Shown piece by piece: positions 1 to 64,000 of a DNA stretch of 64,000 nucleotides (position 1 is the stretch's first letter; the number at the start of each line of letters is the position of its first letter). Source of the DNA: Antitrichia curtipendula (Eukaryota; Streptophyta; Bryopsida; Hypnales; Leucodontaceae); contig OX579638.1 of NCBI GenBank assembly GCA_951230915.1, positions 6,962,696 through 7,026,695 on the forward strand. Reading direction: 5' to 3'. The notes under the pieces are model-generated. The model worked only from the letters and a program-made list of their open reading frames with translations, was not told the DNA's origin and did not search any database. The position numbers and the translations under genes were made by a program.

Positions 1-280
1 ACCTTGTGTGCATGTGTGCCCCCGTATTGAGTCCTAATCGGGGTTGTCTTTTTCGTTGTTGGTTGTGAGTGGGCCCACCCCCCGGGGAACGGCGAAGCTT
101 TGAACCTGTGACCAGTCCCAGTTCTAAAGTACTTGTTAAAAACGTGCATGTGTGCCCCTGTATTGAGTCCTAACCGGAGTTGTCTTTTTCGTTGTTGGTT
201 GTGAGTGGGCCCACCCCCCGGGGAACGGCGAAGCTTTGAACCTGTGACCAGTCCCAATCCTAAAGTACGTGTTAAAAACA
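1..280. repeat. 136-bp tandem repeat, two copies
   Basis: Two nearly identical units run from about 10 to 145 and 146 to 281, with a period of 136 bp. Each contains GTATTGAGTCCTAA and GGGCCCACCCCCCGGGGAACG, and ends near AAGTAC(T/G)TGTTAAAAA. Shorter diverged pieces (CGGCGAAGCTTTGAAC, AGTCCTAAAGT) continue to about 390. The array may extend beyond the left edge. Nothing in it looks like a real gene. Confidence 0.85.
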
Positions 281-584
281 AGCCTTAGACGGCAGAGCTT
301 TGAACGCAGTGGTATCGTAAGTCCTAAAGTTGGTGTTAAAACCAATTCTACGGCGAAGCTTTGAACTCCTATGTACGTTCGTTCCAAAGTCTAGAGTCCG
401 AGACGTTCTCGGAAAAGTCCAAGGTTTAGCGTCTGAAATTAAGTTTAAGTTTAAGAGTCACCCCATCTCTTGTGAGCCGGCGTTCGTAAAACAAGAAACC
501 ACACCAAAAACCGGAGAGAGTTTACCAAAAGTCCGATTTAGATTTGCTTGGGTGGGTTCCCTTAAGGAACCCCAAAAAGTAGAT

Positions 585-860
585 TCAGTTGCTAGGGGGT
601 CGAAACAGGTCGCTAGGGGTCAAGCAGTCGCTAGGGAGTCGGGGTGAGTCGCTGGGGAGTCGGGAAGTAGTTGCTGGGGTCTGGCAGGTCGCAAGGGGGT
701 CGGGAGCAGTCACTGGGGAGTCAGGAAGGTCGCTGGGGGTTCCAGCAGGTCGCAAGGGGAGTCGGGGTGAGTCGCTGGGGGGTCTGGGCAGGTCGCAAGG
801 GGGGTTTGGGCAAGTCGCTGGGGGTTGGGAGCAGTTGCTGGGGTCTGGGCAGCGTTGGTC
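585..860. repeat. G-rich minisatellite
   Basis: About a dozen imperfect units of roughly 20-24 bp share GTCGC(T/A)(A/G)GGG followed by a G-rich tail such as GTCTGGGCAG. G-runs are strongly biased to the + strand, so open frames across it are a by-product of the repeat. The purine-rich flank (900-1390, with GGAAGGAAGGAGGAAGGGAA near 1350) looks like simple-sequence drift. Confidence 0.85.
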
Positions 861-2240
861 CAGGGAATCCAGGGCTTGGGTGAAGACTTGGGAGAGAGGA
901 AAAAAAAGGTTGGAATTAGTGGAGATTAGAGGGAGGTTAAAGGGTTGAAGTCAAAGGAAAAAACAAACACAAAAGGAAGGAGAATAGGGGGAAGGAGAAA
1001 GAAAGGATAAGTCGCACCTCCATACCTGCATCAAACAACTCTCAACTCTCACCAAAATCACACTTATACACAATGGAGGGAGATTAGTGAGTCATAGAAT
1101 TAAATAGGAGAAGGGGGAGAGAGACGATAAATAGTGCCCTAGGCTTAGCTAAATAGGTGTTAGAAAGGAAATCTCGAGAATTCATAGTGACCATTAGGAG
1201 GTAGAATTAGGATGACACGAAGACAAGGTTGTGTAAGAGGTTAGGAGGGACATTAAAACTTCTTGGGGTTTGAATCTATAGTTGTAAGACACCCATCAAA
1301 GCTTAGGTAGAATAGTGTTAGTGTAGAAAGAGAGAAAGGGAAAGAAAATGAGAAGGAAGGAAGGAGGAAGGGAAAGAAAGAGGTTAGATCACACGGGATC
1401 CACAATTTTTATAACATAAGCGGTAAACTTGGGGGAAAAATTCCCACGAACCAAGGTCCACCATGAAGTATGAAAATGGGCGCGCGGATGCGGACGAACG
1501 CATTTCCGACACCGGTAGTGACGAGGTAAGTCCTTGAATCAAAACTTGGTGTTTCTCCTTATTAGCATTGACTTTTTCTTAATTAGCCTATTCAAGTGAA
1601 TAGTGACCCAGGATAAGTCAAGATAAAAATTTAGAGTTAAAAGTAGGAGTACAAATTTGGAGTTAAATTTAGGAGTAAAAATTTGGAGTTAAATTTAGGA
1701 GTAAAAATCTAGAGTTAAATATTAGGAGTAAAAATTTGGAGTTAAATTTAGGAGTAAAAATCTAGAGTTAAATTTAAAAGTAAAAATCTAGAGTTATATT
1801 TAAAAGTTAGGAATTAGAGGAAAAAATTAAGCTTAGGGTTAGCCGTAGGGTCAAAACTTTCGAGAGAAGTGTCAAACTTCCAAAAATAGTCTTCAACACT
1901 CATGGAAGGAACGTAAAGGTTCCCCGCTCACGTAATTAGGGACGTTAGAAATGACGCCAACTACCCAGCCAACCCTATACATAAGATAGACAGTTAGGGA
2001 GTTAGGAATTTCCAATCACCTCTGCTCATCACAGTCAGCTTGTTAGTTACCCATGCAATTCTAGTAGTATTTGCTGCCATCCACGACACTCAGAAAACGT
2101 TAGCACAAAAAGATCCATTGCTTGGAAGGCACAGTGGATCGCGCTCACAACACCCCCCTATATTTAAAAGGTGGATAAAGGCATAGAACCTGGTCGGTGT
2201 TTGCCCGATTACCGAGGGTGGATAATCTGGCGCCCACAGA
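860..2240 (+). mobile_element. LTR retrotransposon remnant (possible LTR end and PBS)
   Basis: At 2227-2243 the sequence AATCTGGCGCCCACAGA resembles the TGGCGCC-type primer-binding sites that follow 5' LTRs of plant Gypsy elements. The upstream DNA is non-coding and carries tandem repeats, as decayed LTRs often do. I found no gag-pol reading frame downstream and no matching 3' LTR in the window, so this is at best a solo or truncated remnant. The outer LTR boundary cannot be placed. Confidence 0.35.
1624..1810. repeat. 26-27-bp minisatellite, about seven copies
   Basis: Head-to-tail units of the form TTGGAGTTAAATTTAGGAGT followed by AAAAAT repeat with small substitutions (TTTGGAG versus TCTAGAG, TTTAGG versus TTTAAA). 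The last copies are more diverged. The array lies inside the LTR-like tract. Confidence 0.88.
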
Positions 2241-2339
2241 TGCCTTAACGAGTTTAATGTTTGAAATCACCAAGTGTATGAATTTGTGAGAATAAATAAG
2301 AAGTCTAATATTTTAAGCTAGACTAGGGGTCGTCGTTGG

Positions 2340-3070
2340 GCACCTCTCGGTGCCGAGAGGAGCTTGAATATCCAAAGCTTTAATCTCCTTCTAGAATTTA
2401 AAAGTGTAATCTCTTTGAATACTTTTGATATATGCAATCACCCATATTTGCAACTTTGATGGTTTTAGATGCTTGGCCGTATTTCTTTATCTTTTTCTCA
2501 TTAATCATTGTCCACTTCTTAGAAAATGTGTAAAATATAACAAAATGTATAATCAAGCGGAGCCAACTCATTCTTCCTCCTAGCACCGAGGCCAAGATTC
2601 ACCCTTTTGGTTTTGATCTTTAGCTCCAAGCGTTGGATCGTAGTGTCACTTAGAATTACCAAATGTTCAAATGAAAGAATAGGTTCATTAGAGTGTTGAG
2701 GTCAACTCTACCTTCCTCTCGGTGCCGAGAAGAAGCCCATCACCTAGATATTTGATCTTCAACTCAAAGAGCTGGACTATAGTTTTTTTTCCTTTTTTCA
2801 ATAAGAAGGATTTGTAGCTTGAGCTAGGATTTTTGAATGTTCAGAATTGTGTATTCAATTGATCAAGGAGGCCAGACCCCTAAACTTTTTGCTATTCAGC
2901 TCCATGAGTTGGAACGTAGTCTTCCCGAATTGGACTGTAGTTTCCATTTTATTACATAAATGTTGGATATGTACCTTCTTTTACAATTAGCAAATTTTTA
3001 AATATTAGAGAAGATTAAGCAAGTGGAGGATAGCTCTTCATTCCTCTTGGTGCTGAGGGTTGTGTTGGGT
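2340..3070. repeat. Diverged repeats with CTCTCGGTGCCGAGAG palindrome
   Basis: The palindrome CTCTCGGTGCCGAGAG (about 2344) recurs as CTCTCGGTGCCGAGA (about 2717) and as CTCTTGGTGCTGAGG (about 3045). A second motif (TTGATCTT-AGCTC-GTTGGATCGTAG and variants) recurs near 2610, 2750 and 2890. A further CTCTCGGGGCCGAGA lies near 9347. This looks like a diverged repeat series; no gene is seen. Confidence 0.55.
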
Positions 3071-3099
3071 GTAAGGTCATACCTCGCGGAGTGCACTCT

Positions 3100-4822
3100 T
3101 CAGGGTTTACATGGGTACCCTACATGCAAGGGCCTATTAAGGGAGGGCTATGTAGGTAAATTTTTGTCATTTTAATAGGGCTATATTTACCTAAATTTCT
3201 AAAGGGTGGTAATTTAATGTACCCTATGCTATATTTGAAAAATAATTGTGTGATCATTTAAGGTACCCTATGTTCATTATAAATACAAGGTTTAGTGAAA
3301 ACAAGTTCATACACCTAAGTAAATAAGTCTAACAAAATTTGGTTTTAGGGTTAATACATGCAAAATGTGAGTGTTGATTTGTATGCAAAAACATTGTTAT
3401 TTAGTGTTTAAAACACGTTGCAGTAAAATGCACTATCACAGTGGAGATATTGTACAAGGAACTACACTTTTACACCAGAGTATTAGATAATTAAAACATG
3501 AAATCTCAGTAAATATAGAAGACGACCAACAAGCAAGCTCAATTGAACACTAAGCATGTGGAGAAAACTAGAATGCTTAATAGCAAAATAAGAATTTCAT
3601 GGTTCAAAGCACTTTGAAGAAGTGAAACAAGAAATTCTAGAAATGAGAACTCCTTCACATCCTACCAGTATCCTAACCATCTTGCATTGAACTTTCAAGC
3701 ATACAAAAGAACATACTCACAATGAAAGCACATACAGACAAGTTGAATTCGGAGTTTGTATATCCGATTGGATATGCACAAAGTCCGTGCCAAAATCCTA
3801 CTTATTACTCAGTGTTCAAGATGAAGCATTTACAAGAATGGCATGAACAACGTGTATTTATGAATACACCACAAAATTATATCCATCGTTACTGTAGGCC
3901 ATTAAATTTAAGTTTGAACTAAATCCATTAGTAGGCTACTAAGAAACTTGATAGCGTAGTGAAAGAATTACTTCATTTTATCTTGAATTGATTACATGAG
4001 TAGATCAGCAAGAAACTTGGTAACGTACTGATGGAATTTCTTCACTGGCAATTGGTAAGAGTTGAGGGTGGAGAGGTCCTCTTTATAATATAATCCAATC
4101 TATGGACACTCAAAAGATATGGGATAACTTGAAGATGAGAGCTTCACTTCTCATAGTCAAGTTATTTTGAAAATGTATAAAGTCGTGTACACACAAGTGA
4201 AACCCTACAACGACACTATCTGAGAAGGTAACGTCATCAAACTGAAATGCCTTAAACCTTGTTCATCTACACATTGCTATGGAAAATTTTACTTTAATTT
4301 CATCCATCCACTACAACTTGTGTCTTCACTGTCACTGTGTAGCTCTGTCCAATTACCACCCTTCTTCAGCCACTCTTATGACACTTGTTGTATATTATAA
4401 GCAATTAAGCATCCTTAAAGCTTTGGAGTAACAAGATGTATACACGCATTTGATACTACATAGGATACTCCTCAAAGAAATACTAACCCAAGTAATACAA
4501 TATTATATTCATTAATTTCTTTAATTTCTTTTTTGCTAGGCTATTGTAGAAATTAAAAAAAGTTAAATCTCACTAATAAACCCTACCCTTTATTATTTAT
4601 AAAGACTCCAAACACATTGCAATAATGCTAACTTATTTCTAAGTCATGTCAAAAATTTAGGAGCAAGGCAATTAAAATAACCCTTCATTTGATTGCACGT
4701 GTACCAAAAAAAAATAGGGAGTGCACTCCCCAAGGGTCATACAATCAAGAATCAATTTATTTCCTATATTTGGATGCATTATGCAATTTGAATTTTGACA
4801 TTTTATACTTTTGTTTTTGTAG
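3100..4822. other. Non-coding stretch before the pseudogene
   Basis: AT-rich DNA without a recognisable gene. A segment near 4090-4190 (GATATGGGATAACTTGAAGA, then CTCATAGTCAAGTTATTTTG) resembles the ends of the foldback elements at 47.7 kb and 56.0 kb. Upstream exons of the pseudogene may once have been here, but none can be recognised. Confidence 0.5.
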
Positions 4823-7800
4823 GTTCAACCACAGGCAACTTCTATTTGTGAGATTGTCATACAACCTTCAATGGTTGAATCTCATGCATCTGATCAACCA
4901 GAAATTGAAACTAATGAAGACATTGAAGATGATGATGAGCCAATGGACGACTTCACCTCAAAAGATGCTCTTCGAAGATTGCAAAAAGTTAACTCAGTGG
5001 CTTCAATTTCTAGCTTGAGAATGAAGCCCCATGCAATCTCTCGTCTCCGATATTTTGTGTCGTCTTGTTCAAATGCCTATGGTCAGACCAGCATTGCAGT
5101 GTGATTTGAGACGGCTAGAGCAAGAATATGTACACGGATATTTAGATGGATCGGCTGTTTTTCACGTTTCAGTTACTAATGAGCAAGGGAAAGAGCAGTT
5201 TGTGACTGACAATGAAAAAGTTGCATGGGGTCCTCTTTGGAATGAAGAAAATGACATTTTTAATGCAACCTTGAGTGTTACCCCAGAGTTGCAGCATTTG
5301 AAGAACTCAAAGTTCTTTGTTTGCGATGGAAACCATCGACTTCTTGCTTGGTCATCTTACATTTCTCGTCACCATGAGTAAGACCGAGCTTGGCATGTTT
5401 CCGTGGATTCTATCTTATTGGAGACAAAGGGACGGATTGGAGCTGTCATGCATGACATCAATAAGTAAGTGTTCCTTCTATAATTTTATATGTCATTTTT
5501 GGTTTTCTCTATCAAATTTATAATGTCTAACAATTTTTTTTTATCATTGATTACAGATATACCGAGAATTCCTTCATCAAAACTAGTTTGGTACACACCT
5601 TATACAGGGTTCGAAAATATGGAGTCATGACCTTGGATAAGTTCTCCGAACATCTTAGTCCAATAGAGATGTCGCAATGCACTCAAAATTTGAGGAAGTC
5701 TTGGTACAACATGTCAACAGAGGTCTTCACAGCATTCATTTATCGAGTAAGGTTCACCTTTGCTTGAAGACCTTTCAATTTCCTTTAATTTTCGAATTTG
5801 CTCTTATGTCTTATCTAAATGCTTTGCATGAATTTTTTGTTGCAGTACGAGATTGTTGCTGCAGCAGATATTGCAGTGAGGTTGTACAAGGAAGATACAG
5901 TGGTGGAGGATCAAACTGAAGATGGAGTTTTAGCTGCCATGAGATTAGGCACCAAGGAGAAGACAAATCAACTTATGAAGAAACTGGGGAAACTTACTGT
6001 TGTGGCTAATCCTAGCCTTGGAAAATGACTGGCTTGATGAGGTAATTGCCTTTTGTCACCATACTCTTCTATTCCTATGCTATTTCATTTTGTGTTTATA
6101 CTCATTTATGAGTTGGTTTTGTGAAGATTGAGCGTCATTGGAGCACAAATATTGTTCCTGAGATGACTCTTGAGAAATTGCAAATGATAGCTACCTGCAA
6201 TGTGAAGACAGAGTACAAAGTCAAGTGGTTGCGTTGGTGGAATTCATCTATCCAAACCATAGAAGCACATCGTTTTCCACTGAAACCAGTGGGAGAAAAT
6301 GACTTGAAAAGTTTTTTGGTCAAGGCTTGTTGGTATTCAGGGGTGAGTGATTCTAACTAAATTTTGAATATTTCATTTCAGATTTGTTCATTTGTATTTA
6401 CTATTTTGATCAATTCTTTAAGTAATTACATGTTAATCAATGATTTCAACTTACTATTACAGTTTTCTTAATGTGTAGATTGAGGATGCAGCAACAGATA
6501 TGTTTGGCACTATTGTGAAGAAGGATAATCTGGTTCCAAACATGGACTCGCTCAAAGAGCCTGAGGTACTATCAGAATATATTGAAGGCTCGAGAATCCG
6601 ACTTTGGGATCATGCCTTTTTGGTGCATTTTAGGGGACACAATGTCTTCAAGAAGTCAGATTCTTTTATGAAGCACAAGGGCTCGGATCTTCTGGTTAAA
6701 CGAGTCATATTCAAGTAGCACTTTATTTGATTTGATGAACCACAAGTCAATATTCATTTGTTTAACTTTATTTTTTGAAATGTTTCCATACCTTTGATAC
6801 TCATGTACAATTCTATAGGTAATTCAAGTGTGAGTTGCTGCCAAAGTCAGCGATTGCAAAGCGTGACCTCCCACCTTTTCTCGGTACTTGGTTGGATGTG
6901 ACCACCGAACATTGTATGTTCTCGCCTTCACAATTGAAGTGGTGGACTACTGCACACTTGAAGTTAGGAGCCTGATACCTTGATTGTCCTCCAGAATTCA
7001 CTCTTGTTCCTGAAGATTGTTTAAAGAGTTCCATTGATTCTATGGAAGTTTCTCCTGAGTATGAGGAGTTCGCTGGATTGGATGAGGACAATAGGGCAAA
7101 AGCTATGAAGAAGAGAGAGGAGGCAGATAAGAAGATTGCCATTAGGAATTCAGAGGCCGTAGATAAGGTGCTTCAGAGGGCCACAAAAAAGAATGCTAGA
7201 ATTGTTGAGAAGGAGAAGGTGTCATCTAAATTTACAAGTTCAAGAATGACTTTGATGCAATCGATTCCTGGATCATCTGCATTAGATCAAGGATCTCAAT
7301 TCCAAACATCCAGTTCTAGAGGTACAAAGCGCAAGTCTGAGCATTTGGCATTGACGGAGGATGGCTTAGTGCATGGTCCCACTGTCATTGATGTGATCAA
7401 TGATAGTGACATCTCCATAGACGAGTTCATTTGTAACTCGTCTCTAGCAGCTATCCTTGGTGATCCCTTACCTCAGCTATACGATGATATTATAAAATTC
7501 ATGGACAAGATGCGGTCCTTCTTCTCTTGAATTGTTTTTATTTTCAAATATTTATGTACTTCTTAGTTAATTCTAACATTTCAATTTGTTACAGCACATG
7601 GCAGATAAGGATTGATTCTTCAAAGGAGTTCTTAGTGACAAGTCCCATATAGATCTAATCATCGCCAACATGCCTAAAGGGCTACCAGTACCTGATGTGT
7701 CTAATCCTCGCACTGCTATTCCAAAGTGGAATCAGCGACCCGATACATGGCTTGAATCTCTTTTTGAATTTGTTGATGGACACTTATATGATGACGGGGC

Positions 7801-8951
7801 ATTGATTATTATCCACCCTTACAAAGCCTAGGCCAAAGCTGACATTCTTGGCTATGCAAATCCTTATGCATTTAAAATACAAAAAGAATGGTGGGGGATG
7901 AACTGCTTGCATTTGACGTCACCTTTGGATCATTCTTCCACGGTAAGTTTAATTTTTAGCACAAGTTCTTGAGATTTATCAAAATTTTATTGTAACCTCA
8001 TTAAAATTTTATTAACATTCACCTACTTTGTTTTGCAGACGTTGCGTTTGGGAATCTCACTATGGGTGAGAAACTTCCCAAATCTTGGACCTTCAAAGTT
8101 TACATTTCAACTATGCCCAAAGCTAAAGGCACTTGAGGTAGACGTTGCACGTGACGACATTCTCCAGAACTATACAAAGACAGAGACAATGGCCATGGAC
8201 AATGGTATTTCTTGAAGAGGAGCACGTGAAGAGGACCCTCGATTTATGCAGATGTTCACTGAAGCATCGTCTTTCTTGGGTGACGTAGTTCTAGATTGTA
8301 CAGCTTCAACAGGTAATTTATACAATCTATCTTTCACATTGTAATTATTGTTTTTGTATATTTGTTTTGTTAGCATTTTAACTTTAATTTAATATGAATG
8401 TTTCAGGTGCTGCCGTCCATGCTTGTAGGCTTCTAGACAGACATATCATTGCTTTGGAAGAAGACAAGGCCATATTTGATGCCTTACTTGCCCCTCTTAT
8501 TTGTGCGGTTGAGGTTGTTCCTGTAACACCTACATGTGTGACATTACCATCAGACGACCCGGATGCAGAGGATGTTGTGGTTCCACATGTCGTCAAAAAA
8601 AATCGATTCAGTAAGTAAGTTTTTCTTGAATATGTTTTCTTCTTGAATGAAAAGCATTACTCTATAATAAAAGATTTTTTACTTTGTATTTTGTTTGTAC
8701 AGCATGATGGGTACTAAGGCCATACATCAACCGTTCTACTCATTGCCCACCTTTTTCCCAAGCCCATAGAGACCATACATACTACCCCGTATGCTGAAGC
8801 ATTAGCTGTTGATTATACATCTCAACAATTTATTCCTATACGGGATAAAACAATCACTTTAGATCCCAGGGTATTGCAATTTCTATATGTAAGCGTTGTA
8901 GAAGACGATGAAGAGCCATTGTGCACTGATAGTAGTGTCCATTCTCAGTGA
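4823..8951 (+). pseudogene. Decayed ParB-like domain + N4/N6 amino-methyltransferase gene
   Basis: Ten exons are visible: 4823-5464, 5557-5746, 5846-6041, 6127-6342, 6479-6714, about 6819-7530, 7595-7942, 8039-8312, 8407-8610 and 8703-8951. Most introns are 85-136 nt with GT-AG ends. The first exon carries MPMVRPALQCDLRRL and VCDGNHRLLAW, resembling the ParB/sulfiredoxin-like nucleotide-binding motif. A lysine/glutamate-rich linker lies near 7042-7200. The 3' exons carry DLIIANMPKG, DDGALIIIHPY, WWGMNCLHLTSP and, across the 8312/8407 junction, VVLDCTASTGAAVHACRLL. I read these as methyltransferase motif IV followed by SAM-binding motif I, the permuted order of beta-class N4C/N6A enzymes. Breaks: in-frame stops at 5379, 6973, 7613, 7829, 8213 and near 8715, and frameshifts near 5025, 6022 and in exon 8. 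The introns show it is not a processed copy. Substrate and function are unknown; the domain calls are by eye. Confidence 0.72.
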
Positions 8952-10845
8952 ATATCTTCTTCATCTATGTGATTCTATTTTGAGTGCAGTCATCGTTGTA
9001 AGATCAAATTTTCATCTTCTACACCTTTATTTTCATTTATCAACATGCTTATGGTAATGTTGCCATTATTTCATTGTTTTGAACTTCCAATTTTTAGTGT
9101 GTTGGTTTTTAATTTTCATAATGAAGGCAATATAACCGCTATTTCATTGTTTTGAACTTCCAATTTCATTTCTGATGTTTATGGTATGGTATGAAATGTG
9201 ATATCTATGGTACAATCTCTACTCCTTAGTGTGTTTTTGGGATAAATGACAATTAGTTTATAAAGAACAATTTGAAATGGAAAAACTTTGTTACTTTAAA
9301 TTTTGTTGGAGTTGATCAATGCTCTTTTACATTGTTGGACCTCTCGGGGCCGAGATGAAGATCCAATGCTTGCATTGTGATTTTTAGCGAGATTGAAACC
9401 TAAGGACATATTTTTGTAATTGTTACAAACTTAAAGGACAATGCAAGTTCCTTCGACATTTACAAAGCCAAACTATGAATTGCAATATGCTACTTCAATT
9501 TAAATGTTATTAAGCTTAATTTGAAAAATGTAGCTCAAATACACTACCTCTCAGTCCTTTTGAATATTTTTTCAAATGGTATATATTGTCATTTCTTTGA
9601 CACTTTGAAGATAGGATCCCTAAATCACAAAATACATCAGTCCTAACCTCTTTCTATTGAATTTTTCATGGTTTGAATTCAATGAGATATCTATTCCACC
9701 ACCGTGTATATCACTATTATTTCCATTTGATTTATCATTTATTCCAATTTTCAACATTCTTGTATTTATTATGATTTATGGAAAGAAATTTTCTTAAGAA
9801 TAATAATGAATTTAAATCAAGGTTTGTTACAATGAGAATAGTGAGACTAAAATGTACACATACATTAGTATATATAAAAAATACTAGATTTTTGAAATGT
9901 CTTTTTTAACTGTAAATATAACCCTAAAAAAAATTTAAAAGACATAAAATATCTTTTAAGAGTTATAATCAATTTGGATTGATAGAGTAGAAATATTATT
10001 TTAATATTTCTACCCTACTTTTGTATTATTCTAGAGGCCACGGCCATAGGTCCAACATTAGAGTTTACCCCAAGAATCTATATGCTCACAAGCTCACAAG
10101 CTCATAAGCTCATGCTTGCAGGCTCACAGAATAGCAACCCTGCCAAATATACAATGCAAATACAAATATAAAAAAGATTTGAATATTGCGTTGTAGGCGT
10201 AAATTATAGTGTAGAACATCTTGGTGTGAACCCAAATTTTTTGCCATCATATAATTAATAAATTGATGAATTTTGGTTATACACACAATGTTCAAATTGC
10301 AAAAAAATATTCAATTTTGGGGTTTCTTCAAAATTTCAAAATTGGAATAAACACTTGACATTATAAATTACATTTCATTAGTTGGACTCAATTTTGAAAA
10401 AATCCACTTTTATGGCTAAAATTTCATTCGAGAGTATGTAAAGAACTAGAAGTTGCCAAACTATCATGAGCAATAGCAAGTCTAGCACCACTTGGGCAAA
10501 TAATTAATAAAAGAAGCATCCACTTTCAAATTTATAATGAGTTGGGTTATTGAAAATTACTTTACATTAAAATTTAGTTGACTATGTGTTTCTCACAAAC
10601 CATCTTTAGTCTACGGTAGGGTAAGAAGACAAGCTCTTTATATCGGTGGGATATTAAGAATTAGATCAACCCACATGGGATATGTAAATTAGGATTTTGT
10701 AAAACCTCAATTGCTCATTGTCAAATTGAAAGCAAGAATTGTATTCAAAGTAATATTTTAGACCTCATTTAATCATAGTAAAATAAGTTTTTTCTTAAAA
10801 CTTCAAACTAAGTAAAAATAGAAAATCAAGTTGAATTTCAATTCT

Positions 10846-11000
10846 AAAAACCTTTTTTTTATTTTGAACCTCCAATCAAAAATTATGGACAAAGTTCAAA
10901 GAGGGAGGTTTGAAAATGTGAGAAAATGTCCCTTCCTCTATTTGTGAACTTTGTCCATAACTTTTGATTGGAGGCTTAAAATCACAAATGGGATTTTGGG
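10846..11000. repeat. Foldback (hairpin) element core
   Basis: CCTCCAATCAAAAATTATGG (from 10869) is mirrored by CATAACTTTTGATTGGAGGC (from about 10955), with a centre near 10923. It matches the centres of the foldbacks at 47508 and 56281 and the single arm at about 39480-39770. The left arm seems to continue to about 10640; the right arm stops near 11000. Confidence 0.7.
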
Positions 11001-14000
11001 CAAGTATCTACGGGCTGAATTTTTGTCGTGATTTTTTGAATTTTTTTTAAAGATAGAAAAACTGATTAGCTTCATAAGAACATAATTTCTTTTTCAACCG
11101 ATGCCTAGGAACAAAGTTATGCTTAAATAAGCTCAAAACAAGGAACATGGTAGCAAAAAAAAATTCTAAAATTTGAATTTCTTTCTTTTGAATTTTTTTT
11201 CTCATAGAGTATATTTTTTTTCTACATGGAAAGCTTTGATTCATTCCATTTGGATTTGTTATGAGATAGTTATGGACAATCTTGTCTTTTGGGCAATTAG
11301 AGCATCTTCTTGAAAAAATAATTTGTACAATTCATTTCTAAATGCAATTTTTACAATTTAAAGAAAGATAAAAAATTCCACATGGTTTATTTTGCTTCCT
11401 AAAACAATCTCACTATTAGGATTAGTGCATTTTGATTCTATTTTAGAGATATTAATAATTTAGATTTTCCTTCTATTTCATACCTACTTCTACTTAATGT
11501 TATTTTAAAGAATAAAAATTAAGATTTTTTGAATGATTTGTTTCCCCCCAGACACTCAATGACTCAATTCAATTCCCAAAAATAAAGATTTAAAGCTCAA
11601 AACTTTGTAGTGCAAAAGTTTTAATTAAAAAAGGTTCAAAGGCAAAGAATCTAGTCCGGCAATGTGTTGAAAAACTTGTTTTTTTCACTTTAAACACAAA
11701 TGTCTTGCAACTTATGTGGTCAAAATTTCTGAAATTTTTACCACACATTCTCATACTAGTTAGGTGTAATTTCCTATGGTTAGATGTGCAAAAAAAACAT
11801 TTTTCAAATTGTTTTACTTTTTGCTATAGAAATGGCTATTTTGAGCGATTTTTTTGGCAAATAAAAAAGGCCTTGGTCCTTTAGGGGTAAAATGATTTTT
11901 GATATTCTACTTTGAACACAACTATTATGTTTTTACTACGCATGGTCGAGCTCACTTGCAAATTATCCCATACCTTGTTAGGATTGATGAAGGACGATGG
12001 ATTTGATGATAAAAACAACCTCTCTATCCATCATTCTCACAAAATTTCAATGAAGTAACTCCAACATTTTTGCCATCATGAATTTCCTTGATGATAGATG
12101 GTGAAATGATGGATTGATATTTGATTGAAAAATGATAAATTTTCAACATTAGTTGAGTTTAATTTCCCTTGATTTAAGCTCCTACAGTAATTAATTGCAA
12201 AAAAATTCAACTTCTTTTTTTTCAATTCTTTTTTGTCAGACGTGCTAGTCACCTATTGTAATTATGTGGTGGACTATTTTCAACCATTCTTTTAGGGTTT
12301 GCTCATTAAAAAATGGTCTAAATGATTTCATTACGGTAAGATTACGTGGTATATTCTTCAACCAAACTTTAACAAATATTTTAAAATTTAAATAATGTAA
12401 TTTGTATTGTAAAATCATTTGGAAGTGAAGAATCTTTATCATCTAGGTGCCACAAATTGGTATTCTTAGCGCTTCTTAAGTAATCCTTGAAATGCATGAG
12501 AGAAAATTTTGTGTCCTTCAAATGATTCCAAGTTTTAGTGAGGAGTTTTCTTAAACTCATTTTCAAATGAATGAACAATGTTAGATTTTTTAATGTTCCT
12601 TGTGATATCTTTTGACTATCCTATTGTCATATACTCTACTTTAGCAACTTTTTCTCAATTTTTTTATTTGAATTTCAGTCGCAAAAATGATATTTGTAGA
12701 CCTTGAAATTAACTAATGAATTGAAACTTATGAAGTCTAGTTCAAACTCTACTTTGAAATTTCTAAAAATTCCATATTTTATTGTAATTTCAATTTTTGT
12801 CTGATAAACATGGAGTGTTGATTTTTCCATTTTAAAATGTCACAATAAACAGATTTGCACATGCAATATGTTCAAATATGAAAAAGGATCAATACACATA
12901 ATATTATTTATCAATTTTCCAAGTTTTTTTGCATTCTTGAATAGGTACCCTTCATTAGAAGGAAATTGAGCCTAGCATTGAGTTACTTCCCAATGTTCCA
13001 ATGTAAAAAATGTGGAGCACTGATGATGATGTATACATATGACAACATACTTCTCTTAGAAGACATCCAAGTAAATACACTTACCACTGTGGATGAACAA
13101 CAAAAAAATTTCCTTGTAGATTCATTCATCAACTCTTAAATTGGTGTGGTGTTACAAACACTGTAATCACAATACAATTGGAGGTCTCAAAGGCAAGATG
13201 AGATCTTATATTTTAAGGAAGAGTATGATCTATGTCCAAATCAACAAAAAATTAAGAAAAAGGTATTGATTTCGTTTGTTGATTTGGACAGTGTCCAATA
13301 GAAAACTGTTGATTATTTTGGTTGATTTGATCAAAGCCAAAGAAAAAATGAAAGAAAAAATGTTATTTGCAAAATACAATTTATCATGTGGACAAATCAA
13401 CTGCCATGCAAGCGGCAACCTCTACTAAGTGGACAATGCTGCCAATGGAATTTAAAATTAAGACACTAAGGTTGGAAAATCAAGGCTTCAACCACTATAC
13501 CAAGGTTGAATGCATGAGTGTATCTATGTGTTGTTGTTATTTTATTCTTTTCTCACTTTGGTGCTCCAAATTTAGTAGACTCTAGAGGCCATTTTCACCT
13601 TCATACTTTATCCATTTTTTATGGAAATTACTGAAAAAACTTTGTGTGCACTATAAGTCTAATTTTTTGTGGATTTTTTTTTCTTCAATTTGATTAAAGA
13701 TGTTTTAAATTACTAACAAACATTTCAATAGAAGGTGGTTTGGCAAAGAATTACTTATTTTAAAATTAAAATTTGAATAGTTTTAAACTTAATTAAAATT
13801 TGAAGAGTTCAATTTGAGTACTTCAATTTGAAATTTGAACTATTGAAATTTGAACAATACAAAATTTAGAACTTGAATAGTTCAAAACTTAAAACTCAAA
13901 TGTTGAAGAGATTTTGAATAATAGAGTATTTTAAACAATAGAATATTTTGAACTATTTTGAACTATTTTTGTTGATTTGGTCATTGTACTATTAAAAATC

Positions 14001-14179
14001 ATCAAAAATCAAATGGCCATTTTGTTAGCTTTTAGAAAATGTTCTAAAAATCATATAAACAGTTGTTACAGTGCCTAAACAATAAAAATGTGTTGAATTT
14101 TGTTACTTTAATCATATTTTTCTAGTAGTGATACGTACAATAGTATACCTAAAACAAAAAATTAGAAATGCAAGAAGTG

Positions 14180-14460
14180 TATTTTCAAGACCAAGGATCA
14201 TTCTTATATACTACTATTTAGAAAGCTCTTCAAGAGACTTATTTTATCTAAAAAGCTCCTTAAGATTCCTTTCTCAACCTCAAGAAGTTCTTCAAAAAGT
14301 TTCTTCTATCTAAGAAACTCACTAAGAGGCTTCATGTTGCTTATAGATTTTGTCCTTGAGCTAGGAATTCCTCAAGAGGTTTTACTATCTATAAAGTACA
14401 TCAAACAGCTTCTTGTTGCTTATAGATTCTTTCTTAGAAAATTTCTTGCTATTCTTAGAA
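14180..14460. repeat. Diverged repeats around CTTCAAGAG / TTGCTTATAGATT
   Basis: Phrases such as AAGCTCTTCAAGAGACTTAT, GAAGTTCTTCAAAAAGTTTC and GTTGCTTATAGATT recur in loose register of roughly 35-70 bp. No fixed period can be stated. It lies just upstream of the TTAA-bounded element and looks like an old minisatellite. Confidence 0.45.
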
Positions 14461-14567
14461 GGTTCTAAGGTGTATGTTTGTAACACGTGATGCATGTGAT
14501 GTGAAGCAAGAACTAGTGTGATTCATTCTTGAACTCATGACCCTAAGAGGTTCATTTTTCCTTTTAA

Positions 14568-15402
14568 CCTCTAAAGGACCGAAGCCTTTCCTCCATCAAA
14601 ACACTCAAAATTGCCACTTCTATTGCAAAGAGCAAAAAACTTAAAAAATTGTTTTTCTTTTGCATATTCAATCGTGGGATCTTATAATAAACTAGTAGAA
14701 GAGTGTATGCAAGAAATGTCAAAAACTTTGACAACATAGATTGTAAGATATTTGCATCCAAAGTGAAGAAAACAAGCTTTTTTGCACCTTGTTTGACTAG
14801 AATTTTTTGATTTGAATCTTCTTAACTTAATTTTTTTGTACTATTGATTTTGGTTTTCTAAGTTTTTATGTTGAATAATTGAGTTGGGAATCTAGGAAAA
14901 GAAATTCAAGAAAAAAACACTTAATTTTTACTCATTAAAAAATTATTAAGTAGAAGTAGGTTCAAAATTGAGGGAAAAAATAAATTGTTAATAGCTCTAA
15001 GATGAAATTGAAATACAATAATTCCAATGGTGAGATTGTTCATTGAAGATGCTTAGATTGCCTGAAAAACTAAAATGTCCATAACTTTCTCATCACTATT
15101 CCAAATAGAATGAATCAAAGCTTCAAATGTAGACAAAAATATATAGTTTTAGGAAAAAAGAATTAAAAAATTTATTTTGACTTTTTGTGATTTTTTTGTG
15201 CTGCCCACCAACCTCATTTTTTTGTTTATTGTGCCTTAATTTTTTCTACCAGTCACCAATTGAATTAAAATTATATATTTGCAAAGCTCTTGCAAAACCA
15301 CAGATCCTTAAAAAAATTAAAAAAAATTCACTCAAAATTGAGGCCACAGGAACCTACCAAGACCCAAATTGTTCCATAAGAGGACAAATGATCCTTCAGG
15401 GG
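14568..15402. mobile_element. TTAA-bounded TIR element, 835 bp
   Basis: TTAA (14564-14567) precedes CCTCTAAAGGACC, and the right end GATCCTTCAGGGG is followed by TTAA (15403-15406). The termini are inverted matches. No coding sequence. Inside, near 15070, is CATAACTTTCTCATCACTAT followed by a GAATCAAAGCTT phrase shared with other AT-rich stretches in the window. TTAA flanks with CC-starting ends recall piggyBac-type elements; that class assignment is inference. Confidence 0.6.
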
Positions 15403-15779
15403 TTAATGACACTGAACAAAATTGTATTAGAGCATCTCTTGCAGTCCTCCAAATATTTCCACCACCCCTAATTTTTGGATGATAAGCAATCAATTTCAAT
15501 GTATGTCAACCTCTATATTTACTTTCACCGTTCAAATAAGCCATATTTGAAGGGATCACTAACCCCTCTACAAGCTATATTTTCTGTTGGGATTAATAAG
15601 TCGTTATAATAAATGATAGCTTATTTTTTGCTTTTGCAAGTTTTGTGACTTGTGATTGGTTGGAAGTATATTTTTTTGAGTTGTACTATAGGGGATACAA
15701 GTGCTTATCCCTCTAAATTGGACAGATCTCAATTGAAGGCACCTTGGTATTTGGAGGGTTGTAGAAGATGCTCTTATAT

Positions 15780-15875
15780 GACTCCTCAGCCAATTTCAAT
15801 CCTTGAATTAAGAGGTAAGTCCTTTTCAAGTATCTAGCAAAGCATCATACCTTCCTAGCATGGCCATTGCTGGTC
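15780..15875. repeat. Dispersed repeat, copy 1
   Basis: CTCCTCAGCCAATTTCAATC and TCTAGCAAAGCATCATACCT with the DNA between them closely match 47938-48025, including the spacing. The class is unknown and no ends are identified. Confidence 0.6.
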
Positions 15876-15970
15876 AAGTCTGTAGTAGTGTAACAAGCCT
15901 CCGCAAGAAGCTCTTGTTTTATCCCTCGGGAAGACGTAAGAACCTTTTATTTGCTTTGCAAATTTTTTTT

Positions 15971-16085
15971 TACAAATTTTGAGTTCATATTTGCAATCAG
16001 AGGCCCCAAATCACCTAGGAGAGGTGTTATCCATAAAATGAATACGGCACAAAATGGGGAATTTTTTTTTTTAACATTCACCCTT
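15971..16085 (+). repeat. Copy of the shared MITE core (partial)
   Basis: Contains TTTGCAATCAGAGGCCCCAA, then GGCACAAAATGGGGA, a T-run and ACATTCACCC. This is the same core as in the TIR elements at 24.1-25.0, 38.9, 41.1 and 46.4 kb. No terminal inverted repeats are recognised around this copy. Confidence 0.65.
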
Positions 16086-16379
16086 AGCTGAACCTCCACA
16101 AGAGGCTCGTTGCACTAAGGTAGATCTCCCATTTCCGATCACTTAAGCATTTCAGCATATGTGTGATTGAGCAATGGTGGAGGAGAAAATTTTCTCCAAC
16201 GAGGAAATAGGAATAAGAAAGATTGCCATTTTTTGGTAATTTTTCATCACGTGTAGAATTAATAAAAATTAAAGAAGTGGAAAAGTCAGGGTTTCCTATT
16301 TCCGATCAATAGGCAAGCCCATTCTTGATCAATGGCAACTTTATTAGGTGCCAATGTGTTATTCATTACAGAAGAATCA

Positions 16380-16721
16380 AATAAGAATCAAATGGCCTAT
16401 AAAGCTATGGTTACAAATGGATCAGTCTATTGATTGGAAATGGGAAGGTGATCGGAAAGAGGGTGGCTACCTTACTATAGACTCGACCGCCATTGCCTGG
16501 TTATACGATGTGATGCGTCTGCCTTGGCAGCGCCGGTACAGTTCAGATCCTTGCCACCAGCGGAGGTGCTGTTGCTTTTGCTAAATTCTACTCGGTCGCC
16601 GTAGATTCACTACCTCCCGTTCACTTCTCACAGAATTTCTCATAGAATCCCTTTCAATTTCGGGGGGATGTGCGTGTGTGTGTAAGAGATTGCTTGCCGT
16701 TTGCGAAAATCGGAATAGGCA
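16380..16721 (+). promoter_or_regulatory. Putative promoter and 5' UTR of the dioxygenase gene
   Basis: Base composition rises from AT-rich to balanced just upstream of the first exon. CCTATAAAG near 16396 is a TATA-box candidate about 325 nt before the start codon. The transcription start is not determined by sequence alone. Confidence 0.3.
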
Positions 16722-19700
16722 ATGGCTATGGCCATGGCGATCTCGCTGCGGCCTCCGCTTTGCCGTGCTCACGCGCTAGGATCGATCTATGGTGCGGGGC
16801 TTCACAACAGTACCAGGCCTGCTCATCGCGCCTTTTCATCATCATCCGTCTCTTCCTTGTCAGTACTCCGCTTCGCATCCCCTGCAGGAATCTTTCTTGC
16901 GCTTTTTTGGGGAGGAGAATATTGTGCGGCTGATTACATAGCATGTGGCGTTGAACGTTGTTGATATGATTAGAATGTGTAATTTTCTTGATCGGTGTTC
17001 AAACGGGCATGCTTGTCTCATTATGTCGAAAAGACTTGTTTGTAACAGAGAAATTTATAGGTAAAGAATGAACTCCTGATCAAGAACAAGGATGATGAGA
17101 AATCTTGTTGAAGGAAGTTACAGTTCAGATGACATCTTTGCTTACCATATCGCGAACGGAATTGAGGTGATCCGTTCTTGGAATTTGGCTTCTCGTTAGG
17201 AATCCTTAAGCGTATTTAGCTCGAACTGGATTCGAGTGTTGGAAACGGTGTCGTAAGCTTCGGTATTGACAGTACGTGCTAATTTAACTAACGATACCCG
17301 GAATATGGCGCAGAATTTCGGAGGAAGAAATTCACCGTTTCGAGGAGGATGGCGCAACCGTGGTGCGTCAGCTTTTTCCACCTGAATGGCTGGACCAACT
17401 CCGCGCTGCGGCCGAGGACAACATGAAGAATCCAGGTTGTATTGTCATCCTGTGAAACGGTTTCGACTTTTCAGTGGGAATTGCGGTTTCATTGGTTTTA
17501 CTGAGTCCACGTACTTAATTTATGCAAGATCGTTCCTAAAGTATACAGGAACAGAGATCTTGCAAAAGTCTCTTAAATTTCACAGTTTCCGTCTGCCACT
17601 TATTCGAGGTTTCCGATCAATTTGATTAGGAACGTATTGCGTCTGATTGTCTTTCTTGCGCTTTCTTTGCAGGTGCACTATGTGATGAGCATGTAAAACC
17701 TGGCGAGGTGACAATTTTAACCCTTGGATCGCGTTTTATCTTACTGCCATTTTCCAAACTTTAATACCGGGCATATGAACGAACCACCAGCTCATAGTTT
17801 CACCATGTCATATGTTCTCTTTGTATTGGGCTCATACGTTAAGTGCCGATATGGTGGCAGCCAGGGCGCTTCCATGATGATCAATTTCTTTGGAGACGCC
17901 ACGAGACGATGCGGCTCTTCATTCACGAGTCTCCTGCTGCTGAGATAGCTCGGCGCATGATGCGGTTGGTCATCTCATCTCTGTTGTCTCATTTTCCTTG
18001 TTCGTCTTCCTAAGCTCTATTACTTTGGCAATGCCGCCTTCTTCGTACCGCACGGGTTGATATCGCTCGAGTGAATGCGTCCTCTTGACTAAACGATAAA
18101 GGTGTCGCTGTGGAGCACTGCATAATGTGCACCTTGCTTCAAAATCATTTAATCTGACAAACACAAGGATCTACTGCAATGTATATTAATGAGAATCTGA
18201 CAGGGTTGGCATGTGCTCAAAACAATTGAGACTGAAAGACACGATTTTCTCCTTTTCGTTGTTTCTGCATTGTTTCAATGTAGACTTCAGTTGGGTAATT
18301 TACCATTGGTGTGAATTGAACTTGATGTAGGGGTAAGCAGGTTCAGTTGTTCTATGATCAACTGTTTGTGAAAGAGCCTGGCACACGGAAGGCTACGCCG
18401 TGGCATAATGATCACAGCTATTGGCAATTGAAGGGGAATCAAGTAATTTCTTTGTGGCTGGCGCTGGATCATGTCCCCAAATCCTCCTGCGTCAAGTATG
18501 TTAAAGGATCGCACAAGTGGCAACTTCTTCACAAGTAGGCTCCTAAATTCATATTCACTGGACATCCCCAGTCCGGGATATTTTCTAGATTCCTTGCCAT
18601 ATTTAAGCTTCATGTGTTTTAGGTTTTTGCAATACCAAATGGATTGATCTGTAAGCATATAATATAGCAAAGGCACCGTTTACATCTTAATACTTGTAAT
18701 TACTTACAGTTTCCATTATTTTGGCTAAGTAAGTTGCTAAATTTTTTGTAGGCATTGTTCCTATTTTAGCTTTCGTGAGAAATAGCAGGTGATTTTTCTA
18801 TGTATGCATTACTGACGCTTGTTGGATTGCATTCCTAATTAGGATTTCTTCATTCTCAGGTGATGAGGAGCGCTACAAGCAATCTACCTCACTACCTGAT
18901 ATTCCAGATATCGAAAATAAACGCGACGAGGTATGCGTTGAACTTGCTTGATTCAGTAACATATCCATGGCATCTTTTTCCAACAATGCATTGTTCAGTC
19001 GCTTCTACAATCTTAGTTCAGTTCTTGTACGATTAAGAAATTGATATAATCATCACCCTCTAACGACTTCGATGCCAATTTAGATTTCTGTTTTTTTCTT
19101 GATTGTTAAGACAAGACTCTTTTCATACGCTTGAATTGAAAATAGAAATAGTTCCTGTAGGAGTTTCATGGGTTGTTATGAACTTGAGAAATATGATGGG
19201 CAACCAAATTAAATTTAAAAATTGTGTGGGATGCAAGTATGAACTCTTGACATGGGATATGGAGCCTGGTGACTGCTTGATACACCATAGTTTTGCCGTC
19301 CATGGTGCTCCTGGTATTTCTGCGCAAGCTGAACGTCGTAGAGCGTATGCAACTCGCTGGTTTGGGGAAGATGTTCGCTTTGATCCTCGCCCAGGTAGTT
19401 ATAATGCCCATTGACCTGCTTATTTTTCAGATTTGTGTTGCTTTTGGGATTCGTTTTGATCATGGCATAATTTATTCCTGAAGTTGTACTGTTGCACCTG
19501 TTGTGGATTACCGTACAACAATGTACATGTCAATACAGAGATGGCTGATAGTGTTGTTATCTTGGATTTGAAAAGTTGGAACTTATTAAGAACTCTTAGT
19601 TTTATTGATTTTCATAATATGGGATTTTTTCTGCCGGTTTAGGTATGAACCAGACTGACTTGAAAAACTGAGCAGTCCTTACCGTATTGACATATGTTTT

Positions 19701-19848
19701 ACGGGTGTACCTCGACATTGCGATATTTGCAGGGACGATGCATTATATGTGGGTGAAAGCTGGCTTGGACTCGCAAATGAAAGCCGACGACCCATTGAAA
19801 TCAAGTCTTTTCCCAAAAATTACACCTCCTTCAAAAGCGAAACTGTAG
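16722..19848 (+). CDS. Phytanoyl-CoA dioxygenase (PhyH) family protein, organelle-type N-terminus
   Basis: Eight exons: 16722-16858, 17314-17435, 17673-17707, 17861-17968, 18341-18534, 18843-18930, 19238-19394 and 19733-19848. They total 957 nt and encode 318 aa, with frame kept at every junction. The family contains Fe(II)/2-oxoglutarate dioxygenases that hydroxylate small carboxylic or CoA-linked substrates. PWHNDHSYW gives the H156-x-D158 iron ligands, FAVHGAPG gives distal H250, and the basic run after it (R261-R263) fits the 2-oxoglutarate-binding arginine. GRFHDDQFLWRRHE and YDQLFVKEPGT are also typical of the family. The first 45 residues are Ser/Ala/Arg-rich and almost free of acids, like a mitochondrial or plastid presequence. 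The first ATG at 16722 is chosen; ATGs at 16728 and 16734 are in frame. The exon 4 donor (GTCATC) and exon 6 acceptor (ATTAG) are the weakest sites but are required by frame. The substrate is not predictable. Confidence 0.92.
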
Positions 19849-20400
19849 AAATTGCCTTGAAATTGCTGAATGGCACGAAGAGAGAACAAATCAGAGGTTA
19901 GATTTATTTTCTGCCTTCACTTGTATCTACGGTATCAATGCAAAAGCAAATCCAAGCCACAATCAGGACAGAGGAATCGTGAAAGTGGTCTGCAATTGAC
20001 TTCCAGCATCCTAGTGTAAGTAATCATGCTTGTATCTGAAAATGTTGCATGAAGATGTAAGGCCACTTTTCAACCCAGGGAATATGTAGTAGACAAAGTA
20101 GTTATGTATACTAGGATAGCAGAAGCCGGCATGCAAGTCCAAGCCTGTGGATTGGCAAAAGCTACTCTGATGAAAACTGTCCGTTTAACGTCAAATAAAG
20201 ATGCTTTCATTCATCTAGCAGACTTGTGTATGCACTCGAAGTGTTGCACTGATTGGGTGTGCCATATTATTGTTGCCTCACTAGTAAATCTATTATGTTG
20301 CCATTGCCTTATACATTGTCTCCATCGTGCGTCACTAAGTTATTGGCACCCAAAACCATCACTTTTTCTGGTTCAAATCCTGATTTTGGGGGGGTAGATT
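19849..20400 (+). other. 3' UTR and downstream of the dioxygenase gene
   Basis: No further coding sequence is supported. AATAAA at 20194-20199, about 350 nt after the stop, is a possible poly(A) signal. The DNA then turns into the TIR element that starts near 20403. Confidence 0.35.
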
Positions 20401-20402
20401 GA

Positions 20403-20835
20403 GAGTAAGGTAGAACAACCCATTGCAGTCAAATGACCCTACAGTAGACACCTAGGGGATGATCCCATTACGGGTTTTTTTCAATATGTGAGATTTGGAG
20501 TGACTGGTGACTTCATTAAGAACTTCCAACTTTTCAATGTGAATTCTTTTTAAGAATTGACTTGTTAGGCATGTTAGAAAATATGGTGATTGCTTTAGGT
20601 CAGTCAGATGAACATTATGGATTTAGATTTTGTTGGTTTGGGGGTAGTCTAGATACTCTTTTGGGCCATGATGCGCTGAACACTTCAAAAATTCATAGCG
20701 AATTTATACTTTGTCATAAAAATATAATTTCAATTGCTCTTATTGTTTTTGACACTTATCTTTGTGTGGAAAAGAAATTGAAAAATTTCAACAATGGCAT
20801 AACCACAATGGATTGTTTCATAATTTTTTTTCACT
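20403..20835. mobile_element. MITE with AACAACCCATT ends (diverged copy)
   Basis: The left end GAGTAAGGTAGAACAACCCATT matches the ends of the element at 25159-25639. The interior (TTTTGTTGGTTTGGGG, AACACTTCAAAAATTCATAG, TAATTTCAATTGCTCTTATT) also matches that element in reverse orientation. The right end (ACCACAATGGATTG) is diverged. A reading frame across the interior is shared among copies only because the DNA is repeated. Confidence 0.6.
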
Positions 20836-20897
20836 CTCATAATATTTTATGAATTTTCAAAGTTGAGAGGATACCTACTCATGTCACTAGACTCCCC

Positions 20898-21531
20898 TTA
20901 ACTTCTAAATGCCCAAGGCCTTTTCTGAATTTGCTCTAAATTGAACAAAAAATAAACTTTTTAATAAGTTGTATTAAGTCTTTTTGAATTGTAACCGTAC
21001 AAATTTAAACCAGACATGTTAGAAATCATATAGGAAAAGAAAACACAACAATATTACTTATGGATTGAAAGATTATAATGTTTGATCACAAGGGTGTTAA
21101 AATTGTAAAAGTGATTTGAAGTCTTTCAACCCTCTTTTCACATGTCAAATCTAAAAGTTGGCGACCAAAAAAATATGAGGATAAAGAGCTAACATGCATA
21201 ATCCCAATCAATTTATGGCTTCTCAAAATCTACTCTACAATTTTTTTAAATGAATTTCTAATGTGATTTTTTCTCCAAGATCTAGTGTATTTGAGACTCA
21301 TTTCTAAGAGCCCTCGACACTACAAAAAGTCAAGATTGCAGTGGAAATCTTTGCACAACACCTTGAATAGAAAAATCATAATCATTCATTTTAATAATCA
21401 TGATGCTAAAACTAGACTTCAAAAAAAATCTTTTAAAAATATAAACTATTAAAAATGATAATTTGGTAAGATTTTATTTAACTTCAAAGTTTCTTTGACA
21501 CCACATTTTGGTGCCTCGGGCATTTAGAGCC
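20898..21531. repeat. Dispersed repeat, copy inverted relative to 55.0-55.5 kb
   Basis: The ends CCTTAACTTCTAAATGCCC and GGGCATTTAGAGCCAAGC are inverted matches. The interior (AATTGAACAAAAAATAAACT, AACCAGACATGTTAGAAATC, GATTATAATGTTTGATCA, AACATGCATAATCC) matches the reverse complement of about 55030-55460. Non-coding; the element class is not identified. Confidence 0.6.
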
Positions 21532-22805
21532 AAGCTCCATAGGCGACCTGGACCTCGAGTTCAGAGGCGTCCAAGGGGGCTCCATGGCCTTCAACGGAGT
21601 GCTTGGAGGTCCAGGCTCCAGTCCGCAGCTGTGCAGACCTGGCCCCTCCCCGGGATGCCTGTTCTAGGTAATAAAACAAAATTGTTCATACCTTTCATAA
21701 AGTCTAGGACCGGTAAACATCTTGCTTTCTCGGAGTGTAAAGTTACCTTGTTAATTTTGTGGATTGCCGCCTTCTTCATTGTTTTGGTTCACCGTGCCTT
21801 ATTCTTATCAATTACCTTTTTAATATGTGTTTTACATATAGTACTATAATAATGTTTCAAAATAAAAATATAAGTTTTAATTTCTTTTAATTCATTGAAA
21901 CTTTGAAATTCAAGAACTTTCGCATCGTAATGAGAAAAGTTTCGTTCTTGGCGTAAATAGAGAGCTTTAGACAAGAAAAAGTGCAATGGCTCTTTTGTGG
22001 CTTTTGGACTTGCCATGTGAAAGTTGTTGCTTTTCATAAATAAAAATAATTCAATTCAATTTTATAATTTTAAATAAAGCATAACTAAATCCATATGGTT
22101 TTTCTACCTTCCTGGACTGCAAAATAAAACTCCTCATAACTTTTACTTCATTATTTGGAATTCAATGGTTCAATTCAAAAGAAGAAGTAAAACTTATCAA
22201 AATTTCAAATGAACTTTTAAATGAATTGTAAAGTGGCGAAAGGTGTTATTGAATTAAATATTTAACTAGTATGTTGAAAAATTTGGAAGAATATTGACAT
22301 TGTTAATCGTAAATAATGGTGAGAATGTTCTAGTAAAACATTAAATTTTTTTATTTTTATGTTCATTGAAACTATTTAGAATTGATGTCATAAGAAGATT
22401 CCATATGTTTTCTCTATCTAGAATGCTTGCAAAACAAAATTGTTCATAACTTTTACCTCATTATTTTTAATTTGATGGTTCAATTTTTTGAAAAGGTATG
22501 AATCTATATAGTTTCAAAAAAATTATTAATATATTTTTAGAATATATTTGCATACTAAACCTTTGAGATGTTCTAATTTAATTGCCTTCTTATTAGTGAC
22601 AGATTGTTAAAGGCCCTTAAAGCCAAAGGAGATGCTAAATTTAGATCCCATGTGGATAATTCAACTAGCCTATAATTGATCGAAAGGGTGCCTCAAGGGC
22701 CGGCCCTCCAAGCACCATGGCAACCTAGGGCGCCCTCCAGCCTGGAGGTCCGGAACCTCTAGTGCTTGAACCTCCGATGGTCTTATGGAGCCTGACTCTT
22801 AGAGG
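21531..22805. other. Stretch with two GC-rich blocks, possible TIR element
   Basis: GC-rich blocks at 21515-21665 and 22690-22800 share phrases in inverted orientation (AGCTCCATAGG with its mirror CTTATGGAGCC, and TGCTTGGAGG with its mirror CCTCCAAGCA). They could be diverged terminal repeats of one element of about 1.3 kb. The AT-rich interior contains CATAACTTTTACCTCATTAT-type phrases at about 22135 and 22445. No gene is seen. Confidence 0.35.
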
Positions 22806-22809
22806 TTAA

Positions 22810-23760
22810 CCCCTCACCGCCCAAGGGGACCAAAAGTGTCCTCACACAGTGAATGCTGTAACTTTTGCATCCGACGTCCAAATTCAATAAAACTTGTTGG
22901 TAAAGTTGCGCATACTAGTCTATTTTTTGTGATAAAAGATCTATCCAAGATGTACTGAATTTCTGAAAGCCATTCGAAGTTAGCAGGTTCAATTTGAGTT
23001 CACCACACTGCATTGAGATGGCTGCAACTTTGGGGGCTTGTATCTTTTCCTCAAATGTTAAGTTTCGATCAAATTTTTTGTCTTTTGTTCCCCATAAAGT
23101 TTACTTATTATGGTAAAAAATTTAAGTCAATCCAAGTTGTTTTGTTTGCTTGGGAGCAATTCAAAGTTCAAAATTCAGACATTTTTGCATTATAGTGAAC
23201 TTCGGCGGCTTATAGCTTCTTGAGAAAGGGTTTGTTTTCAATAACTTTTGTTGGAAAAATTGCACATACTAGTCTAGTTTATGTGATAAAATTTTCATAT
23301 CAATACAATAAGTAATGATTGATTGAGAAGCATTTTAGTAGAGGTAGGTTCAGCCATAGATGTGTTTTCTTGCTACTTTTTTCACTATTTTTTGACATTT
23401 CAAAACAATTTTTGGCAACGCAATGAGTCAATTGAATGATTTTATTTCCCACCAAAGTGTTTGTCTTTTGATTTTGAATCACTTTTTAGTTAAATTTTTT
23501 TTCATTTGAGTAGGTTTTGAAATCAAATTTCACCTCCAAATGTGTTTTTAGGAAAATTCCAGCATCTTTTTTCAGCACTAGAACATTATAATCTTTCAAT
23601 CTATACGGTCAAATGACCCCAAATTTGATTTACACCATCTAAAACATGCACACTATAAGATTGTACAATTGAGATTTTCATACCTTACTCACATTTTAAC
23701 TTATAACACTTGAAAAGCAAGGTTGTTTCTTGACATGGTTAGACCTTGGACGGTGAGGGG
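22810..23760. mobile_element. TTAA-bounded TIR element, 951 bp
   Basis: TTAA (22806-22809) is followed by CCCCTCACCGCCCAAGG. The right end is CCTTGGACGGTGAGGGG, followed by TTAA (23761-23764). The first ten terminal bases mirror each other exactly. There is no transposase frame. The length is almost the same as the copy at 44589-45534. Confidence 0.72.
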
Positions 23761-23861
23761 TTAAACAACCACCCTTTCACCTCCCATTGGTTGTTTTGAA
23801 GCACCCACGTTTGTGGTGGTTTTGATTGACGTAGTAGGCTGTTTTACCACCCTTCTTTGCT

Positions 23862-23973
23862 CCTTCCATGAGACCTTCCATGAGAGACCTTCCATGAGAG
23901 ACCTTCCATGAGAGACCTTCCATGAGAGACCTTCCATGAGAGACCTTCCATGAGACCTTCCAGGTGGTACAAT
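23862..23973. repeat. 14-bp tandem repeat (CCTTCCATGAGAGA)
   Basis: About seven head-to-tail units of CCTTCCATGAGAGA; the first and last units are two bases shorter (CCTTCCATGAGA). Near-identity of the inner units suggests recent expansion. It is not associated with a gene. Confidence 0.9.
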
Positions 23974-24118
23974 GAAAAGAAGCGGAATTGGGTGTACCTG
24001 TACCTGCCCTACAGGAATGATTATTGTTGTAGAAAGTGAAACCAGTTCTGTAATCCAGACAAGAACAGTACCAGTCCTTAGGGGGGGAGTTACTACTGGA
24101 GTGCGGATGGGCCAGGCA

Positions 24119-24362
24119 GGGACGAAGGCGAACTGACCCCTCTATTGCCCCGGCCAGGGGTAATTGTAGAAAAAAAGCCCCCTATTTTTTGCCGTGATTT
24201 TTTGTATTTCTACACCTCCCCTAGCTAATTTGGGGCCGCTGATTCCAAATCTGAATTCAGAATTTACAAATTTTATCATCTGATTGCAAATAAAAAATCC
24301 CACAATGTTTTTCCCAAGGGTAAAACGGGGCAATAGAGTGGTCAGTTTGCCCTGGCCAGGGA
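24119..24362 (-). mobile_element. MITE with shared core, TIR GGGACGAAGG
   Basis: The left end GGGACGAAGGCGAACTGACC is mirrored by GGTCAGTTTGCCC-TGGCCAGGGACGAAGG on the right, and CTCTATTGCCCC by GGGGCAATAGAG. The core lies in reverse orientation (CTAGCTAATTTGGGGCC, then TCTGATTGCAAAT). Non-coding. Confidence 0.72.
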
Positions 24363-24370
24363 CGAAGGGG

Positions 24371-24635
24371 AGCCCGTTCATGCTGGACGGGGTGAACTGA
24401 CCCCCTTGCTCGTCCCCTTGGGAAAACTCTGAGTTTTTTTTTTTTTTCATGCATTAATTTTTTTTTTCAAACTATGAATTCATATTTGCAATCAGAGGCC
24501 CCAAATTAGCTCGGGGGACTGTAGAAAATGGATTTTACACAGCACAAAATAGGGGACTTTTTTTTTACGTGCACCTCTGGATGGACTTTGGTAGGACGAG
24601 CGAGGGGGACAGTTCACCCTGGCTGTTCATGCTGG
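24371..24635 (+). mobile_element. MITE with shared core, TIR around GTGAACTGACCCCC
   Basis: GGGGTGAACTGACCCCCTTG on the left mirrors GAGGGGGACAGTTCACCCTG on the right, with GTTCATGCTGG phrases outside. The core TTTGCAATCAGAGGCCCCAA sits in the middle. It abuts the preceding element, so the two may be tandem insertions or one compound element. Confidence 0.65.
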
Positions 24636-24764
24636 CCTACCTTAAGCTTAGTTAACCTTCATGATGGGTGAGATTGAAATCCCCATAACTGAAGTTACGT
24701 TAACTTCAGTTAAATGGAGGAAACGGACGGACGGAGTGAATCACGGATTCAGAAGGGCCGTCTG

Positions 24765-24999
24765 GGCCAAGGAGGATTGACCACTGTATTGCCCTATGTT
24801 TACCCCTCGCAGAAAATATTGGAATTTTTTTTTTACCACATATGATTAAAATTTTCAAATTTTGAATTCATATTTGCAATCAGAGGTCCTATATTAGTTA
24901 GGAGCCTTGCAGAAATACAAAAATTAAGCGGCACAAAATAGGGGGAATTTTTACATTTACCCTTCGATGGGGCAATACAGTGGTCAATCCTCCCTGGCC
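24765..24999 (+). mobile_element. MITE with shared core, TIR GGCCAGGGAGGATTGA
   Basis: GGCCAAGGAGGATTGACCAC-TGTATTGCCC is mirrored by GGGCAATACA-GTGGTCAATCCTCCCTGGCC at the right end, giving inverted repeats of about 30 bp. The interior has TTTGCAATCAGAGGTCCTAT, GCGGCACAAAATAGGGGG and ACATTTACCC. The same ends recur at 41134-41543 and 63230-63625. Confidence 0.85.
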
Positions 25000-25158
25000 G
25001 TTCGTCTGGCACTCACAGAGGACGGATCGCCAGATTGTACTCATTATTGAAATTAGGCACACATGGATAGCTTCCCGTGCTCATCAACTTATTGTGCACC
25101 GAGATCTCGTATTGCATAGAATGACTCTTGATGAAATGGAGGCTCAGGATTGACGGGA

Positions 25159-25639
25159 AGTAAAGGTAAAACAACCCATTGTGTTCAAAATTAGGAGTTT
25201 GACCTTATGTGGTTGCTGAAATTTTCAATTTTTTTTCTACAATAGAACAAGTGTGAAAAACAATGAGAGCAATTGAAATTATGTTTTTTTTGACAAAGTA
25301 TGAATTTGCTACGAATTTTTGAAGTGTTGAATGCATCATGGTCCAAAAGAGTCTATAGATTACCTTAGAACCAACAAATCTAAAATACATCATTCTCATT
25401 TTACTCACCTAAAGCAATCATAGTATTTTCTAACATGGAAGGCCTAAAAAGTAAATTCTTTCAATGAATTCACACTGAAAAGTTAAAAGTTCCTAATGAA
25501 GTCACTAACCACTCCATTACTATTATGTAAGACATGCATTGAAGCCAAAATCTCACAAACTATAAAACCTATAATGGAGTCATTTCCTAGGTCTCCACTA
25601 TGGGTCATATGACCACAATGGGTTGTTCTACCTTAACTT
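25159..25639. mobile_element. MITE with AACAACCCATTGTG ends, 480 bp
   Basis: AGTAAAGGTAAAACAACCCA-TTGTG on the left mirrors CACAATGGGTTGTTCTACCTTAACT on the right. The interior (CAATTGAAATTATG, CTACGAATTTTTGAAGTG) matches the copies at 20.4 kb and 57.6 kb. Non-coding and AT-rich. Confidence 0.78.
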
Positions 25640-27180
25640 AAATTTGGTGTTTGCAGAAGCTCAAAGGACAAGCATAGTTTGTTGTTTCTTTGTAGGGCAG
25701 TTGTTGTTTCTTAATTTTTTTAAAAGTGCCAAAGTAACAATATTAAATGTTATAGCGGTGTTCCAAATTTCAATGTTCATCTACATATTGGATAGAAAAT
25801 ATCACACTAGTGCATGTTACATTGATATCCATATTTATATTTTCATCTATAATCTAGCAATTTCATCCAAGATTTATTTATTTATTTGAAGTTTATTGGT
25901 GATTTTTTGCCCTTTTAATACCATTTGGTTCTAAGGACTTGATACTAGATCCATTACTTTCAATTGGTGCAAATGGCCAACAAATCCTCCCAAAAACCCC
26001 ATACTTCTGGGCCACACTAATGACTTTCAAATTGTGTTGATAACAAACCGTAGTAACTAAGTTATCTAAAAACTATACACTACACCTAAATAGTAAAATT
26101 AGATTGCCCTACACTAATTTCTCAATATTCTACACTATATAAATGTTTATTGTTTCTTTATAAAAGTTTACTACTTTTGAATTAAATATCGTTGTAATAA
26201 GGATTCATGAACCTCCATGTGAACAAATAGAAATGTTTGTAGAAATATTTGTTGACTTTGATGGCTTTTAAAGTAATTTTCTTGAAGTAAGACAACCTAA
26301 TTGTTAAAGCAACCTAATTTCACTATTTAAGGTATGTTCTCACTTGGTGTTAAAGAGTGTTGTTACTAAGGGTCTTAGGAATGAATTTAGATCTACCTTT
26401 GGACCAGATTCACATTCCAAACAACACCTCTAACCCCAAGTGCGAACATACCTTTAATGTAGTATTTCCTCCGGGCTTTGAGTTACGACTTCTAGGTCTT
26501 ATCCATCTCCGGCTCTACACCAAAACATGCGCGCCCAGGCATAAGGCCCAGGCATCCCAAGAAAGCATGTTCTTCCCCCATCACTGTTAGGGAAGGAGTA
26601 CATGACCTCGGCATATAATATTATGAGTAGATGCTAGACATCGGCAGCAAAAGTAAATTGACACGTTGAAAACATTTGCTCCCAAAATCAACACCATCCA
26701 CCAGAAGAATAAATGGCGTCCCTTTGTCCTTGCTAGAAAAACTCCAGTCGACAGTTAACATTGGATTGAACTGCCAGCTGCTAACCTGCGTTCTAGTCAA
26801 TGTGCAGGACGTTATTGGGAAATGTGAGCAAGGCTGGCGCCCACATCGAGACCTGCCCAGTCACCGTTGTGAATCTACAACCAATCCTACAGCCTGCGAC
26901 ATCCATGGACGTCTACAATAATGTTGATCAGGCAGGTTTCAGAGAGTAGCAAATCACGTTTCGAACCAGGTAGGACTGATGAATCGTGCAACGCCACAAG
27001 TTTATGATGAATGTGCCTTATCCCAAGGCCCTAAACCCAAACTCATCCGAAAGCAAATGGATGGCAATAAACCTAGAGGGCCAAAATCACACAATGCTCT
27101 TCTTCAGTGCGAACAAATGCTGAAATACACTGATCGACCCCGACTTACAGAATTGGCAGAAAAGTCTTAGCCCTCGATTT
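25640..27180. other. Gene-free stretch downstream of the cyclophilin
   Basis: AT-rich to about 26350, then more balanced composition (26380-27180). Open frames in the balanced part show no recognisable domain. The part nearest the cyclophilin may belong to its 3' region. Confidence 0.4.
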
Positions 27181-27191
27181 GGATAGCCTGC

Positions 27192-27197
27192 TTTATT
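27192..27197 (-). terminator. Candidate poly(A) signal of the cyclophilin gene
   Basis: TTTATT on the + strand reads AATAAA on the minus strand, about 115 nt beyond the stop codon. The position suits a plant near-upstream element, but such hexamers are common by chance. Confidence 0.4.
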
Positions 27198-27311
27198 TTG
27201 GCAATAACATCGGCTCTCTTCACTTCCAGTGCAAAAACCAAACATGTCTACTGCCTAATCCGCATAAAGGCCAACCAGAGATAACTCACATTTATCTCTG
27301 AAATCACGAAT

Positions 27312-30300
27312 CTACAGCTCGCCTGAATCAGAAATAACACACTTGGACAGGGGCTTGTCACTTCGGTCCGTCTCTTGGCTCTCAATCGTCCTCACGACAT
27401 CCAAGCCTTCAATGACTTGGCCGAAGACAACATGCTTGTTGTTTAACCAAGGAGTCTGAAGATAAGCATCACATATTGTCCATTAGAGGGATTCTCAATA
27501 ATAGCATTATCAAAGCACTTCATGCATCAACATTATTGATCCCTAAGAATCATGGTTACAAGAAAATCACAATGCACGACTGGAAGAGTGCCACTCAAGT
27601 TTTGGGGCTTAGATAGACCACTTCTAGCATGCCACCAATTTGGAAGCGGATAATCTGAGTTTAAGCAGATCAGAACCGAAAATTAAGGGGTCCAAAAACA
27701 TCTGCACCTCTGTCCTACCTTAAGCGTTGAGGATAAGCAGATGAGAGAAGGTGAGAAGGAGGAATATGGTAGCAGATGACTGCCATTCATATCTAAAGAA
27801 ATTGAAATAAATCATTTCAGAAGGTACCAATATAAACAGGAAATCCTACCAAAAATAAATTTCAACAATAGAATTCAATGGCTTGAAAATGGGTATGGTC
27901 ATCTGAAATTAGCTTCCAAACAGGACGTCCTATTTTCAGTTTGGACACTTAGGGAGTAAACAACCGTCAATAGAGGGGCAATAATCTTCACCTCAACAGT
28001 GCAAAGGAAAAACTGGCTTCCGTTCGTGTTGGGTCCAGCATTCGCCATGCTCAAGATCCCAGGTCCGGTATGTTTCACTGCATATTCAACCAAAGATTCA
28101 AATGAGCCTACGTAACATGATCTACTCGCATGAACATTTTAGGTCAGAACTAAAGGGGAAAAATAAGTAAAAGAAGCATAAGTCGAGGGAGAGAAAAATT
28201 GCATGCATAGAATTCTGATTTGCACAACAGATCATAATCAGTCAGACCATGATGGGAAGAACTGAGAGTTCAAATAGCCACTCATAAGAAAAGTACTCAC
28301 ACTTGAAATTCTCATCCTTGAAGTTTCTTCCATAAATGCTCTTGCCTCCAGTACCCTGTACAGCGTTGCATATGACATTGTTTAAAAGCCACATCAACAT
28401 TCATTGCAGTGTCTTTCTACTGTTGCTTAAAATTCGGATCCACAAACGTACTGAAAAGCACATAAAAACACTAAGTTGGCAATAAAACGGTGTCATTTCA
28501 GTGCTAACACGTTGATCTATAGCTACAGCACTAAAACGGTTAAGAATCAGTGGTCAGGGACTGTCGTGAGGAATAAAAGACCGACGCAGATTCTACACAG
28601 ATTCTACTGAAAGCAGCAAGTTTTGAGGTGTACATTGCCCCTGTCAAAGTCGCCACCCTGAATCATGAAATTCTTGATTACACGATGGAAAGCTGAACCT
28701 TTGTAACCAAAACCCTTCTCACCTACAAAACGATGAATAGTACAGAATAAGAGAGGAGCAATTAAAATTCTAACCCATCCATTATTTCACGATCAATAAT
28801 GAGGGTACAAGAGACAAACTATCACTGACATCACCCCATCCTCAAGTGAATACACAAACAAGAAACACCAGCAGCATTGCAGAAGCAATACACATCTTCG
28901 ACATTCTGCAAGACACACGCTAAACTATTCCATGTCAATCCATTCAAGGCCAAACACAGCCTTCAGGTGGCACAAACTCCAGTCAAGTCCATCACCGATG
29001 GCTGCAGCGGAATGGCTGCCCAACTTGTGAGTAACAACAAGGCTCTCAGTAAAAATAGACTGTTTCAAGATCTTTAAGAAAGCATCCGAAAGAGAATCGT
29101 CCTATGGTCGAAGGGAGGCGCTCCCCGTGAACTATAAGGAAGATTCCCTCTACAATGACGCTTAGAAGTTCACCGAAACAGTCTAATTCGACTATAAACA
29201 CTGTTTCATAAGAAAAAAAATTCAAATCATCCACGGCAAACACAGAGAAATACCTGTGCAAAGGGCCCGGAAGTTGTTGACAGTATCAGGGACCTCCCCT
29301 CCGAAAAGGCCAAGGACAACACGGCCAGCGGGTTTGTTGCCGATGCTGATGTCAAAGAAGCATTTCGTTGTAACCTTCGCCTGGGTCTTGACTTCTGTAG
29401 CTTGGTCACTCTGCCAACCAATCCACTAGTCAGGAATGTAAAGGTACGTAACAGTGGAACCTTAAATGAGGTGCAAGAATATTTCCCTCTCATGACATTC
29501 GACTGTTGCTATCATCCAATACGAAGCGTCCTAGAAATCATAAGTATTTGCTAACCTCTGGATTGATTTGACTTTCGACTAGAGTTATTTGCAACACCAA
29601 TGCATGCTCTCTTCAATTCTAGAAATCAAAAACCACAAGTATCTCCTCATTTTCTCTTCGTTGGTAGACTTACTAAAGGAAAAGTTGTGAACGTGACATA
29701 TTATATGCTTGATCCAAAACCTCGGAGGCATACAGGGTTAAGTGGTTGAACTCTTCAAGAGGTTGATCCCCCAAATAAACCAAAGTGCTAGACTACAGAG
29801 CTGAAAATTCATCTCATTCAAGTGATGACGAAGACGATACCATAGCACGAGTGGTAGTCCACTGAGAACGATTGCTGAAGTCTGTCGATACCGAAGAAAG
29901 GCGCAGCTGCTGAGATCCAGCCGCAAAACAGCTGGAGGAGAAACCAAGGGCCTGTGTCCTTGCCACGGGGTTGCTCATGCCACTGAGGCGAGAAATGGCT
30001 GCCCTCGCCACCTTGCATCCGTGCATCGACATGAGATTGGGCTGCAATGTCCAAGTGACCTCAAAATATGAGCAGCACATGGAGCTAATGACATCAAATG
30101 ATCTATAATCCTTCACCCCTAAAGAAAGAAAGATTCATGGTTACAAAATGACCAATTCAGTGCTTGGACAGTAAAAAATGCAAATCAAATTGGTTCAAAT
30201 TCTATATCACAAGAATCAGTTCAGCACATTGCATGTGTGGCGGTCGAGATTGGGACAAAAAGAATCCCGTCCACTCAAACTGCTAAACAAACAGGAGGCC

Positions 30301-30724
30301 CACGCTTCTTCGTTCTTTAAGAGTTAATCAGATTCGTTAATGGATTCGTTGAAGTTCAATAGAAGAAGGACGCGCTAGATAACCAGTCGCCATAAAGTGG
30401 GAGGAAACCCTCGAACACCACTAAAAACCCTAAACCCTGAGCATTGCCTTGGACCATCGCGCAGAAAGCCTATTTAAATTGGAATTGCGACTTAGTGCAG
30501 TAAAATCAATTCCTTTCTTCTTCAGACTCCCCCGGACACTAATATCCTCATTGCCGATAAACCCTAAAATGTATAAAGGCGAAATCCCCAAACCCTAAAA
30601 TGAAGATAATTCCATTTGCAAAATCTTAGTGTATGTGACCAATTGCACGGATACAAGTTACGGAAATGGAAACAAAAATCAGGGAAACGGAAAAGGATGG
30701 AGAATTTCTTACCAGGGTCGCCAT
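27312..30724 (-). CDS. Plastid-type cyclophilin (peptidyl-prolyl isomerase), CYP20-3-like
   Basis: Seven coding exons on the minus strand: 30713-30724, 29841-30041, 29254-29410, 28634-28722, 28301-28355, 27992-28077 and 27312-27455. They total 744 nt and encode 247 aa with every phase matching. Cyclophilins isomerise X-Pro peptide bonds. The core is complete: [15 protein letters not shown] holds R137 (human CypA R55 equivalent), F142, M143 and Q145; [14 protein letters not shown] follows; W203 and H208 match the usual Trp and His. [20 protein letters not shown] resembles stromal CYP20-3 rather than cytosolic forms. Residues 1-71 are Ser/Arg/Ala-rich, as in a chloroplast transit peptide. Cysteines are at 88, 122, 197 and 239, and CYP20-3 proteins are known to be thiol-regulated. 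The coding part of the first exon is only 12 nt (MATL). If it were skipped, the in-frame ATG at 30032 would still preserve most of the presequence. Mitochondrial targeting is the main alternative. Confidence 0.94.
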
Positions 30725-30960
30725 TGTGCGGATACGTTCAATTCAGGGCGTCGTAGAAGGGTCTGCTCCCAAAACCTCCAACACGAAGGCTGTTGAGAAA
30801 TTATGAGTGCAGAAGCGAGCACTGGAGTGGAATACCGGACAAGAGGGATGAGGTGGATGGATGAAATCATGCAGTACTCCCGATGAATTTCATTCTTGAG
30901 AATGATGACACTTTGCGGCAAGGTGAGCTGATGATGTCTAGACTGAAAACACCAAAACCA
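30725..30960 (-). promoter_or_regulatory. 5' UTR and promoter region of the cyclophilin gene
   Basis: Balanced-composition DNA immediately upstream of the start codon at 30724, turning AT-rich beyond about 30960. No clear TATA box is seen in the expected place. Confidence 0.3.
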
Positions 30961-32830
30961 TCAAAATAAGCAATTCAGCATAGTTTGAGGAATATTTTTT
31001 CTAGAAAAAATATTTTCCTAGTATCAGCAATTGAAAGCCATGGATTTTCAAAAACAAAAATTATATTTTTTGAATAAGATATGTAATTTTTATGAATTTT
31101 CAAAGTGGATCCTCCTAGGCCAATAAAACCGTCACACAGCTTGGTTCTAAAATTGAAATCTCAAGAAATATGAAGTCAAACAATCATAGTTAAATATAGG
31201 AATGATTTAATGACACTTTGGGGTACACTTTTCAAATGGAAGTCTACTTATTGGGAATAGATATAGGGATGGTTTTGGAAGTTTTCACCTTATTAAGAAA
31301 AAAAATCCACCAATTTCACTCTCTTTGGATAAATCTCCTCACACAATCAATGTTTGAGTGGTGTTTTATTATTCCTAAAGGTCTATGCATCCCTAAAGTG
31401 AATACGCATCAATCAAACTTGATTGTAACTTTCAAAATATATGTTCTTGATATCTAATTTAAATAAAGAAATGAAGTTTGACAAGTTTTTGTTTCTTCTT
31501 CATTTCAAGAATTCAATTAGTTTTTGCAATTTGAGGTTCTATAGTTTACAAGTTCAAATCCCAAAGATTTATATTTCATTTGAATTTTTAAATTAAAAGT
31601 GATTTTTTGAAATAATAAATTACAAAATATTATTCTTCACTCTTACCTTTAATTTGGAAGAAATTTCAAATGATTATGATATTTAATATAATTGATAAAC
31701 TATGTACACATTACACTTAAGAGAATAACAATAATTTGAATTTTGCACAATTTTTTTATAAAATATCAATGTCTTTAGAAAAAAAATTATATATGAAGAT
31801 TTTCAAAACCTAATCAATCTATTATGATCATTCTACATTTAGCTTGATAGAAATACTTTAACCCAAAAGTCAGAGCAAACGTGTTTTGGGTATAAAAATA
31901 AATTACTTGAAAAAACTTCATATTATTTTTCATTGCTTCTCAACCTTTTGAAGATATTCGAAATTAAGTAGATTATTTTTGTTATATTTATTAATTACTT
32001 TCTACTTATTACTAAAATAATTGTAATAGTTTTGGAATTAATAGTGTCAAGGGAGGATGACAAATTATTTATCATCCATTTTTATCTTGGTAGTTGCTTG
32101 GATGGTGTTGAAAATTTGCTTCATTGAGGTGACTTTTCTTTATAAAAATATCAAAAAATTGCCTTATTATTGTAGTGTTTTTGGCAATTTGTAGCTCCTT
32201 ATTCTTGACCTCAATTAAATCCATTAAAATGATAGATTTTGAATTTGAGCTCAACTAATGAAATGAAATGAAGTTCATCAACTCTAATTTTTCTTACAAT
32301 TTAAAATTTTGAAATATTCCTAAAAATTCAGTATTTCATAGCAATTTGAATTTACACATATTTTCAATTTTTTCTAATAGAATGACACATAAATTTTTGT
32401 CAGCATTATAATGTTCTTCACTACAATATTCATCTATGGTAAAAGTTTCACATATTTTGAACAAAGTTTACACTTGATATGAATTTTCTTCATTGTTTCA
32501 TCAAGAATTCTCAGTAACTTCAAAATTATCACCAAAAAATTTCAAAACTTTGAGGCAACTTGTAGAATACAAATGATTTCATGTCTCCAAAATAAATTTA
32601 AAATCTTTACAAATCATCTACAGTTGTAAGATGTGAACTTCCGTAATGAATGGTTTTGAATGGTCCTAAATGTAAAATGTGAGCCTTGAAAATGGTTGGA
32701 CTAGGCATTAGACTTATGAGCACTTCAAGGGGACAATACCGTACGAGAAGGTTTGCTTCGGCACTCAGGTGTCAAAATTGAATTTTCACATCATATTCTC
32801 AAGGGTCCATGTCGCCTCACACAAATCACA
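30960..32830. other. AT-rich gene-free stretch
   Basis: Low-complexity A/T-rich DNA. No gene, terminal repeat or tandem array is recognised. Confidence 0.55.
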
Positions 32831-32883
32831 AGGTGACACGTGGCATTTCCCCCACAAAATGACTTGATTATTTCCGAATCTGA

Positions 32884-32984
32884 CCTTCACGTGGGGTAAA
32901 CCTTCACGTGGGGTAAACCTTCACGTGGGGTAAACCTTCACGTGGGGTAAACCTTCACGTGGGGTAAACCTTCACGTGGGGTAA
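32884..32984. repeat. Six-copy 17-bp array of G-boxes (CACGTG)
   Basis: The unit CCTTCACGTGGGGTAAA repeats six times almost without change. Each copy contains the palindrome CACGTG, starting near 32888, 32905, 32922, 32939, 32956 and 32973. An extra ACACGTGGCA lies at about 32836. In plants CACGTG is the G-box bound by bZIP and bHLH factors. The nearest recognised start codon is about 2.1 kb away (cyclophilin, 30724). The array may equally be a neutral minisatellite. Confidence 0.9.
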
Positions 32985-33009
32985 GGGCCACACTTCACAG
33001 AATACACAT

Positions 33010-33145
33010 ATACAGTGTCCTACTGTGTCCTACTGTAGAATGTACTTCGGATGTACATTTGAAGAGACGGTATCCTACGGTCAATTGTACTGTACTTCCT
33101 TGGAGTACTACACGTACTGACTACTGTACAGTAGAAACACTATAC
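33010..33145. repeat. TACTGT-rich simple-sequence tract
   Basis: GTGTCCTACTGTGTCCTACTG and scattered TACTGTA and GTACTACACGTACTGAC words make an irregular repeat right after the G-box array. A similar TGTACTGTACAATACTG cluster lies at about 36382-36414. Confidence 0.55.
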
Positions 33146-33149
33146 TGAC

Positions 33150-36100
33150 TGTAATAATTACGTGAGCAAGCATTGACTTCCTAAACCAGTGTTCGGGCCC
33201 ACCGAATGCGTAGAACCAATCATGTTCTGATATCATTTATTAATGAGCAGTGTCACTGGCTCTTCCCATCCCATTTGAAGACAGAATCTTGGGTAGAATC
33301 TTTGGGGCTTTCTTTTGGGACAGGTTCCCAAGGGACAGGAATCACTGGATTCTCGTAGGCACTGGTTTTTTGTTTTTTTGTTTTTCCGACCAATGTGTTA
33401 TGTGGTCTTTCTTTGGCTTCTTAATTTCCTTGGCTTCTTCATTTTGGGGGGCTTGAATTGGAGGAGGCCAATTCTGAGTATGCAATTTTAAATAGTTACT
33501 TTTTGTATGTAATTTTAGTATGTGTTGGTTATGCATGACGGATTAAATGAGGTTTTGGGAACATCATGGCAACAAAGTGCAATAGCATTTTAAAACACAT
33601 TTATCCTTTCTTTTCTACAGACTTGAAATTGCCTATTTTTTTATTAGGCAATTGGACATTAAATTGCCTAAAGAAACATCATTTGTAAGCTATGAAATCC
33701 TTGGAATTATGGTAGGATGCTCAAACCATCATTCGAAGTGAGTGCTGTGGAGAGTAAGTTTATCCAGGGGAAAAAAATGGAATTTTTTATTTGCCACATA
33801 TGATAAAATTTGCAAATTTTTAATTCATATTTGCAATCCAAGACCCAAATTAGCCAAGAGAGGTGAAGACCCTCAAACTAGAATTCTTCATAACTTTCAT
33901 CTCATTAATCAAAATGGAATGATTCAAATTTTTTCACATGTAAATAAAACCTTAGAACCAATTTCAAATTTTTATTTTTTTAAAAGCATTTTCTAAAGAA
34001 GTTTTTTGAGCTACCTGAGCTACCCGCTAAGTAACAAAAAATATATATCATGCAATAACTTTTTGACCATGTAATGAAAAGTTATAAAAATTGTTGGACC
34101 TTAAGCTACTCCTTGGGCACATATGATGTGAAATTTTCAAAGATAAAATATAAAAACTCCGTTTGTAGTGAGCTGCCCCAAATCGCTATGTTGCCAAAAA
34201 ACAGTGTTTGGTCTTTTAGGGGGAAAAATCTTTTAATGGTTCCAATTTTAGATTTTAGAAATTTAGACATTTACAAAAATGGCAATCTACAAATGTCACG
34301 ATATTCAAAATCCTTTTGTATAAAATAGTGAAATTAGGTTGCCCCTCACTAATTTCTTGACATTCTACACTATATAAATCTATACTATTAGTATAGAAAG
34401 ATGCAGTAATGCAAGAACCATGTGTCTTGCATGGGTTGGTGCACTGGTCCACGACCCGGATTCAGAGAGTCGCATGCGTCTTTATATGGACAAGTATTGA
34501 GTCATGAGGTAACTTTTATGGATAAGGCAACCTAATTGTTAAGGCAATCCAATTTCACTATTTTGTGTAGAGATTATTGGATTCATAAAGAATTTTGTAA
34601 AATATGACAAAGCTCCAAATTACAAACTAATTGAATGTCAATTTATTTGAAATTGAAGACATGCAATATATCCAAAATTTCAAATTATTAAAAAAACTAA
34701 AAACATTTTAAACATGTAGTGAATATATAAATTCAAAGTTTTTAAAGTTTACATATTATCAATTGGTAATGATCATTTTCATTTATTCACAATATCTTGT
34801 GTATAATGTCTCTTGACCATGACTAAAGAAACAAAGACGAAGTATTAGAGGTCAATTCTAATAAGAAACTTTTGAGGTTGATTCTTAACTCCAAAATTAA
34901 CCAACTAAGAGCATAGAAGATTATAAGTTTACATATACAATGATAGATATTTGAAAAATGTACATATCTATAAATTAAAATTTTCTACTCTTTAGTTCAC
35001 AAAATTGTAAGTAAATAAACTAGAATCCTTTGAATTAAAAAATGTTTCTATTTTTCATTTGCATATCTAGGAGTCAAGAGGTTGTGAATTGTACTAGTTC
35101 ACAAACTAATAGTGTCTATTTAAGTGTAAAAGATCTAACTGAATTCCAAGTATTCTTTTTCCAAATATAACATTAGTAAGTTGATAAAAATTAAAGATTA
35201 TTTCGAGGTAAATTGAAATACACTTTAAATAATAATTAAAATCTTAGAAGTTATAACTTAAAATGAGAACCAAAAAGTTGTTTGAAGTTAGGATGCTTTT
35301 TGACCTTTTGCTTTATGTTATAATTTTTCTTTATCAGCTATTTAGAAAGTATATAGGGGTGTCTCTTTTGAAAAAGAAGAATATTTGCACCATGATGTTT
35401 TCTACTATAACATACACCTAGGAATGTATATTTACAAAGTTTTTTTTAGAATACTTTATATTTTATATAATTTTTAATTATTTTTTTAACTCAAAATCAT
35501 GGTCAATTTCTTCAAAGTTTCATTAACATCTCTTGAAATTTTAATGATTTGTGAAAGACATGTGATTACATCTCTCAACTATAGATACATAAATTTTCAT
35601 CTGTATGTATTTGCCAAATAGGGGCATTTATGGAGAAGAACTTTGAAGTCTCAGAAAAAGCTCATAGTTTTGTCTTTTACCCCCTAAAGACCAATTATCC
35701 ATCAAACAAACACATAAAAATCTAAATAGGTTCCTATAATGTCAATTTTGGTCTAGTGTTCATGAAATTTTGATACAAGGTGTAAACATGCTCCTCCTTA
35801 GTGGGAATGTAATATTTTTCCTATTGGATGCCCAAATCCAAGTTACGTTTTCTTATACTATTTTGGAAGCCTACACAATTTGGGCAGATTAATTGGGCAA
35901 ATCCAAGTTACATTTTGGTAGATTAATTGTACCATCATGCTTAAATGTACACAAATAGATGTAGTGTGCAGATGAAATAGCAAAATCTAGTTAATTTATG
36001 GAGATATTTATTTTACAAAATTTATTCATGTAAAATTTCACGTTAAGCTCTTCATAGATCATATTTTTGTTACTTAATGGGGTGTTTTTTTATATGAAAG

Positions 36101-36570
36101 ATGTGCGTATAGAAGTTTCCTACATATCTATGCAATCAAATTAAAAAAATTCTTCACCAATGTTTTTCAATCAATTATCATGTAAAAGCATGAATTTTAA
36201 AAGAAAAGTTTCACTAGAAATGGAATTTTGCTTTTTTGAAACCCAAATTTGGTATGCTTCATTGAAATTGCGCAAGAATTTAATATTATTTATGCAAAAA
36301 GAAAAATACCAATAAAATTTTATAATATGCAAAGTTCTTTTGAATGGCAAAAGTGGATTTCCGTATCATTATGCAAGGGTATTGTACTGTACTGTACAAT
36401 ACTGTACTGTACAGAGATTCAAAGCCTGGTACAATTGGACAAAACTTTCCCATTTAACTGGAGATCGCCAACTGAATGTTCCTGGAGCTTTCGTTTCGTC
36501 AAGTTGCGACACATTTGAGGGAGTCCATTAGTCCGCTCAAGGCACTCTCACTAGAGCTAGAGAGGATTGA
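33150..36570. other. AT-rich gene-free stretch with repeat fragments
   Basis: No gene is supported. A partial copy of the MITE core lies at about 33765-33870 (TTCATATTTGCAATCCAAGA). GGTCTTTTAGGGGG at 34210 and CCCCCTAAAGACC at 35681 look like ends of TTAA-type elements, but they face the wrong way to form one element with each other. Confidence 0.5.
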
Positions 36571-36574
36571 GTGT

Positions 36575-37508
36575 AATTGAGACCAGACAATTGGTAATCA
36601 AGCATCTGCGAAGTGCTTCATAACTACAAACGACACCAAATTCATTAAACAGTGTTTTTTCTACACTGTATTCAATGCCCTTTGATGTCCTCAAAACGAG
36701 CCCCAACACCAAAGAAACCTCATCGAGCCTCAGACATGCATCCTCAAGAATTCACTGAAAATCTCCGAGGATAGGAAGTAACATCTGGAGCGAAATTCAG
36801 CAACTACAGGTCTACATCTAATACCCCATTCGCACCAGACGCTGCCAGCAGATTTAGGTTCACGTTCAATCAAGATGTGCATTGCTCTGCTAACAAAGCA
36901 TCAAATTCAAATCCAGCCTCAAGACACAAATGTGATCACCAAAAGGACATCCACAAACATGAGAAAAGGTGCAAACAAGTGGAGTAGATAAGAATGAGCA
37001 AAAGGCAGCAAGTGCTGATATTCTGAAGCAAAAGCCCTGGACTGCACACCGAACACAACTTGGCTCCCTGGGATCATTACTCTACATTGAGTTAGCACTA
37101 TTTGCCTAAATTACAACAAGTTCTATCGCCGTAACGTAGTAGTTACTAGTCGAAGCGCATCGTAGTATGAAGCTTCTTTTCCGAAGTCGTGCACATGACC
37201 ATAACAAACGGCCTGAATCCTCCTCAAGCTTCGTTCCAACACCGTTTCGTTGATACCAGGGTCGCAAATTACGTCGTCTTCATCGCATACAACTGCACAG
37301 GCAGGTTTCCTTCCATCTGGCCCCAGTGACCTGGTTTTTGCACTGAATCCCCTTCCCTCGGGCATCTCAGGTCGGCAGTCTGCTCCAGAAGGGGATGCCC
37401 AAGAATCATCGAATCATGCACTTGGAGAGCTGGAATCCCTGTGATGTAATTGAAAAGAGAAGCGCACTTCGAATTCATTGATGTCCAAGCATGAATTCGT
37501 AGATTTCA
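36575..37508. other. Downstream of the LEA_2 gene, unexplained balanced-composition DNA
   Basis: Composition is more balanced than the flanks, and minus-strand open stretches exist at about 37123-37365 and 37269-37478. They have no recognisable domain and no plausible start context, so a long 3' UTR of the LEA_2 gene is the simplest reading. A short exon of an unknown gene cannot be excluded. Confidence 0.35.
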
Positions 37509-38267
37509 TTAGACCCTCTTGCACGTCTTACTAAGCACACTCACCGGCTGCGTGGCCGTCGGCGGCTTAACCCGGACGTCACAGTTCACGTGCACGTTGA
37601 ACGTCGGCGTCGTCAGAGCGCCCACTTTCAGTCGCGCCTTCACGTTCACACGAAGCAGGAGCGGCACGTTTTGATTCCCAATGTCCGCTTGCAGCAACGC
37701 CCCCTTCGCGGGATCCACAGAGAACCCGGTGGCCGTGAAGTTCCCGGGAATGGTGATGTTTTTGCGATGGCCGTGGTAGAATCCCGGAATGGTCTGGTGG
37801 TTGAACACCTGGCCCTGGTACGACGTGTCGACGCCGATGGAGTTGTACTTAATGCCGATCTTGCCGTTGCCGTTGTAGCTGATGATGGTGTAGTTGGCGG
37901 CTACGTCGAGCGTGGGGTTGGGCGTGGGCGTGTAGGAGAACTTGGAGATGGTGACGTCGCTGAGGTCGTAGGTGGGTGTGCGGATGGGACGCAACACCAG
38001 CCAGATGATGAGCGCCGCGATACCGAGTGCGATCGCGGCCGTGATGAGCATGGACACGCACCCCGTGAAGCAACAGCAGCACACGGCCATGCCGGAGCTG
38101 CGGCGGTCGCGCCTCGGCTTCGGCCCCGTGGCGGGATTCGGAAGCGTAGACGCGTTGGCCTGGTGAAGCTTCGTGAAATGAAACGGCTTCGGCGCGCTCG
38201 AGTACGTGCGCGAAAACCCGCTATTGCTGAACGTCCGAGACATGTTGCTCATGAATCTGGTCGTCAT
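37509..38267 (-). CDS. NDR1/HIN1-like (LEA_2 domain) membrane protein
   Basis: One uninterrupted exon of 252 codons. The ATG at 38267 lies in an ACC-ATG-ACG context; the frame upstream of it has no other ATG before the non-coding leader. Order: a basic, Ser-rich N-terminus with KPRRDRRSSG; a cysteine run (CCCC at about 63-66); one hydrophobic segment (about 71-92, LITAAIALGIAALIIWLVL); then a beta-rich LEA_2 domain with YDLSDVTISKF, SIGVDTSYQG and a C-terminal CDVRV. This matches plant NHL proteins, which are type II membrane proteins of the plasma membrane or endomembranes linked to defence and stress. Extracytoplasmic N-glycosylation sequons (NYT, NIT, NFT) fit that topology. The gene is clearly more GC-rich than its surroundings, which makes a long antisense frame open as well. 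The exact role of this member is unknown. Confidence 0.9.
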   Translation of the reverse strand: MTTRFMSNMSRTFSNSGFSRTYSSAPKPFHFTKLHQANASTLPNPATGPKPRRDRRSSGMAVCCCCFTGCVSMLITAAIALGIAALIIWLVLRPIRTPTYDLSDVTISKFSYTPTPNPTLDVAANYTIISYNGNGKIGIKYNSIGVDTSYQGQVFNHQTIPGFYHGHRKNITIPGNFTATGFSVDPAKGALLQADIGNQNVPLLLRVNVKARLKVGALTTPTFNVHVNCDVRVKPPTATQPVSVLSKTCKRV

Positions 38268-38930
38268 GGTGACCACCAACCCTGCTGCTTCCCCAACCCT
38301 GTCACGGGAAACCCTCGCCTACCAAAACCTCTCAATAAGATCTATCTAGATCAAAAACATCCACCTGGGCGATAGATACCAAACATCCGCCGCTCTCGTT
38401 CTCTTGACGAATTCGCCCTGCAACCACCTGCTTGGGACTGCAATTTCCCCAAAGTATCACCTTCCAGCGAGAATTGGCACCGACGTCTGTAGCGCTTCAC
38501 AAAGTACCTCCAAGAGATCCCAAACGCGAGAAACAAGGACGTGCGACGAGACGCAAAACCTGCTATCTAGCCTACCCTTTCCCTACAAATTGGCTCCCAC
38601 AAGAAGGGAAGCGTGCAAAGTAAGGAGGAGGAGAAGCAGCCGAAAGACCAGGGTCCGAAGAATGACACTAGCAGTACCCGAAAGGATGAGAAGCAGAAGC
38701 TGTGAGTAAGCAGATGTTTAGAAACGCAAGGAAAAGACTGTTGTGTTTGAGACGAGAGAGAGAGATGGGACTTACAAGTACCACCTCGTCGAGAGAACCG
38801 CGGCAAGAGCAAAAGAAACACGGTTGTGAAGGCGAGACGAAGACTAGAAAACGAAGACCCACCGCTTGCAGGCCCCAGCTAGTCGGTAAGGCGCTACCAA
38901 GCTATTGAGGGCTCCCCCACGCGAGACGTT
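38268..38930 (-). promoter_or_regulatory. Upstream region of the LEA_2 gene
   Basis: Balanced-composition DNA with CT/GA-rich stretches (for example GACGAGAGAGAGAGATGGGA near 38750) that suits a leader and promoter. No convincing TATA box or intron pair could be fixed. Confidence 0.35.
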
Positions 38931-38936
38931 AAGTAC

Positions 38937-39203
38937 CCCCGCACGAGGGATCTCAATATTTTGGTTGCACGAGATATTTCAGGAGGTGGGCCCTTGCCCT
39001 CTCAAATTTCTGGCTTTCTCATTTTAGGGGGTCCGGAGGCTTTTTTTTGAAATTTTTTTTGGCAAATTTGGGGCCTGTGGCCCGAGAATTACTATAGGAG
39101 ATCCCCTTCTACTTTAAAAAACCCAAAAAAAACAGGGGCAGGTTTTACCCCACCCCCCTCTTGAAATATCTCATGCAACCAATTTATTGAGATCCCCGCA
39201 TGA
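38937..39203 (-). mobile_element. MITE with about 55-bp inverted ends and diverged shared core
   Basis: GGGATCTCAATATTTTGGTT-GCACGAGATATTTC is mirrored by GAAATATCTCATGCAACCAATTTATTGAGATCCCC. The middle has GCAAATTTGGGGCCTGTGG, a reversed and diverged version of the core in the other MITEs. Non-coding. Confidence 0.78.
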
Positions 39204-41133
39204 GCTTTCCGGGGGGATGTGGCCTGCTGGTGGGCAAGGAGAACCCGCTCCTTGGCCGGGATGCCGCTCCTGGCCGGGCCGTCACTCCCTGCTCCCTTCC
39301 TTGGTTCTGTATGAACACAAAGTATTAACTGTTTGCTTCATTATTATTTTATTTTTCTTCTGCGTTTTGTAATGTTACAAAATACAAAAGAAACAAACCA
39401 ATGTACCAAACTTGTAGCTTGCTTTCATGAAGAAACAATAGTAATTCGAATTTCCAAGGAAAAAGAAAGCTATATATATACACATGGGGTGGTAGGAGGC
39501 AAAACAATCATGTGGGACAAATAAATTAGAATTTGTAGTTTCTCAAGCACTTATAGTTAAGTCAAAAGTAAGAATTGTGTTTAAGGTGAAATTTCAGACC
39601 TCGTTTAGGCATATAAGAATAACCTTTCTCAAAAAACTTTGAGCTAAAAAAAGTTGGTAAATGAATATGAGTTTCACCTCCAAAAACCCGTTTGATATTT
39701 TGAATCTCCATTCAAAAGTTATGGACAAATTTCAAAGAGAATTTTTAAAAATGTTAAAGAAAATGTCCATTCCAACCCAATCCTGATACTGTAGGACTGA
39801 TGAGAAGGACGAAGGTCCTTTCGAAGCAAATGCGGCGCTAAATTCGAGCAGGTGGGTGCGACGGGGTCCAGATCCCTACCCCCAGAATCCGCGGATTCCG
39901 CAAGTGGGCCTCGTCCACTACTGGAGGCAGACGGAACTCCACTAAAGTCAGGAGAACTTACGACAGGGACTGAACTGAATGCAACGAGCCTTAGTTAGTT
40001 CTTCGGGTAGGGCAAAAATTCCAAATGTCTACTGCAGGAGCCAACTGAAGTATTTGAAAATTAGGGTCAGATTTGAAAATTTGGAATTCATAGTTGGAAT
40101 CAGAAACTTCGAATCAGAAAAGTGAGATCCTGAAATTCACAATTAACGGCACAATAGGGGGAGTTTTTTACATTCATCGTGGGAACAAAACTCTCAGCCT
40201 CCGTGGCAGGCTTCTAGCACTTGTTTTGACAACTCCTCACAGTAACGTAGTGAATTTAGGTTGCCTTGACAGTTAACGTAAACTTTGGCACACGACCCAT
40301 TTCCAACCACTAAAGCAATTACGCATATTTGGAGCGTAGGTTTTTTAAGTGTTGAGTTTTTCCCCATGTACAGAATAAAATTTGGAAAGATTGCATATGT
40401 TTCCATAATTTTACTACAAAAAACATAATTACTATAAAAAAATTTATTGGAAAATTCTCTTCAACATGTAATGGTTGTAGAAACCTTTTTTTATTTTTTT
40501 TACCACAGGTCTCGCCACAGGTTGATTGCAAAATCGACCCAGGTTTGGTTGCAATATTGACACACTTGTAGACAATCATAACGCACCACAACTACTCCTC
40601 AAACTACACTACAACTTCATAGAAACATAGCAATCTCTAGATTGGAAATAGGGAGGTGGTTGGAAATGGGTCTGCTACCATATCCCATTTCAGACCAAAT
40701 GGGAGCAAGCCCATTGTGGACTAAATGATGTTAGTGTTGTACATTCCAGTTTTGAAATGGACATCACTAACACAATTTAACCCACAATGAATTTACTCCC
40801 ATTTGGTCTTGAATGGGATAGTTTACCTTAAGTTGTTCTTACCTAAAAAAATTATCTTGTGACTCACCGCTTGTCCATATGGAGGTGCATGCAATGAGGC
40901 CCCGAACTGGTGCACCAATCCATGCCACACATGATTTTTGGATTGATGAAAATTATCGCAACCTTGTACACTAACAATAAATATATTTATATAGTGTCCA
41001 ATACAGCCAAACATTGAGAAATTAGCGTGGGCCAAGCTAATTTCACTATTCAGTGCAACGCAGCTCCTGCAGGCAGACGCGTGGGGCCCTAGCTTTCTGA
41101 GCATGGAGGACACTCGGTGCTCACGCTCATCAA
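39203..41133. other. Gene-free stretch with repeat pieces
   Basis: 39480-39770 is a single arm of the foldback family (CTCCATTCAAAAGTTATGGA). 40069-40182 is a diverged MITE core (GGCACAATAGGGGGAG). The remainder shows no gene. Confidence 0.5.
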
Positions 41134-41543
41134 GGGCCATGGAGGATTGACCCTTGTATTGTTCCTGTGTTTTACCACTGCAAAAAACACTGAAATCTTT
41201 TATTTGCCGCCTATGATAAAATTTTCAAATTCTGAATACATATTTGAAATCAGAGGCTCCAAATTAGCTAGGAGGCATGATGAATTAAAAAATTTAAGCG
41301 GCACAAATTAGGAGCCAATTTTTTTTTTTTTTTTTTGACACAAATAAAGGGGAGCCCTTAATTGCAAGAAAATAAAATACAAGCACCCAGCCGCAAGCGG
41401 CCTGGGGCGAAAGAAAACCAATCAGAACAAACCAAACAACAAGGCCAAACAAAAACGAAGGTGACAGCAAGGAGCGGCGTGAAGGGCCAATTTTTACATT
41501 TACCCTTTGACGGGGCAATACAGGGGTCAATCCTCCGTGGCCC
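41134..41543 (+). mobile_element. MITE (GGCCAYGGAGGATTGA ends) split by a retroposon
   Basis: GGGCCATGGAGGATTGACCC at the left mirrors GGGTCAATCCTCCGTGGCCC at the right, the same ends as 24765-24999. The core (CAGAGGCTCCAAATTAGCTAG, GCGGCACAAATTAGG) is followed by a foreign segment and then resumes at TTTTTACATTTACCC. Its right end lies 8 bp from the start of the Harbinger element. Confidence 0.82.
41324..41485 (-). mobile_element. Retroposed fragment with poly(A) tail and 10-bp TSD
   Basis: An insertion inside the MITE. On the minus strand it ends in TTATTTGTGTC followed by an A-run, which appears as a T-run at about 41319-41336. GCCAATTTTT occurs on both sides (41314-41323 and 41486-41495), and removing one copy plus the insert restores the order seen in sister MITEs. 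The body (CGCCCCAGGCCGCTTGCGGC on the minus strand) has no coding capacity and looks like a LINE 3' end or SINE. Confidence 0.78.
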
Positions 41544-41982
41544 TCGTGTCAGAGCATCCCCACGCGTCTGGCAAATTGGATGACTAGTCCATCGTGGCTG
41601 GCAAAACTGCCCCACCCGCCTGGCAAACCGGATGGCTGGTTAAGCGGCCGGGCCTCCCAGGCGCCTCCGGCTTGCAAATGGGGGTCGTTTTGCCAGCCAC
41701 GCCCCGGCCTGCAAAATCACAAACGACAAACTCATCGCAACACACTGCGGTTCTTCGCGCCAATCGCGAGGCACCTCCTTTCATCTGATTTTTTACTGCG
41801 GCTCACTCAATTTCACCTGCGCACATCCTTTTACCACCTCCGTCCCTCTTGTTGGCAAGACGAGGTCTTCGAAGCTCCCACGGTTAGTTTGCAAACTAGG
41901 TCAGTTTGTTAATTTGGTCAGTTAAGGTTAATTAGGTGCATTTGTTTTGAACTGACTAACCAATTAAAATTCTTGAATATGG

Positions 41983-42475
41983 TTATCGAACAGATTGCAT
42001 TTGGCCACGCCGGAGAGAACACCAAGCACAGACAAAACTCAACAGTCGAATGACTTCCGAATGCGCCGCTTTGAAAACCTGAGTGGAAGCCCAATGAAAC
42101 GGGTGAGAAATTGACTCTTCTAATTCCAACAGGTTTTTGCACTCCCATTGATTAAATATCTCATCATGATACTTCTCACAAGCAAGCATTGTTCCAAGTC
42201 TTCCAAATGATCTGATGAACTTGAAATCCAGGGACAACATGAATCCACTAGTAGAATCTACAACCAGAATTTTAGAACGTTGGGGTCTCCACAATCCGTT
42301 GGCCCCTGTTTGTTTCTGAGCTTGCAGATTTCTTTATAGTTACTGTATACCTTCATTTGCATAGATTGGCACTCTGTTTGTAGCTGGCCCAGCTTCTTGA
42401 TCGATGATGGCAGTAAAGTCGACATATTTCACCACATTGCTTTCGAAGTCAAAACTGTCTAGTAATGCGGTCACC
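41983..42475 (-). pseudogene. Unidentified protein-like segments inside the Harbinger element
   Basis: On the minus strand 41983-42294 is open (FIRSFGRLGTMLACEKYHDE and further). Upstream, 42345-42475 reads GSFDFES-like sequence (LLDSFDFESNVVKYVDFTAI, then IIDQEAGPATNRVPIYANE), ending at a GTATAC donor candidate. Codon use and residue mix look protein-like, and the two could be exons. No known domain is recognised. They might be the element's second gene (Harbinger elements carry a Myb/SANT-like ORF) or a captured host fragment. The Trp pattern of a Myb/SANT domain is not seen. Confidence 0.35.
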
Positions 42476-43001
42476 TTACAGAAATGCACCTACTTAAGCT
42501 TAACTGACCTCCGAATCAGATGTACACCATTGTAAAGTTGGGTCATATTTCTAGCAAGTTAAATAACTTGATGCTTGTTGAGTACTGGAGTGATCGAGCT
42601 TAACTGACCTCAAACTATTAAGCTTACTCACTTCAAACTATCTGAATACGCTACTTCGGACATCATACTTCCAACGCCATAAGCTGACAATTGTTGTTGC
42701 CATGGATTGGCCTTATTCTCAGACTGTGCCACTAGCATTTGGAAGACTATGTTTTCACCAAAACCGCTCTAAATTTTTTATTTCTAATACAAGTACCAAA
42801 TATTATAAAACAAACATTTTTGGAATAATGTAACCATAGGATCTTTTATTAAACTAGTTTGAAAGGTTGTATAAAAAATTTCAAAAATTTTCACCGCGTG
42901 GATTGCAAGATAATAGCATTTGAGTTGACAAAGATCTTTTTTTGGTCCCCGCGAAAATCTGGGCAGCTGCACTTCACAAGGTCACATTGGTATGAAAAAA
43001 T

Positions 43002-43130
43002 GTCCAAAACAGTGGTTACTCTTTGGAATATTCTTCAAAGCAAGTTGTCTACATGCTTAAAAATTTGTCCAAAACGGTGGTTACTCTTTGGATTATTCTT
43101 CAAAGCAAGTTGTCTACATGCTTGAAAATT
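43002..43130. repeat. 65-bp tandem duplication
   Basis: GTCCAAAACAGTGGTTACTC through ACATGCTTAAAAATTT occurs twice in a row, at 43002-43066 and 43067-about 43129, with only a few differences. It lies inside the Harbinger element. Confidence 0.9.
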
Positions 43131-43511
43131 TTCGGATCATTAGGAATTGTAAATCATATAGGAGAAATTAGTAAGTAGAAAGAGGTAGAGAATGATTCAA
43201 AACACTAAATTATTAAGAATTTTAATATAGAATAGAAAAATGCCAATCCCAAACATTTTAATGTTGTAATAAACAATCTTCACACAATATATATATTTTT
43301 TTTTCAAAAAAATTGAGAATTGATTTAAATAAAGGACTTCGAAGTTTATCTTAGAGTATAAACTCCATAACTACCCTCAAACTAAAACTCCTCATAACTT
43401 TCATCTTATTGATCAAAATTGAATGGTTCAAAGCTTCCCACGTATATAAAAATGTAAAGAACCAATTTCAAATTTTTATTTTAAAAAAGAATGATTTTTG
43501 AATATGTTCGC

Positions 43512-44351
43512 ATGGCGTCCAGTACATCCATGGAAGCCTTAAAATTGTTTGTGAAAGCAATCCAAGCAGTTTATGAGAGCACATACCTAAGACAACCAAC
43601 CAAAGAAGATATTGAAAAACAACTACGAATTAACGAGGCACGAGGTTGGCCTGGTATGTTTGCGTGATTGGATTGCATGCACTACGAGTGGAAGAACTGT
43701 CCTATTGCATGGCAGGGTGCATTTCAAGGTAAAGATGGCAACAACTTTATAATATTAGAAGCAATTGCAGATAAGAGTTTGTGGATATGGCATGCCTATT
43801 TTGGATTACCTGGATCCAATAATGACCTTAATGTTTTACATTGGAGTCCATTGGTTTCAAACTTTTTGAGGGGAGAATCTGAAGGTATGAGTTTCGAAGT
43901 GAATGGTCATTAGTATCCACAATATTATCTTCTAATAGATGGAATCTATCCCAAGTGGAATATATTTGTCCAAACCATCCACAACCCCCAAGGAGAAAAA
44001 CAACAACATTTTGCAAAGATGCAAGAAGCTACCCACAAAGATGTGGAGCATTGTTTTGGAGTTCTACAAGCAAGATGGGCTATAGTTCAGAATTCAAGTC
44101 GACAATGGGATCTAGGTACCATAAATGATATTTGAATGGCATGTGTCATCATGCATAATATAATAATTGAAGATGAAAGAGACCAAGACTTAGAGCCACT
44201 TAATCCATCTGTTGACATGCCACCATTAAGACGTGGATTAACATTTGAAGATTTTTTACATTAAAGTGAAACAATTCACGATGAAAATAAGCACTATACA
44301 CTTAGAAATGACCTCATTGAACATTTGTGGGCATTAAAAGGAAGTTCTTAG
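43512..44351 (+). pseudogene. PIF/Harbinger transposase, inactivated by stops
   Basis: One frame runs through the whole segment and is broken only by stop codons (near 43659, 43911, 44132 and 44262). Readable blocks match plant HARBI1/DDE_Tnp_4 transposases: EALKLFVKAIQAVYESTYLR, DCMHYEWKNCPIAWQG, LWIWHAYFGLPGSNNDLNVL, LLIDGIYPKWNIFVQTI, EHCFGVLQARWAIVQNSSR and CVIMHNIIIEDERDQ. These carry the family's DCMHWEW-type first Asp, the second Asp in L-DGIYP and the final Glu region. The usual N-terminal third is missing, so the copy is both truncated and dead. The protein cut and rejoined DNA at the element's terminal repeats. Confidence 0.88.
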
Positions 44352-44588
44352 GACTTGAGATACATGTTAATGTCATAATAGTGTTAAGGCAAAGTTGCAT
44401 TGCAATCATCTCATTAATTTTGGTTATGCAAATATGATGACATTGTTATAAAAAAACCCATATATGAACTATACTTTTATTTTCCATGGCATTTGTAAAC
44501 ATCAGTGAATACACTCATTCAAACTTGATGAAGACTTAATTTTTTGTTAATCTTGATTTTTTCAAGTTGTCAAAAAATGTTCCTTTAA

Positions 44589-45534
44589 CCCCTAAACGCC
44601 CAAACCGCGTTTTCACCGCAACATAGCAATTTTGGGCAGATCACTATGAATGGAGGGTTTTGTTTTTTTCTTTGAAGTTTTCACACAACATTTTTTGGAG
44701 GAGTAGCTTTAAGGCCCAAGAATTTTCATAGCTTTTGACCTTGAAATAAAAAAGTTATGGTATGATATGTTGTTTTCATTGCTTAATGGGCAGTCTCGGC
44801 AAAAAAGAACTTCTTGAAAAATCACTGTTTTTTTTAAATTAAAAATTGAAATTGGTTCTCTAGATCTGTATAGACATGGAAAGCTTTGAACCATTCCATT
44901 TGGATTAATGAGATGAAAGTTATGGGAGTTTTAGTTTGTAGGTAGTTTGTGAATAGTTATGGATTTTTTACTTTGAAATAAACTTTGAAGTCCTTTATTT
45001 AACTCAATTTTCAATATTTTTGAATTTTTTTGTAAGAAATGGGTGTAGATTGTTTATCACAACATTCCAACCATTGCAATTGGAATGTTTCAATTCCATA
45101 AATAATTTATTAACATTTTGGTGTTTTGAATCATTTTATACTTCTTTTTGCTTACTATTTTTTTCCTATATCATCTAAAACTCCAAATGATCTGAAATTC
45201 TTCAAGCATGTAGCCAACTTGACTTGCAGAATGAGTCCAAAGAATAACAAGCATTTTGAACATTTTTTTAATATAAGTATGACCTTCTAAAGTGCAGCTA
45301 CCCGTTTTTTTGTTGGGTCAAAAGAAGGATTTTTGTCATTACAAACACTAATATCTTGCAATCTAAAAGGTAGATAATTCTGAAATTTGTTCTACATCTT
45401 TTCAGACCATTTGACTACAAAATCCTATGGCTACATGTGTCCAAAAATGATTTATTTCAAAAATTTGGGTCTTGTATTAGAAATGGCAGTTTTAGAGCGT
45501 TTTTGGTGAACAAAAAGTCACATACATTTAGGGA
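44589..45534. mobile_element. TTAA-bounded TIR element, 946 bp, nested in the Harbinger element
   Basis: TTAA (44585-44588) is followed by CCCCTAAACGCCCAAACC. The right end CATTTAGGGA is followed by TTAA (45535-45538). The interior has GACATGGAAAGCTTTGAACC and TGAGATGAAAGTTATGGG, phrases shared with other AT-rich stretches in the window. No coding sequence. Confidence 0.68.
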
Positions 45535-46405
45535 TTAACCCTTAAAGGACACTACCAGTCTACCACCAAATAATGTTGATCTTCATGACTTCATTATTCA
45601 ATGTTGAAACAAAGAATGCACCTATTGATAATTGATCCAATATTTGAAGCATTTTGGTGACTAACTTAGTTGCGAGGGGCCGCGTCCTTTTCACATCTCA
45701 CATCTTATGCACTATAATGTATGACTACTTTGAAAATGACCCTCACTTGCTCAAAATGTTTAGGTTTATTACTTGACAATTTTTAAATTATCATAACCTT
45801 TGGACTTTTCCAAGTGCATGACTATATTCATATTCTGTTATTCTAGAATTTCAAAAGCTTCAATACTTCCAAAAATTAAATAATTAAATAATCACATCAC
45901 TTCAGAACCTTGGTAACAAATTCATCAAGTAACTCAGTTACAGATTGCATTCTTAAAACATTTGTACAGAAATTTCACCCCCCGCATCTGTTTTTTACCT
46001 GTTCGGTGGTCGTTTTGCCAGCCAGCCTTCAGACGGGTGGGTCTCCTCCCCCAGTCCGGCTTGCAAACTGGATGGCCGGGCATTATGCCAGCCACGACCC
46101 GGCCTGCATTTTGCAAGCCGGGTGGGGATGCTCTCAAGTGGGTTGGAGCTGCCATTTGAGCGCGTGTTGCCGATTCTCGTGAACACGTCGTTTCCAGTTC
46201 AGTTTTCGTTTCCAGTGGATTCATAAAAGTTCCTGTTTCCTTGTTCTTTGACTTCGCCGTGTTCCGAGGCGGGGCCGCTGGGCTGGGTGGCGCTTTTGCT
46301 GCGAAGACCCGAAGATCCGAAGACCCGAAGACCTGATGCATCCACAAATGAAAGGGCAGCCTGGGCTGGCTGGCTTGCGCTGCAGTGGGGAGGATTGACT
46401 TATTA

Positions 46406-47026
46406 GAGCATGCCCACCCTCGGCACTAAGGGCTACCCAAAATCGGAGGGGCGCCTGGTCCGTCCGCTGGTCTGCCCGCCACCCTCCCTGCCCGGGCAAA
46501 CCCTGTTTTCTGCACATGATTTTTTTTGCAAATTTTGAATTCATATTTGCGACCAGAGACCCCAAATTTGTTACATGAAGTCAAGAATATACATTGGAAC
46601 AGTCCAAAATAGGGGGCTTTTTTTTTACATGCACCCCTGATAAGGTCAAGCGGGCAAGGAAGGTGGCGGGCAGACCAGACGCCCCTTCGATTTTGGGTAG
46701 CCCTTAGTGCCGAGGATCACCTATCTTGTAAAACGGATGACTTGTTGTCACCGGCTTGCAAAATTGCCCCACCCGTCTTGCATAATGGATGAACTTGTTA
46801 AGAGGCCAAGCCAAAAGTCACCGGTGGCTTGCAAACCGCATGAGACAAGCACCTTTTGCACTTTTCCACCAAACAAGGACTTGATCCGTGAATGTGGACA
46901 TAGTCAATTGGGTGGCGATGGCCTCTTAAGAGGCTAGGGGTGGGGCGACCCATCATCCCTAGCTTGCAAATTGGATTGACTGGCTTGCAAATTGGCTTGC
47001 ATTTTACAAGACGCATGGGGATGCTC
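46406..47026. mobile_element. Tourist-like MITE, short relative of the Harbinger element
   Basis: TTA (46403-46405) precedes GAGCATGCCCAC, and GCATGGGGATGCTC is followed by TTA (47027-47029). These are the same ends and 3-bp duplication type as 41552-46133. After the nested insertion the subterminal sequence (GGATGACTTGTTG, GGCTTGCAAAATTGCCCCAC-CCG) parallels the left end of the large element (GGATGACTAGTCC, GGCTGGCAAAACTGCCCCAC-CCG). It is non-coding, so it would have relied on the large element's transposase. Confidence 0.72.
46418..46715 (+). mobile_element. MITE with about 65-bp TIR, nested in the Tourist-like MITE
   Basis: CCTCGGCACTAAGGGCTACC-CAAAATCGGAGGGGCG is mirrored by CGCCCCTTCGATTTTGGG-TAGCCCTTAGTGCCGAGG with very few mismatches. 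The interior has the shared core (TTCATATTTGCGACCAGAGA, CAAAATAGGGGGC, ACATGCACCCCTG). Its ends are unrelated to those of the other core-bearing elements, and their near identity suggests a young insertion. Confidence 0.85.
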
Positions 47027-47289
47027 TTACCGTAAGTACTTGCCCCGGATAGCACTTTGGTGCTGAATATTGAACTGAAGTCCAAAATGAAATTTGGCAC
47101 TTCAGAATACTGACCATTCTTTGAAAAATCCAATAAAACTATAAATCATACTACAACCATTTCATGCAGCTTAAGAAGCCACTTGGTATTCTAAGTGAGT
47201 CAAGATGTGAAGACAAGATCTTTATACAAGTAGGGTAGTAGAAGGTAAAACGACCTATATGAAATATGTAAATTAGGATTAGTAGGAGC

Positions 47290-47730
47290 TCAACCGCTCA
47301 TAATTAAGTCAAAGTAGGAATTGAGTTCAAAGTAAAATTTTAGACCTCATTTAGGCATAGTAGAGTAATATTTTTTCAAAACATTTGAACTAAGTTGATG
47401 TGGGAAATCAAGATGGCTTTCATCTTCAAAATTTTGTTTGAAATTTAAAGTTTCCAACCAAAAGTTCTGGACAAAATTTAAAGAGGATGTTTATATATGT
47501 TAAAGACTAAAATGTTTGTTTTAACCCCTCTTTGAATTTTGTCCATAACTTTTGATTGGAGTCTCTAAATCTCAATGGGATTCATAGAAATGAAATTTAC
47601 CTTGATTTTCCAGCTTTTTAAAAGTTAAAATGAGGTCTAAAGTTTTACATAGAACACAATTCTTGTGTTTTGACAATGGGTGGTCAAACTTCATTTTCAA
47701 ATTGTCCCGTAGCCTTTGAGATTCATGACA
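47290..47730. mobile_element. Foldback element (long palindrome)
   Basis: The two halves mirror each other around about 47508: CCAACCAAAAGTTCTGGAC against TCCATAACTTTTGATTGGAG, TTTTAGACCTCATTTAGGC against AAATGAGGTCTAAAG, and GAATTGAG against ACAATTC. Outside the left arm (about 47228) is TAGTAGAAGGTAAAACGACC, resembling the ends of the 25159-25639 MITE. Non-coding. Confidence 0.7.
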
Positions 47731-47761
47731 AACAATGGATTTCACCATAAAAACAACCTCT

Positions 47762-47779
47762 CCCCCCCCCCCCCCCCTT
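47762..47779. repeat. Poly-C run
   Basis: An uninterrupted run of about 17 C in otherwise AT-rich DNA at the edge of the foldback element. Its length may be unstable or mis-sequenced. Confidence 0.85.
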
Positions 47780-47934
47780 CATATCCATGAAATGTCAATG
47801 AAATAGTGGTAATACCGGTAGCACTCTCTAGAATTCAAAAAAATGTATAACTTAAATTGTTACTACTGAGCCTAAGGTAGGGGTCCCTTTTGCATACGTG
47901 AAAAAGGAACCTTAGATGAACAAATTTGTCTCAT

Positions 47935-48030
47935 ATAACTCCTTAGCCAACCCCAATTTTTGAATTAATTGGTAACTCCCTCTTAGGTATCTAGCAAAGC
48001 ATGATACCTTCCTAGCATAGAGAGGATCAT
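47935..48030. repeat. Dispersed repeat, copy 2
   Basis: Matches 15780-15875 in the same orientation (TATCTAGCAAAGCATGATAC, CTTCCTAGCAT). The class is unknown. Confidence 0.6.
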
Positions 48031-48257
48031 TGTTTGGTTAAACAATATTATGTCTAGGAATTAGGCAAGAAAAGTAACTTCTTTTTAGGTCAATATTGAA
48101 ATTGAATCTCGTTTCTATCCATTCAAGAATCACATTTGATTGGTTTGAGCAATGATTTTTTAATGTACTTTTCAACCAATTGACTACAACCCAAAAATTA
48201 TGGCTATTTTTTTGGAAGGAAATTTTTATTTTTTCTATCAAAAAAAAACAAGATTAA

Positions 48258-50396
48258 CCCCTCAAAGACCAAGAGCACAAAAGGTATCTTCTTCAAATTT
48301 CCAATGGCAAATTCTCAATAGGATGAAATAAATCACAATATTTTGTAAACTAGGATCTTGTAGTGTAACAAGTTGACATATTTGTTGTATTTTCTGATTT
48401 TCAAAATTTCAATATGGAAAGTATTTAAATTTTATTTAGGAATCATACACAATTTAATTAAAAAAGGGAGCAAATTTAATTTTTTTTTCCAATGAAAGGA
48501 ATGATAGGGATGAAAAAAAATATTCTTGGACATTTCTAGTCTTTTCACTACATAAACAAATTGGTTTGGAGAAAAAAAATCAAATTTTTATATTTAATAA
48601 TTATAAAATACATGATTCAATTTGGTGTGATTAAGAACATAAAATAATTAGAATGATTCCAATTTTTTTGGAAGGCATTACAAACAATATGCTGATAATA
48701 TAAATGATTAAAATTTTAAAATTGATGCATTTATAATTTTTTATAAATTTTATAGGACCTAACTTGGTCAATTTTGACTTTCTATTCCTTCTATTTGATA
48801 ATATGTACAAATTTGAGAGAAATTTTTAGTTTTTGAAATTTTTGAATTATAAAATACTTAATTTGACATAGATTCCAATTCAATTTTATTTTTGGGGGGA
48901 TAAAAATCATTACTCATTTTCTTGTAATTTGTCTTCCTTCAAAATTGTTTTTTTTTTCTCTATGAAGTTGATTATCCAAAATTGATATAATCCATAATTC
49001 CAACAATCAGTGTTTTTTACAATTAATTCCATGCATACTATACAAAGTAGTCTTTACTTTTGTATGGTTAAATTAAAATTTTCAAGCAAATTCATTTGCA
49101 AAAGAAATATCAAAGTAGAAAAATTCATTGAAAAATTTCATTATGAAAAAGTTGTTAATTCGTTAATCCTTGAGGATTTAATGCTAGTTCTAGGAAATTA
49201 AAAATATATGCACTCTTATTGCTATAGAGAACAAAGTGTTGTCCAAGTCATTCTCTCCCTTGACTCTAAAATTTTGAGTGCAAAATTACAATCTTTGATC
49301 TTGTCAAATTTTGAAACTCATTGGATTTAAAAACTTGATCTCCTTGGTTTTTAACTTTAGAAAAAATAAGGTCCGAATTCACACCAACCACAAAAATGTT
49401 TACTTCTCTCTTTGTTCATATAGGTGGCAAGACGATGGTCTATAATTTGTTCATAGAGAGCATCTCATATTATTCATGCACCAATGTCTAGGAAAACCAA
49501 TTGCTATTTGTAAGATGAGTTGATTCATTTTCCAAATTGTTGATTCAAAATGAAATCATTTTAATTCAATCTATGTTATAGGAAACTTTTTATTTTACAG
49601 AATACTACAAATGAAAGCTGAAAAATACATAAGATTTTTTTTCTTTTTTAAACCCTAAAGTTTTAAAGAGCCCACTTTGGGCTTTTTAAGAACTTGGCAG
49701 GCAAACTCTTTTTTACTTCAAAATTTGGAAGTTTTACATGAATTTTTTAGAATGGATGCTTTCCTTCAAGTCAATCCAATAAGTATCGTAAAAATTAGAA
49801 GTTTTTTTTGCTTTCAATGTAAATGTCAAATCGGGAAGCAAAAAATAGATTCTAAAAAAATATAAAGTCATCTTGTGTTTTCAAATTTGAAATAAAAAAT
49901 AAAATATAGAATGTAAATAGTTTACTAGAACATTCTCACAATTGTAATTAACGATTCTCAATTTCTTATAAAACTTATTAGCATATTAGTTTTTTCTTTC
50001 ATTTAGTACCACCTTCCACTTTATAATTTTTTTAAAGATGAATATGAAAGTTTTTTTGGTTTATTTTTTGTATTTTTTCAACCTATTTTCTAATATATTG
50101 ATAAAATGCCCAAATTGTAGTACATATGAGTTTTTTTTCTTAAAATGTTGAAAGGCAAAACTTCACCTTTTGGAAGGGCTACAAAAGCCTACATTTCAAA
50201 GTTTAGGCACATTCAACTTTCAATCAACAGGAATATTTGCTTAAATTTTTTAGGACAATGTACTTGAATAAGTCAACCAAAAAATCCTACGGTTGAATTT
50301 GTTAAAAATAATTATATACAAAGATTTTGACTTTGCTTTGGGGGTGAGTATTTTGAAGCTGTTTTGAGCCCCTAAACATGATGGTCCTTAAGGGGT
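48258..50396. mobile_element. Possible TTAA-bounded element, about 2.1 kb
   Basis: TTAA (48254-48257) precedes CCCCTCAAAGACC; GGTCCTTAAGGGG is followed by TTTAA (50396-50400). The ends mirror as in the 0.9-kb copies, but the element is longer and the right flank has one extra T. The interior is extremely AT-rich with no coding sequence. It could also be two unrelated ends. Confidence 0.45.
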
Positions 50397-50399
50397 TTA

Positions 50400-53300
50400 A
50401 TTACACTAATTTGTACAAATAATTCAAGTGAAATTAATTTACCAAGATCACATTATTTTGAATTAGTGTACGGTGAGATATTATTGCATTGCATCAATTT
50501 CCACAAAAATAAAATTCTATAGAAATACTGAGAAGGCTCGTAATACTATTATATTAGAGTCTCTTGCATGCGGTGTGGAAATTTGGTGGGATTCTTGAAC
50601 ATTTGTGTGAATCGCCACCACCAAGACAATACGTGTGTCACATCCCTTGGTAACATTTATCTCGTCAAACTCACCCACATTACCTTTGTAACACTTTGTT
50701 TTTAGTGACACCAAGAATCAATATCTTCTAATATTTCACATGCAATATGCTTACAATGTTAGGTTCCAATTCTGATCACATGGTCAAACATTTGCCATAA
50801 TTCCCATCAATTAACTCCTAAAAGACATTGGATAGATATTTGATAACATGGGGTAGAACTTCCATACATGTGTAAGCATCTAATGGTGACACTATTCACC
50901 ATTGGTGTTTACTACCCTTGAACGATATCCAACTCCCCACTAGGTCCACACAATTTTACTTTGGGATTCATTTTAAAACTCACTTTAAAACTCACTAGTT
51001 GGGACTTATAATATGGCCTAGCTTGGAAGGGAACACCATCTAGTTCGTATTAATGAGTGCCTAAGAGCAGTCCATAAGAACAAAAAAGCAATAATAAAGC
51101 TCTATCATCAGTCTCACCATTGTAGCTACTATCGCTCATTATAGCATTATTCAAGAGTGAGGAAGGAAGGTACCCTCTATGGAATTCCATAGACCCCCCC
51201 TCCTATGGATCTTTGGAACATCTAAAAAATACTTCCTTTTGGCAGACCACCTCATTCCTTACCTTAGTCTCAAATCTGAGCCCCAAAAGACCACCCGATC
51301 TTTTTATTGGAATAACTTTTAACTTTGGATTCTAAATCTAGAGTGCAAGTTCATTTTTGAGATCTAATATTTTTTTAAACTCACCACAGACTATTTACTT
51401 CTTCAAATGCAACAAATATTGAGCAAGTTATGACCTTCCAAAGGTTTGGCACCCCCGAGAAGTGTAGTTCTCTGGGATTCTACTCCCTTTGTTTGCCCAC
51501 AACTTTTAGCTCATAGCTAAGTTGTTTGAGAGCTTTAGCATTTTGATATCTTTGTCTCATTATCTCTCCAGTGACACATGGCATGCTCTATTTATGTAAG
51601 GGGATCATTCTAAAACCCCGTTCCCATATTCCACACCTCAAATTCGTAGTTGAGACACTATCTACTTTCATTTGAAGAGCCATAACTTTTGACTCCCAAC
51701 TTGGATCCTTTTTTTTAGATCCACGTATGCATTTTATCACTAACTTTGATGTCCAAGCATATATAACATGTCATTCACTCTATGCCGACCAAAACTCTTC
51801 AATGCCTTGTCTGCTTTGAATTTTTCTCACCAAGACTTTTGCAAGGCTTAGAAAGTCAACTTTAATTTTTCCTTTAGTCACCAAGGTGGCATAAACATGC
51901 CTTGGATTGAGGGTCGTAACAAGGTAGAAATAATTTTTTTTTTAAATTTTATTATAATGACGCAATTGATTTTTAAGTTCTAATTTTCTTTATCACCCCT
52001 AATTTTTATCATTTATGGGAAGTTGTGAAAGATTCAACTGAATCAATCAATCACATCAATTTGACCAGGTGTCGTAACACCTCAGAAGAGGATCTTTGAA
52101 TTCCAATAGCAGCACCTAAGCTTGATGCCTATAGAAGCCTCTAGTACCAAGATCGAGTACTCTAGGACCAACTTTTTACTAATATCATGTCCATCCTAGA
52201 AATGGCTTCATGAAATAGAGGAAAAATAACTCCGTTATCAAAGACCATTGTGAATGAAGCGTATGTTGGAAGTGGCTTTAGAGAGAGAAGTAGCTCCAAT
52301 AGCTCTTGGATTGGTGTAAATTTAGAGTCCATTTATTTGAGGTCCCATAAAACTTCTTGAGAGAAGTAATGAGTGACTCTAGGATTACATAACCTTATTA
52401 AAAAGGAGACTCTATATTACATTAATTATAAAAATAATAATTGTTTTCTAACAAAGAAATTATTTTAAAAAGATCGTGGATGGAAATGCTAATGTCAGGC
52501 TTAATTAAAGTAGGAGGGGAAGGATTTGGTTGTTTTAAAAAAAAAATTGGAGAGAAAAATGTGAGTTGCAAATTTTATGGCAATACTATTGATGTTTAGA
52601 GGATTTTTTTAATGATTGATTATAAATGACTCAACTATGTAAGGGGTGCTTCACACTAAGTCTCTACTCTCTAAGTTTGAATTCACGGTCAAATTCCTAT
52701 TTTTTTGGATTGTAAGAGGTAAATAAAAAATATCAAATCTGGGACTTGGGACTTTATAGTTTGATGACCAAAGTTCTTATTCTGCATCCCAATTTATCTC
52801 ATGTATAATATTATATATACATATGTGACCCCAAAATGGATCAAAAGGTCAAAAATCCATTTTTTTTACCAACTTTGAACATCAAATATGCATTAGACAA
52901 ATTGAGACAAAATTTTAGTCCACTAGGATGCTTATAGGATATTTATATGTTGTTTTTCTCTTCATTTTTTTCAATCAAATTATTAGGCCTTAAAAGCCAA
53001 GTTGGATTTTCATTTTTGCTAGATCCAATTTGGTCCCAAGTCCCACTATCATCTTTGGCACCAAAACTCCCCAAAAGTATTACCATGTAGGGCATTTTGT
53101 AGTGATGTGGAACTTTGGAAGTGTCAATTTGAGTTTGGAGGAAATTGGGCAGCGAGTAACTGATATTACTGGTAATAAATGGATAGACCAAATTTTGCAG
53201 TTGAGAGGATGCAATTCGTGAGCATTGAAGAAACCCGGTCCATTTCCATTTGGATAGAGGAAATGAACTTATGCAAGAACTCCAACAATTTCCCGAACAT

Positions 53301-53700
53301 TATTTTCGTAGTGTTTCCGATTTTCAATAATTTGAACAACTAAGAGCTTTTCCACAACGACTTAGCAAATTGGCCCAGCCAAACAAATTAATGGAGGACC
53401 TTCATTTTTAGCTTTGTTTCAAAGATTCTTTGCCATTGATGTGTTTGGCCGAGCCAGTTTGTTGAATTGTTGTGGGGAAGCTCTGAGAGCATCTGCAATG
53501 CACCCTTCAACAATTATGGTATCAACACTGTGCCGAGTGGTTTGCCATTTTAAACTAAAATTGCACTCCAATGCAACCGTTATGGGGGGGCTCTACTTCC
53601 AACGGCCTTGATATACAACCCCCTGAGATAAAAAAAAATTCAAAATGTGAAGGGCCCGCAAGTTGGCTCACAATATAAATAATCATTATTGTCAACCCTC
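50400..53700. other. Gene-free stretch
   Basis: No recognisable gene. Near 53484 is GAGAGCATCTGCAATGCACC, an end-like motif common in plant MITEs, but no partner end was found. The rest has no repeat structure that I can name. Confidence 0.5.
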
Positions 53701-53708
53701 TTCCGCAT

Positions 53709-54073
53709 TAGGGGTAGTCACGGCATGTTCACCGTGATGGTGAACAATGAACATTGAAGTGGTGGCGGCGTAGGGATGGCTTCCTTTCGACGGAATATTC
53801 TTAGCGGAACATTGATTGTTCACTCCCAACATCCACCTCCGGAGGTGGAACAATCAATGTTCCGCTAAGATTATTCCTTTGTTCTCTTAACTTTCAATTA
53901 CATCCGTCCATCTCGCCATTATCCATCCTCCATTCTTCATTCTCAACATTTGAACAAAAAGGGTGGTCACGGTTTGTTCAATATTCGTCACTTCTCATTG
54001 GCCCCTCAAAGCACTTTCCATTGTTCATTGTTCACAGTTCACACACCACTTGAACATGCCGTGACTACCCCTA
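53709..54073. mobile_element. Double-palindrome foldback MITE
   Basis: The outer arms TAGGGGTAGTCACGGCATGT and ACATGCCGTGACTACCCCTA are perfect mirrors. Within it, TCTTAGCGGAACATTGATTG and CAATCAATGTTCCGCTAAGA (about 53808-53872) form a second perfect inverted repeat around a short GC-rich loop (CCACCTCCGGAGGTGG). Non-coding. Confidence 0.85.
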
Positions 54074-56069
54074 TTGTTATGAGTGCCAATTAATCCAACA
54101 TTCCCTTGTTTCAATGAACAATTTTGCTTTTTTGATAATGTAGATCCTTTTCTTTCTTTCTTTCTTATAAATGCAAAAAAGTCCATTCGACGTTGAGATT
54201 GTCGGCTTTGCATTGGGTCAATTTTTCCTGAAGAAAAATCTAGCACTTCCACGGAATGGCCCGCCATATGCCGTTACAGGGCTTGTATGCCGAGTACGCA
54301 TTGCGGAGGCAGGAATCGGCAAAGTCCGTGTTGTCGGAGAAAAGAGACTCATGAGTTGACTCTCGACTCGGTGTGCGACAGGGCTGGATGGAAGTGTTGG
54401 CAGACGCACGGGCAGAGTACTGAGGCGGTGGCATCAAATCAAAGTCACAGGAAGATTCGGGCGAATCTTATGAAGCGTAACTTCGTCACAGAAACATCCG
54501 AGTTCAGTTCAGTTGTTCAGTTTGATTGGACAGACAGGTGAATAGATTCTCATTGAATGGCTCAACCCTTCTTCAGCTTGGCACGCCCGTTGAAAGAGAA
54601 CAAAGAAAAGGGGGAAAAAGTCATGTGCTTTTCTTTCTGTGTTTCTTTGCACGTGTGCATGACTGAAACGGAGCTTGGGGTCCGAATGGTGCGCACAAAC
54701 TGTTTCCTCTCCGGTTGCCGCAACGCTTTCACTTACATGCAGGGCTCAATATAATATCGTCCTGCAACACGTGGCATGACTTGGAGGCAACACTACCCCT
54801 AAAAGGCCCCACGAGGCATCAAATTTGGGTGTCGACAAATACTTTGAAGTTAAATAAAACCTAACCAAGCTGTTAATTTTAGTAGTTTATATTTTTGAAA
54901 AAAATAAATTTGAACTCTAGTTGGAGCATGAAAAAATCGATTTTGAAAATGATTGATTATGATTTTTTTGTTCAAGATTTTGTGCAAGGGTGTCAATTGC
55001 AATCTTGACTTTTTGAAGTGATGCGGGCTCTTGGAAATGAGCCTCAAATGAGGCTCATTAGAGCTTGGAGATAAAATCACATTAGAGATTCATTTAAAAA
55101 AAAATGTAGAGTAGATTTTGATAAGTCATAATTTGATTGGAGTTATGCATGTTAGGCCCTTTATCCTCATATGTTTTTGGTGACCAACATTGTAGATTTA
55201 ACATGTGAAAAAAGGATTGAAAGACTTCAAATCACTTTCGCAGTTTTAATACCTTCATGATCAAACATTATAACCTTTGAATCAATAGGTGATATTGTTG
55301 TGTTTTCTTTTATTATCTGATCTCTAATATGTCTAGTTTAATTTCGTGCAGTTACAATTCCAAAAAAATTGATACAACTTATCAAAATGATGACTTTTTG
55401 TTCAATTTAGAGAAAATTCCTAAAAGCTCAAAAAAGGTCCTAGGCATTTAGGGGCAATCTCAAATATTCAATTTATAGTCTATTTTAGAAGGAATTTTTA
55501 ATTTTTGACTTCAAATATTATTAAAAAATATTGGTTTGTATACTAGTTAATCTAGCCATATAGATATGGTCTCCGGATCATATTCTTCTAAGTTGTATTT
55601 TATAATATATCTTCACAATTTTGGAAATCTGGACTACCCCTTGATCCTTTCATAACATTTAGTAGCCTTCAAAGAAGCTGCCTTTGTGTCTCTAGAGGCC
55701 TCATCTACAAAAAACATCCACAGAGAAATCAAAATAAGTGTCAATGTGGTTTACATGGATTGTGGCAATACATCTATGGTGTGCTCTTTTCTTTTTGCTA
55801 AATCTTAGACCAACAAACCAAATCAACAAAGAAATGTTAAGATAGTTTGTCAATAATCTTAAGAATCCTTTGATAAAAAAAAATCAATGTCATTTTAACC
55901 CTTTGCCAAAAAATCAAGCAAAAAACTAAAATTTGATGGCCCAGTGAAGGATTTCCTTCAATGACATTGGTAGGAATGAAGGTTGAAGATGTTGTTTTTA
56001 TATTGAAATTAGTTACCCACCATGAACCCTCAAAGGATATGGAATCATTTGAAAATGAAAGCTTGACTG
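54074..56069. other. Gene-free stretch; balanced block 54170-54760 and repeat copy 55030-55460
   Basis: The block 54170-54760 has balanced composition and short open frames with no recognisable product; it could be a decayed gene piece. The 55030-55460 segment is the inverted partner of 20898-21531 (TTAGGCCCTTTATCCTCATA, TGATCAAACATTATAACC). Confidence 0.45.
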
Positions 56070-56493
56070 CTCATTGTCAAAGTGTCAAAGTTATGCTTGA
56101 AGTAGAATTTTAGACCTCAGTTAGTCATAATAAAATAACTTTTTTCGAAAAACTTTGAGCTAAAAAAAGTTGTTATACCAAATTAAATTTCATCTCCAAA
56201 ATTCTATTTGTGATTTTAAGCCTCCAATCACAAGTTATGGACAAAATTTTGAGAGGATGTTTGAAAATGTCAAAGAAAATGTCCCTTCCAATCCCTCTTT
56301 GAAATTTGTCCATAAGTTGTGACTGGAGGCTCAAGATCTCAAACAAATTTTTTGAAGATGAAATTTAACTTTATTTCTCAATTTTTTTTAGTTCAAAGTT
56401 TTAAAGAAAATGTTATTTTGCTATGACTAAATGAGGTCTGAAATTCTCCTTTAAACACACATCCTAATTTCGATTTAACTATGAGCGGGTCAA
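56070..56493. mobile_element. Foldback element (long palindrome)
   Basis: Arms mirror around about 56281: CCTCCAATCACAAGTTATGG against CATAAGTTGTGACTGGAGG, TAGACCTCAGTTAGTCATAA against CTATGACTAAATGAGGTC, and GCTTGACTGCTCAT against ATGAGCGGGTCAAG. The right side continues to CTCACATGGGTTGTTTCACC, an AACAACCCAT-type end, at about 56521. Non-coding. Confidence 0.78.
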
Positions 56494-57589
56494 GAGCTCC
56501 TATTGATTTTAATTTACATATCTCACATGGGTTGTTTCACCTCCTACCTCCCCATATGTATATAAAGAGCTTGATTTCACAATTTTAACACATTTCATGG
56601 AGAACTTGGGAAACGAAGTGAAGAACTTCTATTGTTGTATTTATTTTCCTTTAGGAATTGAATGTGTTTTTGAAATTTTATTAGAAAGTTAAGAAGCTTT
56701 TCTTTGCTATCGACCCAGTTGTGTATAACTGCAACCTATTGACTTTATATAATGCAGTCACTGCAATTCTGACAATTCTTAACATCTGTCCTTGTAGTTA
56801 CTGATGGGTGTGCAATATTCCACACCATTCTGTCTAAGGGATGGCAATCCTTCTCTTTTCTACTGAATGTTATATTAGCTGAAAGACCTTTTTATTGAAA
56901 AAGACGTAAGGGGGATTTTGAACCTTAAAAACTATTTGTCGGGAGAACACATCACATTCACAAGCTTGCCGTCAAATCTTGAGATCACCCAAATCCATTG
57001 GTCAATGTGCAATCACATGAGCTATATAGCAAACAAATCTTCAGGCCACTGTCTTGGAAATTGAGATGACTCCGAGAGCTTTTGACTGATTCCGATGCAA
57101 TAAGCTCAATCTGAGCTCTTATCTATTTCATTGTGCAAAACTCCAGCATGCATCCACACAAAAGCTTAGAGAAGATCCCAGATGTCAATAGGAAGCCAAT
57201 GCTGTGACAAGTCATCCTCACCCAGCACAGATTGGAGGGTACAAAGTAGGTGAATGTTCTCTAGGGTTGACCCATTTGCTACCTAATTTGATATCACTGG
57301 TTTGAGTACAAGCAAAGCTCGAGGAAAAAAATTCCTTCGGAAGTACAAGAAACAAAATTCTCAATTTTGAATACCACTATGGATGAGAGTGACGGGGATT
57401 GGGTTTTTCTTTCCTCTCTTCAATAAAGTAAAGCCTCCAGTTTTTTTCAAATCGAATCAAACTGGAAAATGAAAAGCAAAAAATATACTTAACTGGGAAT
57501 AGGGAGAATAGCACCTCAAAAAAACCATGTCCCAAGGCTAACATGACAGCAGAATAACTGCTTAGCCCTGTTGGCCTCATTGAAATTTA

Positions 57590-58045
57590 AAAAAAAAATT
57601 CCATGTAAAGACAAAAGTGAGAAATGGGAAGAGCAATTGAATTTTTAATTTTTTTTGGACAAAGTATGACTTTGTAATGAATTTCTGAAGTGTACTGCAC
57701 AATTGGTCCAAACAAGTCTTTAGACTATCCCCAAACCAACAGAAAACTATATCCATGATGATCATCTTACTCACCTATAGCAATCACAATATTTCCTAAC
57801 ATGATCACAACATGAAGGTCAAAAGAAGTCACGTCCTCTGATAACTTTTCACTCAAAAGGTGGAAGTTCTTATTGCAATCAATATTCACTCCATCCCCAG
57901 CATCCGAGACATTGATTGTGGTCACTAACTCCACGTTATGTAGCCCCAACCTCATTTATTGAAAATTTTTTGTCATGAATTGATGCAAAGACTTTATTCC
58001 TTACGTGTCTTCTGCCTGTCTGTGATGGGCTGGTTTACCTTAATA
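57590..58045 (-). mobile_element. Diverged copy of the AACAACCCATT MITE
   Basis: ATGACTTTGTAATGAATTTC, TGCACAATTGGTCCAAACAA and ACTCACCTATAGCAATCACA match 25159-25639. The right end GGGCTGGTTTACCTTAAT is a worn TIR. It sits 0.5 kb downstream of the epimerase stop codon. Confidence 0.55.
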
Positions 58046-58596
58046 CTGGTAAGAACAGGAAATCCCTAAAGTAAACCTTCTGGCACTGGAATCAGCAACC
58101 GAAACCTGTTCAGAGTTTATTGATACTAGATCTCCTGGCGAGGCTCCAATGGCGCCCTTTGCCAAGTTCAAAGAATTACCCTGTACAATGAATTGTGAAT
58201 AACAATGCCAATCACATTGTGTGCATCTAATACCCTCATCCTACATAACCTGCCCGGGCAGTAAACCTACTCACGTCAACAGAAGATGGAAACATAATCG
58301 CCTACAAATACCTTTCTTAAAGACCTTGATACCTTGATACGCAACCGTCATGACTGTCAGCTCCTTGTTCCAGTCAAATAAAAATAATTCTTCTGAATAT
58401 CCGAAGTCATCCAAGCACTATGCAGTGTCAATTAACGTATACTCTGATGTTTTCTTGGAAAAGAATTGGTCGAAAAGATACTCTCGCTCGAATTTGTTCT
58501 CGCTGATTGCTGTTTCCAAAAACTTCTTTAATAATGAATGTGGCAGATAGAGGTCAGAGGCGTTAAAGATAGTTGGAAACGTATTTTGATGAGGCA

Positions 58597-61500
58597 TCAA
58601 GTAGCAGTATCATTGATGATGGAAGCTTCGTGGTTACCATTTGTGATAGGCTTGAGATCAAGAGATTGCTCCTGACAAGATTGATAGCCATTTGGATTAT
58701 TACTTGCCCACTTCCACTGGTCTCGACACATCTCGTCAATTCCGTATTGTGCTCTGCAATATATCATAAACATAGGAAGTCTCAGAAAGGCAAATAGAAT
58801 AGGTGATGGAGCAGTTTGACTCAGTGGCACATCTATAAAACTTCACTAACTCATGAAAGTCAAAAGATGGAGTAAATCCCAACAAACCAACCTCAAAGTC
58901 AACACAAAATGTTCCTGTATACAGAAACGCAAAGAACCAAGGTCTCAAGAGTATGACCGCTGTGTAAAACCAAAAGAGAATACTACACTTATACGCACTT
59001 CAATTCAGTAAACCAATACCCTGGTCCGAAAAAAGATCACTACCTAGACACCCAAGGCAAATACAACGCAAGATGAGGATTGATAAACTTACGTCCAGCG
59101 TAGTTCTTTCCTTGCCTTGTCTGGGGTGCAATAAACTGTACTGCAATCTCCAGGACGTCGGTCTGTCATTCGCAGGGGTATTTTCTGTTGCAACCGGTCA
59201 AACTTTGGTTAATGACATTCCGGTCACAATAGCGACGCTGAGGGTACTGAGAAATTGTTGCCGAGAGCATAAAGGCTTTCCAACAAAAGTAGCAAGACTA
59301 AACGTGGGACTTTACCAATCCAGCAGCTTTCTCAAATGCAGCGACTATTTCGAGCACTGAAGTCCCTTTCCCTGTTCCCAGGTTGTAAGCAGTACATCCT
59401 GCACATCCACAAATCATCGTCAGATGAAAACACGGACCGCGGCATACAAGCACGTTCACGCTGGAACGCTGGATGTATGAGAAACGATAAAGAAGAAAAG
59501 AACCGCACCTATGTCAGGCGTCGTGAACAACTTATGAAGGGCGGCACTATGACCAGTAGCAAGGTCCTGGACGTGAATGTAGTCGCGGACCTGCAGAACC
59601 CCAAAACCAGGATCAGATCACGAATACTGTGAAATGTATGCAAAGGACACTTTATGTCTCCCACTTCTTAGGACTAGTGAAGTATGAGTTGGTAGAGAGG
59701 ACCGTAAATGAGAAACCTTGAATCTCTAAACCTCAGAGAGAACTTACCCCGGTGCCATCCTTTGTATTGTAATCACTACCAAACACTGTCAACTCTTTTC
59801 TTCTGCCCACAGCCACCTGTTGCACAAAGGGCATTAAATTGTTAGGAAAGCCCTGTGGATCTTCTCCAAGACGGCCACTGGGGTGAGCTCCCACAGGGTT
59901 GAAGTATCGTAACACTATGGTTCTCCATTCGGCGTCTGCATTGGTGATGTCGCGCATCATCTCTTCGACTTGAAGCTGCAGGGCACCCACACAAAATGAT
60001 CTTAGTATACACCTAATGGTATTCACAGTGCGTAAATCGATTGATTTACCATCAGTGGACACCTGTAAACCTAATTTCAAGAAGAAAACAAACAAACTGC
60101 TTTATTACAAATGCGTACTAAAGTTACAGTGTTAAGTCTAAACTTACCTTTGTGCGACCATATGGATTCAGAACATAAAGAGTTGATTCTTCTGTTACCG
60201 GGACTTTCTCAGGCTGTCCATAGACGGTTGCAGAAGATGAAAATACGAGCTGCACACGCGAAGACTCAGTCAAATTACATGTACAAAACGAGTTCAATTG
60301 GACTAATAGAGTGCGTTTCCATCAAATATCGCGAATAATAACAGAACATTTGTCAAATGTTAAACAAACTATTACTATCCCTCAAATCACAATTGCGCGT
60401 GAAGAACCAGAATTGCGACTCCCATTGTCTAAGGTATACAACAAGATAAGAAGTCACAAAACCTTAAAAAATAAAGGGAGAATTCTAGTGCATTCAGACC
60501 TTCTTGCATTTGTGAGTGTTCATAACATCCAGGAGATTCAAAGTTCCCAGGATATTGTTGATGTAATAAGGCAAAGGTTTTGCACAGCTCTCTCCAACGG
60601 CCTTCAAACCCGCAAAATGAATCACAGCATCGATTCTGCAAGAATTGAATATCCCTGGTCAAAACCTATTAGACTTTCAGTGGTCGGACATATTCAAGCA
60701 TTCAGAGTTCCACATTGATTTGCAGGTGCCACATAGTAATAGTTCATACAAGACCAAGTTGAATAGCATACCTGTGAAGATCGAAAACAGCTTCGATAGC
60801 ATTCTTGTCGCAAAGATCACCCTGCATAACCACATGACCCCAACTTTAAAAATTCAGCATACATATACAGCATGTACGCTCTGTACAGCCAGAAAATCCT
60901 CAAATATAATTCTCAATGAAATCTCACTGCAGGCAACAGACACTGCATAACTCTCACAAAAACACTAAAATAACGCCTGGTTGGATGAGAAGCTCCTGCT
61001 CGAAAAATGTCTGATACATCTCAAAAAATGAAAGCTACTTGAGGTACTGGTCTGTCACCAATTTTTCCGACGTTAATATTGGCAATTGGTGTATCAAAGT
61101 GTTCAATTCAACAGCGAATTCTGTATGGTATAATTTAAGAAGGAGAAAACAAATAAATATTCCCAAAACATTATTAAACCATTAGCCAGCAAATTTGACT
61201 TCGCGCTTGACCAAATCTTGTAAAATCAGCTAAAAGTCATAACATTTTAGAGAACCTTGTTGAGCACCCTCTAAATTGGTATGGAAAGGATTCCTTGACG
61301 CCTTGTTTTGCAAAATGCAAACTTGAGCTCAACTTGAACAAGTCAGAGCTCCTCAAGCCAGCGAGCCATTGCCTTCATGTGTAAGAGTACATCAAAACTT
61401 CAATATCTCTTCATTTGGCATGACTTTACTTTTAAATAACTCTTAGTTGGCACTGGTCTCAAAAGGTGCCAGGCCACTATTGAAGGATGTCATGATGAAC

Positions 61501-62064
61501 TACTGATTATCGTCAAATTTGATGTACTTGGACATAATTGGTTAACGATTCCAGAGTGTAGTAGGATACTGGCTAAGATGTAACCCAAAAAAAGTTTTAA
61601 AAGTTTTAAAAAAAGTAATTTAAAAAAATGATAGAGATGGAATGTCGTCTCTATTAAGCATACGCAATGTCGTCTCTCTATTAAGCACAAGAGGCCTCTC
61701 CGAAATTTTCTGTTGAGTGCTAAGAACATCTGATATGGTACACCAGAGAAAAGGCAAAAAAACAATGATTGCAACAACAAATGGCCTCTCAACAAATGTG
61801 TAAGAATAACAGCATAATCGACGAAGCAGGTAAGAATAAGATTACAGAGCCACTGACCTCGTGAAAGACAAGATTCTGCCCTTGCTTTCCAGCCAGATCA
61901 ACGACTCTCCGGACAGCCTCTTTGCATGAATTGACAAGATTGTCCATTATGACAACTTTGTATCCATCCAGCAGCAGTCGTAGCGAAGTGTGAGTACCAA
62001 TGTACCCCGCCCCGCCTGTCACCAAAATGCATCTCTCTGGATGCGGACCTCCGTTCACCGTCAT
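58597..62064 (-). CDS. UDP-glucose 4-epimerase (UGE/GALE)
   Basis: Nine exons on the minus strand: 61858-62064, 60772-60821, 60500-60635, 60148-60249, 59748-59975, 59509-59590, 59316-59398, 59093-59184 and 58597-58753. They total 1137 nt and encode 378 aa with frame kept throughout. The enzyme interconverts UDP-glucose and UDP-galactose in the cytosol or Golgi, feeding cell-wall and glycolipid synthesis. The NAD-binding motif GGAGYIG is at 17-23, the catalytic SSSATVYG at 135-142, and Y161-x-x-x-K165 lies in [41 protein letters not shown] and [10 protein letters not shown] follow in the family order. The ATG at 62064 (MTVNGG) is the first in frame. Two features differ from typical plant UGEs: TDRRPGDC replaces the usual CPRRPGDA, and about 27 polar residues extend the C-terminus beyond the usual NPxGY end. 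Neither affects a known catalytic residue. Confidence 0.95.
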
Positions 62065-63229
62065 CTTCGTAGATAAAGAATTCACAATCCAATCAACACC
62101 CTAGTCTCGATCTTCTGGCAACCGCAAATCGCCGTGACCTATTTGATTCCAGCGCTTAATCTAACCTACTAGTTCTTACTTGCTTGACAAATCAGACGTA
62201 ATAGTTGTCATTCACGCACCAAAACGTAATGCCTAAGTATCGATATTCAAAATATACGAGCACAAACAAAACTCTGCTGGCCAAACCAGACGCGGTAAAA
62301 CCGTATTCAGGAGCGAAACCGTGGTGCTCATGCTGCTATATACTCGTAAATCTGATACAAAAGCATAGATCTCGAACATCAGAGTTGTGTTCTGCAGCCT
62401 TCCGACTCTCCTCCTCCAATCTGCTCTCGTACATCCGCAAGAACAAAATATACTCTCTCCTTCTCAACACGTCTTTGAAAAAAAAGCTAGCTGTAGCGCC
62501 TATTTCCTCGCAAATCTAAAAAGCACAGATCTCAAGATCAGAGCTCTTCTCCAGCCTTCAAACTCTCATGCACCAATCTGCTGTCGTGCACACTCAAAAA
62601 CAAATACTCTTAGCACGCCATGGCAAGAAAGTTGCAAGCTACATCAAGGCGCAAGTGTGGTCCACCTGGTTCTGAGTCCAAAAATCGACCTGCATTCCCC
62701 TATTCCGGGTTTTAATAAAAAAAACGACAATGGGACTGACGGAATTCCAAATGCACTCCCTCAAATCCCGCACGCGGTTTGCAACACCTCAAACCCCCGA
62801 GGGCCGGAACAGAGCAACAAAATCTCAGACAAAGAAATAAGTCGCGGAATCATGCGCCGCACAGATGGTCACGCGAGGGACGTGACGGTGAGTGAGCGAG
62901 AGAGGCTGGATCTGGCTAGACGAATTTGTTGACTGTCAAGTGCGATGGTGTTAATCTTTGTAAGGGCTTGGTGTGAAGCTCCGCCACACACTCACCACGA
63001 CACCAGTCACAGAGGTCGTGCCACTCAAGGAAAGGGAAGGAAACACCGTCATGATTGGGCCGGGTCCGGGTGGGCCCGGCCCATCGCGCATGGCCATTCA
63101 GTTTGGCTTTGGGACCGGCCCGACCCGCCATCCCCATAAACCCGGGTTGAGACCCCACTGTGGCTCCCCAGTCACTCTCATGGCGGCCAGGGAGTTCACT
63201 TTCAATTTTCCAAGGGACTGTACACTTAG
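62065..63229 (-). promoter_or_regulatory. Upstream region of the epimerase gene
   Basis: Balanced-composition DNA with no convincing coding exon. It probably contains the 5' UTR and promoter close to 62064; no TATA box is clear. A GC-rich patch at 63055-63150 (GGGCCGGGTCCGGGTGGGCC) belongs to no recognised feature. Confidence 0.35.
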
Positions 63230-63625
63230 GGCAGGGAGGATTGACACCTCTGAGGTAACAGGCTCGAAAATCAATCGGCTCGAAAATCGTCCGCCTCATC
63301 AAATGTACATTGTGTGTACATGTTGCTTTTTTATAGCCTTCAGCAATGTACGAATAATGTACATTTTAGGAGGTGGGCGATTTTAGAGCCCTATGCCATT
63401 TCAACTTCAAAATTTTATAACTAATTCCACAAAGCTCCAAAAATTATGAAACCACTTGATGTAGATGCCAATTCCAGTTGTCTTTCAAGGAAAATTTACT
63501 GAAAATTATTTCAAGAAGCTTCACCTCCCCAAAATTCAGTTTCAGCTCTTCGGTGGGCGATTTCTAGACCTGTTACCTTATTGCCCCATGTTTTAACCCT
63601 ACAGAGGTGTCAATCCTCCCTAGCC
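63230..63625. mobile_element. TIR element with GGGAGGATTGACACCTCTG ends
   Basis: GGCAGGGAGGATTGACACCT is mirrored by CAGAGGTGTCAATCCTCCCT-AGCC, the end type of 24765-24999. The interior differs: it lacks the shared core and instead has two inward phrases, GGTGGGCGATTTTAGAG and GGTGGGCGATTTCTAGA. Non-coding. Confidence 0.78.
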
Positions 63626-64000
63626 ATACACTTACGGTCACTTTACTCTAGAGGTTGGGCCAATTTTTCTTGAGGCCAATTCAGTTGCACAAAATTTCAA
63701 CCCTTTTGCATTGGAGGTAGTCCTCAACTACTCATTAGAATAAGCTTATAAATAGGGCCAATTCTTGCATATGTTAAGCCTTAAAAGATGAGCTAGTCAC
63801 CGTGGAAATAATCTATTTTGGGTACTGTGTGAATTGTCCAACAAATTTGGTTTGTTGAAAAAATAATATTTTATAACAAATTAAAAAAATTAATTGAAAT
63901 CTGACATTGGCCCCTAGGCCAAGAATTGGTCTCCTATTTTTGTTTCACCCAATTCAACAAGCTCGGGCCATGTCGGATCACATTATTTTTGAATAAAAAG
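63626..64000. other. Gene-free right edge
   Basis: AT-rich DNA without a recognisable feature. Confidence 0.5.

Follow-up and report, generated by a model that had tools for sequence, protein, structure and literature searches.

The window analysed here, a 64,000-nucleotide stretch of Antitrichia curtipendula contig OX579638.1, carries on its forward strand a decayed, intron-bearing gene that joins a 5' ParB/sulfiredoxin-like domain to a 3' methyltransferase-type domain. We consider it probable that this gene is a dead copy belonging to an old, diverse, intron-bearing eukaryotic family, which combines a ParB fold with an altered beta-order methyltransferase domain and whose members probably serve as scaffolds and not as DNA methylators.

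Gene structure and decay

The peptides quoted in a preliminary description of this DNA are all present at the locus in the order and on the strand given there: CDGNHRLLAW (5322-5351), DLIIANMPKG (7652-7681), DDGALIIIHPY (7790-7822), LTSP within exon 7 (+) and VVLDCTASTG (8285-8312), the last with a glycine codon divided by an intron and the following AAV starting at 8409. The exon count and the GT-AG introns claimed there are likewise found. The + strand carries ten exons adding up to 3,251 nt and separated by nine introns of 80-136 nt, and every intron starts with GT and finishes with AG. The introns have a GC content of 0.19-0.32 versus 0.39-0.46 in the exons, and a T content of 0.44-0.53 versus 0.24-0.30. 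The donors of exons 5 (GTAGCA) and 6 (GTCCTT) look weak; the GT at 7515 gives no in-frame junction from exon 6 to exon 7. The features are as follows.

4823..5464, +, exon 1 (first recognised): acidic leader and ParB/sulfiredoxin-like domain, with a frame break near 5050 and TAA at 5379-5381 (102 protein relatives; two-piece tblastn; fold of a relative)
5322..5351, +, CDGNHRLLAW, region of the ParB P-motif (GxxR) (conservation in relatives)
5557..5746, +, exon 2, without known domain (open frame, GT-AG borders; no Pfam match at E<=0.1)
5846..6041, +, exon 3, without known domain; probable frame break near 6020 (frames, splice borders)
6127..6342, +, exon 4, without known domain (one stop-free frame, GT-AG borders)
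6479..6714, +, exon 5, without known domain; weak donor (one stop-free frame)
6819..7514, +, exon 6: a start containing Trp leads into a charged, Ser-rich linker; in-frame stops at 6820 and 6973; donor weak (frames, splice borders)
7595..7942, +, exon 7, carrying motifs IV and V of a methyltransferase; stops at 7613 and 7829 (seven relatives; relatives-only profile match to phage methylases)
7667..7678, +, N-M-P-K where catalytic motif IV (DPPY/DLPY) is expected (opposite the DLPYG of phage methylases in alignments; D-[MVQ]-[PL]-[EK] in relatives)
8039..8312, +, exon 8: motif I strand VVLDCTASTG; stop at 8213 (PF01555 on the motif I stretch, E 0.00028, under the curated cut-off)
8407..8610, +, exon 9: remainder of the motif I unit (AAVHACRLLDRHIIALEEDKAIFDALLAPL) (PF01555, PHROG and CcrM profile matches finish here)
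8703..8951, +, exon 10 (last), frame uncertain, without known domain (frames, splice borders)

The gene does not begin at 4823, a correction to the coordinates given for it. Because this base comes right after a splice acceptor TAG, and because the closest relative, P0006, reads on upstream (aligned from 4808) with the glutamine at the exon border that is expected of a CAG acceptor, a further 5' exon probably lies upstream. Intron 7 (7943-8038, +) is almost readable through, being 96 nt long and frame-keeping with one stop.

Six in-frame stops interrupt the chosen frames, at 5379, 6820, 6973, 7613, 7829 and 8213. Of the three frameshifts reported together with them, the one near 5050 is visible in tblastn, where relatives align in two pieces that end at 5050 and resume at 5055 (P0006: 4808-5050 and 5055-5465); we infer the other two, near 6020 and in exon 10. 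Six stops, the break near 5050 and nine GT-AG introns bear out the description of the locus as an intron-bearing decayed gene, and the copy in the window makes no ParB-methyltransferase protein.

Relatives and age of the family

When the protein collection was searched with exon 1, 907 candidates were obtained, of which 102 were relatives at E<=10, with E-values of 1.9e-75 to 6e-16 and 40-72% identity across the aligned part; with exon 7 as query, all seven candidates were relatives (E 4.2e-38 to 2.5e-30). These sequences, read here as protein, are short open frames (274 residues at most) taken from assemblies of genomes and metagenomes. The full-length query gave nothing at E<=0.001 among 7993 scored candidates, whereas the exon-sized queries succeeded, in our opinion because the entries of the collection are themselves exon-sized open frames. 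When the 109 relatives were searched against the window by tblastn, all 165 matches at E<=1e-3 fell at this locus.

The end of exon 1 is common to 88 of the 102 relatives: 70 open frames stop exactly at the Lys/Arg before the donor and 18 more continue with a tyrosine, the pattern expected of GTAA and GTAT/GTAC donors, while 13 of the remaining 14 are without the end motif and one is different. In a tree of 77 rows (the window and 76 relatives of at least 150 residues), the window falls in an eight-row clade (100/100) beside P0006 and P0010. Spliceosomal introns with an exon end common to most relatives, together with the long branches of the tree, suggest an old gene family, in agreement with the early origin proposed before. 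An intact paralogue had also been predicted; relatives with uninterrupted exons do exist, but a whole intact gene was not seen among these short open frames. Among the entries listed in searches of open-access journal papers, none dealt with a plant family of such architecture.

The ParB/sulfiredoxin-like domain

The predicted structure of an exon-1 relative has a ParB-type alpha/beta fold. In the alignment used for the fold (A4; 71 of the 102 exon-1 relatives, with 38 in alignment A2, short and similar ones being omitted from both), the GNH of the P motif is present in all 71 rows and the R in 66; of 102 relatives searched, 97 gave the pattern, and 92 of these have DGNHR. The ParB-like nature claimed for the 5' end is thus supported by the fold of the relative and by GxxR, but not by the Pfam ParB profile, which none of 39 members matched. 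Other ParB-like hints are below significance (DGQHR, E 0.13; DndB in one of 39 members at E 0.28 and in two of 39 with a best E of 0.067), and a sequence search of the PDB returned nothing related (best E 0.24). The ParA-binding motif (LFI)G(KR)G(LFI) of canonical ParB segregation proteins does not occur in any forward frame of the ten exons, which were scanned one by one and not across their junctions, and no Pfam match to a HTH or C-terminal dimerisation domain was obtained for exons 1-6, nor for exons 2 and 6. Searched by tblastn against phages (86 records), the ParB part gave a best E of about 3 among the 20 matches listed; a ParB-like open frame lies near phage methylases at one of 83 loci. 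The GxxR phosphate motif suggests that the ParB fold binds NTP.

A single-sequence fold of exon 1 (pLDDT 59.8) was set aside, and matches to Dermatopontin (E 0.016-0.029), KMP11 (four of 39 members, best 0.0047), tail-fibre and other short sequences were considered unrelated.

The methyltransferase-type domain

PF01555 matches the motif I end only, with E-values of 0.0015 for the whole and 0.00028 for the stretch, and its score of 21.3 bits is under the curated cut-off of 26.7 bits; exon 7 alone matched no Pfam family. All five PHROG matches are methyltransferases, and the NCBIfam match is CcrM (E 0.0064). Against a profile of 58 phage methylases the read-through scored 21.8 bits, compared to 3.7 bits for the best of 2000 shuffles. 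Motif I accounts for nearly all of this score; in the single sequence, the piece with motif IV scored -1.4 bits. The exon 7 of the relatives, with the window left out, aligned with the same profile over motifs IV and V at an hhalign score of 34.1 (probability 54%), versus 29.2 for the best of 300 column shuffles; global hhalign failed to align the two. The profile was built from 58 of 83 loci, the other 25 having failed the pattern (D/N/S)(L/P)P(Y/F/W)G plus a GSG loop in an open frame of at least 150, and its motif IV make-up is biased, since the pattern demands an aromatic residue.

Both the motif IV region in exon 7, which is weak in the single sequence, and motif I in exons 8-9 could be aligned to phage methylases. 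With motifs IV and V preceding motif I, the order read from these alignments is the beta order, and the beta-order amino-methyltransferase-type domain claimed for the 3' end stands. An alternative frame for the start of exon 7 was rejected, as the relatives favour the frame of the preliminary description. The rejected start had been used for the PF01555 stretch, the Cellulophaga tblastn described below, the -1.4 bits, the global hhalign and the exon-7 query, as well as in the first row of alignment A3 and hence in part of the viral and prokaryote contig scans; when the profile and hhalign tests were redone with the right frame or without the window, the scores were much alike.

Catalytic motif and possible function

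Phage methylases have DLPYG in 50 of 58 cases, and the window has NMPKG at the aligned place. The seven exon-7 relatives read DMPKG, DMPEG (two), DVPEG, DQPEG (two) and DMLEG, so that the aspartate is kept in all seven while the aromatic residue is replaced by Glu or Lys in all eight sequences. The following G and a WWGMN block are conserved in eight of eight across exon 7. The consensus (D/N/S)PP(Y/F/W) is absent from the forward frames of the ten exons and from all seven relatives; look-alikes in four exon-1 relatives (NQPF, DQPF, SPPW) are at other places. Motif I reads LDCTASTG in the dead copy only, the relatives not covering it. Because the relatives have the altered motif IV too, the change, as read from the sequences, predates the decay of this copy. 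In the bdelloid N4CMT, replacement of the Ser and Tyr of SPPY by Ala is reported to abolish 4mC (PMC8885841). Considering this inactive mutant and the alteration of motif IV in the window and in all seven relatives covering it, we take the family to be probably non-catalytic, its intact members most likely having no DNA-methylating activity, and the earlier proposal of a candidate 4mC or 6mA writer is not upheld. If this is true, PF01555-like domains in plant genomes alone are no evidence for 4mC or 6mA writing.

Over the exons seen, the protein would comprise about 1,080 residues: an N-terminal ParB/sulfiredoxin fold carrying the conserved GxxR motif is followed by some 500 uncharacterised residues and then by a C-terminal domain presumably derived from a DLPYG-type, phage-like beta-order amino-methyltransferase. 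With the active site of the latter, where it can be read, replaced by D-x-P-E or similar, the product would probably be a nucleotide-switched binding or scaffold protein. By analogy with METTL14, a pseudo-methyltransferase partner, the methyltransferase-type domain may retain a surface that binds nucleic acid or SAM, and the ParB fold would provide the NTP site.

Two other readings retain an enzyme. An active DNA amino-methyltransferase writing 4mC or 6mA with an unusual motif IV, of which this copy is merely a dead one, would be in line with the beta motif order, the similarity in motif I, the conserved motif IV aspartate and the reports of 4mC writers gained from bacteria in Marchantia and bdelloid rotifers (PMC12344493, PMC8885841). 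We think it unlikely, since the position of Tyr, Phe or Trp is Glu or Lys throughout the eight sequences and the N4CMT mutant has lost its activity; all 58 yardstick phage methylases keep Y or F, although these were chosen by a pattern requiring an aromatic residue. It also seems improbable that an enzyme of methyltransferase fold has been retargeted to RNA, protein or a small molecule via the Asp/Glu of D-x-P-E. The retention of the aspartate (7/7 relatives), of the next G and of WWGMN (8/8) is perhaps beyond the need of a pure scaffold, but exons 7-10 match only DNA methyltransferase families beyond short, weak matches, and motif I is DCTASTG and not a glycine-rich loop, though this is seen in the dead copy only.

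Comparison with known systems and origin

Fusions of a ParB-CTPase fold with an N6_N4 methyltransferase (PF01555) are described in phages (PMC12704722) and resemble the present gene in that one protein unites a ParB-type fold with a PF01555-type methyltransferase. Unlike them, the present gene is split into no fewer than ten exons, encodes about 1,080 residues including a long middle, does not match the ParB profile and has an altered motif IV. The DLPYG-type DNA methylase of Cellulophaga phage phi17:2 (gp019, YP_008241514.1) has its motifs in the same order and aligns with 96% of the methyltransferase part at 25% identity (E 0.03), but it is the 253-residue product of a separate gene, its motif IV reading DLPYG and its motif I having a GSG loop. 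Sulfiredoxin, to which the 5' domain is likened, is the most common eukaryotic ParB-fold form, and fusions of ParB with N6_N4 methyltransferases occur more often in phages, according to a 2025 ParB-fold survey in whose main text the word "plant" is absent (PMC12704722). Bdelloid N4CMT and Marchantia DN4MT are described as eukaryotic 4mC enzymes of bacterial origin, the former with an N6_N4 domain and introns (PMC8885841, PMC12344493); N4CMT differs from the present gene by its SPPY and its chromodomain (PMC8885841), a distinction made by description and not by sequence. Writing of 4mC in plants is reported for Marchantia (PMC12344493, PMC8566409), and the present analysis provides no link between it and this gene family.

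The simplest account would be that a fusion of phage, bacterial or viral type was transferred long ago. Within their sensitivity, pattern scans of viral contigs and of contigs from 84,980 prokaryote species found relatives of neither part. We also regard as possible, if rather doubtful, a fuller scenario in which a phage- or virus-type ParB-methyltransferase fusion entered the ancestry of this plant, acquired many introns, diversified into a large family and became a clamp or scaffold for nucleic acid, gated by CTP/ATP, in eukaryotic chromatin. In the portions of the ParB-fold survey consulted here, no such nucleotide-switched pseudo-methyltransferase is mentioned, and, if true, a diverse, intron-bearing eukaryotic family with this architecture and a changed catalytic motif would extend the reach of the ParB fold.

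Could the copies instead be insertion remnants of a mobile element or an integrated large virus, and not host genes? Many divergent copies exist in the protein collection, and the viral models that come nearest include proteins of Cafeteria roenbergensis virus and Faunusvirus. However, no convincing terminal repeats surround the gene, the region 2300-11500 holding only short AT-rich inverted pairs (18-19 nt, 83-84%) that span it and are not collinear; four pattern scans of viral contigs turned up no relative, and spliceosomal introns with a common exon end and long tree branches suggest an old gene family. We therefore consider this origin quite unlikely. Chance resemblance, with short motifs read into unrelated sequence, could explain why sequence profiles are weak at both ends, but is refuted by the family, with relatives to E 1.9e-75, the fold match and the shuffle controls, and its probability is negligible.

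Surroundings within the window

The Pfam matches of other open frames fit the nuclear genome of a plant. At 43668-44132 (+), two open pieces in one frame, with a stop between them, match a plant transposon protein (PF04827; E 1.4e-30 and 4.6e-25) that we take to be Harbinger-type. A long LEA_2 open frame (37512-38318, -; E 4.2e-9) faces a 290-residue open frame on the opposite strand. Exon-like pieces match phytanoyl-CoA dioxygenase (18326-19411, +), cyclophilin (27902-28138, -) and NAD-dependent epimerase (59736-62100, -). Four copies of a 19-nt near-palindrome (CCTCTCGGTGCCGAGAGGA), 74-100% alike, lie at 2343-2361, 2715-2733 and 3043-3061 upstream and at 9340-9358 downstream of the gene. Finally, a repeat is present in inverted copies at 20920-21518 and 54812-55426, which are 82% identical over 615 columns.
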